A program made the translations under genes and the position numbers. From positions 1 through 46,019 of the forward strand of contig JAFGWC010000058.1 of the NCBI GenBank assembly GCA_016937695.1: a DNA stretch of 46,019 nucleotides, in the 5' to 3' direction. The first letter of the stretch is position 1, and each line of letters begins with the position of its first letter. The notes under the pieces were generated by a model. That model saw nothing but the letters and a program-made list of their open reading frames with translations, searched no databases and had not been told where the DNA came from. This document shows, piece after piece, positions 1 through 46,019 of the stretch. Origin of the DNA: Bacteroidales bacterium. GTDB lineage: Bacteria > Bacteroidota > Bacteroidia > Bacteroidales > NBLH01.

Positions 1-1
1 A

Positions 2-373
2 ATTGATAAAGATGAATTAATATTAACAGCAAAATTTTCGACATATCTTTATGCTGTTTGTAAAAATTTGTGGCTTTACCAACTTGAAAAACAGAAAAAA
101 GATAATCATCATTTAAATTTGTATTATGAAGAAATATCTATTCCTGATTCAAATGATAGATTTGAAAAAGATAACCAACAAAAGCAATTTTGGTATTATT
201 ACGAAAAATTGAGCGATGTGTGTAAAAAAATACTAAGATTATATTGGTTGAAAATGTCTGTAAATCAAATAGCTATAGATACTGGAAATACTGAAAATTT
301 TATTAGAAAACGAAAATATGAATGTAAAAACCGATTAGTAGAGCTGATTTTAAAGAATAATGATAAAATTTAA
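2..373 (+). CDS. RNA polymerase sigma-70 family factor (ECF-like), C-terminal part
   Basis: The gene is open from the first bases of the window, so its N-terminus lies outside. The visible start reads TAKFSTYLYAVCKNLWL, a sigma region 2 core-binding/-10 pattern (F-x-TYL-x-x-x-C-x-N). The part after about residue 60 (KKILRLYWLKMSVNQIAIDTG, then NFIRKRKYECKNRL) looks like the helix-turn-helix of region 4. A TTG at 68 could pass for a start, but it would cut region 2 in half. The stop lies 4 bases before the ATG of the next small gene, so they are probably cotranscribed. By position it should direct RNA polymerase to a small regulon together with the anti-sigma-like gene at 771. Its target promoters cannot be read from here. 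Confidence 0.8.
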   Translation: MDKDELILTAKFSTYLYAVCKNLWLYQLEKQKKDNHHLNLYYEEISIPDSNDRFEKDNQQKQFWYYYEKLSDVCKKILRLYWLKMSVNQIAIDTGNTENFIRKRKYECKNRLVELILKNNDKI

Positions 374-377
374 AACC

Positions 378-665
378 ATGGAAAAAAAACACTTAATTGA
401 GAAATATTTAGAAGGCGATTTGAAAGGGATTAATTTAAAAATTATTGAAATAAAATTAAGAAGCAATAAAAAATTTCAGAAAAGAATTAATATATATAAA
501 GAAATAGATAAAATAATGCGAGTGCATTTAATGGTTTCTGATGCTGAAATAGAAATGAAAGAAAAAAAACTTGACATATTGGCTTCAAATTTTATTGCAG
601 ATTGGTTTAGTAGTAATAATGAAGATAAATCAATAGAAAAGTTTTTGAAATTTTCATTATCATAA
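378..665 (+). CDS. Small cytosolic protein, anti-sigma-like N-terminal pattern
   Basis: This is a 95-residue, lysine-rich protein with no membrane segment. I chose the ATG at 378 because it follows the sigma stop by 4 bases; an in-frame ATG at 360 would overlap the sigma gene and add six residues. The start, LIEKYLEGDLKGINLKIIEI, resembles the 'YL-x-G-x-L ... E-x-x-L' opening of Bacteroidota anti-sigma-like proteins and is similar in style to the N-terminus of the next gene (residues 1-45). It could be a soluble sigma-interacting protein or a shortened paralogue of the next gene. No catalytic motif is visible, and the function is inferred only from position and this weak resemblance. Confidence 0.6.
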   Translation: MEKKHLIEKYLEGDLKGINLKIIEIKLRSNKKFQKRINIYKEIDKIMRVHLMVSDAEIEMKEKKLDILASNFIADWFSSNNEDKSIEKFLKFSLS

Positions 666-759
666 TTTTGAAATTATTATTTTATTTATTATATTATATA
701 GAAGTTATTTTTATAGAAACTAAAAGAATAAAACCATAAAAATTTCGTTTAAAATAATA

Positions 760-767
760 TATCTTTG
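760..767 (+). promoter_or_regulatory. TAnnTTTG promoter element (-7 box)
   Basis: TATCTTTG matches the Bacteroidota -7 consensus TAnnTTTG exactly. It ends only 3 bases before the ATG at 771, so if it is used the transcript would have almost no leader. No clear -33 TTTG is seen upstream. Confidence 0.45.
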
Positions 768-770
768 TAT

Positions 771-1805
771 ATGAATAGTACTTTAAATATAATAAAATAT
801 ATAGATAAAACATTTTCTGCAGAGGAGCAGATACAGTTCGAAGAAGAACTGTATAAAAGGCTGGAATTAATGCGGGAGTATCAATTGCATTTAAAAATTG
901 ATAGTTTTATGACAGGGAAATTCATGTCTGAAAATTCAGAAAAAGATGATTATTTTAAAGATGCTGAACATTTTGCTAAAAAAAGTATAGATGAATATCA
1001 GACAGAAGAAATTAAAGATATAAAAGATTTCATTAATAAGTCAAAATATTCTGAAGAAAATAAAATTGAAGAACAAGTTAAAGAGGCTGAAACGGAGATT
1101 TATGAAAAAGGAATTGACTTAATTTCAGCTGTTTGGGTGAAAGATTGGAAAGCAGAAGAAAAACACACAGATTATATTAATGAGATAAAATTCTTTATTG
1201 CTAGCGAGATAAAAACAGAAAATATTAATGAAAATCAGGATATATATTTGAAAGTAGTTGAAAAAGATAAAAAAGATAGTAAATTAAGGGTTATATATAG
1301 AAAATATTACGTTGCAGCCTCAATCGCAGCAATTTTTATTATTTCAATTAGTTTATGGAATTTCTTTAACTCAGATGTAAGCAACTCAGAACTTTTTGCT
1401 TCATACTATAAGCCATATAATATAGTTTCAGAACAAACCAGAAGTATTGAATCAAATACCGAAATCAAATATGAAAAAGCAATAACTCTTTATAAATAAA
1501 AAAAATACACTGAGGCTTCTAAGATATTAAAAATATCATTAGATTCGGACAAGAGCCGTGTTAATGTTAGGTTTTTATACGGATTGACTTTAATTGAAAA
1601 TGAAAAGTATCAAAAAGCTATTGATGAATTTAATTATTTGATAATAAATTATGATAATTATAATATTGAATCAAGGTGGTATTTGGCTTTGTGCTATTTG
1701 AAGCTTGAAAAAACAGAAAAAGCAAAAATATTATTTAAAGAGCTTTCTTTATCAAAAAATTATTATCAAAAATCAGCTTTAAAAATATTAAAAAAAATAG
1801 ACTAA
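771..1805 (+). pseudogene. Membrane anti-sigma-like TPR protein interrupted by in-frame TAA
   Basis: Two open stretches in the same frame (771-1496 and 1500-1805) are separated by a single TAA at 1497-1499. Translation through the stop reads YEKAITLYK-stop-KKYTEASKIL, which is continuous TPR sequence with no gap, so the ancestral gene was about 344 residues long. The product has a soluble N-terminal part (to about residue 175), one membrane helix around 180-200 (YYVAASIAAIFIISISLWNF), and TPR repeats at the C-terminus (KYQKAIDEF, WYLALCYLKLEKTEKAKILF). This layout is common beside ECF-like sigma factors in Bacteroidota, where the N-terminal part is thought to hold the sigma factor. The start at 771 is preferred over a TTG at 765. 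The stop may be a real nonsense mutation, a sequencing error or, less likely, recoding. If real, the membrane part survives without the TPR sensor part. Confidence 0.7.
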
Positions 1806-4582
1806 TCTTTTTTGTGTCTGCGATAAAACAATAATGCTGAAATTAAAAGCAACAACAAAATAGAAACACTAATAATTAATTTATTATTGTTATTAACCAA
1901 TGGATTTTGATTTCCAAGTAATACAATTCCAGACCAATATACCGGATTTGACATTTCAGGACTTGAGTTTTCAATATACTTTATTTTAGCTAATTGAAGA
2001 GCTTCCGATTTTGATTTGCCTTCTGAAAGAAATTTATAAAAACAATCAATTATAACTGCACTTGTCTCATCATTTATTTCCCACAAAGTGTGAATTACTG
2101 ATGATGCACCGGCCAAAATAAAACCTCTGCTAAGGCTCATTACACCTTCGCCACTAAATATTTTACCATCGCCGGTACTACAAGCACTTAACACAACCAT
2201 TGAAGCATTTATTTGATAACTACTTATTTCATAGCTGTACATAAGATTTTTATCTTTTTCAATATTGGTTTGAGAGAATGCTAAATATGAATAATCAGAA
2301 TTAACTTTTTCTAGATTTGCATGTAAAGCTAAGTGAAAGATTCCATTTTTACCGGAAATTGATTTAAATTTTGTTTTTGTTGCAGATTCGCCAATATAAA
2401 CTTCGCCTTTAAAATAATTTAAAATCGATTTTATTTCTTTTTTTGTGTTTTCTAAGTTACTATATTTATCTGTTTCTTGATAATTTGGAGCAAAAGCATA
2501 AACATAATTTTTTTTCGATCTGTGATTGTTTTTATTATAAATCAAACTTGAAGAGTATAAATATGAGAATTGAAAATCATAAAGCAAGTATGCAATTCCT
2601 GTATAATTAATGAATTGCTCATTTTTATATTTAGATATTAAAGCATCGAAAGATAAATTTGCAATTTTCTCATCTGGAATTATAATTATTTTTTTACCAA
2701 CATCAAGTTTAAGTGGTTCTATTAGTATGCGATATAGAGAATATAGTCTTGTGTTTAATTCGTTGTATTCCAGAACATTAAGGGCTCTTGCGTTTGGTTT
2801 TTTCATTTTTTCTTTATAAAAATCGAGATTTTGCTCAAAAGTACTGTCAATAGAAATTCTGAAATATTTTAGTTCTTTATTGTTAACAACAAAAGTATAA
2901 AGCTGCCCTTTTTTTTTATTTTTCAGATAATTGTATTCTATAAGAGTTTCATTTTCTGATAAAGAATTTTGAATTTCTGATAATTGGATAATTTTTGTTT
3001 TAGCCATTAAATTAGAATAAGGAGGATAATTTTTTGAGATTTGGTTTAAAATAGTTTCATATTTCTTATTCAAATTAAATAATTCTAACTGCCAAAGGGA
3101 TATTTTAGACTTATCCGCATGTATTTTTTCATTTTCGTCAAAAATCAATTTTTTAAATGATGCAATATTTTGAAGCAGTTCGGTTTTATTTTCTTTCAAA
3201 CTATCAGGAAGAATATGCATTAAGGTTTCATTTTGCTTTATTTCATTTAATAATACAATTGCTTTGCTTTTTCCAGAAAAAAGATAGGCTTTTTCAATGT
3301 ATTGATTATCATCTGTTTGTTCATATAACTGAATAGCATTTTCTATTGCAGTTATATACAATTCTTTTTCATTTCCAGTAATGTATAGTTTACTTTCCAA
3401 TGAAATATATCCTTGTCTTACAATTTGAATCAAATTTATTGCTTGTTCTAAAATTTCGAGGCTTAAGTTCAGTTTTTTTACTTTATCAATTTTATTATTT
3501 ATGTTTTGCGACATTGAAAGCAAGGTTTCAGATTTTTTTTTCAAACTGCGTAGCAGTTGAAGTTCAGAAAAAACGGTTTTAATATCAGGATTTTTATTTA
3601 CATCAGTATTTTGAAAATTAGGAGAATTAGCTATAAGTGATTTTTGATAATATAATAAAGCATCTTCTAATTTATTTTGCTTAAAATAATAATCACCAAA
3701 AATCTCATACATATCAGCAGTATAAGGATGTTTTTCACCAAAATTTGACAAGTAGATTTTTAAAGCTTTATTATATAATTCTAATCCAATATTTAATTCT
3801 GATGTTTTTATTTTAAACTTTCCATAAGATTTATAAACGTATGCTAGCTTATAGTAGTTATTGCTATATTTATTAACGTATTGATTTATACATTTTTGAT
3901 AATAAATCTCTGCCTGTTCGTTATTATTTGTTTCTCTCATGCAGTTAGCATAATTATTAAATACTTCGTCAGGATTATCGAATTTGTTTTTATTGATTAT
4001 ATCAATACTTTTTTTAAAATAAATTAAAGCAGAATAATAATCTTTATTAAGAGAATAGACAATTCCAATATTATTGAAAACGCTTTTTAAAAAGATTTCT
4101 TTTTCTTCCTTTTTTAATGTCTGTAAATTTAAATTGGATATAGATTCCTGAAAATAAACAAGTGCTTTCTCATAATCGCCTTTATATTTATAAATATTAC
4201 CTAAATTATTGTAAATTGAAGGTAATTTATACCGTAATGTTTCAATATTGTTTATAGAAATATTTTCTCCCAAAAGATAATAATTAACAGCTTTGTCATA
4301 TCTGCCAAGCGATTTATTAATAATTCCTAATTGATTATATACTGCAACAAGGTTTTCCTGCTCAATATTTTCTTTCTGTTTCAAGATAGATAAAAGATAT
4401 TTCTCTGATTTTATAAAATAGCCATTATTCTGCGCTTCTCGCGATAGTTTAAAAAGCTCTTTTGGGCTTTGTGCTGAAAATGGTAAGTATAGTATTGTTA
4501 GAAACAACGATATCAGAACAAATTTTTTCGTTCTGATATTCAGGCTGTTAGGCTTAAAACGAAAAAAAACTTGGTTTTGCAT
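1802..4582 (-). CDS. Membrane-anchored TPR-CHAT (caspase-like) protein
   Basis: This 926-residue protein starts with a basic stretch and a hydrophobic segment ending FSAQ (about residues 20-38), which suggests export. TPR-like repeats follow (about 40-350; for example YNNLGNIYKYKGDYEKALVYF), then a helical linker, then a CHAT domain at roughly 600-895. The CHAT catalytic pair is visible: HLALH with the likely catalytic His at 754, and SACSTG with Cys 801. A C-terminal helix (SVSILLLLLISALLFY) is followed by RRHKKD, so the protein is probably anchored with its protease in the periplasm. CHAT domains are cysteine proteases related to caspase and separase; the substrate here is unknown. The gene converges on the anti-sigma-like TPR gene with a 4-base overlap, which makes that protein one candidate partner. 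Its own promoter is at 4599-4606. Confidence 0.85.
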   Translation of the reverse strand: MQNQVFFRFKPNSLNIRTKKFVLISLFLTILYLPFSAQSPKELFKLSREAQNNGYFIKSEKYLLSILKQKENIEQENLVAVYNQLGIINKSLGRYDKAVNYYLLGENISINNIETLRYKLPSIYNNLGNIYKYKGDYEKALVYFQESISNLNLQTLKKEEKEIFLKSVFNNIGIVYSLNKDYYSALIYFKKSIDIINKNKFDNPDEVFNNYANCMRETNNNEQAEIYYQKCINQYVNKYSNNYYKLAYVYKSYGKFKIKTSELNIGLELYNKALKIYLSNFGEKHPYTADMYEIFGDYYFKQNKLEDALLYYQKSLIANSPNFQNTDVNKNPDIKTVFSELQLLRSLKKKSETLLSMSQNINNKIDKVKKLNLSLEILEQAINLIQIVRQGYISLESKLYITGNEKELYITAIENAIQLYEQTDDNQYIEKAYLFSGKSKAIVLLNEIKQNETLMHILPDSLKENKTELLQNIASFKKLIFDENEKIHADKSKISLWQLELFNLNKKYETILNQISKNYPPYSNLMAKTKIIQLSEIQNSLSENETLIEYNYLKNKKKGQLYTFVVNNKELKYFRISIDSTFEQNLDFYKEKMKKPNARALNVLEYNELNTRLYSLYRILIEPLKLDVGKKIIIIPDEKIANLSFDALISKYKNEQFINYTGIAYLLYDFQFSYLYSSSLIYNKNNHRSKKNYVYAFAPNYQETDKYSNLENTKKEIKSILNYFKGEVYIGESATKTKFKSISGKNGIFHLALHANLEKVNSDYSYLAFSQTNIEKDKNLMYSYEISSYQINASMVVLSACSTGDGKIFSGEGVMSLSRGFILAGASSVIHTLWEINDETSAVIIDCFYKFLSEGKSKSEALQLAKIKYIENSSPEMSNPVYWSGIVLLGNQNPLVNNNNKLIISVSILLLLLISALLFYRRHKKD

Positions 4583-4598
4583 GGTTACATTTTTCCAT

Positions 4599-4606
4599 CA
4601 AAGTTA
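4599..4606 (-). promoter_or_regulatory. TAnnTTTG promoter element for the CHAT gene
   Basis: Read on the minus strand, TAACTTTG matches the Bacteroidota -7 consensus exactly and lies 16 bases before the CHAT start codon. It shares the 62-base divergent gap with the precursor peptide gene, for which no equally good box is visible on the plus strand. Confidence 0.55.
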
Positions 4607-4644
4607 ATAAATGAATAAAAGTCTAACTAAAAAAAACAAAAAAA

Positions 4645-4815
4645 ATGGAAAAATTTGGTTTAAAAGCAGAAGAGCAAAAAAAAAATGAAAATTCAAAGCT
4701 TCAAAATTTTATAAATGGAAGTAAACTAGAATTATTAAATCATTATCAAATGAATAAAATAAAAGGCGGTGAAGGAGAAGAAGGAGATACAGATGCAAAT
4801 CAAACTTGGAAATAA
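4645..4815 (+). CDS. GG-leader natural product precursor peptide (GG-Bacteroidales type)
   Basis: This 56-residue ORF encodes a charged leader, then LNHYQMNKIKGG, then a 14-residue tail EGEEGDTDANQTWK. The 'M-x-K-I-K-G-G' junction is the double-glycine leader pattern cut by C39 peptidases, and it matches the short precursor family seen in Bacteroidales cassettes with a pseudo-radical-SAM protein. Both a pseudo-rSAM gene (5733) and a C39 ABC exporter (9258) lie downstream. Cleavage after GG at residues 41-42 would release the acidic tail. The tail has no Cys or Ser and only two Thr, so lanthionine or Cys-based chemistry is unlikely. An A-rich stretch precedes the ATG, as is usual for Bacteroidota. 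Activity of the product is unknown. Confidence 0.75.
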   Translation: MEKFGLKAEEQKKNENSKLQNFINGSKLELLNHYQMNKIKGGEGEEGDTDANQTWK

Positions 4816-4886
4816 ATTAAATTATTTAATAATAATCGTTTAAATTTTGATTTGTAATGTCGCTTTTAGAATTCTGTCAGTTCAAT

Positions 4887-4917
4887 TTGCCCTTAGAATT
4901 TAAAATTCTAAGGGCAA
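4887..4917 (+). terminator. Perfect inverted repeat after the precursor gene
   Basis: Two 15-base arms flank a single A (TTGCCCTTAGAATTT pairs with the second arm). It lies 71 bases after the precursor stop. There is no T-run directly after it, so it may act as a transcript-stabilising or attenuating hairpin rather than a classic terminator; a cruciform protein site is also possible. Confidence 0.5.
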
Positions 4918-4955
4918 TCTGGGTTTATAATATTTGTTTAAGTCGTTATAATTAA

Positions 4956-5102
4956 GTGCTGTATAGTTTAATTAAGATAGAATTTAGATTAGATAGTAAA
5001 CAGGATATACTAAATCTTCAAATTAATATATTTTCAATAAAACAGTGCGCAAATCTAATAGTATTAACAAATAATTCAAAAAAAATTATTGAAAAAGAAT
5101 AA
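4956..5102 (+). CDS. Possible small ORF or gene remnant, unknown
   Basis: A 48-codon reading frame opens with GTG directly after an in-frame TAA and encodes sequence of natural-looking composition (IEFRLDSKQDILNLQINIF, then QCANLIVLTNNSKK). I do not recognise it. It lies between the precursor and the LytTR gene, where a maturase or regulator gene might have been, so it may be the leftover of a larger gene. It could equally be a chance ORF in AT-rich DNA. Confidence 0.25.
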   Translation: MLYSLIKIEFRLDSKQDILNLQINIFSIKQCANLIVLTNNSKKIIEKE

Positions 5103-5128
5103 TAAATACATTATTAATAAGCTTATAT

Positions 5129-5472
5129 ATGCAAAAAAATATTAAAATTATTATACCAAATACTAGAGAAAATAAAATAACCAATGTAAAAGACATTGTA
5201 CTTATTAAATCAAAAGATAAATGCACTGAGATTTTCGATAATAAAAACATTAAAATATTAGAATGTAAGAGCCTAAAAATACTTGAAGAGGAGTTAAATA
5301 CAAATTGCTTTTTCAGATATCATAAATCTTTTATTATTAATCAAAATTATATTGATAGTATTGATTTAGAATATAAAAAATAAACCTGAGTTTCTACAAA
5401 GAAATATCTATTGCAAAACGCAGGAAAAAAGAATTTAAAAATGCTCTCAAAGAGTTTTGTAAACCTAGATAA
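5129..5472 (+). pseudogene. LytTR DNA-binding domain protein, split by a frameshift
   Basis: The open frame from 5129 encodes most of a LytTR domain: SLKILEEELNTNCFFRYHKSFIIN and NYIDSIDL are its typical motifs. It ends early at TAA 5381-5383, just after six A residues. In another frame, starting right at that point, the sequence continues INLSFYKEISIAKRRKKEF and ends at TAA 5470-5472. That is the expected LytTR C-terminus (basic 'S-x-A-K-R-R-K-K-E-F'). One extra A in the A-run would restore a domain protein of about 114 residues. The cause may be a true deletion, a homopolymer sequencing error, or slippage on AAA AAA during translation. There is no receiver domain. Such a short LytTR protein next to a peptide cassette would be its likely transcriptional regulator. 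Confidence 0.75.
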
Positions 5473-5660
5473 ATATAACTTCTTGACTATTAGGTTTTTG
5501 CTCGCAAAACTCCCGTTTATTCCGGAATGCTTCCCGCTTATACCTAATGTATTACCGTTTGGTTTTTTGCCGCCAAAATATTTGGCAGTTAAATATAATC
5601 TTGCAATATTTAGGTTGTAATTACATTAAATTTATTGGCGAACCGGTTTGCTGTTATTAA
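5473..5660 (+). other. Non-coding, locally GC-richer block between LytTR and pseudo-rSAM genes
   Basis: From about 5490 to 5600 the composition is clearly less AT-rich than its surroundings (stretches such as CTCGCAAAACTCCCG and TTCCGGAATGCTTCCCGC). I find no convincing protein in either strand. Its abrupt composition and position directly in front of a gene that seems to lack its 5' end suggest a dispersed repeat or an inserted fragment. No terminal inverted repeat or target duplication is evident. Confidence 0.4.
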
Positions 5661-5732
5661 TTAATATTAAAAAACAAATTTTATCAAATAAAAGAAAATT
5701 TTGAATTTATTGAAAATCTAAGAAAAGAATTT

Positions 5733-6764
5733 ATGGGAGACGTTATTGTTAGGAATATAAATTCTATCAAACCTTTTATCCCTAGAAATAATACTAAAAT
5801 ATCAGATTCGATTATTGAAAGCTTACAATTAGATAATCTACGAGAAAGTGAAAAAGGACATTTACTACAACATATTACTCAAGTAGATTTATATCTTGAT
5901 ACCATATTCAATCATCTAAGTAACAATGAAAAAAAGCAAATATCTATATATGGGAATAATTTAGAATTAAATACAAGCAAAATATTATATCTGCTTGAAA
6001 AACTTCTGAAAATAAAAGAAATTTTTCTTTTCTCAAATGATTTATTATTATATCCTAAAGTAATAAATGAAATAAAAGCAATGTATAAAATATACGAAAT
6101 CAATGAGGAATGTGTATATTTTATACATTTAAATTATACCCAAATTTTAACTAATAATACATTAGATAAAATTAAATCTGAAAGCATAATAGATATTAAT
6201 TCTGATAATTGCATATTTAAAATAACAATCAATGTACCTTTAATAAATGAACAGTTTGAAATAGTTTTTGATTTTTTTATACAATTATCTATTCCAGTAA
6301 TATATATATTTATAGTTGAACAGGAAAAAGATATTGAGCTATTTGATATGTTGATTTCTGAATACAATCTGGAAAATTATGAAATCAAACCCGTATACAC
6401 GGGAATTAATTTAACTCTGTTTAAAGACAATGTATTTGTAAATGAAAAGGATATTATGAGTTCTCAAGTATCGGCAAAAGAAATAAGTATTAGAAAAGAA
6501 ATTAATCCAAATTTTTTTGGTAAAATTGCAATTCTTCCTAATGGAAAAATTAGTTTTGATTTACAAAAATCAAATTATACTGAAATTTTTGATAATTCTT
6601 TATATAAACAAATTTATAATGAAATTACAGAAGGAGAAGGCTTATGGAAATTGACCAGAGATAAAGTTGAGCCATGTAAAACTTGTATGTATAAATTTCT
6701 TTGCCCACCAATATCAGAATATGAATTAAAATTAAAAAGCTTCAATTTATGTACATATAATTAA
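5733..6764 (+). CDS. Pseudo-radical-SAM protein, GG-Bacteroidales type, probably N-terminally truncated
   Basis: The 343-residue product ends with a SPASM-like cysteine cluster: C315-x2-C318-x5-C324, then C340, in the context EPCKTCMYKFLCPP and NLCTYN. There is no CxxxCxxC radical SAM motif anywhere, so it cannot bind the catalytic cluster; this matches the pseudo-rSAM partner family of GG-leader peptide cassettes, which presumably binds substrate or maturase. From memory of the family, a domain of about 100 residues normally precedes the 'FMGD' segment. Here FMGD falls exactly at the first ATG. Plausible coding sequence (NKFYQIKENFEFIENLRKEF) continues upstream in frame to a stop at 5658 with no start codon. 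The gene therefore looks 5'-truncated; ATG 5733 is the only available start. It lies 22 bases before the receptor gene. Confidence 0.65.
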   Translation: MGDVIVRNINSIKPFIPRNNTKISDSIIESLQLDNLRESEKGHLLQHITQVDLYLDTIFNHLSNNEKKQISIYGNNLELNTSKILYLLEKLLKIKEIFLFSNDLLLYPKVINEIKAMYKIYEINEECVYFIHLNYTQILTNNTLDKIKSESIIDINSDNCIFKITINVPLINEQFEIVFDFFIQLSIPVIYIFIVEQEKDIELFDMLISEYNLENYEIKPVYTGINLTLFKDNVFVNEKDIMSSQVSAKEISIRKEINPNFFGKIAILPNGKISFDLQKSNYTEIFDNSLYKQIYNEITEGEGLWKLTRDKVEPCKTCMYKFLCPPISEYELKLKSFNLCTYN

Positions 6765-6786
6765 ATATTTTTTACGGTTTATCAGC

Positions 6787-9210
6787 ATGAAAATATTGTA
6801 TCTTATTTTACTATTAAATATATTTCCATTTATTGCATTATCGCAAGAAGATAGGACATATAATATAGTTGGAATTGTTGCGGATTCAATAGATAAAAAA
6901 GGAATATCGTTTGCAACTATAGTTATAATTAGACTTCCTGGAAAATCTATAGAAAAACAAATGGCAGTTCAGGCTGACGGGAAATTTGATTTGTTATTAA
7001 AATCTACAGGTGAATATGCACTAGCAGTTAGTTCCTTAGGATACAAAACAGTTTCAGAAAATTTTACGATAAAAGAAAACCATTTTTTTTATGATTTAGG
7101 AACAATAATAATAAATACAAATTCAATCGAATTAAATTCAATAAATATAATTGCTGAAAAGCCATTAGTAAAAATAGAGGCGGATAAACTTATATATAGT
7201 GTCGAATCAGATTATGAAGCTAAAACATTGGATGGACTAGAAATAATGAAAAAAGTTCCAATGCTTGTAGTTTCTGATAACAAAATAAGAGTAAATGGAG
7301 ATGGAAATGTTAAAATATATATAAATGGAAAACCATCTAATATTGTAACAAAAAACCCAATTGATTTTTTACAAAATCTACCCGCAAGCTCAATAAAAAT
7401 TATAGAAGTAATTACAAAGCCGGGAGCAAAATATGATGCTGAAAATTCAGGAGCTATAATAAATATTTTGATGAAGAAAAAGGCAAAAGGTTATACCTGT
7501 TCTATAAATAACACTGCCTCATTTATAGGTGGCTTATATTTAAGAAATGGCATAAATTTTACTTCAGCAGTTGGTAAATTTGCTTGGTCGATTAATATGT
7601 TTAATAAAAGTATACCCGATCAGCTTTATAATAAAAGTACATATCAGGAAAATTTTTTTGAAAGCGATCAAAAATATACTAATTGGGAAGGAAAAGTAAA
7701 GCATAATTGGTTTTATTTACCAATTATATTTGATTTCAGCTATGAAATTGATACATTAAACTTGATAAGTGTAAGTTTAAATTCGGAATACAACAAATCA
7801 AAAAACAGATATGATGCGAATGTAGATATAGAAAATAATAATAATTTGTTACAAAATTCTTATTTTTATAATAGTTTTTATATGAATTTTGAAAAAGAAT
7901 ATTTTGGAAATATAAATTATCAAAAGATCTCTAAAAAAGATAAAAGGAAAATTCTAACACTTTCTTATCAAATTGATTATTTGCCAATATCTTTGGAAAA
8001 TGAATTTAGTATTGATAGTGTCCTAAATTACCAATCTACTAAACAAATATCAAAACAAAATGAAATTTGGACAGAGCATACTTTTCAAATTGATTACACA
8101 TTCCCTCTTAATAATATATCAAATGTTGAAACAGGAGCAAAATACATTTTGAGAGAAGATCAAAGCTTTTCTCATTTATTTGATTATCAGTTCGCAACAA
8201 ATCAATTTATTGAAAATAATGGAATAAACGATGATTTTAACTATAAGCAAAATATTTTGGCAGCATATCTTACATATAGTTTAAATATTGATAAATTCAG
8301 CTTTAAGTTAGATCTAAGAGCTGAAGATTCTAGCGTAAGTAGTATATTTAGCTTTATTGATACTTTGCATCTAAATCATTCAGCAACAGAGTTTGTTCCA
8401 AGTTCCAGCATCAGCTATCAATTAACTAAAAGTCAAAACTTAGGATTTTATTATACAAAAAAAATTAAACGCCCTAGTGTCTGGCACATAAATCCTTATG
8501 TTGACAAAAGTGATCCGAACAATTATTATTCTGGTAATCCAAATATTAAAACTGAGCATTATAATAAGTTTGGGCTAAATTATGGGAATTTCGGAAAATT
8601 TGGGAATTTCAATTTAAGCCTTTCTTATATGAAGTCAAACGATGGAATAACAAGAGAGATTATTCAACAGAATGCTGAAACAGTTTTAACTACATTTAAT
8701 AATAACATAGAAGTTCAAAAATATATTCCTTCACTTTCATTAATGTTTAAAATAGGAAAAAAAATTCGTTTCAGAATAAATTCATCTGCAGATTATAATA
8801 TTTTGGAAAACTCAATTGATAATACGAACTCTAAGGATTGGGGTTATGAAATATCTTCCAATTTTGATTACATCATAATTAAAGGATTAAAATTTTCTAT
8901 GTCAGGTATGTATTATCAATTAGCGAAGACTATTGAAACTAATAGCTCAGCATTATATTGGACTGAATTTACTTTAAAGAAAGAATTTTCACAAAGTAAA
9001 TTAATTGTTTCCTTATTTTATAATAATGCTTTTTGGAAGTATAAAAGTATGAATTATGAAAAATTTGATGATACTTATTATCAAAATACTAAAGAAACAA
9101 GACAAGGATATTCCTTTGGTTTTAAAGTTAGTTTTAAATTTGGAAATGCTGAAGATCTTATGAAAAATGTTGAAAAAGGTATTAACAACGATGATTTAAA
9201 AGGTCGATGA
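6787..9210 (+). CDS. Outer membrane beta-barrel receptor (CarboxypepD_reg-plug-barrel)
   Basis: The 807-residue protein has a signal peptide (MKILYLILLLNIFPFIALSQ). An N-terminal carboxypeptidase-regulatory-like beta domain follows (about 25-110), then a TonB-type plug (about 130-235; LDGLEIMKKVPMLVV, YINGKPSNI, ITKPGAKYDAENSGAIINI), then a barrel of about 550 residues rich in alternating aromatic strands. It belongs to the Bacteroidota outer membrane beta-barrel family related to TonB-dependent receptors. Sitting between the pseudo-rSAM gene and the ABC exporter, it probably moves or senses the cassette's peptide at the outer membrane, though nutrient uptake cannot be excluded. The C-terminus (DLMKNVEKGINNDDLKGR) runs beyond the last strand-like segment (GYSFGFKVSFKFG). 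Confidence 0.85.
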   Translation: MKILYLILLLNIFPFIALSQEDRTYNIVGIVADSIDKKGISFATIVIIRLPGKSIEKQMAVQADGKFDLLLKSTGEYALAVSSLGYKTVSENFTIKENHFFYDLGTIIINTNSIELNSINIIAEKPLVKIEADKLIYSVESDYEAKTLDGLEIMKKVPMLVVSDNKIRVNGDGNVKIYINGKPSNIVTKNPIDFLQNLPASSIKIIEVITKPGAKYDAENSGAIINILMKKKAKGYTCSINNTASFIGGLYLRNGINFTSAVGKFAWSINMFNKSIPDQLYNKSTYQENFFESDQKYTNWEGKVKHNWFYLPIIFDFSYEIDTLNLISVSLNSEYNKSKNRYDANVDIENNNNLLQNSYFYNSFYMNFEKEYFGNINYQKISKKDKRKILTLSYQIDYLPISLENEFSIDSVLNYQSTKQISKQNEIWTEHTFQIDYTFPLNNISNVETGAKYILREDQSFSHLFDYQFATNQFIENNGINDDFNYKQNILAAYLTYSLNIDKFSFKLDLRAEDSSVSSIFSFIDTLHLNHSATEFVPSSSISYQLTKSQNLGFYYTKKIKRPSVWHINPYVDKSDPNNYYSGNPNIKTEHYNKFGLNYGNFGKFGNFNLSLSYMKSNDGITREIIQQNAETVLTTFNNNIEVQKYIPSLSLMFKIGKKIRFRINSSADYNILENSIDNTNSKDWGYEISSNFDYIIIKGLKFSMSGMYYQLAKTIETNSSALYWTEFTLKKEFSQSKLIVSLFYNNAFWKYKSMNYEKFDDTYYQNTKETRQGYSFGFKVSFKFGNAEDLMKNVEKGINNDDLKGR

Positions 9211-9230
9211 TAATTCAATTATAAAATTTT

Positions 9231-9238
9231 TATCTTTG
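9231..9238 (+). promoter_or_regulatory. TAnnTTTG promoter element for the exporter genes
   Basis: TATCTTTG is an exact -7 consensus 19 bases before the ATG of the ABC exporter. It suggests the exporter pair can be transcribed separately from the upstream peptide genes. No obvious -33 element. Confidence 0.6.
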
Positions 9239-9257
9239 CAGCCAACTTAAATTATTA

Positions 9258-11450
9258 ATGAAGAAATTCCCCCATTACACCCAATTAGACGCAATGGACT
9301 GCGGCCCAACATGTTTGCGCATGGTGGCAAAGCATTACGGTAAAAGCTATTCGCTGCAAACATTGCGCGATCGTAGTTTTATTACTCGCGATGGAGTTTC
9401 TTTACTTGGTACAAGTGATGCCGCTGAAAGCATTGGTTTTCGTACAATGGGAGTTAAAATTTCTTTTAAACAATTAGTTGAAGAAGCGCCATTACCATTT
9501 ATTGCACATTGGAAACAAAGCCACTTTGTTGTAGTTTATAAAATTGATAAAAAAAACAATCTTCGTATTGCCGACCCTGCAGAAGGTCTTGTAAAACTCA
9601 CAGAAAAAGAATTTAAAAGTGGTTGGATAAGTACAAAATCAGAAGGCGAAGAAAAAGGAGTTTGTCTTTTATTAGAACCAACACCCGATTTTTATAAAGC
9701 AGAAGATGAAAAAACAAATAAAGCAAATTTTAAATTTCTTTTTTCTTATTTACGACCATATAAAAAGTTTTTAACACAGCTTTTTCTTGGTCTCTTTGCC
9801 GGTAGTCTTTTGCAATTGATTTTTCCTTTTTTAACTCAGGCAATTGTTGATTTTGGTATTGCAAATCGTGATATTAGCTTCGTTTATTTGGTTGTTATAG
9901 CTCAATTAATGCTTTTTACCGGCCGAACAGCAATTGATTTTATTCGTGGATGGATTTTATTGCATATCAGTACACGTATAAATATTTCTTTGATTTCTGA
10001 CTTTTTAATTAAATTAATGAAACTGCCTATTCGTTTTTTTGATATAAAAATGATAGGAGATTTGATGCAACGTATTGGCGACCACACACGAATAGAAAAT
10101 TTCTTAACATCAACCAGTCTTAATATTCTCTTCTCAGTTTTTAATCTTATCATATTTGCTGCAGTACTGATATTCTATAGCATGAAAATATTTGTTGTTT
10201 TTTTGTTTGGCAGTATACTTTATGCATTATGGGTTATAATTTTTATGAAAAAGAGGAAAGAGTTGGATTACAAACGTTTCGCTCAAATGGCTGACAATCA
10301 GAGCAATGTAATACAGCTGATTACCGGAATGCAAGAAATTAAGTTAAATAATTGCGAAAAACAAAAACGTTGGGAATGGGAGCGAATACAAGCCAGATTA
10401 TTTAAAGTAAGTGTAAAAAGTTTAGCATTAAACCAATATCAGCAAGCCGGCTCAATGTTTATTAATGAGCTTAAAAACATTATAATTTCATTTATGGCTG
10501 CAGCAGCAGTAATCCATGGCGAAATGACTCTAGGTATGATGATGGCGGTTCAGTATATTATTGGGCAGTTAAATAGTCCAATTGCACAACTTATTGGTTT
10601 TATGCAATCTGCGCAGGATGCAAAAATCAGCCTTGAGCGTTTAAGTGAAATTCACGAAAAAGAAGATGAAGAAAAACTTGAAGACCCAAAATTGAATTTA
10701 TTGCCTGCGAAGAAGAATATTGTAATAGAAAAGCTCTCTTTTCAATATGAAGGACCACACTCCGAAATGGTATTGAATAATATAGAATTAAAAATTCCTG
10801 AAAAGAAAATAACAGCGATTGTGGGTAGTAGTGGCAGTGGAAAAACTACATTAATAAAGCTTTTGTTGGGTTTTTATGCACCAATTAAAGGTGAAATTAC
10901 TATTGGCGATACTGGTCTTGAGAATTTTAGTCAGCGCATGTGGCGTAGCACTTGTGGTGTTGTAATGCAGGATGGTTATATCTTTTCAGATACAATTGCC
11001 AAGAATATCGCCGTAAGCGAAGAAATTGTTGATAAAGAAAAATTATTGAATGCTGTAAAAGCTGCTAATATTCAGGACTTTATAGAAACATTACCTTTGA
11101 GTTATAACACAAAAATAGGTCAGGATGGTCATGGTTTAAGTCAAGGACAAAAGCAGAGAATTTTAATTGCAAGAGCCGTTTATAAAAACCCTGAATTTAT
11201 ATTTTTAGATGAAGCTACTAATGCGCTAGATGCTAATAATGAGCGTGTTATTATGGACAATTTAAATGAATTTTTTAAAGGACGAACAGTTGTTGTAGTT
11301 GCTCATCGCCTAAGCACAGTAAAAAATGCAGATCAAATAGTTGTATTAGAAAAAGGTAAAATCGTGGAAAGTGGTAATCATCAGGAGCTTACTAAAAAAA
11401 GAGGTGCTTATTACGAACTTGTTAAAAACCAATTAGAGCTTGGAAATTAA
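9258..11450 (+). CDS. ABC exporter with N-terminal C39 peptidase
   Basis: This 730-residue protein couples leader cleavage to export. The C39 peptidase (about 1-140) shows Q9, the nucleophile C15 in DAMDCGPTCL, H89 in SHFVVV and D106 in IADP, so it should be active on GG leaders such as that of the peptide at 4645. The membrane domain spans about 160-450. The ATPase domain has Walker A GSSGSGKTT (523-531), signature LSQGQ (627-631), Walker B FIFLDEAT (D651, E652) and switch H683. The gene looks less AT-rich at its start than its neighbours (for example GACTGCGGCCCAACATG), which could mean a different origin or strong conservation. It is followed 12 bases later by its HlyD partner. Substrate assignment to the GG peptide is by context. 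Confidence 0.92.
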   Translation: MKKFPHYTQLDAMDCGPTCLRMVAKHYGKSYSLQTLRDRSFITRDGVSLLGTSDAAESIGFRTMGVKISFKQLVEEAPLPFIAHWKQSHFVVVYKIDKKNNLRIADPAEGLVKLTEKEFKSGWISTKSEGEEKGVCLLLEPTPDFYKAEDEKTNKANFKFLFSYLRPYKKFLTQLFLGLFAGSLLQLIFPFLTQAIVDFGIANRDISFVYLVVIAQLMLFTGRTAIDFIRGWILLHISTRINISLISDFLIKLMKLPIRFFDIKMIGDLMQRIGDHTRIENFLTSTSLNILFSVFNLIIFAAVLIFYSMKIFVVFLFGSILYALWVIIFMKKRKELDYKRFAQMADNQSNVIQLITGMQEIKLNNCEKQKRWEWERIQARLFKVSVKSLALNQYQQAGSMFINELKNIIISFMAAAAVIHGEMTLGMMMAVQYIIGQLNSPIAQLIGFMQSAQDAKISLERLSEIHEKEDEEKLEDPKLNLLPAKKNIVIEKLSFQYEGPHSEMVLNNIELKIPEKKITAIVGSSGSGKTTLIKLLLGFYAPIKGEITIGDTGLENFSQRMWRSTCGVVMQDGYIFSDTIAKNIAVSEEIVDKEKLLNAVKAANIQDFIETLPLSYNTKIGQDGHGLSQGQKQRILIARAVYKNPEFIFLDEATNALDANNERVIMDNLNEFFKGRTVVVVAHRLSTVKNADQIVVLEKGKIVESGNHQELTKKRGAYYELVKNQLELGN

Positions 11451-11462
11451 GTGATTTGAATT

Positions 11463-12767
11463 ATGCCAAACGAAATAGATAAAATAGAAATTCGTAGCGA
11501 TGAAGTTCAAGAAATACTTGGATTTATTCCGCATTGGATAATACGTGGCGGAATATCAGTTATCTTTTTTATAATTATTTTATTATTTATTGGTAGTTGG
11601 TATTTTAAATATCCTGATGTTATAAGCTCAAATATTATAATAACAACTCAAAATCCACCTGTTAGGCTTATTGCAAAAACTAGTGGAAAAATTGAAACCG
11701 TTTTGGTAAAAGACAAACAAATTGTTAATGAAAATGAACTTATTGCAATTATAGAAAATTCTGCTGATTATAATAATATACATGATTTGAATATTAAGTT
11801 AGATTCCTTAAATACATTTATTTTAAGTTTTGATATATCTGAAATTATAAATTTTAATCCTTATTATAAATTAGGTTCAATTCAGTCCATATATTCTTCA
11901 TTTTTAACACAATATCAGAATTATTTTAATTTTGTGAATATCAATTATCATCAAAGAAAGATAGAGGCATTAAATTTACAATTAGAACAAATTAAACAGC
12001 AACACAATAGTTATTTCCGCCAAATGAATATTCAAGAACAAGAATTTTCATTGGCAAAATTACAATTTGAACGCGATTCAGGACTTTATGTTAAAAATGT
12101 GATTCCTTCTCAGGAATTTGAAAAAGCAAAAGGCGATTTTCTTCAAAAAAAATATGCTCTTGAAATTTCAAAAAATTCAATTATTAATAATCGCATTAGC
12201 GAAACGCAATTACAACAAAGTATTCTCGATTTGGAATTGCAATTTACTGATCAAAAAAACAAACTTCAATTAGAATTAAAATCAACTTTCGATGTTTTAA
12301 AAAGCAGTATTGAAGATTGGAAAATGAAATATTTATTTGAAAGTCCTGTTTCAGGAAAAGTAAGTTTTAATAAAATAGTATCAGAAAATCAAAATATTGC
12401 TATTGGCGAAGTTGCATTTATTATTGTGCCTGAAAAACAAGGAACAATAATTGGACATTTGCAATTGGCTGTTGCCGGTGCAGGAAAGGTAAAAGAAAAC
12501 CAAAAAGTAAACATTAAACTTGATAATTACCCTTTTATGGAATATGGAACAATTCAAGGCAGAGTAAAATCGGTTTCATTGGTTCCGTCAGAAAACTTTT
12601 ATTTAGTTAAAATACAAGTTCCTCAAAATTTAATAACAAATTATAACAAAACTCTTCCTTTTGCACAACAAATGAATGGAACTGCTGATATTATTACTGA
12701 AAATATATCGGTTCTTGAAAGAATGTTTAATCCACTTAAGTTAATTTTCAAAAAATATAAAGACTAA
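11463..12767 (+). CDS. HlyD-family membrane fusion protein of the exporter
   Basis: The 434-residue protein has a cytoplasmic N-terminus and one membrane helix at about 30-50 (GGISVIFFIIILLFIGSWYF). A split biotinyl-lipoyl-like domain follows (LIAKTSGKIETVLVKDKQIV near 75-95, and FESPVSGKVSFNKIVSE near 300), flanking a long glutamine-rich coiled coil (about 160-285), and then a beta-barrel end. This is the adaptor that links a peptidase-containing ABC exporter to the outer membrane. It follows the ABC gene by 12 bases and ends the peptide cassette. No TolC-type outer membrane channel is found nearby, so a channel encoded elsewhere would be needed. Confidence 0.88.
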   Translation: MPNEIDKIEIRSDEVQEILGFIPHWIIRGGISVIFFIIILLFIGSWYFKYPDVISSNIIITTQNPPVRLIAKTSGKIETVLVKDKQIVNENELIAIIENSADYNNIHDLNIKLDSLNTFILSFDISEIINFNPYYKLGSIQSIYSSFLTQYQNYFNFVNINYHQRKIEALNLQLEQIKQQHNSYFRQMNIQEQEFSLAKLQFERDSGLYVKNVIPSQEFEKAKGDFLQKKYALEISKNSIINNRISETQLQQSILDLELQFTDQKNKLQLELKSTFDVLKSSIEDWKMKYLFESPVSGKVSFNKIVSENQNIAIGEVAFIIVPEKQGTIIGHLQLAVAGAGKVKENQKVNIKLDNYPFMEYGTIQGRVKSVSLVPSENFYLVKIQVPQNLITNYNKTLPFAQQMNGTADIITENISVLERMFNPLKLIFKKYKD

Positions 12768-12834
12768 ATTTTAATATAAACTTCGACTATAAAAATATTT
12801 ACATATTTATTTATGTTATTAAAATTAAAAAGTT

Positions 12835-12842
12835 TACTTTTG
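12835..12842 (+). promoter_or_regulatory. TAnnTTTG promoter element for sucC
   Basis: TACTTTTG matches the -7 consensus exactly and lies 27 bases before the sucC ATG, in the short gap after the HlyD gene. Confidence 0.5.
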
Positions 12843-12869
12843 CACCGCGAAATTTAATAAAATAAAATA

Positions 12870-14057
12870 ATGAATATTCACGAATATCAAGGAAAGTCAC
12901 TTTTAAAAAGTTATGGTGTAAATATACAAGAGGGTATAGTTGCCAATACACCTGAAGAAGCTGTAGACGCAGCAAAAGAGCTACAAAAACAAACCGGAAC
13001 ATCTTGGTGGGTTGTAAAAGCTCAAATACATGCTGGCGGAAGAGGAAAAGGCGGCGGAGTTAAACTTGCAAAAAGTATAGATGATGTTAAGTCTATATCG
13101 AAAGAAATAATAGGAATGCAGCTTGTAACTCATCAAACAGGCGCTGAAGGCAAAAAAGTAAATAAGGTTTTAATTGCACAAGATGTATATTATCCTGGCG
13201 AATCTGAAACCAAAGAATTTTATATTAGTGTTCTTTTAAATCGTCAAAACGGAAGAAATACAATAATGTATTCTACAGAAGGCGGAATGGATATTGAAAC
13301 TGTAGCTGAAAAAACTCCACATCTTATTCATAAAGAAGAAATTGACCCAAAAGTAGGAATCATGCCTTATCAGGCAAGAAGAGTTGCTTTTAATCTTGGT
13401 GTTTCAGGAAAAGCTTTTAAAGAGATGGTGAAATTTGTTATATCGCTTTATAATGCTTATGAAAAAACAGATGCAAGTCTTTTTGAAATAAATCCGGTTT
13501 TAAAAACTTCTGATGATAATATTTTAGCTGTTGATGCTAAAGTAAATATTGATGATAGTGCATTATATCGTCATAGAGATATTGCTGAAATGAGAGATTT
13601 AGCAGAAGAAGATCCTGCAGAAATTGAAGCAAAAAAATATGATTTGAACTTTGTTAAGCTTGACGGAAACGTTGGCTGTATGGTTAATGGAGCTGGTTTG
13701 GCAATGGCTACAATGGATATTATTAAACTTTCAGGTGGCGAGCCTGCTAACTTTTTAGATGTTGGAGGTACTGCAAATGCAGAAACTGTTGAAGCAGGAT
13801 TTAGAATTATACTTAAAGATCCAAATGTAAAAGCTATTTTATTAAATATTTTTGGCGGAATTGTTAGATGCGATAGAGTAGCACAAGGTGTTGTTGATGC
13901 ATACACAAAAATTGGTTCTATTGATATTCCTATTATTGTTAGATTACAAGGAACAAATGCTAAAGAAGGAAAAGAACTTATTGATAATTCTGGTCTAAAA
14001 GTTCATTCTGCAATAACTTTACAAGAAGCTGCTGATTTAGTTAAGCAAATGGTTTAA
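12870..14057 (+). CDS. sucC: Succinyl-CoA ligase (ADP-forming) subunit beta
   Basis: This is the beta subunit of succinyl-CoA synthetase, the TCA cycle enzyme that makes ATP or GTP from succinyl-CoA with the alpha subunit SucD. The 395-residue length is normal. The ATP-grasp domain fills the N-terminal two thirds, opening with MNIHEYQGKSLLKSYGV and containing VKAQIHAGGRGKGGGVKLA; the C-terminal ligase domain contains NFLDVGGTANAETV and LLNIFGGIVRCDRVA. No sucD follows; the next gene is a methyltransferase after a terminator, so the alpha subunit must be encoded elsewhere. It is a housekeeping gene with its own promoter and terminator, and it marks the boundary of the accessory peptide cassette. 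Confidence 0.96.
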   Translation: MNIHEYQGKSLLKSYGVNIQEGIVANTPEEAVDAAKELQKQTGTSWWVVKAQIHAGGRGKGGGVKLAKSIDDVKSISKEIIGMQLVTHQTGAEGKKVNKVLIAQDVYYPGESETKEFYISVLLNRQNGRNTIMYSTEGGMDIETVAEKTPHLIHKEEIDPKVGIMPYQARRVAFNLGVSGKAFKEMVKFVISLYNAYEKTDASLFEINPVLKTSDDNILAVDAKVNIDDSALYRHRDIAEMRDLAEEDPAEIEAKKYDLNFVKLDGNVGCMVNGAGLAMATMDIIKLSGGEPANFLDVGGTANAETVEAGFRIILKDPNVKAILLNIFGGIVRCDRVAQGVVDAYTKIGSIDIPIIVRLQGTNAKEGKELIDNSGLKVHSAITLQEAADLVKQMV

Positions 14058-14141
14058 TTTAATTTTTAGCAGCGAAATAAAAATATATGTATAAACAATT
14101 ATTATCACGTTTATACTAAAAATGTTTTATGGTTTGATTTT

Positions 14142-14175
14142 AAATCCATCTTATTTATTTGAGATGGATTTTTTT
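14142..14175 (+). terminator. Rho-independent terminator after sucC
   Basis: Arms AAATCCATCT and AGATGGATTT pair across a 10-base AT loop and are followed by a T-run. It lies 85 bases after the sucC stop. Confidence 0.8.
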
Positions 14176-14211
14176 ATAAATAATTAATTTTATCACACTA
14201 AATGAAATGAT

Positions 14212-14219
14212 TATCTTTG
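14212..14219 (+). promoter_or_regulatory. TAnnTTTG promoter element for the cheR-like/arcA pair
   Basis: TATCTTTG is an exact -7 consensus just after the sucC terminator and 79 bases before the ATG at 14299. It would drive the methyltransferase and the arginine deiminase gene together. Confidence 0.5.
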
Positions 14220-14298
14220 AATGTTTTTTTACATTAAAATAATATAAATCAATAAACAGATTATAGTATAAAAACAAGCAAGTTATAATAGCTTACAT

Positions 14299-15138
14299 AT
14301 GGAAGTAGATATTAATTCAATTAAAATTTTTATTGATTCAATTAAAGAAAATAGTAATTATGATTTTAGTAATTATTCTGAAAAATCTTTATCTAGAAGG
14401 ATTGATAAAATTTTATTTGACAATAGAATGTCGATTGAGGAACTTGCTGTAAAAATATCTAAAGACAAAGAATTTATTGAAAAAATAATTATCGAAGTAA
14501 CTGTTAATACAACAGAAATATTTAGAGATGCAAAAACCTGGCAATTATTAAAATATAAATATATTGATGAATTAAAAGAAAAAGAAAAGATAAGTATTTG
14601 GGACATTGGATGTTCGACAGGTCAGGAAGTATATTCAATGTTAATACTTTTAAATGAGAAAAATCTTTTGCCAAAAGCAGAAATACTTGCAACTGATTTA
14701 AACTCAGAGGTTTTAAAAATTGCTGAAAAAGGAGTTTATAAATTTCGGGAAATAGATGAATTTATTGATAATTATGAATTAGTAATGTGTTCTAACCCTT
14801 ATGATGATAAAAACCATATAGATATTCCGCACAAAAAATATTTTGAAATAAGCAGAAGGAAAAATTTAATAAAAATTAAACCGAATCTGTTGAATAAAAT
14901 TGCTTTTTTAAAACACGATATAATTCAGGAAAAAAATATTTTTGATAAAAAATTTGACATAATTTTTTGTAGAAATGTATTGATATACTTTAAGCATGAT
15001 TTACAGAATAAACTTTTTGATTTTTTTTATCAAAATTTAAATGATGATGGATTATTAATTATTGGAAGACACGAAGGAATGCTTGGCCCAATTTCCAATA
15101 AATTTAAAAAAGAAGAATCTATATATAAAAAACTATAA
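14299..15138 (+). CDS. CheR-type SAM-dependent protein methyltransferase, stand-alone
   Basis: The 279-residue protein has the normal length and order of a CheR methyltransferase. A helical N-terminal domain (about 1-75; YSEKSLSRRIDKIL, VNTTEIFRDAKTW) precedes a Rossmann domain with the SAM-binding loop IWDIGCSTGQEVYSM (about 97-111), the acidic ATDLNSEVL motif, and IIFCRNVLIYF with GLLIIGRHEGM near the end. Classical CheR methylates chemoreceptor glutamates, but no receptor, CheA, CheB or CheW gene is in the window. Stand-alone CheR proteins occur in Bacteroidota with unknown targets and often associate with PAS-type kinases. It is separated by one base from the arginine deiminase gene, so the two are almost certainly cotranslated. 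Confidence 0.85.
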   Translation: MEVDINSIKIFIDSIKENSNYDFSNYSEKSLSRRIDKILFDNRMSIEELAVKISKDKEFIEKIIIEVTVNTTEIFRDAKTWQLLKYKYIDELKEKEKISIWDIGCSTGQEVYSMLILLNEKNLLPKAEILATDLNSEVLKIAEKGVYKFREIDEFIDNYELVMCSNPYDDKNHIDIPHKKYFEISRRKNLIKIKPNLLNKIAFLKHDIIQEKNIFDKKFDIIFCRNVLIYFKHDLQNKLFDFFYQNLNDDGLLIIGRHEGMLGPISNKFKKEESIYKKL

Positions 15139-15139
15139 A

Positions 15140-16399
15140 ATGAATAATCAATTACAAGTAAATATTAACTCAGAAATTGGTGAATTAGAAGGAGTTATAC
15201 TCCATACACCTGGCGTTGAATTGCAAAATATGACTCCCCAAACAGCTAAAAGAGCTTTATATAGTGATATTCTTAATTTAGCCGTTGCATCAAAAGAATA
15301 TTCTCAACTGAAAGGTGTTTTAGATAAAGTTGCAAAAACTTTTGAAGTAAAAGACTTATTATCAGATGTTTTAGCTGATGAAAAAGTGAAAATTGATGTC
15401 GTAAATAAAGTTTGTACTAATGAAAATGCTATTGAGATAAGAGATTATTTAATATCATTATCAAATATTGAGTTAACCAAACAATTGTTTGAAGGCGTTG
15501 TGATGCGAAAAAATAGCCTTACAAAATTTTTAAGCAAAGACAAATATTCTTTACAGCCATTACATAATTTCTTTTTTACAAGAGATTCGTCAATTGCCAT
15601 AAAAGACAGAGTTTTAATAGGAAGAATGGCAAATAGAGTTAGAAAAAGAGAAGCTTTAATTATGGAATCTATTTTTGATAACCATAAAAGTTTTGTTACA
15701 AAAACTGTAAACCCTGAAAGTTGCTATGATTGTCATCCTGAGCTTACTGTTGAAGGTGGGGATGTTTTGATAGTAAGAGATGATATTCTTTTAATTGGAA
15801 TTGGTGCTCGAACAACATCTCAGGGAATTGATTTTATTATTGATAAACTCAAAGAAAAAGATATAAAGAGAAATGTAATTATTCAAGAATTGCCTTTAAC
15901 ACCGGAATCTTTTATTCATTTAGATATGGTTTTTACTATGTTGGATAAAGATAAATGTATGGTTTACGAGCCAATCATCTTAAAACCAAACAAATACAGA
16001 ACTATCCATGTCGTTATTGAAGGTGGTGAAGTAAAATCAATTGAAGATGAGAAAAATATACCAGATATTTTAAGCAAATTAGGCATGGATCTAAAACCAA
16101 TTTTATGCGGAGGAAATGATGCTTGGGTGCAAGAAAGAGAACAATGGCACAGTGGCGCTAACTTTTTCGCAATTGCACCAGGGCGAGTAATAGGCTATGG
16201 TAGAAATGTTTATACGATGGACGAAATGAATAAAAATGGTTTTGAAATTATTCCTGCTAAGGAAATAATTAGAGGAAAAGTAAGCTTAAATGATTACGAA
16301 AAATATGTTATAAGTATTGAAGGTTCTGAACTTTCTAGAGGTGGCGGTGGTGCACGCTGTATGACAATGCCTGTTAGAAGAAAAGATATTAGTTGGTAA
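15140..16399 (+). CDS. arcA: Arginine deiminase
   Basis: This enzyme hydrolyses arginine to citrulline and ammonia. The 419-residue length fits the family. Visible signatures are FFFTRDSSIAI, the ELTVEGGDVL segment, FIHLDMVFTMLD with the catalytic His, and a C-terminal GGGGARCMTMPVRR with the nucleophile Cys at residue 407. I chose the ATG at 15140, one base after the preceding stop, because the protein then begins MNNQLQVNINSEIGELEGVI as expected; a longer frame from 15062 would overlap the methyltransferase. No ornithine carbamoyltransferase, carbamate kinase or arginine/ornithine antiporter gene lies beside it, so it is not in a standard arc operon. It may serve acid or nitrogen metabolism with partners elsewhere. 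Confidence 0.92.
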   Translation: MNNQLQVNINSEIGELEGVILHTPGVELQNMTPQTAKRALYSDILNLAVASKEYSQLKGVLDKVAKTFEVKDLLSDVLADEKVKIDVVNKVCTNENAIEIRDYLISLSNIELTKQLFEGVVMRKNSLTKFLSKDKYSLQPLHNFFFTRDSSIAIKDRVLIGRMANRVRKREALIMESIFDNHKSFVTKTVNPESCYDCHPELTVEGGDVLIVRDDILLIGIGARTTSQGIDFIIDKLKEKDIKRNVIIQELPLTPESFIHLDMVFTMLDKDKCMVYEPIILKPNKYRTIHVVIEGGEVKSIEDEKNIPDILSKLGMDLKPILCGGNDAWVQEREQWHSGANFFAIAPGRVIGYGRNVYTMDEMNKNGFEIIPAKEIIRGKVSLNDYEKYVISIEGSELSRGGGGARCMTMPVRRKDISW

Positions 16400-16415
16400 T
16401 TTTATATAAATTAAT

Positions 16416-16450
16416 AAATCGGGTTTTAAACAAAATTTAAAAACCGATTT
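16416..16450. terminator. Bidirectional terminator between convergent genes
   Basis: An inverted repeat with arms AAATCGGGTTTT and AAAACCGATTT (small bulge) lies between the arginine deiminase stop and the convergent OmpA gene stop. A and T tracts on both sides would let it work in either direction. Confidence 0.7.
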
Positions 16451-16493
16451 ATTTATACATCAGCACCGCATTTGGCATGTTTTCAGCCAATTT

Positions 16494-18401
16494 TTATTTA
16501 TTGTTTTTTGATAAAAGACCAATTATTTTAAATTCGATTCTTCGATTTTTTTCTCTGGCTTCAGGAATATCGTTTCCTTTTTCATCAGTTGCTTTTACAA
16601 GAGGTTTTGATTCGCCAAATCCCACAGCAACCAATCTTTTTTTGCCTATTCCTTTGTTTATCAGATAGTTTACTACATTTTGAGCTCGATTTTGAGATAA
16701 TTCGAGATTAAATTTTTTTGAGCCTTTATAGTCGGTATGTGCACTTATTTCTACAATTATATCTTTATAACTTTCCATTATGACTAGTAATGTGCTGTCT
16801 ATTAGTCTTTTGGAACTTTCTGCTAAAGATGCTTTATTGTATTTAAAATAAATATTGTTAAAAACTATCGATTCAGTATTGTCATAATTATTATTGTCTG
16901 ATTTTTTTATTTTATTTTTTTGTTTATCAAGATTAATAATTTGTTGATTTATTGATGTTTTAATATTGTCGAAAATTATATTGCTACTATCTTTTTTTGT
17001 TTCTAAAACGATTATATTTTTTTTCTCAACTTCAGCAATTAAATCAATATTTTTACCATAGTTTTTAAATTCAAAAATATCAAAACAGCAATTTGGGTTT
17101 TTTAAAATCAAACTTTCATCTCTGTTTGAAACGATAAAACCATTTTTTTTATCAGTAAATTTACAAAAATAAATATCGTCGTAGCTTGAATTTATTGGTA
17201 AACCTACATTTATTGATTGTTGCCAATTTACAAAACAGCCTTTTGATTTATATATGTCGAAACCGCCATATCCAGGTCTTCCATTAGAACTAAAGTACAG
17301 GCAAGAGTCTTCATTATCATAAAATGGTGTTAATTCATCAGCAATTGTATTTATATATGTTCCTGCATTCATTGGTTTTTTGTAAATTTGATTTGTTTCA
17401 TCATAAACTGTGTACCAAATATCCATTCCGCCAATTCCATCAGGACGATTTGAAATAAAATACAATACCTCATAATTTTTATTATATGATTTTCCAATTG
17501 CCGGTTGTGTTGAAGTATATTTTTTAAAATTTATATCATCGTTTAGTTTTTTGGGTTTACTCCATTTTCCATTTTTATTTATACTTACATATATTGAGCT
17601 GATTATTTGATTTTTCCAGTTTTTTTTGCCAGAAGTAAAATAAAACCTTTTTTTATCAGTAGAAAAAACACCGTTTGAAGTATTAAAAGTTTTGAAATTA
17701 TAAAATGGTTCTGGTGCATCTTCTCCGCCAAACCATTCATTTTTTTTATTTATCGCAGTGTAAAATCTACTTTCATATTTTATATTTTCTTCGTTTATAT
17801 TAACAGTTGGAATTGTATCTACTTTTACAGATGAATAAATTAATGTAGAATCGTTGTAAATAACTGGTGAAGATTCCATATGGATTTTATTTATTGTAGT
17901 ATTTAAATGTATTATTTCGATATTTTCTTTTTGGATTGGATTTTTTAAGGCAAAATTACAGGCTTCAATTTCTATATGCGACATATAGTTATATATGGTT
18001 TTTGTTTTATTGTTTAATATTTTATCGTTAAAAATTATAAAACAAACTAAAGCAGTATCGTATTTAAGTTCGGTTTTTAAAGATTGAGCATAGTAATATA
18101 AACAGTTTATATATTTTTTTTCATCATATTTATACACTTTATAAAACAAATTTTTCGCTTTTTCATAATTTTTTACTTTAAAATACAAATTGGCTAATTT
18201 ATGCGATATTTTTATATCTGAAGGCTTTCTTTTAGCTAGTTCTGCGTAATATTCTATTTCAGAGTAATAATCATCAACTCTTTGAGCGCTTTTAGCGTAA
18301 CCTTTTAATTGCCAGTTTTTTAGAGTGCTTATTTTATCCGTCTGAGTATATAAAAATTCAAAATTTATTATTAGAATTATACATAAAATTATATTTTTCA
18401 T
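16494..18401 (-). CDS. OmpA-family protein with TPR and PD40 propeller (PorE-like)
   Basis: The 635-residue exported protein has a signal peptide (MKNIILCIILIINFEFLYTQ) and TPR-like helices (about 45-135). A beta-propeller made of PD40-type blades follows (about 165-440; YEVLYFISNRPDGIGGMDIW, CLYFSSNGRPGYGGFDIY), then a low-complexity linker and a C-terminal OmpA peptidoglycan-binding domain (about 525-630; VEISAHTDYKGSKKFNLELS, NRAQNVVNYLINKGI). This layout resembles the T9SS component PorE, but the carboxypeptidase-regulatory domain of PorE is not evident. It is the last gene of an operon with a PorP/SprF-like gene and a type B T9SS protein, so it probably anchors that surface complex to the cell wall. 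Whether it serves the general secretion machine or only this cargo is unknown. Confidence 0.85.
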   Translation of the reverse strand: MKNIILCIILIINFEFLYTQTDKISTLKNWQLKGYAKSAQRVDDYYSEIEYYAELAKRKPSDIKISHKLANLYFKVKNYEKAKNLFYKVYKYDEKKYINCLYYYAQSLKTELKYDTALVCFIIFNDKILNNKTKTIYNYMSHIEIEACNFALKNPIQKENIEIIHLNTTINKIHMESSPVIYNDSTLIYSSVKVDTIPTVNINEENIKYESRFYTAINKKNEWFGGEDAPEPFYNFKTFNTSNGVFSTDKKRFYFTSGKKNWKNQIISSIYVSINKNGKWSKPKKLNDDINFKKYTSTQPAIGKSYNKNYEVLYFISNRPDGIGGMDIWYTVYDETNQIYKKPMNAGTYINTIADELTPFYDNEDSCLYFSSNGRPGYGGFDIYKSKGCFVNWQQSINVGLPINSSYDDIYFCKFTDKKNGFIVSNRDESLILKNPNCCFDIFEFKNYGKNIDLIAEVEKKNIIVLETKKDSSNIIFDNIKTSINQQIINLDKQKNKIKKSDNNNYDNTESIVFNNIYFKYNKASLAESSKRLIDSTLLVIMESYKDIIVEISAHTDYKGSKKFNLELSQNRAQNVVNYLINKGIGKKRLVAVGFGESKPLVKATDEKGNDIPEAREKNRRIEFKIIGLLSKNNK

Positions 18402-18446
18402 AATACAGGCATTTAAAATTATTATCAGCTTTTGCTAATTTGTTTT

Positions 18447-19454
18447 TTAAAACATTTCACAAGGAATAGTTTTATTTTTCACATTTGTACTTGGCCTAAT
18501 ATATATAATAGATATTTCAAAAGCTGTTTTTGTGTAATCAGTTTTTTGATTCAAAAATTCAAAATCATAACTAATTGAGATATCAAAATTTTTAAAATTA
18601 AAACCCGAACTAACAATTGCAGATCCGATATTTTCGTTGAAACTTTCTCTATAATATCCGCCAATATGAATATTTTTTATTGAATTGTGATTAATAAAAA
18701 TACCAAAATCTGAGCCTAAAAGAATTTCGTTTACTTTATTGTGATATGTGTATAAAAGTTTGGGTTTTACAAACAAATTGTTTGTGAATTTTTTTTCTAA
18801 ATATGAATGTAGAATATATCTGGCAGGCAAGTCATTTTCTTCGCCATAAAAACTTTCGTTTGGTGTATTATAATGAAACATTGAAATTCCTATTTCTGAA
18901 TTTAAATTAGAAGTATTTCTACTCCAAATAAATCCCCAGTTTAAATCTAAATACGATAGATTTGAAGCAGCTAAATTTTCTTGTGAAGCCATATCTGAAT
19001 TAAAACTGCCTGTATTCATATCAAATTGATCAGGGAAACTTAAATAATCTAAAGAATATCTTTTAAAAACATAGCCAACTTGAAATCCCATATGAAGATA
19101 CGATTTTTCTGAGATTTTTAAAAAGTGAGCTATTGAAAAATAAAATTTATCGGCATGTAAAGTATTGTCGGCCGAATTATCGTTAATATAAATAAAACCA
19201 ATGCTGGCCATTTGTTTGTAATAATATATTGGAAAATCAAATGCAAAAGTGCTTGTAACATAAGGATTTGTTAGTTCTTGAATTTGATTTCTGTAATTTG
19301 TTATTACACGCCAGTTGCCAATATAGTTACCTGTATTTGCAGGATTTAAAATAAGTGGTGTATTGTAAAATTTTGAAAAATGAACATCTTGAGCAGTTGC
19401 TAAAAAACTGATATTCAGCAATATAATTATAAATATAGTATATAGTGTTTTCAT
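18447..19454 (-). CDS. PorP/SprF-family type IX secretion outer membrane protein
   Basis: The 335-residue protein opens with a signal peptide ending ATAQ. The family hallmark follows at once (DVHFSKFYNTPLILNPANTG, then NWRVITNYRNQ), then a beta-barrel of alternating strands. PorP/SprF proteins sit in the outer membrane and help attach or export a specific T9SS cargo; members are usually encoded directly behind a large type B (gliding-motility C-terminal) protein, as here (20-base gap). It is therefore the likely dedicated partner of the PKD protein at 19475-23812. The barrel end (FEISIIYIRPSTNVKNKTIPCEMF) carries a short extra tail. Confidence 0.9.
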   Translation of the reverse strand: MKTLYTIFIIILLNISFLATAQDVHFSKFYNTPLILNPANTGNYIGNWRVITNYRNQIQELTNPYVTSTFAFDFPIYYYKQMASIGFIYINDNSADNTLHADKFYFSIAHFLKISEKSYLHMGFQVGYVFKRYSLDYLSFPDQFDMNTGSFNSDMASQENLAASNLSYLDLNWGFIWSRNTSNLNSEIGISMFHYNTPNESFYGEENDLPARYILHSYLEKKFTNNLFVKPKLLYTYHNKVNEILLGSDFGIFINHNSIKNIHIGGYYRESFNENIGSAIVSSGFNFKNFDISISYDFEFLNQKTDYTKTAFEISIIYIRPSTNVKNKTIPCEMF

Positions 19455-19474
19455 GGCTTTTTATTTTAGTTGGT

Positions 19475-22400
19475 CTATCTTAAAAGCTTTATATTTCCTG
19501 TTTTTGTAAGGATTTCATCCTCATAAGTTTTTATTTTTGCTGTATATATGTATGTTTCAATGTTTTGCGGATTTCCTTTATAGTTTCCGTCCCAACCAAT
19601 TTCTTTATCTTGAGTTTCAAAAACCATTTCGCCAAACCTGTTGTAAATTTTAAATTCTATTAATTCTTTTATTCCCCAGCCTTTAACAAAAATAAAATCG
19701 TTTATTCCATCATTGTTAGGAGTAAAAGCGGTAGGAACATCAATAGAATATTTCTTCATCACATTTATATTTATATCTTTAGTAATTGTGAAACAGTTAT
19801 TTATATCAGTAATGCTAATTTGATAAACACTAGATTCTAGTGGTTTAACTGTTATATTTGGACAATCTGTACAGCTAATTTCTGATTCTGACCACCACAA
19901 ATATTCAGAAATATCATTTGCAAAAGCATCGAGATTTACTATTTCGCCTATTACAATTGATGTGTCGTTTATATTTATTTTCGGTATTTCTTGTACTTTA
20001 ACATATGTAGATGAATAATTTACACATTTATTACTATCGACAGCCATTAAATTGTATTTTATACTTTTTTCCGGTGTTGATGTTGGATTATAAGAATTTG
20101 TTTTGTCGAGATATAATGCAGGATACCAATAATATTCTTCGGCACCGTTTGCTTCAATTTGTACACTTTGTCCATAACAAATTAAAGTGTCGTTATTAAT
20201 TCCTAAAGTTGGTAAAGGAAAAACTGTAACTTCTTTATTAATTGTATCTGTACATCCGTAATTGTCTGATATAATTAGATTTACATTGTATTTGCCATCA
20301 TTATTATATTTGTTAAACGGATTTTCATTTGTAGAAAAGTTTCCATCGCCAAAAGTCCAATTCCATGAGCTTGCATTTGTTGAATTATCAATAAAATTTT
20401 CTTCGAAAGGCACACAACCCGAAAAATCTTCTTCTTCGCCCCAAATATCAGCAATAACTGTGTTTATATGTATTGTATCTCTTATATATATATCGCATGT
20501 ATGATTATCGTCGCTCATTATAAGAAGAATTGGATGAATATTTCCAAATCTTGAATACAAATGTGTTACTGTATCGCCAACTCCAACTTGCCCATCGTCA
20601 AAAAACCATTGATGATCGTAAACGTTTATTTTATTATCTATAATTAAATTAATGTTAGTGTTTTTACAAATTGTGTCAGGCGCTAATATTTCGGCATATG
20701 GTCCGCCAATTTCTATTAGTTTTTCTTTAGTTGCATTTGCAGAACATCCGTAAGTAGTTACTGCTGTTAATGTTACGTCATAAATTCCGGGTTTTGTATA
20801 AGTATGAACAGGATTTTGTATTTGTGAACTTGATTGATTTTCATCGAATTGCCAAAACCACTGATTTAAATTATCTGCATTTGTTTCATCAGTAAAATGA
20901 ACGATAAAAGGATAACAATTTGAAAATGTATTATCAACTGAAAAATCAGGAACTGTTGCTTTTTGAACGTGAATAAAATTTGATATTATATGTGTTGAAT
21001 CGCAGCCTTTGTTATCAAGTAATCTTAAACTAACATTATAATAACCAGAATCTGCAAAAAAGTGTTTAGGATTTGCACTTGTTGAAAATTCACCATCGCC
21101 GAAATCCCAATAAAAACAGCTTATATTTTCAGATGTTAAACTAAAAAACTCTATTGAATCGCCAACACAAACTGTTTGATTATCAGCCATAAAATCAGGA
21201 TTTGGCTTTAATGCTTCTATATAATTGTATTTTGTGAATTTTGTTGTGCAACCAATAACATCTGTGGCTGTTAAACTTACGTTAAATACTCCGTGTAAAT
21301 TATAATCGTGTGAAGGATTTTCTTCTTCAGATGTTGTATTATCGCCAAACTCCCATTTCCATGTACTTATTGTTGTATCAATCTGGCTTGTGTTTTCAAA
21401 AATTACATTCATTGGTAAACAACCAGAAATATCAGTAGTTTCAAATGCAGGACTAGGTTTAAAAGTTCTAATTTGTTTTATTAATGTGTCTGAACATCCG
21501 CGAAAGTCTTTAACCACTAATTTTACATCAAATTTACCTTTATTATTAAATTTATGTGAAATTTCAGCTATGTTTGTCATTATTTTTGTTCCATCGCCGA
21601 AATCCCAATAATAATTTCCAATTGTTCCATCTTGATTAAATGCATATTCATCTATTGAATTTTCTGAATTAAAATCAACATCTAATCCTGTACAACCAAT
21701 TTCTGCACTATTTTCAAAATAGGATTTTATATTTTTAATAAACACATCACTTGTTGTTGTAAAATTACATCCGTTTGTGTAATTTAATGCTGTTACAGTT
21801 ACAGTATAATCGCCTCTGTCACTGTATAAATGATTAGGTGAAAAACTTGAAGAATCAATCGGACTTCCATCACCGTAATCCCAATAAATTTTATCAGCAT
21901 CAATAGAATTACTTTGTAGTTTTGCAATTAACGGATTTTCGCAATCTGTTGTATAATCGGCGTTAATGTATGGACCTTTTACATAAATTAGTTTTTCTTT
22001 TAATTCGTCATCCGGGCATCCATTTTCGTAAACTAAAAGTTTAACATTCATATAGCCTGTATCGGTATAAATATGAGTTGGATTTTGCTTTTGCGATGTT
22101 TTTTCATCTCCAAATTTCCAATACCATTCGTTTATTAAGTTTTGATCTTCAGAAATATCAGTAAATGAAACAATTGTGGAAGCACAAATTGTATCCGGAA
22201 CATTAATTGTAAAGTCTGCATTTTGTCTGTTGCCTGTTTTTGCTGTTGCGTAATAATTTGATGTACAGCCTATTGCTGTTGTGATTGTTAATGCAACCTG
22301 AAAATTTCCAATTCCGGTAAACTGATGTGAAGGATTAGTGCTGTTTGAAATTCCGCCATCTCCAAATTCCCAATGCCAATCGCTTATATTGTCTTTAGTT

Positions 22401-23812
22401 GTATTATATACGGATTCATCTTTAAATTGAACTGTTAGAGGAACACAACCTTTTATATCGTTTGTTTCAATCCAGTCGTTAGGAGTAAAAGCGGCTCTGG
22501 GTTTTAAAATTGTAAGGCTGTTTTCTCTTATTAACATGTTTTTGCAACCATGTGAGCTTGTAACAATTAAAGTGTCTTTGTAAACTCCTTCAGCAGTATA
22601 TGTTATTACAGGATTTTTTTCGTTAGAAATAGAATCGTTTGCAAATCGCCATTCCCAAGCAATTGCATTTGTAGAATTATCGTAATATTCAACAGTTAAT
22701 GGTATAGAACAACCAAAATCGGTAGAGCTTGTATAATCTGCAATTACTTGTTCTACATTTATTGTATAAGAGAAAGTGTCTGTACATTCTGAATTTGAAT
22801 CAGCAATAAGTTTTACTGTATAATTGCCTGCTTCTGTGTATCTGTGAGTTGGATTTTTAATTGTAGAACTTGTTCCGTCTCCAAAATCCCAAAAATAGGA
22901 AGTTGCTGATGATGAGTTATTTGTAAGTATTGCATATTCCCAAGGACAAATTGTGTCTTTATTTACTTCAAAATCAGCAATTAACTTTGAAATTGAAATT
23001 ATACTTGGTTTTAAAAGAGTATCTGAGCAATTAAATTTATCAAAGGTTATTAATTGAACATCATAAACGCCAAAATTTTCATATAAATTAATTGGGTTTT
23101 TTTCGGCAGATGTATTTCTATCTCCAAAATTCCATGCAAAACTAAGTTCTTCTTCGCCTGTTGATTGATTTGTAAATTGAGTTTGTAATGAGCCTGTGCA
23201 TGATGAAGTGCCTTCAATATCAAATTTAGTTGTTGGCTTGTATGCAGTTATATAATTTTCAACCATTATTAAATTACTGCAATTATTTTTATCTTTTACG
23301 TATAAAGAAATACTATATAAATCTTGATAATCAAAAGATTGAATTGGGTTTTGTTGATTACTGATATATCCGTTTCCAAAATCCCAATGCCAAAAATTTA
23401 TTGTAGTATCACCTTCAATGCTTACATCATTAAACTGAACTGCTAGAGGTGCACATCCTGTTTGCGCTGAGTTTGTATAAAAATGTGCTTCCGGATTTTT
23501 AAATACAGTTATGTAATTTTCTTTAATAGTTGTATCATTTAATCCGCTTTTACTTGCAACAAGCTTAACAGTGTAACTGCCTGTCTGTGTGTATATTCCA
23601 ATAGGATTGTATAAATTAGAAGTTGTTCCGTTTCCTAAATCCCAATAAAAAGTATAGCCATCATTTTGGCTATATTGATTATCAAATATTACTGTAAGAG
23701 GGCTGCATCCATTTACTTTATCGGCGCTAAATCCCTCTTCAGTAGATTGAGAATATATATTAATTGTTAGAAGCCAAAGCAAGCAAATCAGGAATATTTT
23801 TTCTGTCTTCAT
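19475..23812 (-). CDS. Large PKD-repeat surface protein with T9SS type B sorting domain
   Basis: The 1445-residue protein has a signal peptide (MKTEKIFLICLLWLLTINIYSQ). I count 14 PKD-like domains by their 'W-x-F-G-D-G ... N-P-x-H-x-Y' motif (first YWDLGNGTTSN, last WTFGDGNFSTNENP); most carry a conserved Cys before the strand 'G-C-x-P-L'. Two further Ig-like domains lead to a C-terminal gliding-motility-associated (type B) sorting domain (about 1355-1445; PTAFTPNNDGINDFIF, IYNRFGEMVFET, WDGNYKGNPQNIETYIY). It is expected to be secreted by T9SS and displayed as an adhesin or filament in the manner of SprB, using the PorP/SprF-like protein next to it. Its first 53 bases overlap the 3' end of the preceding gene, suggesting coupled translation. 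Ligand unknown. Confidence 0.92.
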   Translation of the reverse strand: MKTEKIFLICLLWLLTINIYSQSTEEGFSADKVNGCSPLTVIFDNQYSQNDGYTFYWDLGNGTTSNLYNPIGIYTQTGSYTVKLVASKSGLNDTTIKENYITVFKNPEAHFYTNSAQTGCAPLAVQFNDVSIEGDTTINFWHWDFGNGYISNQQNPIQSFDYQDLYSISLYVKDKNNCSNLIMVENYITAYKPTTKFDIEGTSSCTGSLQTQFTNQSTGEEELSFAWNFGDRNTSAEKNPINLYENFGVYDVQLITFDKFNCSDTLLKPSIISISKLIADFEVNKDTICPWEYAILTNNSSSATSYFWDFGDGTSSTIKNPTHRYTEAGNYTVKLIADSNSECTDTFSYTINVEQVIADYTSSTDFGCSIPLTVEYYDNSTNAIAWEWRFANDSISNEKNPVITYTAEGVYKDTLIVTSSHGCKNMLIRENSLTILKPRAAFTPNDWIETNDIKGCVPLTVQFKDESVYNTTKDNISDWHWEFGDGGISNSTNPSHQFTGIGNFQVALTITTAIGCTSNYYATAKTGNRQNADFTINVPDTICASTIVSFTDISEDQNLINEWYWKFGDEKTSQKQNPTHIYTDTGYMNVKLLVYENGCPDDELKEKLIYVKGPYINADYTTDCENPLIAKLQSNSIDADKIYWDYGDGSPIDSSSFSPNHLYSDRGDYTVTVTALNYTNGCNFTTTSDVFIKNIKSYFENSAEIGCTGLDVDFNSENSIDEYAFNQDGTIGNYYWDFGDGTKIMTNIAEISHKFNNKGKFDVKLVVKDFRGCSDTLIKQIRTFKPSPAFETTDISGCLPMNVIFENTSQIDTTISTWKWEFGDNTTSEEENPSHDYNLHGVFNVSLTATDVIGCTTKFTKYNYIEALKPNPDFMADNQTVCVGDSIEFFSLTSENISCFYWDFGDGEFSTSANPKHFFADSGYYNVSLRLLDNKGCDSTHIISNFIHVQKATVPDFSVDNTFSNCYPFIVHFTDETNADNLNQWFWQFDENQSSSQIQNPVHTYTKPGIYDVTLTAVTTYGCSANATKEKLIEIGGPYAEILAPDTICKNTNINLIIDNKINVYDHQWFFDDGQVGVGDTVTHLYSRFGNIHPILLIMSDDNHTCDIYIRDTIHINTVIADIWGEEEDFSGCVPFEENFIDNSTNASSWNWTFGDGNFSTNENPFNKYNNDGKYNVNLIISDNYGCTDTINKEVTVFPLPTLGINNDTLICYGQSVQIEANGAEEYYWYPALYLDKTNSYNPTSTPEKSIKYNLMAVDSNKCVNYSSTYVKVQEIPKININDTSIVIGEIVNLDAFANDISEYLWWSESEISCTDCPNITVKPLESSVYQISITDINNCFTITKDININVMKKYSIDVPTAFTPNNDGINDFIFVKGWGIKELIEFKIYNRFGEMVFETQDKEIGWDGNYKGNPQNIETYIYTAKIKTYEDEILTKTGNIKLLR

Positions 23813-24260
23813 AATGGTTGATTTTTTTGTATGCTATTAAAACATTAACATCTCTTTTTATAGTATTGCACTCAAAACAAAGTGCAGGCTGAGTAATTAT
23901 TTCCAGTGTTATTGTTGTGTCATTTTTTACCCTAAAAGTGTTGTATTTGTCAAATTCGTGTGCTGCATTATCATATAATATTTCTGTTTTTTCAGTTTCT
24001 GTTTTCAATTGATATTGAATATTTTTAAAGGCTTTATTTCCACAAACAGAGATATAATATAATCTACCGTTTTTTAATTTTAAGTCAATTTTATAACTAC
24101 TGCCTTTTTTTAGTTTTAATTCTCTTGATTTACTGCTTTTTTGAAAAGTTTTATCGAGTTTTGTGCTATTATTGCTACCAACTATAAAACTTTGAGTAAA
24201 TGAATTTGTAGGAATTAAGCTTGCTACAAATATTGCTGATATGATTATATATTTTTTCAT
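23760..24260 (-). CDS. Small exported protein, first gene of the PKD surface operon
   Basis: The 166-residue protein has a signal peptide (MKKYIIISAIFVASLIPTNSFTQ). The mature part is a predicted beta-sandwich: the alternating pattern LKLKKGSSYKIDLKLKNGRLYYISVCG ends in a Cys, and C-x2-C is found later (PALCFECNTI). It resembles small bacterial PPC-like beta domains in shape, but I do not recognise the family. Its stop lies inside the next gene, a 53-base out-of-frame overlap, so it is probably made together with the PKD protein. It may be a periplasmic or surface accessory of that protein. The operon's promoter and operator lie directly upstream. Confidence 0.7.
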   Translation of the reverse strand: MKKYIIISAIFVASLIPTNSFTQSFIVGSNNSTKLDKTFQKSSKSRELKLKKGSSYKIDLKLKNGRLYYISVCGNKAFKNIQYQLKTETEKTEILYDNAAHEFDKYNTFRVKNDTTITLEIITQPALCFECNTIKRDVNVLIAYKKINHYEDRKNIPDLLALASNN

Positions 24261-24297
24261 GGCTTTGAATTTTTAGGTTTTTATTAATTTCTTTACT

Positions 24298-24305
24298 CAA
24301 AGGTA
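24298..24305 (-). promoter_or_regulatory. TAnnTTTG promoter element for the PKD surface operon
   Basis: On the minus strand TACCTTTG matches the -7 consensus exactly, 37 bases before the start codon at 24260. A small hairpin, GCTCTCTTTCAGAGC on the plus strand (24318-24332), sits just upstream where a -33 element would be. No TTTG is found at the expected -33 spacing, which suits an activator-dependent promoter. Confidence 0.6.
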
Positions 24306-24365
24306 TGACGAATTAACGCTCTCTTTCAGAGCAAAAAAGCCTAATAGTATATGTGCCTAAATTTT

Positions 24366-24396
24366 TAGGTGTTTATACCTATGATGTTAATACCTA
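24366..24396 (-). promoter_or_regulatory. Operator: exact 16-bp near-palindrome plus a tandem variant
   Basis: On the minus strand the site reads TAGGTATAAACACCTA (24366-24381), identical to the site at 26637-26652 and in the same orientation towards its gene. A second copy with 12 of 16 matches overlaps it by one base (24381-24396), giving a 15-bp period. There are 60 bases between the exact site and the -7 box, the same as in the other two promoters of this locus to within one base. This is the position expected for an activator. Confidence 0.65.
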
Positions 24397-24460
24397 AATT
24401 TTGATTTGTTAAATACAGATAATATAAATTCTGATTACTATAGAGTAGATGTTGAAAAAC

Positions 24461-24490
24461 CTCTATGTTAATCATTTGATTAACATAGAG
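24461..24490 (-). terminator. Rho-independent terminator of the receiver operon
   Basis: Perfect 14-base arms (CTCTATGTTAATCA and its complement) flank a 2-base loop. On the minus strand the hairpin begins right after the stop codon at 24491 and is followed by GGTTTTT. Confidence 0.8.
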
Positions 24491-24703
24491 TTACTGTTGA
24501 GTTTGCAGTTTGGATTTTGATGTATGATTAGTTTTTTTTTGTATTTTTTTTAAGCAATGAAAAATTTTAGCGAAAATTTCTAATCTAAACTCATTACCAG
24601 AATCTGCTGCAATAATTGCATTATTTAAAATAATTTGTTTAGCTAATTCAATATTACCATTAAATTTTTTTTGAAGATATTTTGCATAACTTTCAAACGA
24701 CAT
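24491..24703 (-). CDS. Small hypothetical helical protein
   Basis: This is a 70-residue, mostly helical, lysine- and glutamine-rich protein without membrane segment or recognised motif. It starts 3 bases after the stop of the degenerate receiver gene and ends at a terminator, so it is the last cistron of the operon that begins at 26407. The start is MSFESYAKYLQKKFNGNIEL. Its place behind two receivers suggests a role in the same signalling unit, but nothing in the sequence says which. Confidence 0.55.
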   Translation of the reverse strand: MSFESYAKYLQKKFNGNIELAKQIILNNAIIAADSGNEFRLEIFAKIFHCLKKIQKKTNHTSKSKLQTQQ

Positions 24704-24706
24704 TTT

Positions 24707-25069
24707 TTAATTCTTTAAGATTTTTAATATTATTTTTATTAGTGCTTCAAATTCCATTGGAATATGAATAAAGTTATATTTATTTAAAGCTTCATTATCC
24801 AAAAAATATTTTGGTATACCTGTTCTATACAAAAAAATGTAATTTGGCATATAAATATGCTCTAAAATTTCGTAAATATTATAATAGTTTATGTCTGAAA
24901 TTTCTAAATCGTAAATTATTAAATCAGGTTTATATTCAATAGCTTTATTTATAGCATCGCTGTTTGTTTTAGCTGAAATAGTAGAATAACCTTCTATTTG
25001 AAGAAAGCTAACTAACTCTTCCTGCAAAGCATCATAATCTTCGATTATTAAAATTTTTTTAGTTTTCAT
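24707..25069 (-). CDS. Single-domain receiver protein with lost switch residues
   Basis: The 120-residue CheY-like domain keeps the acidic pair (ILIIEDYD, E10-D11) and the phospho-acceptor site (LIIYDLEI, D54). Two other key positions differ. The switch Thr/Ser site reads FLYRTG with Tyr where Thr is expected, and the conserved Lys before Pro is replaced (FIHIPMEF, Ile instead of Lys). Phosphorylation signalling is therefore probably impaired or altered; it could act as a decoy or a protein-binding domain. There is no output domain. It lies 27 bases behind another receiver gene and 3 bases before a small gene in the same operon. Confidence 0.75.
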   Translation of the reverse strand: MKTKKILIIEDYDALQEELVSFLQIEGYSTISAKTNSDAINKAIEYKPDLIIYDLEISDINYYNIYEILEHIYMPNYIFLYRTGIPKYFLDNEALNKYNFIHIPMEFEALIKIILKILKN

Positions 25070-25096
25070 TACAGCCCTTTCTTGTATTATTTATTT

Positions 25097-25768
25097 TTAG
25101 ACATTAATAATTTTACGATCCATATTTATTGATAAAAGATATTCTTCAATCAAAATATTAAGTCTTTCACCATTTTTAAAAATTTTTTCAGCTTTGTTTT
25201 TTATTTCAACATTTGGAATATCTTTTTGGTTATTTTTTATTTTTGTAGATTCTACTAATACTAAACTTAAATATTTGTTTATATCAGAAGGAAGCATTGA
25301 ACTTATATATTTTCTAATTTTCATTAAATCCTCAAATTTCCTTTCAACTTTTTCAAGATTATTTTTCACCGCCAAAAGCAAATCAATTTTCGACACCGGC
25401 TTAACTAAAAAATCGTCAATGCCCAAATTTCCGGAAATTCTAAATTGCTCATTATTAAACATTTCAGACACTATAATAAATGGAATATTTTTTAATACAG
25501 CATTAGATTTTATAGATGTTATAAAATGGAAACTATTACTGGCTGTTGTTATAAGGTCTGATATTATTAAACTGGGTTTTATTTTTTTTAAAGTATCATA
25601 TCCGTCATAACAATTAGATGCTGAGTACACATCGTAATTTTCTGTTTGCAAAATATTACATATTTTATCACAGCTATTTTTATTGTTGTCAACTATTAAT
25701 ATCTTTTTCATTTGACTTGTTTTTTTTGATGATATATTTTTTAGTTGTCTGCATGCATATTTATTCAT
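25097..25768 (-). CDS. Receiver fused to a degenerate histidine-kinase dimerisation domain
   Basis: The 223-residue protein has an intact-looking receiver (residues 20-140; ILIVDNN, phospho-acceptor D71 in IISDLI, K123 in LVKPVS). A helical hairpin of about 80 residues follows. That part aligns with the receiver-kinase protein starting at 45565: RENISNFLPHELRTPL there corresponds to RKYISSMLPSDINKYL here. The phospho-acceptor His (H142 there) is Ser 161 here, and the E, R, T and P of the H-box are also lost. No ATPase domain follows, although the stop precedes the next gene by only 27 bases. It looks like a kinase reduced to a receiver plus a dimerisation stalk. A shorter start at Met 20 (25711) is possible; the longer start is 3 bases after the upstream stop. 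Confidence 0.75.
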   Translation of the reverse strand: MNKYACRQLKNISSKKTSQMKKILIVDNNKNSCDKICNILQTENYDVYSASNCYDGYDTLKKIKPSLIISDLITTASNSFHFITSIKSNAVLKNIPFIIVSEMFNNEQFRISGNLGIDDFLVKPVSKIDLLLAVKNNLEKVERKFEDLMKIRKYISSMLPSDINKYLSLVLVESTKIKNNQKDIPNVEIKNKAEKIFKNGERLNILIEEYLLSINMDRKIINV

Positions 25769-25771
25769 AAA

Positions 25772-26407
25772 TTAAAAATCCCAGTTGATTTTTTTATCTT
25801 TTATTTCAAATTTATATTTTATACCAATACTAGCCATTATTGAAAAAGCATCGTCTTCTCTGCAAAATGAACTTGTACACCTTAAATCATCTCCCTGTAC
25901 TGCACTAAAATATCCTCCAAAACCTATACTGGTATCAAAAAACAACTTTCTACTTATCTGTGTTTGAAGTCCTAAGCCTAAATAATTTTCAAATGTTCTA
26001 AATGTTTCTAATTCATCAATTGTATTGTAATCTTCCGGATGATAAATTTTATTTAATCTGGAACTTAATGCGCTATTAATATGATAGTTAAATGTATAAT
26101 GAAAATATAGTTTTGTGTATAATGCACTATTAATTAGATATTTGTATTTTAAGTTTATACCTGAAAAGCTAAGATATTCGTCTTGAATTATTACACCTGC
26201 ATCTATTTCATTATTATCAAATTTTAAAAGAATATTAAATGTACTTAATATTCCGTGGCCGCTGCAACTAGCAATAACGTTAGTGCTTATACCAAGCTCT
26301 TTTTTAATTTTGGGTTTACATTGTGAAATTGTATTTTCAAATAAAAACAGTTGAAATAAAACAACAATTACCAAAATTCTCCATTTTTTTATATCTATTG
26401 TTTTCAT
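25772..26407 (-). CDS. Outer membrane beta-barrel-like protein
   Basis: The 211-residue protein has an N-terminal export signal (KKWRILVIVVLFQLFLFENTISQ). The rest is built from amphipathic strands with aromatic girdles (YLSFSGINLKYKYL, LYTKLYFHYTFNY, ENYLGLGLQTQISRKLFFDTSIGFGGYF) and ends in a strand-like ASIGIKYKFEIKDKKINWDF, as in small outer membrane barrels. It contains a Cys pair (RCTSSFC). It starts an operon with two receiver proteins, an unusual company for a barrel; it could be an outer membrane sensor or scaffold connected with the giant surface protein encoded divergently. No specific family is recognised. Confidence 0.7.
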   Translation of the reverse strand: MKTIDIKKWRILVIVVLFQLFLFENTISQCKPKIKKELGISTNVIASCSGHGILSTFNILLKFDNNEIDAGVIIQDEYLSFSGINLKYKYLINSALYTKLYFHYTFNYHINSALSSRLNKIYHPEDYNTIDELETFRTFENYLGLGLQTQISRKLFFDTSIGFGGYFSAVQGDDLRCTSSFCREDDAFSIMASIGIKYKFEIKDKKINWDF

Positions 26408-26445
26408 GACTATAAATTTTTAAGATTTTATTTTTCCTGATATAG

Positions 26446-26453
26446 CAAAATTA
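26446..26453 (-). promoter_or_regulatory. TAnnTTTG promoter element for the barrel/receiver operon
   Basis: On the minus strand TAATTTTG matches the -7 consensus exactly, 38 bases before the start codon at 26407, almost the same leader distance as in the PKD operon. Confidence 0.55.
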
Positions 26454-26513
26454 CTTCAATAGTATGCCTGTTTCTTAGAGTTTTAAAACCTATATTTAAA
26501 ATTTAAATCCAAA

Positions 26514-26529
26514 TAGGTATTTTTCACAA
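26514..26529 (-). promoter_or_regulatory. Operator-like half site upstream of the barrel/receiver operon
   Basis: The plus strand reads TAGGTATTTTTCACAA. One half (TAGGTAT) matches the 16-bp operator of this locus, the other does not. The distance to the -7 box is 60 bases, equal to that of the PKD operon. An opposed AACCTATA half lies nearby (around 26488). Confidence 0.45.
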
Positions 26530-26636
26530 ATATTTATTTAATCTTAAAATAATAATATTTAGTCTAAAAAAAATATTTGTGTAAATATCTGATTATAAAC
26601 TAATTGCTGATTGAGATTTTGATATTATTTATTAAT

Positions 26637-26652
26637 TAGGTATAAACACCTA
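26637..26652 (+). promoter_or_regulatory. Operator: exact 16-bp near-palindrome before the giant surface gene
   Basis: TAGGTATAAACACCTA is identical, in the orientation of its gene, to the site before the PKD surface operon (24366-24381). There are 59 bases between it and the TAAATTTG box at 26712 and 98 bases to the ATG. Confidence 0.65.
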
Positions 26653-26669
26653 ATTAATAATTTAAAATT

Positions 26670-26683
26670 GTAATGCGCATTAC
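26670..26683. promoter_or_regulatory. Perfect 14-bp palindrome in the giant gene's promoter
   Basis: GTAATGCGCATTAC is a perfect palindrome with a GC-rich core in an otherwise AT-only region, 28 bases upstream of the -7 box. It may be a second regulator site; no copy was noticed elsewhere in the window. Confidence 0.4.
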
Positions 26684-26711
26684 TGCGCTATTTTAAGCTT
26701 TCCTATATATG

Positions 26712-26719
26712 TAAATTTG
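26712..26719 (+). promoter_or_regulatory. TAnnTTTG promoter element for the giant surface gene
   Basis: TAAATTTG matches the -7 consensus exactly and would give a leader of about 25 bases. No TTTG at the -33 position. Confidence 0.6.
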
Positions 26720-26734
26720 TTTCAAAAACTAATA

Positions 26735-26742
26735 AAGGGAGG
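26735..26742 (+). promoter_or_regulatory. Strong Shine-Dalgarno sequence
   Basis: AAGGGAGG lies 8 bases before the ATG at 26751. Most genes in this window have only A-rich leaders, so such a strong anti-16S match is unusual here and may mark high translation of the surface protein. Confidence 0.6.
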
Positions 26743-26750
26743 ATAATGCC

Positions 26751-29700
26751 ATGAAAACGCACATTAAAATTTTAATTATCTATTTCAGCTTTGCTTTTTA
26801 TTCTATTAATATTTTAGCCCAAAATGGTCCTGGTGGCGTTGGAAGTGCTGATGGTAGCAATTATCAACCAACAAATAAAATTTGGTACGATGCTTCTTCA
26901 TTATCTTTGTCAAATGCCGATAAAGTAAATGTTTGGTACGATTTGTCAGGAAATACAAACGATGCCACACAAGCAATCCTAAATCAACAACCAACATTTT
27001 ATGATGAAAACCAAGCAGGATATGATTTTCCGGTCTTGTATTTTGATAATACAGGTGGCGAGTCGTTAGCTGATTTTATGCCTTTTAATGGAAATGTAAT
27101 TGTAGGTTCTGATTATACTGTAATATTTGTGGGGCAAAGACGTTCAAGTGGTTCAAGAAGATATATTTTTGGCGGAACAGAAAGAGGAGCAAGCGAAAAT
27201 TTTCATGTTTTTTGGGAAAACAGTTCTACTTTTAATGCAAACCATTATGGTGGAGATTTATCTACTCCTATGATTACTGGCGAAACATTTGATGGTGGAA
27301 CTAATACTGCTAGTTTTGGTATTTTTACTACTCGTTTAGGTTCCACAGAACCAAGGCCTCAAAGAAAAAATTATCAAAATAATTATTATTTAGGCGGTAA
27401 AAATGACTCCAGACAATTAAATAATTGGGAAGGAGCTGCTTTTGCTCGCACTGCTTTTGATGGAACTCCAACTTTCTCTGATGTTGATATTGCTGAAGTT
27501 ATTATATATTCTACTGCCATTAATTATGCGCAATTAGAAATTGTAAACAACTATTTAAGCGAAAAATATAATATTACTATTGATAATGACAGATATACTG
27601 CTGCAACCGGATATAACTATAAACTAGCTGGAATTGGTGATTTAAATTATCAAAAACATATTTTAGCAGGTTCTTCAGGTTTTTATTTAAAAGAACAAAA
27701 TAGCTCATTAAACAATGGCGAATTTATTTTTTTTAGCCATAATAATGCTACAAATAATATAGTAAATATTCAATCTGGAACAAATGTTACAAATTGTGGT
27801 GCTGAAGCTTCTTGGAATAGGAATTGGTATTTAGCAAAAAATAATGTTGTAAGCGTTGATGCTAAATTTATTTTTGATATTCCTGAAGGATTTGATAGTG
27901 GTTTATATCCGGGCGATATTGATAATTATGTATTACTTTACAAAGCTAATCTTGTTGACGATTATTCAATAGTTGCTTCTATTTCTAAAGGATTAGAAGA
28001 AGCTGATCAAATATTTTTTGAAATTGAAAATGCCAACTTAAACGATGGATTTTATACTTTTGGCTCTTTAGATCAAACTACCAGTCCTCTTCAAGGCTGT
28101 GCATCTAAGACCTGGTTTGCATATAAATCAGGAGATTGGGATGACCCAACTTCATGGACTCTTGATCCATCTGGTAATCAGTTTGTTAATCCTTCAAATC
28201 AAACACCTTCTTCAAGCGGAAATAATGCAGATTATGTTGTAATTCACTCCGGCAAAACAATTACTGTTCATGCAGGAAATAATAATAAGATTAATGCAAT
28301 TTTAACTGTTGATGGAAGATTAGATTTAACCACAACATCAGGACATTTATTTACTGCTATTAAAGGTAGCGGAAGAATTTTAATGGCTGCTGATAATTTT
28401 CCTGTCGGAGATGCTTCTAATTTTGTAACTGCAGGACAAGGAGAAGGTTCTGTTGAGTTTTATGGCGGCAATTATAGTTTAACTGTGCCGAGAGAATTTT
28501 ATAATGTAATCGTAAATTTAGATGATATTTCAAACACAGTAGCATTAGTTGCTGATTACCAGATAAATAGAGATTTAACTATAACAAAAGGTAAGTTTCA
28601 AATTAATGATAATTCAGCTACTGATATTTTAAATTTAAATGTAGATAATGATGTTTTGGTTGAAACTAATGGGCAAATTACTGTTGGAACAGGAAATACA
28701 ATAGGCTCGTATTTAATTCCTACAATTATGCCTGCTTCCGGAAATTATCATAGTATTTTTCACCAATTTACTATTAGCGGAAATCTCACAAATAATGGTA
28801 TTATAAAATTAACAAATCAAAGTTATCCTGTTTATAATCAATTTACTACAACTGGAGCTGCAACTTTAATTTTTAATAATCCTTTAAATAAAACAGCAAG
28901 TTTAAACGGAATAACTTATTTGTACAATTTAATTATTGATAAAGGAATAGATAAAACATATATTTTAACTATAAACTCAACAAATACAAATAATTTAAAA
29001 TTATTCGGGCCAAATAATGTTGGAAGAAATGAAAATCTTCCTTTTACTTCTGCAAATCCTGAAGTAAGAAAAGCTATTTGGATACATCATGGAACTTTAA
29101 AATTAATGGGAAGCATTCTTATTCCTACTTTATCTGAAGGTTCTGTTTATGGTGGAAACGGCGATTATTCAATTGGTGCTTCTGCTTGTTTATGGATTGC
29201 AGGTAGCGATGTTTATGTATATTCAACAGCAACAGATAATTCAACCAGCGGAAACACTCAAGTTGATGATGGTTCTGGTTCATCTGTAAATACAAATACA
29301 AGTAGCCAGGCTTTATCTGTTTATGGAAAATATAAAATAACTGCCGGAAATTTTGAAACGAGAAATACTGCCGGCATTATATTTTGGGACGATGCAAACG
29401 GCCAAGTTTATATTGAAGGCGGAACTACAAATGTAGCACAAATGAGAAGCGCAAATTCTGGATATTCTGCAGGTATTGCTTCTTATATTCAAACTGACGG
29501 AATTCTTATAGCAAGAGGTAATGAAACTGAATCTGGTGAATATAATGGTAGTTTTCCTTTATTCGGTTTAGAAACTTCAGAAAGCGTTTTTAAAATGTCT
29601 GGTGGCGAAATTATTTTAAGAGACGAAGATGGAGACAGTGACCCTGAATTTTATATTCCTTCTGCCGAAGGTAACTATTTAGTTACAGGCGGAACTATAA

Positions 29701-32700
29701 CTGTTGATATCGCAAACACAAAATATTTACAGATATATTCTACCGCAAATCTTTGGAATTTGGTAATTACAAATCATAATGTAACAGGACAAATTTATGT
29801 CCAATTAGACGAAGATTTAGTTATATCTAATAACCTGACTATCAATCAGTATGCAACTCTTGATGTTGAAGATCCAACAGTTGGTGCTTTATATCATAAC
29901 ATATCAATTGGCAAAAATTTTAATATTAATTATAATGCCATTTATGATTATGGTCAAAATACAACAACTTTTAACGGCACATCTGATGGCATACTTTATA
30001 TAGGACATCCATTTGATGATGCTTACGAGCAGCTTTTTTATAATTTAACAATTAATAAACCTGAAGGCAAAAAACTGACATTAATAGGAGATAGCCAAAA
30101 AGAAGCTGGAAATGTTAGTGCAGACTATTATGCCAGACTAGCCCAAGTTGAAAATGATTTTACAATTGAAAGTGGAATTTTTGACCAAGGAAAACAGTCT
30201 TTACGTTTATTTGGTTTGATAAATATTAAAAAAAATGGAATATGTGGTATTTACGAACAAGGTGTTACTGATGATGATGCTCTAATAATGTTTAAAGATG
30301 CCGGAAATATTTTACAAACAGAAATAGGAGCTGAATTTGGTAATGTTAAATTAAACGCTGGAAATAATATAATTGACTTAAATAGTGATGTTTACATTAA
30401 AAGAATTGCTTACTATCATGGTAGAATTAATTTAGGTCCTTATAATCTTAAAGTTGATTATCTTGATAGTTATTCTGAAGCTTATTCTGTTAACAGAAAA
30501 ATGTTTATAACAGACGGTGAAGCTTCAAATGGTGGTTTTTCTTTACATATAAATCAAGCTGAATCTTATAATTTTCCTGTTGGTATCGGAACAAGCGGTG
30601 TTGATCCTACTTCAAAATACACACCTGTTCAGGTAAATGTTTCTATTTTTAATGATGATGGTTATATTACAGTAAGACCTGTTGATGAGGAACTTAAAAC
30701 AACAAATTTAAGCGGAGGTGATATTCTTTCATATTATTGGAGAGTAGATTGTTTTGATTTTACTGATAAACCAACTGTTGATTTTCAATATTCATACAAT
30801 ACTGATGATTTAGATGGTTCTGTTAATGAAACTTCATTTGTGCCCGGAAAGGTCTTAATATCAAATCCTTATACCAGAACTTATGAAGATGATGTGGATA
30901 AAGTTGATGACGTAAATAATACAATAACATTTAACGGCTCTGGTTCCGGTTTTGTAATTGAAGAGGCTGCTTATACTGCCGGAATGCCAAATAGATTTAT
31001 TGGTACAATTAGCGAATTTCATTCAAACGCTTCGTATTCAAACTGGGACAATCCAAGCACTTGGCTCGAAAATCAGGTGCCAACCGAAGGAAGTATTGTT
31101 TATATACAAAATGGAAACAGAGTTTGGGGAAACAGTATTCCAAATGTTCCTGCCGAAATTATTTTTGTTCACGATTATGGAACATATCCAGATGCAACTT
31201 CTGAAAATGTAGCCAGACTCCAATTTCAAACTGCCGGAACTTTTAATTTAGCAATGGTTTCCGGTCCGGGAATGATTTCTATGAATACAAGCGTAAACCC
31301 GACAATTGTTGGCGATTTTGGTTTGTTTGGTAATAATTCAGATGCGTTTTTTATGTATTGGGGCGCAAATGCTACTTTAACAAACATACCAACTCCAATT
31401 CCGAATTTAATGTTAGAAAGTAATCAATTTATTATAGATCAAGAGATTATAGTTAATGCTGATTTATTACATAATGGATTTTCTCATATTACACCACTTA
31501 AAAATATTTTAATAAAAGGCGATTTGGTAATGGGATTTTGGCAAGGAGGAACTTTTCATTTTCCTGCAAGCGGAGATGCAATTACCATTACTGTTGAAGG
31601 TAATATTGATTACACACAGGGAAGTTTAAACAGTCCAAGATATATAATTGTTGATAATCCTGGAACTACAAGCTATTTAGAGCATAAACTAATTGTAAAA
31701 GGAAATATTTTACAAGGTGCTGATGATAATAATAAATTAGATTTGTTTAACGCTTCTGACAGAACATCAGTAATACTTGAATTACAAGGCCAAGGTGCAA
31801 ATACATATACAAGAAATTCCAGTTCAAAACCCGATTTGTACAGATTAGTTATGAATAAAGGAGAAGACCAAACAAATAGCTTTTCTTTTAATAACGATTT
31901 TATATTAAACGGCGCTACCGATGGCGAAATTAAAGCTTTAGAATTACAAAACGGAACTTTAATTTTAAATCACCAAGATATTGATATTGACTTGAATACA
32001 GGCGGAGCAACTTTTAAAATTCCTGCTACATCATGCCTTGAATTAACACAAGGCGAACTTAATATATATGGTTTATATACAGGGATTTATCTTGACGGAA
32101 AGTTAAAAATTAATGGCGGTACTTTTGATATGATTAATGGATATTGCTTAACATATTCTGCATCAGGAACTGCAACAATTGATATTTCAGGTGGCGAGCT
32201 TAATATTGGCGGACAAATAAGAAGAATGGATAACACAGAAGAAGGTGTTTTAATTTATAACCAATCCGGCGGAAGTGTAATTTTAGGAGAAGGTACACCA
32301 TGCACCAATACACGCGGCGTTTTTGAAATATTAAATACCGGAAGTAGTTTTACACACACAGGAGGTAGTTTCACAATTGCTGGAATGCCTGTTAATCCTC
32401 TTGTTCCTGCATTTTATTTTGACCCTGAAACTGTAAATTTAACTACAGGAACAACAATTACTTTTGGCAATTCTGACACTCCAGCAAATCAAAGTTTAGG
32501 TATTTATGCTAGTAAAAATTTGAAAAACATAACAGTTAACGGAACTAGCGGAAATTCACCTAAAGTTTTTATACAAACAGCTAGTTTAACTCTTGATGAA
32601 AATTTAACAATTGGCGCAGGAACTGAATTTGATGCTAATGGACTACAATTAAATATAAAAGGTAATTTTATAAATAACGGAACTTTTACTCATTCAAATA

Positions 32701-35700
32701 ATCTTACAGTTTTTAACGGAATAGTAAATCAGGAAATTTCAGGAGCTTCTGAAACTACTTTTTACAGATTAACAAAATCAACATCTAACACATTAACATT
32801 ACAAAACAATATTAAAATTGATGATGATTTAAGAATTGAAGCCGGAATTTTTGCAAATTATTTTTCTGAAGCTACTGTTTTAGGCGATGTTTATAATGTT
32901 GCAACAAACACATGGTCAGGCATTGGAGACGGGATTATTTTTGCAGGAAATGTTCAGCAAATGATCACAGGTTCAGGCACTTACGGTAAATTAACTATTA
33001 ATAATCATTATGGTGTAAAAGTAGATGTTGGTTTCAATATTACAATAAATTACTTTTTAAATTTTATTGATGGTATTTTTGATATAGGTAATAATCTATT
33101 AACATTAACAAAAACAGCTTATTTTCTTGAAACTAATTCGTTTTCATCAACAAATATGATTAATACAAATAATTCATTTACAGATAGTGGAGTTAAAAAA
33201 TATACAATTGGTGGCCCGGGCGTTGTTACATTCCCAATTGGTTCCGGCGGAAAATATACACCGGTTAGAATTACTATGATAGAAAATCCTGATACTACAG
33301 CAGCTGTTACTTTAAAAGCTTGTGATGAAATGATTCCTGTTATAACCGACGACGACGAATCTCCTGATTATGAGATTGTTGATCAAAATAATGTTTTAAG
33401 TTTTTATTGGTCAATGAAAGCAGAGGGTTGTAACGATGTAACAGGTAATGTTGAATTTTTCTATGACCCTGACGATATTAAAATTGAAAATGCAAATGGT
33501 TCTAGTTATACTGTTGCAGATTATTTACCTGCAAGAATTAGAAAAGAAACAATGACATGGTATAAATACCATTGGGACGATTTTGATGAAATTGCAAACA
33601 AAATGGTTTTTCATTTTTCACATTCGGTTAGTGGTGAAATTACAGGCGGTTTTACTGCTGGTATTGAACCAAATACTGCAACCAGAAAAGGTGCACTACC
33701 TGAAACTGTTTTAATTTATGAAACAAATCAATCTGGAAATTGGTCCGACGGAAATATTTGGACACCATATATTGGCGGTGGTCCAAGAGGAGCAGCCGTT
33801 AAAATTAACGAAAATCATACCGTTGTTATAGATGAAAATTATATTTCGGTTGGTTTGACTGACTTAGAAGGAGTTTTAAATGCAGAAAATACTTTTGGAA
33901 ACAGATTAGGCATTATGGAAGGAACAGGATTGTTAACTACCAAATCTGGCGAATTACCTGCCGGATATTATGTCAACTTTTTTTCTAATACAGGAGGTAC
34001 AATTGAATATAAAGGCGAAACAGATTATGATATTTTAAATAATATTGCTTCTGTTAACAATCTTATTATTAGCGGAATAGGTCTTAGAAGATTTCCAAAC
34101 CTAGACCTTTTTATTTTAGGTGATTTTAGGATTGCGGGCGATGATGAAACACTTCAATTTATTAACGAGTATTCAAGAAAAATTAATTTGCATGGTGGTT
34201 TTGATTTTGCCGAAGGTAGTTTCTCTGCCGGAACTGGTGAAACTGCAATTGTTGAGTTTTGTGGCAGCAGCTTACAAAATATTACAGGTGATTTTATTGG
34301 CAATAATGCTTTTAATCATTTTACAATAGCTAATTCCAGCGGACTTGAATTAGTTGGAGATATCGAAATAAACGGTAATTTAACTTTTACAAACGGAATT
34401 ATTTATTCTACAACAGATAATACAATAACTTTAAATAATACTGACGAAAACACTGTAATTGGCTGTAATTCAACGTCTTTTGTAAATGGTCCTTTGTTTA
34501 AAAGAATGCTTAGCGGAGGAAATTTCGAATTCCCTATTGGTGATAATAACAGATTAGGAAAAATTAAAATAAGCAATGTAAGTATGACAGGAACAGATAT
34601 TTGGATGGCTCAATATTTTAGTAATAATCCTGCAATTGACGGTTTTGATCCACTTAGTTTTAATACACCTTTAGAAGCAATTTCTACATATGAATATTGG
34701 ACAGTTAAGGCGCCAGTTGCAACAAATACTGCTAAAATAGAATTAAGATGGGACAGCCAAAGTGCAATGCCTACAGATGATGTAAATAGAACAAATTTAA
34801 GAATTGCCGAGTGGCAAGATAATAGTGGTTTAGCTTGGAATGAAGTAGATGAAAACAATGTTATAATTGGTACAACTGCTTCAGGGACAATCACTTCCAC
34901 TGTTTTTTCAGGATTTAACAAATTTGCAGAAGGTAATCATTTTGGATTAGCATCTAAATATCAACCAAAATGTTTTTATTGGGATGGTTCAGAATCTACA
35001 GTTTGGAATAACGCTGCAAATTGGAACCTGAATCTTGTTCCAACAGCATTAGATACAATTGATATTCCTGACGTTGCTAATGATCCTGTAATTGACATTA
35101 ATGCTAATTCAAATCAATTAACTTTAGCTGCTTCTGCAACTTTAACTATTAATCAGAATAAATCGCTTACTTTAAGCGGTGATTTAATAATGAACGGTAC
35201 AATTACAATAAAATCAGGACCTTCCGGAACCGGTTCTTTAATTGATAATAGTAATATTTCAGGCACTGGAACTGCAATTGTTGAAAGATATTTAACTGCA
35301 AATAAATTCCATTATGTTTCAAGTCCGGTAAGCAATGCTTCGCCTACAATATTTACTGTTGCACCAAGTGGAGCCAATAACTTAAATTTTTATGTGTACA
35401 ACGAAGAAAATGAAAATGCTGACTGGCTTTACGGATGGGATAATGATATTGCTACAAGTACTGATATGACTGTTGGACGTGGTTATGCAACTTATCTTGA
35501 TATGGATTATAATTACTCAATTACAGGTGGATTATTTAATACAGGTGATATTTTTTATGATATTACAAATACTAATCTTGGGTTTCAGGCAGATGGTTGG
35601 AATTTAGTTGGAAATCCATATCCTGCTACTTTATATGCTGATGAATTTATTTATCAAAATAGCTCAGTAATTGATGGAACCTTATATTTTTGGGATGATG

Positions 35701-36644
35701 ATGATTCGGAAGGAACTGATTATAACACAAGCGATTACGCAAGTTGGAATCTTGCAGGTTCTGTTGGAACTGGAAATGGTTCTTCTTCTACTACCGGCTA
35801 TAAAATTCCTGATGGAAATATAGCTGTTGGACAAGCATTTTTTGTTCATAAAACAGATCCTGGTACTTCTGCTTTAGAATTTAATACCGACATGAGAAAA
35901 ATTGCTGTTGAACAGTTCTTTAAACAAAACGAAATTAACGAAACAAGTAGATTAAGAATAAGTTTCTCAAACAATGAAAGAAAACTTTATAACGAAAGTC
36001 TAATTGTATTTATTGGAGGCGCAACAGAAGGATTTGATAATTTATTTGATGGAAAAAAGTTGAAAGGAAATAATGATATTGCTTTTTACAGTAAATTAAA
36101 CAATGAAAATTATGCAATTCAATCTTTCCCATTAATTAACGAAATTCAGGATAGTGCTAAAATTGTTAATCTTGGTTTTGATATAAGCCAGTCTGGCCAA
36201 TTTGATATAGCTTTTCAAGAAATTGAAAATTTTGATGAAGATATAGCTATATTGTTAATAGATAATGAGTTAGATAGCGTTATTGATTTAAGAAATATTG
36301 AAAAATACAGCTTTTCAGCAGAGCAATCTGAAAATAATTCGAGATTTAGTATAATTTTTATATTCCTTAAATCTAATAACAATTCTGATGATAATACAGA
36401 TATTGCTGAAGAATTTACCGAAACTGCTAAAATATTTTCCTATGGAAATACAATTTTCATTAATTCTGAAAATAATAAAGGTGGTATTATTGATGTGTAC
36501 GACTTAAATGGCAAATTGATTATTAGCAAAGAGTTTAAAACAAACAGTTTCTCATTTCCTGTAAATAATTACAACGGAATAATAATTTCGAAAGTGATAT
36601 TTGAAAATGAAACTCTAAGTAAAAAATTAATAATTACGAACTAA
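26751..36644 (+). CDS. Giant multidomain surface protein with T9SS type A sorting domain
   Basis: The 3297-residue protein has a signal peptide (MKTHIKILIIYFSFAFYSINILAQ). A concanavalin/LamG-like N-terminal domain (about 40-280; NKIWYDASSLSLSNADKVNV, VNVWYDLSGNTNDATQ) is followed by long beta-rich, probably beta-helical stretches. Four segments share the motif 'W-(D/S)-x-x-x-x-W-x ... P-x-x-x-D-x-V-x-I' (SGDWDDPTSWTLD, YSNWDNPSTWLENQVP, SGNWSDGNIWTPY, STVWNNAANWNLNLVP), each beginning a new module. Near residues 2850-3050 lies a domain with GWNLVGNPYPA, and the last 75 residues form a type A sorting domain (IIDVYDLNGKLIISKEF, KKLIITN). It should be secreted by T9SS and fixed to the cell surface; carbohydrate binding or adhesion is inferred. 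It stands alone between a shared-operator promoter and a terminator. Confidence 0.9.
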   Translation: MKTHIKILIIYFSFAFYSINILAQNGPGGVGSADGSNYQPTNKIWYDASSLSLSNADKVNVWYDLSGNTNDATQAILNQQPTFYDENQAGYDFPVLYFDNTGGESLADFMPFNGNVIVGSDYTVIFVGQRRSSGSRRYIFGGTERGASENFHVFWENSSTFNANHYGGDLSTPMITGETFDGGTNTASFGIFTTRLGSTEPRPQRKNYQNNYYLGGKNDSRQLNNWEGAAFARTAFDGTPTFSDVDIAEVIIYSTAINYAQLEIVNNYLSEKYNITIDNDRYTAATGYNYKLAGIGDLNYQKHILAGSSGFYLKEQNSSLNNGEFIFFSHNNATNNIVNIQSGTNVTNCGAEASWNRNWYLAKNNVVSVDAKFIFDIPEGFDSGLYPGDIDNYVLLYKANLVDDYSIVASISKGLEEADQIFFEIENANLNDGFYTFGSLDQTTSPLQGCASKTWFAYKSGDWDDPTSWTLDPSGNQFVNPSNQTPSSSGNNADYVVIHSGKTITVHAGNNNKINAILTVDGRLDLTTTSGHLFTAIKGSGRILMAADNFPVGDASNFVTAGQGEGSVEFYGGNYSLTVPREFYNVIVNLDDISNTVALVADYQINRDLTITKGKFQINDNSATDILNLNVDNDVLVETNGQITVGTGNTIGSYLIPTIMPASGNYHSIFHQFTISGNLTNNGIIKLTNQSYPVYNQFTTTGAATLIFNNPLNKTASLNGITYLYNLIIDKGIDKTYILTINSTNTNNLKLFGPNNVGRNENLPFTSANPEVRKAIWIHHGTLKLMGSILIPTLSEGSVYGGNGDYSIGASACLWIAGSDVYVYSTATDNSTSGNTQVDDGSGSSVNTNTSSQALSVYGKYKITAGNFETRNTAGIIFWDDANGQVYIEGGTTNVAQMRSANSGYSAGIASYIQTDGILIARGNETESGEYNGSFPLFGLETSESVFKMSGGEIILRDEDGDSDPEFYIPSAEGNYLVTGGTITVDIANTKYLQIYSTANLWNLVITNHNVTGQIYVQLDEDLVISNNLTINQYATLDVEDPTVGALYHNISIGKNFNINYNAIYDYGQNTTTFNGTSDGILYIGHPFDDAYEQLFYNLTINKPEGKKLTLIGDSQKEAGNVSADYYARLAQVENDFTIESGIFDQGKQSLRLFGLINIKKNGICGIYEQGVTDDDALIMFKDAGNILQTEIGAEFGNVKLNAGNNIIDLNSDVYIKRIAYYHGRINLGPYNLKVDYLDSYSEAYSVNRKMFITDGEASNGGFSLHINQAESYNFPVGIGTSGVDPTSKYTPVQVNVSIFNDDGYITVRPVDEELKTTNLSGGDILSYYWRVDCFDFTDKPTVDFQYSYNTDDLDGSVNETSFVPGKVLISNPYTRTYEDDVDKVDDVNNTITFNGSGSGFVIEEAAYTAGMPNRFIGTISEFHSNASYSNWDNPSTWLENQVPTEGSIVYIQNGNRVWGNSIPNVPAEIIFVHDYGTYPDATSENVARLQFQTAGTFNLAMVSGPGMISMNTSVNPTIVGDFGLFGNNSDAFFMYWGANATLTNIPTPIPNLMLESNQFIIDQEIIVNADLLHNGFSHITPLKNILIKGDLVMGFWQGGTFHFPASGDAITITVEGNIDYTQGSLNSPRYIIVDNPGTTSYLEHKLIVKGNILQGADDNNKLDLFNASDRTSVILELQGQGANTYTRNSSSKPDLYRLVMNKGEDQTNSFSFNNDFILNGATDGEIKALELQNGTLILNHQDIDIDLNTGGATFKIPATSCLELTQGELNIYGLYTGIYLDGKLKINGGTFDMINGYCLTYSASGTATIDISGGELNIGGQIRRMDNTEEGVLIYNQSGGSVILGEGTPCTNTRGVFEILNTGSSFTHTGGSFTIAGMPVNPLVPAFYFDPETVNLTTGTTITFGNSDTPANQSLGIYASKNLKNITVNGTSGNSPKVFIQTASLTLDENLTIGAGTEFDANGLQLNIKGNFINNGTFTHSNNLTVFNGIVNQEISGASETTFYRLTKSTSNTLTLQNNIKIDDDLRIEAGIFANYFSEATVLGDVYNVATNTWSGIGDGIIFAGNVQQMITGSGTYGKLTINNHYGVKVDVGFNITINYFLNFIDGIFDIGNNLLTLTKTAYFLETNSFSSTNMINTNNSFTDSGVKKYTIGGPGVVTFPIGSGGKYTPVRITMIENPDTTAAVTLKACDEMIPVITDDDESPDYEIVDQNNVLSFYWSMKAEGCNDVTGNVEFFYDPDDIKIENANGSSYTVADYLPARIRKETMTWYKYHWDDFDEIANKMVFHFSHSVSGEITGGFTAGIEPNTATRKGALPETVLIYETNQSGNWSDGNIWTPYIGGGPRGAAVKINENHTVVIDENYISVGLTDLEGVLNAENTFGNRLGIMEGTGLLTTKSGELPAGYYVNFFSNTGGTIEYKGETDYDILNNIASVNNLIISGIGLRRFPNLDLFILGDFRIAGDDETLQFINEYSRKINLHGGFDFAEGSFSAGTGETAIVEFCGSSLQNITGDFIGNNAFNHFTIANSSGLELVGDIEINGNLTFTNGIIYSTTDNTITLNNTDENTVIGCNSTSFVNGPLFKRMLSGGNFEFPIGDNNRLGKIKISNVSMTGTDIWMAQYFSNNPAIDGFDPLSFNTPLEAISTYEYWTVKAPVATNTAKIELRWDSQSAMPTDDVNRTNLRIAEWQDNSGLAWNEVDENNVIIGTTASGTITSTVFSGFNKFAEGNHFGLASKYQPKCFYWDGSESTVWNNAANWNLNLVPTALDTIDIPDVANDPVIDINANSNQLTLAASATLTINQNKSLTLSGDLIMNGTITIKSGPSGTGSLIDNSNISGTGTAIVERYLTANKFHYVSSPVSNASPTIFTVAPSGANNLNFYVYNEENENADWLYGWDNDIATSTDMTVGRGYATYLDMDYNYSITGGLFNTGDIFYDITNTNLGFQADGWNLVGNPYPATLYADEFIYQNSSVIDGTLYFWDDDDSEGTDYNTSDYASWNLAGSVGTGNGSSSTTGYKIPDGNIAVGQAFFVHKTDPGTSALEFNTDMRKIAVEQFFKQNEINETSRLRISFSNNERKLYNESLIVFIGGATEGFDNLFDGKKLKGNNDIAFYSKLNNENYAIQSFPLINEIQDSAKIVNLGFDISQSGQFDIAFQEIENFDEDIAILLIDNELDSVIDLRNIEKYSFSAEQSENNSRFSIIFIFLKSNNNSDDNTDIAEEFTETAKIFSYGNTIFINSENNKGGIIDVYDLNGKLIISKEFKTNSFSFPVNNYNGIIISKVIFENETLSKKLIITN

Positions 36645-36678
36645 ATTTAAATTAAAAATACCCGATTAGTTTTTTTTT

Positions 36679-36719
36679 ACCGGAATTTAATCTTTTTAAA
36701 GGTTAATTCCGGTTTTTTA
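36679..36719 (+). terminator. Rho-independent terminator of the giant gene
   Basis: Arms ACCGGAATT and AATTCCGGT enclose an AT loop and are followed by TTTTTT, 35 bases after the stop codon. Confidence 0.85.
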
Positions 36720-36912
36720 ATTTGTAAAAATAAACTTTCTCCTAAAAATACCTGATAGGATTAATTAATTTAAAACTAAATAGATAATAATCTCATATTC
36801 TGACAATTAACAAGTTTGTGTTTTGAAATTATATAAATCAAAATCAATTTTTAATTATTTAATCTTAAATTTTATAAGTAAAAATACTTCTTTTTTATTT
36901 TTTTTTGAAGAA

Positions 36913-36948
36913 TAGGTGTAAATACTCATTTATAGTAGTTTTTACCTA
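36913..36948 (+). promoter_or_regulatory. Two operator-like sites upstream of the PAS/kinase genes
   Basis: TAGGTGTAAATACTCA (36913-36928, 12 of 16 matches to the operator of this locus) and TAGTAGTTTTTACCTA (36933-36948, 13 of 16 in the other orientation) lie 20 bp apart in the 390-base gap before the gene at 37035. The rest of this gap (36720-36912) is AT-rich DNA in which I see no gene. Confidence 0.5.
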
Positions 36949-36950
36949 CT

Positions 36951-36958
36951 TAAATTTG
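36951..36958 (+). promoter_or_regulatory. Possible TAnnTTTG element upstream of the PAS protein gene
   Basis: TAAATTTG is an exact consensus match, but it lies 2 bases after the second operator-like site and 76 bases before the ATG. If used, the operator would overlap the -33 region, unlike the other promoters of the set. Confidence 0.35.
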
Positions 36959-37034
36959 TAATTAGTTTATTAATTAATTGCTTTTAAGCTCTAAATATCT
37001 TAATTTAAGTAAATAGTAATTAACCATTACAAGT

Positions 37035-38795
37035 ATGAATACTAATGTAACTGAGTTTTTCAAAAACATTATGCTTCAAAAAAATAATTTTAATGAAGAA
37101 GCTGATTATCTACAAAAAATTTTTTCTTTAATCGAAGAGCTGATATTTATTTTCGATGAAAATCAAAATTTTATTTTTGTTAATTCTCCTAATAACGAAA
37201 ATCTTTTGTTTGAATATGAAAATTTTATTGGCAAAAAACATGGGGATATAATGCCTGCCGATATTAATGAAAAGTTTGAAAAATCTTTTGAATTAGTGAA
37301 ACTAGGAAAATCCAGTAGTTATGAATATTGTATTAAAGGTGCCGATAAATTAAATTACTATCGTGCTAATATTACTCCTTTTTTTGAAAATGATAAATTT
37401 ATTGGTTGTATTTCGCTTATTTTGGATGTTACTGATATTAAGGCAGTTAATAATAAGTTAAAAGAAAGCGAAGAAAAATACCGAACTATTTTTGATAGCA
37501 GCGCAGATGCAATATTTATTCATCCGTTTATTAAAGAAAATCTTGAATTTTTTTTAGATGTTAACGAAACTGCATGTATAATGCTTGGATATACAAAAGA
37601 AGAACTTTTGAATATTTCGCCTTTAAAAATAATTTCACCTAAAGAATTAGAAGGACAAAAAAGAGAATATCTAAAGGAAAAATTACTTGCTGAAAACAAA
37701 TTAAATTTTAATGCTACTTACATAAAAAAAGACGGAGAAGAAATTACTGTTGAATTATGCTTAAATATTATCGACTACAAAGGACAAAAAGCAATAATGA
37801 CTGTTGCCAGAGATTTATCTGAAAATAAGAGAGTTACACAAGAGCTTAAATTACAGAAACAAAAATTTGAAGATGTAATTGAGCAATCTATCGATGGTTT
37901 TTCTTTAATTGATGAACAAGGAAAAGTAATTATCTGGAACAAAAGTCTTGAAGAATTAACTGGAATTAGCTCAACAGAAGCTTTAAATTGTAATAGTTGG
38001 GAGCTGCAATATAAAATGAGCCCAAAAAACATACAAACAGAAGAATATAAAAAGCAGCTTGAAATTTCGATAAAAGATTATCTAAAGAAAGGAAAATCTC
38101 CGTGGGATAAGAAAATTATGTCTAGACAATATGATCATCCAAATGGCGAAATAAAATATATTGAAGGCTATAATTATTCAATAAAAACAGAGAAAGCTTA
38201 TATGCTTGCATCAATTTCTAAAGATGTGACAATAAGAGAATTAGCTAAAAAAACATTAAAATTAAATGAAATAAAATTTCGCTCGATATTAGAAGAAATT
38301 CAATTAATTACTGTTATGCTTGATAAAGATGCAAATATAATTTTCGCAAATAAATATTTTCTTGAATTAACCGGCTGGACTTCACAAGAAATATTAAACA
38401 AAAACTGGTTCGAATTTTTTATTCCAAACGAAATTAAAGAAAGCGTATTTCAAGTTTTTAAAACTACAATAGAAAAAAATGAATATCCTTCAAAATTTGA
38501 AAATGAAATAACCTGCAAATCAGGCGAAATAAGAATAATTAGTTGGAATAATATTTCAAACATCAATAAAATTGATGAAAACATTACAATGATAAGTATT
38601 GGAGAAGATATAAGTATTCAAAAAAAGTATCAAAAAGAGCTTGAAAAACTTGTAAAAAAACGAACAAAAAAGTTAAAATCCAAAAATAAAAAGCTAAAAA
38701 AATATAACGAACTTTTTATTGGTAGAGAGTTTAGAATCAAGGAGTTAAAAGATGAAATAGTTCTATTAAAAGAAAAATTGGAAATAAAAGATTGA
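37035..38795 (+). CDS. Four-PAS sensor protein without kinase domain
   Basis: The 586-residue soluble protein contains four PAS domains in a row (about 20-135, 145-265, 275-405, 410-525), each ending in a 'D-(V/I/L)-(T/S)' linker such as LDVTDIKAV, ARDLSENKR, SKDVTIREL and GEDISIQKK. A lysine-rich coiled coil follows, with LFIGREFRIKELKDEI at the end, a segment that often links PAS sensors to kinases. Here it ends at a stop, so there is no HisKA or ATPase domain. A partner kinase, probably the next gene (38 bases downstream), would have to carry the signal. It is the first gene of the signalling cluster and has operator-like sites upstream. Ligands cannot be read from the sequence. Confidence 0.85.
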   Translation: MNTNVTEFFKNIMLQKNNFNEEADYLQKIFSLIEELIFIFDENQNFIFVNSPNNENLLFEYENFIGKKHGDIMPADINEKFEKSFELVKLGKSSSYEYCIKGADKLNYYRANITPFFENDKFIGCISLILDVTDIKAVNNKLKESEEKYRTIFDSSADAIFIHPFIKENLEFFLDVNETACIMLGYTKEELLNISPLKIISPKELEGQKREYLKEKLLAENKLNFNATYIKKDGEEITVELCLNIIDYKGQKAIMTVARDLSENKRVTQELKLQKQKFEDVIEQSIDGFSLIDEQGKVIIWNKSLEELTGISSTEALNCNSWELQYKMSPKNIQTEEYKKQLEISIKDYLKKGKSPWDKKIMSRQYDHPNGEIKYIEGYNYSIKTEKAYMLASISKDVTIRELAKKTLKLNEIKFRSILEEIQLITVMLDKDANIIFANKYFLELTGWTSQEILNKNWFEFFIPNEIKESVFQVFKTTIEKNEYPSKFENEITCKSGEIRIISWNNISNINKIDENITMISIGEDISIQKKYQKELEKLVKKRTKKLKSKNKKLKKYNELFIGREFRIKELKDEIVLLKEKLEIKD

Positions 38796-38833
38796 TAATT
38801 ATAATGTTGGCCAAAAATAAATAATAGAGTAAA

Positions 38834-41083
38834 ATGACAACAGTTCTACTAATTTCAATAATTTTTCAAATTATTGCAGTATTTATAGCATTTAGGCTTA
38901 TTAAAATAACTAAAAGCTACAAAACATGGATTTTTATTGCATTGGCTATTTTGTTAATGGCGATAAGAAGAATGCTAACTTTTATTAATGTAATATTTGA
39001 AACAAAATTTGAAATTGGCTTTATACTTCCTGAATATATTGCTCTTACAACATCAATTTTGGTAGTTGCCGGATTACTTCTAATTATTCCACTATTTAAA
39101 TCATTTAAAGAAAAAGAAATAATTAACGATAGAAATGAAGCAGAATTAAAAAGCATATTACTGGCTGCACCTGTTGGAATTGGAGTAGCTATTAATAGAA
39201 AACTAATAAACGTTAATGAAAGATTTTGCAAGATGCTCGGATATTCAGAAAATGAACTTTTAGGTAAAGACTCTCTTATTGTATATCCGTCAATTGCTGA
39301 TTATGAATATGTTGGTAAAGAAAAATACAGACAGATTTCGGAAAAAGGAACAGGACGTGTTGAAACAAAATTGAAAAAAAAAGATGGTGTAATTATTAAT
39401 GTAATTATAAGCTCTACACCATTGAATGTAAATGACTTAACAGCAGGAATAGTCTTTACGGCACAGGATATTACAGATCGTAAGAAAAGCGAAGATGAAC
39501 TTAATCAATCTCATCAACTTATGAATTATATAATTGCCCACAATCCGAACTCAATAGCCGTACTTGATGAAAAATTAAATTACATATATGTAAGTCAAAG
39601 ATTTATAGCTGATTACAAAACCAGCAAAGAAAAAATTATTGGAAAAAATTATTACGAAATATTTCCTGAAACACCTAAAAAGTGGAAAGAAATTCATCAA
39701 AAATCCTTAAAAGGAGGAGTTTCAAGAGCAGATAATGATTCTTTTTTAAGAGAAGATGGTTTAATTGATTGGATTAAATGGGAATGTAGACCTTGGTATA
39801 AATCAGACAAAAGCATTGGTGGAATAATAATATATACCGAAGTAATTACAGAAAGAATTGAAGCTGAAAAAGAAATAAAAAAGCTGTCATTAGCTGTTCA
39901 ACAAAGTTCTGTAATAGTTATTATTACTGATATAGAAGGCAATATTGAATTTGTAAACGATAAATTCACTAAAGTAACCGGATACCAGATCAATGAAGTA
40001 ATTGGCAAAAATCCCAGAATTCTAAAATCAGGAAATACAAGCAAAGAGGATTATAAAAAACTGTGGGATACAATTACATCAGGAAATGCTTGGCGCGGTG
40101 AATTTTCAAATAAAAAGAAAAACGAAGAATTATATTACGAATCGGCAAGTATTTTTCCTTTATTGGATGAAAACGGGAATATTATAAACTATGTAGCTAT
40201 AAAAGAAGATGTTACAGAACAAAAAGAGACAGACAATGAATTAAACAAATATCGTAATAAACTTGAAATACTTATTAAAGAGCGCACAAAAGAAATTGAA
40301 GCAAAATCAAAAAAGATAAAAGAATCGCAAACTGCTATGCGATATCTTTTAGAAGACATAAACGAAACTCAAATTAAATTGGAAAAAGCAAATATCGATT
40401 TAGTTGAAGCTAATAACGATTTAAAATCTTTTTCTTACTCTGTTTCTCACGATTTAAAAGCTCCTTTGCGTGCAATCGAAGGATTTGCCAAAGAAATTAA
40501 TAACTCTTATAAAAACAATCTTAACAAAGATACTTTAGAATATTTTAATCTAATAATCCAGAATGTTGATAAAATGAATATTATTATCGATAAACTTTTA
40601 ATTTTATCGAGACTTGGAAGAAAAGAATTGCAATTTACACAAATTGATATGAATAAATTAATTGCAGAACAATGGGAAAATATAAAACAATCAAGCAATA
40701 ATGTAAAATCCGAATTGTTTATAAGCAATTTGGAAAATTGCTTTGGCGATAAGGATTTGGTTAATCAGGTGATATTCAATCTTTTATCTAATGCTGTTAA
40801 GTTTAGCAAAAACAAAGAAAATCCAAAAATTGAAATTACTTGTAAAAAAGGAAAATCTAAAAATACTTTTTGTGTTAAAGATAACGGAGTTGGTTTTGAT
40901 ATGAAATATTACGATAAATTATTCGCCATTTTTCAACGATTACACAAACAAAATGATTTTGAAGGAACAGGAATTGGTTTATCAATTGTAAAAAAAATTA
41001 TTATTAAACACAATGGTAAAATTTGGGCAGAATCTGAACCAAACAAAGGAGCTGCTTTTTACTTTAGTTTACCGGCAAAATAA
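38834..41083 (+). CDS. Membrane PAS histidine kinase
   Basis: The 749-residue kinase has an N-terminal membrane part of three helices (about 2-21, 31-49, 62-86) with almost no periplasmic portion. Three PAS domains follow (about 100-220, 225-345, 350-470), then a coiled coil. A HisKA domain carries SVSHDLKAPLRAIEGF (phospho-acceptor H539), and an HATPase domain has the N-box VIFNLLSNAVKF, the G1 box VKDNGVGFD and GTGIGLSIVKKI. The 'SHDLKAPLRAI' H-box is of the type found in phytochrome-like kinases. There is no receiver, so it presumably phosphorylates a separate receiver protein, for example one of those encoded in this window. PAS3 is closely similar to PAS5 of the next kinase (shared NPRILKSG and NKKKN motifs), indicating duplication. 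Confidence 0.9.
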   Translation: MTTVLLISIIFQIIAVFIAFRLIKITKSYKTWIFIALAILLMAIRRMLTFINVIFETKFEIGFILPEYIALTTSILVVAGLLLIIPLFKSFKEKEIINDRNEAELKSILLAAPVGIGVAINRKLINVNERFCKMLGYSENELLGKDSLIVYPSIADYEYVGKEKYRQISEKGTGRVETKLKKKDGVIINVIISSTPLNVNDLTAGIVFTAQDITDRKKSEDELNQSHQLMNYIIAHNPNSIAVLDEKLNYIYVSQRFIADYKTSKEKIIGKNYYEIFPETPKKWKEIHQKSLKGGVSRADNDSFLREDGLIDWIKWECRPWYKSDKSIGGIIIYTEVITERIEAEKEIKKLSLAVQQSSVIVIITDIEGNIEFVNDKFTKVTGYQINEVIGKNPRILKSGNTSKEDYKKLWDTITSGNAWRGEFSNKKKNEELYYESASIFPLLDENGNIINYVAIKEDVTEQKETDNELNKYRNKLEILIKERTKEIEAKSKKIKESQTAMRYLLEDINETQIKLEKANIDLVEANNDLKSFSYSVSHDLKAPLRAIEGFAKEINNSYKNNLNKDTLEYFNLIIQNVDKMNIIIDKLLILSRLGRKELQFTQIDMNKLIAEQWENIKQSSNNVKSELFISNLENCFGDKDLVNQVIFNLLSNAVKFSKNKENPKIEITCKKGKSKNTFCVKDNGVGFDMKYYDKLFAIFQRLHKQNDFEGTGIGLSIVKKIIIKHNGKIWAESEPNKGAAFYFSLPAK

Positions 41084-41118
41084 AGTATGAAGTATGAATT
41101 ACGAATTATGAGTAAACC

Positions 41119-41153
41119 AACTTAGTAAGTTTTTTTCAACTTGCTAAGTTTTG
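41119..41153 (+). terminator. Probable terminator after the membrane kinase
   Basis: Arms AACTTAGTAAGTT and AACTTGCTAAGTT pair (one G-T wobble) around a T-rich loop and are followed by TTG. It is weak in its T-tail, so it may only partly separate the two kinase genes. Confidence 0.5.
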
Positions 41154-41197
41154 TAAACGATAAGTTATACGAATTATAAATTTAGACGGATTTACAT

Positions 41198-41278
41198 ACA
41201 AGTTACAAGTTACAACTTGCAAGTTAACCGGCAAGCTGAAACTTGGAACCTGAATATAATAAACAATAAACAATAAAC
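41198..41278 (+). repeat. Short simple repeats in the kinase intergenic gap
   Basis: The gap holds ACAAGTTACAAGTTACAACT followed by TGCAAGTT (direct and inverted 'CAAGTT' units) and three tandem copies of AATAAAC (41258-41278). Upstream, AGTATGAAGTATGAATTACG is similar low-complexity sequence. These look like slippage products; no gene is seen between 41084 and 41300. Confidence 0.6.
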
Positions 41279-41300
41279 AACAAATACCAACGGGCTGATT

Positions 41301-44300
41301 ATGAAAAACTTGATGAAATTTTTAATGCTTGAAGATAATTTTTCTGATGCAAAATTAATAGAAATCGAACTTAAAAAGTCGAAAATAAACTTTAAACTTA
41401 AGTATGTTGAAAACCGCGACGAATTTATTGACGGTATTAATAAATTTAAGCCCGATTTTATTTTGTCCGATTATACACTTCCGCAGTTTACCGGAATAGA
41501 AGCACTTGGAATAGCTTTAGATTTATGTCCCGAAATCCCTTTTGTTATTGTTACAGGAACTTTAAACGAAGAAATTGCTGTTGAATGTATTAAACTTGGA
41601 GCTTGGGATTATGTTTTAAAAGGAAATTTAATTCGTTTAATTCCTGCTATCGAAAATTCTATTAAATTAAAAAAACAAAAAGATGGAAATGCAATATCTC
41701 AACAAAAACTTATAGAATCTGAAGCAAGACTAAAAGATTTATACGATAATGCACCCGATATGTTTTTATCTATAAATCCAGAAACAAAAGAAATAATAGA
41801 GTGTAATAAAAGAGTATTATCAAAATTAGGATACAAAAGAGACGAATTTGTTGGTAAAAATTTATATGATTTTTATTCTGAAGAAAGTGTCGATTTTACA
41901 GAAAAAGTTTTATATCCCAGATTTTTTAAAACAGGATTTTTAAAAAACGAAGATTTACAAGTTATAAGAAAAGACGGCAGCGTTTTAGATGTATTATTAA
42001 GTTCAACAGCTGTTTACGATAAAAAAGGAAAAATCAAATACAGTCGCTCAATATGGCGAGATGTTACCGAAAACAAGTTTTTACAACAAGAATTATTAAA
42101 AAGCAATACCATTATTAACAGAAGTCCTTTTGTCGTTGTTTCTTGGAAAAATGATGAAAAAAGGTCTATTGATTTCATTACTTCAAATGTTAGAAATCTT
42201 TTAGGATATACAGATGAGGAATTTTTAAGCGATAAAATACAATATTCAAAAATAATTCATCCAGAAGATGCTGAAATGGTTGAAAATGAAGTTATTACTG
42301 CATCTAACAACAAAAAAAAAGTAAGCTTTTCTCACAAGCCTTACAGATTAATATGTAAAAATAAAAATGTAATTTGGATTGATGATAAAACACATATTCT
42401 AAGAAATCATAAAGGCGAAATAACTCATTACCAGGGTATTATAAGCGATATAACCAACCAAGTAATTGCAGAACAACTTTTACTTACTCAAAAAAATGAA
42501 TATCTTTCTCTTTACGAAGAATATCGAGTTCAAAATGAAAATTTAAAATTATCTAACGAACAAATTATTGCAGCCGAAACCAAATATCGCTCTATTTTAG
42601 ATAATAATTCTGATGCAATAATAATCAGCTCAACAGATTATAAACTTAGGTATAGAAATCCTGCTGCAAGCAAAAATATAAAACAAAACGGAGATTCGGA
42701 ATATTGCTATATTGCCCTTTTTGGATTTAAAGAAAAATGCCCTTGGTGCGTTTTTGATACACTCAAAAAAAATGAAGTTATTGAAAAAGAAATAATACAT
42801 CCGACAACAAACAAGTATTATATTACAACATTTTCTTATTTGAAAAACACAGACGATACATATTCCTTAATGTCTGTTTATAAAGATATTACAGAGCTGA
42901 GAAAAACAGAAGAAGAAAAAATAAAACTATTAGCTAGCTTAGAAGCAAGTTTTAACGAAATTTACTTGTTTGAAATAAATAATTTTAGATTTGAATATAT
43001 TAATGATGCTTCAGTAAAAAATCTTGGATATACAAGAGATGAAATTTTAAAAATGACTGTTCTTGATATTAATACTGAATTAAACGAAATTGAATTTAAA
43101 AAAATTATTAATCCATTATTTAGCGGCAAAAAAGGAAAAATTACTTTTCAAACAAGGCATAAAAGAAAAGATAATACATTTTATCCTCTTGAAATTCAAT
43201 TACAACTGATAAAACAGAACGATAAAAAATATTTTTTAGCAGTTGGAAACGATATTTCCGAAAAATTAAAAGAAGAAGCCGAAATAAGGAAATTAACAAC
43301 AGCAATAGAACAAAGCCCTGTAGCAATTGTAATTACCGACTATAATGGTGATATTGAGTTTGTTAACCCAAAATTTATTGATATTACAGGCTATACTCTT
43401 AACGAAGTTCTAGGGCAAAATCCTCGTATTTTAAAATCGGGATTTCACCCAAAAGAATTTTACGTAAACCTTTGGGATACAATAAGCTCAGGCGAAACTT
43501 GGAACGGTGCTTTAAAAAACAAAAAGAAAAACGGCGAGTTTTATTGGGAAGACGTTACAATTGGTCCAGTTACAGATGATAAAGGAATAATTACAAATTA
43601 TATAGCCTTAAAAGAAGACATTACAAAAAGAAAAGAAATTGAAGACAATTTAATTATAAAATCGCAACAAATAGAAAACATATTTAACAATACAAAAGAT
43701 ATTTTTTATTCTATTGATGTTGATACAAATAAAGTTCTGCAAATATCGCCTGCATGTATTGATATTTTTGGTTACAAACCACAAGATTTTTACAGCAATT
43801 CAAATTTAATTACAGAAATTATTCATCCCGAAGATAAATATTTTGCTAAAATTAACAGAGCCGATTTTAAAAAAGGAATGCCGATAATTAACAATTACAG
43901 AATAATAAAACCTGATGGCGAAATAAGATGGATAACAAATAAAATGAGTCCTCAGTTTGATGATAAAAACAATTTACACGGCGTAAGTGCCTTTATATCA
44001 GACACTACCGAAAATACGATTTTACAAAATGCTTTGCAAGAATCTTTTAATTTAAACCAAAAAATAATTAAAACAGCCGAATTAGGAGTTGGGATATACA
44101 ATAAAAACGGAGATTGTATTTCGGCAAACGATAATATTATAAAAATAGTAGGCGGAACAACAAGTGAAGTGCTTATGCAAAACTTTAGAAAACTGCCATC
44201 TTGGGAAAAAAGCGGATTATTAAAAGATGCCGAAAAATGCCTTGAAACAAAGAAAGAAGTTAAAAGAATTTTGCGTTTAGCTTCTTCATTTGGTAAAGAA

Positions 44301-45539
44301 ATTTGGTGCGAGACTCATTTTAGCATTCACGAAGCAGATAACGAAACAAAATTACTTTTGCTTGTTAGAGATATCAGCGATTTAAAATTAGCCGAAAAAG
44401 AAATAATTTATAAAGCCGAAGAAATAAGTAATTTAATACAAACAGTTAATAATGCAATTTTTGTAATTGATAAAAATGGAAAAATAAATATTTGGAATAA
44501 AAGTGCCGAAAAAATTACCGGATACAAAAAAGAAGAAATATTAAATAAAAACTTTGCAGGAGAATTATTTGAAGGCGAAAACAAAAAAAATATTGCTTCA
44601 ATAATAGAAAACGCATTAAAAGGCTATGAGATAGAGAATTACGAATTTGAAATAAAACAACAAAACGGAAAATTTAAAAAAATACTTTTAAATACAAGCG
44701 CACACCTCGATATAAAAGGAAACATTAAAGGCGTAATTTGTGCCGGACAAGATATTACCGAACTGGATAAATACAGAAGCAAATTAGAGAAAAAAGTAAA
44801 AATAAGAACAAAAAAGCTAGAAAGCCTCTTAAAAAAAGAAAAAGAACTTAGCGAATTAAAATCTCGTTTTGTTTCAATGGCATCGCACGAGTTTAGAACT
44901 CCGCTTTCGGCAATTAGTTTTTCGGCAGGTTTTTTAAAAAAATACTGGCCTAAAATTGAAGAAAAATCAAGAAACGAAAAACTTAACAAAATAGAAACAC
45001 AAGTACACCACATGACAGATTTACTTGACGATGTTTTGGTTATTGGAAAAGTAAGTGCAAATAAACTGGCTTTTATGCCAGAAGAATTAGATTTTAATGA
45101 ATTTATTGAACCAATTATTGAAGAAGTTTTAAATGTTACAAATAACACGCACGAAATAAAAATTGAAACTTTAGAAGCTAATACTAAAATTTATATCGAT
45201 AAAAAACTTGGCCGAAACATATTTATTAATTTTTTATCAAATGCAATAAAATTTTCGCCAAATAGAAAATTTATAAACTTTAACTGTTTAAAAACTAAAG
45301 AGTTTATGATTTTTGAGGTAATTGATTATGGAATTGGAATAAACCGTAACGAAATAAAGGAAATATTTACACCTTTTCATCGCGGGCAAAATGTTGAAAC
45401 AATACAAGGAACAGGATTAGGATTAGCTATTGTAAAAGAAGCTGTTGAAAAGCACAATGGTAAAATTTATATCGACAGCAACGAAGGAAAAGGCACAAAA
45501 TTTACATTCACTTTGCCTCATAAACCTGAAATTGTATAA
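41301..45539 (+). CDS. Receiver/eight-PAS hybrid histidine kinase
   Basis: The 1412-residue soluble protein starts with a receiver domain (about 5-125; FLMLEDNFSDA, phospho-acceptor D57 in ILSDYTLP, Lys in YVLKGNL). Eight PAS domains follow to about residue 1165, recognisable from repeated N-x-(R/K)-x-x-x-x-(L/I)-G-Y and 'D-(I/V)-T' linkers; the third has a Cys pair (CPWCVF). The HisKA domain reads SMASHEFRTPLSAISF with H1196, and the HATPase has FINFLSNAIKF, VIDYGIGIN and GTGLGLAIVKEA. A receiver at the N-terminus means the kinase can be controlled by phosphotransfer from another kinase, perhaps the membrane kinase upstream. No membrane helix is present, so it senses internal signals. It is followed 25 bases later by another receiver-kinase. 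Confidence 0.92.
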   Translation: MKNLMKFLMLEDNFSDAKLIEIELKKSKINFKLKYVENRDEFIDGINKFKPDFILSDYTLPQFTGIEALGIALDLCPEIPFVIVTGTLNEEIAVECIKLGAWDYVLKGNLIRLIPAIENSIKLKKQKDGNAISQQKLIESEARLKDLYDNAPDMFLSINPETKEIIECNKRVLSKLGYKRDEFVGKNLYDFYSEESVDFTEKVLYPRFFKTGFLKNEDLQVIRKDGSVLDVLLSSTAVYDKKGKIKYSRSIWRDVTENKFLQQELLKSNTIINRSPFVVVSWKNDEKRSIDFITSNVRNLLGYTDEEFLSDKIQYSKIIHPEDAEMVENEVITASNNKKKVSFSHKPYRLICKNKNVIWIDDKTHILRNHKGEITHYQGIISDITNQVIAEQLLLTQKNEYLSLYEEYRVQNENLKLSNEQIIAAETKYRSILDNNSDAIIISSTDYKLRYRNPAASKNIKQNGDSEYCYIALFGFKEKCPWCVFDTLKKNEVIEKEIIHPTTNKYYITTFSYLKNTDDTYSLMSVYKDITELRKTEEEKIKLLASLEASFNEIYLFEINNFRFEYINDASVKNLGYTRDEILKMTVLDINTELNEIEFKKIINPLFSGKKGKITFQTRHKRKDNTFYPLEIQLQLIKQNDKKYFLAVGNDISEKLKEEAEIRKLTTAIEQSPVAIVITDYNGDIEFVNPKFIDITGYTLNEVLGQNPRILKSGFHPKEFYVNLWDTISSGETWNGALKNKKKNGEFYWEDVTIGPVTDDKGIITNYIALKEDITKRKEIEDNLIIKSQQIENIFNNTKDIFYSIDVDTNKVLQISPACIDIFGYKPQDFYSNSNLITEIIHPEDKYFAKINRADFKKGMPIINNYRIIKPDGEIRWITNKMSPQFDDKNNLHGVSAFISDTTENTILQNALQESFNLNQKIIKTAELGVGIYNKNGDCISANDNIIKIVGGTTSEVLMQNFRKLPSWEKSGLLKDAEKCLETKKEVKRILRLASSFGKEIWCETHFSIHEADNETKLLLLVRDISDLKLAEKEIIYKAEEISNLIQTVNNAIFVIDKNGKINIWNKSAEKITGYKKEEILNKNFAGELFEGENKKNIASIIENALKGYEIENYEFEIKQQNGKFKKILLNTSAHLDIKGNIKGVICAGQDITELDKYRSKLEKKVKIRTKKLESLLKKEKELSELKSRFVSMASHEFRTPLSAISFSAGFLKKYWPKIEEKSRNEKLNKIETQVHHMTDLLDDVLVIGKVSANKLAFMPEELDFNEFIEPIIEEVLNVTNNTHEIKIETLEANTKIYIDKKLGRNIFINFLSNAIKFSPNRKFINFNCLKTKEFMIFEVIDYGIGINRNEIKEIFTPFHRGQNVETIQGTGLGLAIVKEAVEKHNGKIYIDSNEGKGTKFTFTLPHKPEIV

Positions 45540-45564
45540 TTGTTAATTATTAATTGTAAAAAAC

Positions 45565-46019
45565 ATGAAAACAATATTAGTAGTTGAAGACACTCTGGCA
45601 ATTAGAGAAGAAATATGCGACATTTTAAAAATGGAAAATTTCAATGTTTTAGAAGCTAAAAATGGTTTAGAAGGTTTGCATATTGCCAAAGAAAATATTC
45701 CTGATTTAATATTATCAGATATTTTAATGCCTGTTTTAGATGGTTTTCAGTTTATTAAAGAGCTTAAAAAATATGCAGCGACCGAAAACATTCCTGTTAT
45801 TTTCTTATCAGCAAAAGCAAATAAAGATGATATTAGAGAAGGAATGAATTTAGGTGCTGATGATTATCTTACAAAACCTCTAAGTCCGGATGATTTGCTG
45901 ATTTCTATAAATAATAAGTTAGAAAAGCAAGAAAGATTTGATAAGAAAATGCAAAATTTAAGAGAAAATATCAGTAATTTTTTGCCTCATGAATTAAGAA
46001 CTCCATTGAACGGAATACT
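45565..46019 (+). CDS. Receiver-histidine kinase, 3' end outside the window
   Basis: The first 151 codons encode a complete receiver domain (MKTILVVEDTLAIREE, D52 in ILSDILMPVLDG, switch Ser in IFLSAKA, K104 in LTKPLSP). A short linker leads to the H-box FLPHELRTPLNGI with phospho-acceptor H142, where the window ends. An HATPase domain is expected downstream. It lies 25 bases after the eight-PAS kinase and should be cotranscribed. It is the best intact relative in this window of the degenerate protein at 25097-25768, which shares its layout but has lost the phospho-acceptor His. Confidence 0.88.
   Translation, partial: MKTILVVEDTLAIREEICDILKMENFNVLEAKNGLEGLHIAKENIPDLILSDILMPVLDGFQFIKELKKYAATENIPVIFLSAKANKDDIREGMNLGADDYLTKPLSPDDLLISINNKLEKQERFDKKMQNLRENISNFLPHELRTPLNGI

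Follow-up and report, generated by a model that had tools for sequence, protein, structure and literature searches.

The window, the stretch of 46,019 nucleotides analyzed here, is the entire contig C92 of a 3.95-Mb assembly in 159 contigs from an uncultured Bacteroidales bacterium. It contains an operon for a small secreted protein, a PKD-repeat protein, PorP/SprF and an OmpA-family protein, an operon for a putative outer-membrane barrel and 2 receiver proteins, a gene for a giant surface protein, and an operon for PAS proteins and histidine kinases that runs into the contig end (Table 1). The original prediction, made from the DNA letters alone, had assigned the first of these to type B cargo of the type IX secretion system (T9SS), which is borne out by the CHU_C signal of the PKD protein, and had rightly described the receivers as lacking a DNA-binding domain. 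The type A sorting tail that it had attributed to the giant protein, however, has no Pfam match. Elsewhere in the window (5733-12767), genes for a cysteine-rich 343-aa protein, an outer-membrane barrel, a C39-peptidase ABC exporter, and an HlyD protein follow each other, an arrangement that suggests peptide maturation and export.

Table 1. Operators, -7 boxes, and genes of the surface and signalling locus in the window.
Feature	Position	Strand	Remarks
OmpA-family protein	16494..18401	-	Pfam
PorP/SprF	18447..19454	-	Pfam
PKD-repeat protein with CHU_C (T9SS type B) signal	19475..23812	-	Pfam
Small secreted protein, 166 aa, first gene of type B operon	23760..24260	-	Orthologs head PKD operon in G006, G178, G291, G208
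-7 box TACCTTTG, type B operon	24298..24305	-	
Proximal operator TAGGCTTTTTTGCTCT, type B operon	24328..24343	-	-38 to -23 from box
Distal operator TAGGTATAAACACCTA, small-ORF/PKD/PorP-SprF/OmpA (type B) operon	24366..24381	-	Gap 60; orthologous promoters 58-60 in G006, G178, G291, G208
Receiver protein without DNA-binding domain	24707..25069	-	Pfam
Receiver protein without DNA-binding domain	25097..25768	-	Pfam
Putative outer-membrane barrel, first gene of receiver operon	25772..26407	-	Ortholog in G006
-7 box TAATTTTG, barrel/receiver operon	26446..26453	-	
Proximal operator TAGGTTTTAAAACTCT, barrel/receiver operon	26477..26492	-	
Degenerate distal operator TTGTGAAAAATACCTA (half-site), barrel/receiver operon	26514..26529	-	Gap 60; weak site at 59 in G006 ortholog
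Distal operator TAGGTATAAACACCTA, giant surface gene	26637..26652	+	Gap 59
Proximal operator position TGCGCATTACTGCGCT, giant surface gene	26674..26689	+	Weak match; keeps G-35, C-26, C-24
-7 box TAAATTTG, giant surface gene	26712..26719	+	
Giant surface protein, 3297 aa	26751..36644	+	No Pfam match
Weak distal operator TAAGTAAAAATACTTC, kinase operon	36875..36890	+	Gap 60; same layout in G004 at 58 and 22
Proximal operator TAGGTGTAAATACTCA, kinase operon	36913..36928	+	Gap 22
-7 box TAAATTTG, kinase operon	36951..36958	+	
PAS-repeat protein	37035..38795	+	Pfam
PAS histidine kinase	38834..41083	+	Pfam
Receiver-PAS histidine kinase	41301..45539	+	Pfam
Receiver-kinase gene, N-terminal part, cut by contig end	45565..46017	+	Other half opens C135

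As originally reported, the 16-mer TAGGTATAAACACCTA occurs exactly twice in the window, with gaps of 60 bp (type B operon) and 59 bp (giant gene) to a TAnnTTTG box, and neither these 2 promoters nor that of the barrel/receiver operon has a TTTG at the canonical -33 spacing. These are also the only exact copies in the 3.95 Mb of the genome. With up to 3 mismatches, the window holds 5 sites against 0.46 expected. Since the site is nearly palindromic, its shared orientation relative to the 2 genes, which had been stressed before, carries little weight. The core TAGGTN6ACCTA was found 3 times genome-wide, the third copy lying on contig C150, 60 bp from GACCTTTA and before a gene for a 115-aa secreted protein (L044:348-818) to which no function is assigned. 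In the orthologous promoter of G006, the operator lies 59 bp from GACCTTTG, and from these 2 sequences GAnnTTTG may serve as a variant of the box. The regulon of this genome is small and mostly local, with the full site in the window and before one promoter on C150.

The barrel/receiver promoter had been proposed as a third member. Its half-site ATACCTA does lie at 60, on the box-proximal side, but the full 16 bases are degenerate, scoring 5.6 versus 22.1 for the exact 16-mer on a matrix whose training set excluded this genome. A fourth promoter, that of the kinase operon, has a weak distal site at gap 60 with a score of 8.5. The supposed spacing preference of the half-site did not extend across the genome, where half-site and box showed no enrichment at 59-60 (12/100 versus 6.5 expected, 3 of the 12 belonging to the window locus); a genome-wide half-site regulon was rejected here, as the spacing histogram is flat outside the window locus. 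The barrel/receiver promoter therefore rests on comparative evidence; for the sites at 36875 and 26514, both weak, position and orthologs lend a credibility that their letters alone do not.

Allowing 1 mismatch, we found the 16-mer in 4/6 genus-mates, but in just 2 of the 53 other members of the order that were searched. Within the genus, the genes behind the sites encode receivers, surface lipoproteins, and other secreted proteins; the gap is 59 or 60 for most of them and 45/46 in 3 cases. Contig C145 of G006 carries the orthologous locus, with sites at 59, 59, and 60 in the small-ORF/PKD, barrel, and surface promoters; the barrel site is weak and its box is one letter off. The same cluster occurs in G178, which belongs to another family; there, the small-ORF/PKD operon has its site at 60, and a surface gene whose product carries a T9SS sorting tail has one at 59. 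A 16-bp dyad of 7-2-7 layout, TAGGTRT-WW-AYACCTA, was found in many promoters, and the genes behind operators at 58-60 in the genus and in other families are the small-ORF/PKD/PorP-SprF/OmpA T9SS operon, surface genes, receivers, and kinases. The comparison of orthologous promoters that the original prediction had called for thus finds the operator again at 58-60 before orthologous or like genes, within the genus and beyond, and argues that it is functional.

When 25 promoters were right-aligned on the box, a degenerate second dyad, TRRGTN6RCYCT, appeared at -38 to -23 from it, occupying the place of the absent -33 element. This proximal dyad was not a criterion in selecting the promoters. G-35 is found in 23/25, T-34 in 22/25, and C-26 in 23/25; the 3 letters occur together in 20/25 promoters, versus 17 of the 385 boxes in these loci, members of the 25-promoter set included. 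All 4 promoters in the window have a proximal dyad, the weakest being that of the giant gene. Across 393 genomes, the proximal pattern combined with the box gave approximately 84 matches versus approximately 43 for a reversed control. Promoters picked by the proximal dyad alone have distal dyads at 58-59 or 66-69, and precede surface genes, a NarL-type regulator, and a PorP/SprF-like gene. The near-rigid spacing originally noted therefore holds for the distal operator here (58-60), but elsewhere this operator also falls into classes at 45-48 and 66-69 bp, and the strict register belongs to the proximal operator, which had gone unnoticed. The distal spacings of approximately 46, 59, and 68 differ from one to the next by roughly one helical turn, which, for the few sites involved, may reflect a face-of-helix requirement.

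TAnnTTTG, or a variant differing in 1 or 2 letters, is present in 25/25 promoters, so that none lacks the sigma-A -7 box, as promoters of a SigP-type ECF sigma factor would. In Flavobacterium psychrophilum, the box was mapped at -12 to -5 (PMC9723704). If transcription starts at the same distance here, the center of the proximal dyad, 30.5 bp before the box, would lie at approximately -42.5, with approximately -41.5 as the class II reference, and that of the distal dyad at about -80.

While the original prediction left the regulator unnamed, a candidate can now be put forward: a 364-aa response regulator with a receiver, a PAS, and a LuxR/GerE domain, encoded on the 5.6-kb contig C135 (C135:759-1853; Pfam Response_reg, E 3.9e-24; GerE, E 7.3e-18). 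Its helix-turn-helix matches VraR and NarL-family structures. A receiver-kinase of a genus-mate matches the right end of C92 with residues 1-151 (71%) and the left end of C135 with residues 196-359 (51%), in both cases far better than anything else does; C92 (45565-46017) and C135:1-492 form complementary halves of one gene. C135 therefore most likely continues C92, and the regulator gene would start approximately 0.9 kb past the right end of the window, as part of the operon starting at 37035. A chance overlap of the contig ends was dismissed, as they share no sequence; the join rests on the complementary gene halves.

Supporting this assignment, long site-bearing contigs of relatives also encode a receiver-PAS-GerE protein of 356-370 aa. 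Regulator and sites are on the same contigs in G004, G006, and G178, and the regulator gene adjoins the PKD operon in G291, G208, and G353. An operator precedes the regulator's own operon at gaps of 58 (G291, G208, G004) and 59 (G353), and the kinase operon of the window, the predicted regulator operon, has operators at 60 and 22. We also selected 9 loci by regulator homology alone, without using the motif, and scanned them with a matrix not built from them. Of 18 operator/box pairs, 9 were at 58-60 versus 0.49 expected, while column-permuted decoys gave a mean of 0.33 and a maximum of 4; in G291 and G208, the operator lies at 60 before the small-ORF/PKD operon. In G175 (family f66), the small-ORF and regulator operons each have twin dyads 36 bp apart, with the variant boxes TTTATTTG and GATATTTG. 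Against the assignment, the genomes of family f54 have the regulator, and no clear operator was seen in the stretches examined. Conversely, G001 and G005 have operators at gaps 59 and 45, and their assemblies, 90-92% complete, yielded no ortholog of the receiver-PAS-LuxR protein at E 1e-30, suggesting that related regulators may share the dyad.

Taken together, these are probably activator-dependent promoters with twin operators under the receiver-PAS-LuxR regulator of C135. This regulator would bind the strong distal dyad TAGGTRTWWAYACCTA, centered at approximately -80, and the weaker proximal dyad TRRGTN6RCYCT, centered at approximately -42.5. As the proximal dyad sits where the -33 element should be, the bound regulator may substitute for that element, recruiting sigma-A RNA polymerase to TAnnTTTG. 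Once phosphorylated, with the PAS kinases of its own operon as the probable donors, it would jointly switch on the T9SS type B operon, the gene for the giant surface protein, and both the barrel/receiver and the kinase/regulator operons. What we infer in this scheme is that the regulator binds, that it activates rather than represses, that it is phosphorylated, and where transcription starts; both operators, their register and conservation, the domains of the regulator, its co-localization with the sites, and the operators before its operon in relatives are read from the sequences themselves. The poor proximal element of the giant gene and the number of full operators in this genome, only 3, also speak against the scheme. 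The original idea of one activator for surface and signalling genes finds good support in orthologous promoters, both from the genus and from families f70, f104, f66, and f57; in this genome, the regulon is small and mostly local.

Other readers of the operators were considered. The most serious, though unlikely, is a 209-aa NarL-type regulator, encoded here on contig C66, acting instead of or alongside the receiver-PAS-LuxR protein. In G001, G005, and G006, its gene is immediately followed by an operator with a gap of 45/46, and G002 and G003 lack both its ortholog and the operator. The operators of G001 and G005, where the receiver-PAS-LuxR protein was missing, would also be explained, and an unrelated NarL-type gene (L072) is itself preceded by twin dyads. 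However, G291, G208, and G168 have operators at 58-60 and no ortholog of this protein, their NarL-type proteins being merely 37-44% identical, which led us to reject it as the sole regulator. Moreover, no operator is near its gene in G000, G004, and G178, and the surface loci co-localize with the receiver-PAS-LuxR gene instead.

The geometry of TAGGT-N6-ACCTA, two 5-bp half-sites separated by 6 bp, is also that of CRP-type sites. Positions near -42 and upstream would equally suit an unlinked regulator from a different family that recognizes such a 5-6-5 dyad, for example one of the CRP/FNR type. We consider such a reader quite improbable, as the conserved cluster yielded just one DNA-binding protein, of the GerE type, with no CRP/FNR-type gene among those scanned by Pfam around the sites, and NarL-type genes repeatedly carry the dyad in their own promoters. 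Just as improbable is that the dyads are repressor sites: a site overlapping -33 could hinder polymerase, but the promoters have no -33 TTTG at canonical spacing, and the strong site lies far upstream at phased positions, as expected of an activator. Chance or a recent local duplication, which the mere 2 exact copies 2.3 kb apart might suggest, is hardly credible, since their flanks differ and sites at 58-60 with a second dyad in register recur in other species and families.

The arrangement favored here, with the receiver-PAS-LuxR protein as activator, resembles that of Escherichia coli ogt, which NarL activates from sites at -44.5 and -77.5 (PMC7419079); NarL binds 16-bp 7-2-7 repeats such as TACCCCTAAAGGGGTA (PMC4549865). 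Both systems would combine a GerE-type response regulator and 16-bp inverted repeats, one near the -35 region and one approximately 3 turns upstream. They differ in the half-site (TAGGTRT here versus TACYYMT-like for NarL), in the separation of the dyads (36-38 bp versus 33), in the Bacteroidota promoter without a -33 element, in the PAS domain between receiver and helix-turn-helix of the candidate, and in the targets, which here are T9SS surface and sensor genes. Two-component control tied to type IX secretion is known within the Bacteroidota from PorXY-SigP of Porphyromonas gingivalis (PMC4800418, PMC5005315). That system acts through an ECF sigma factor, whereas the promoters described here combine the sigma-A box TAnnTTTG with a dedicated dyad, and the candidate response regulator brings a GerE DNA-binding domain of its own. 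The pairing of a CHU_C PKD protein with PorP/SprF likewise matches the type B CTD protein and PorP-like partner of a study concerned with anchorage rather than regulation (PMC9143113). Our literature search returned no shared operator or regulator for type B/PorP operons and no LuxR-type operator in Bacteroidales, and the GerE consensus had no match either.

Little is established about the joint switching of T9SS surface proteins and sensors beyond PorXY-SigP. With a named candidate, a two-part operator whose register is exact, and several families with orthologous promoters, the proposal is directly testable. If true, it would describe an activator-dependent Bacteroidota promoter layout in which a response regulator replaces the -33 element. 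We more tentatively suggest a Bacteroidota-wide class, for which the odds fall somewhat short of even, in which LuxR/NarL-type regulators use a proximal dyad in place of -33 and a distal dyad at 45-48, 58-60, or 66-69, mainly at T9SS surface genes and kinases or receivers.

In GTDB genomes, distal dyads with a box 45-75 bp away peak at 45-50. Outside Rikenellaceae, many promoters of this 45-50 class also have the proximal dyad, often GTATTTATAC. Within Rikenellaceae it is mostly absent; we therefore rejected that peak as part of the same system, and these promoters are probably under another regulator. At L076-L146 (Rikenellaceae/Alistipes), TAGGTATAAATACCTA lies 45-51 bp from TAnnTTTG without a proximal dyad. 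It precedes metabolic genes, among them hdrC-like, nspC-like, and SPT-like ones, and is a separate, apparently undescribed operator, probably of another regulator. Finally, at L039:7485-9008, L041, and L157:8115-10007, from 3 genus-mates, the operator at gap 45/46 lies between the 209-aa NarL-type gene and a receiver gene that heads a group of ferredoxin/NADH-dehydrogenase-like genes.
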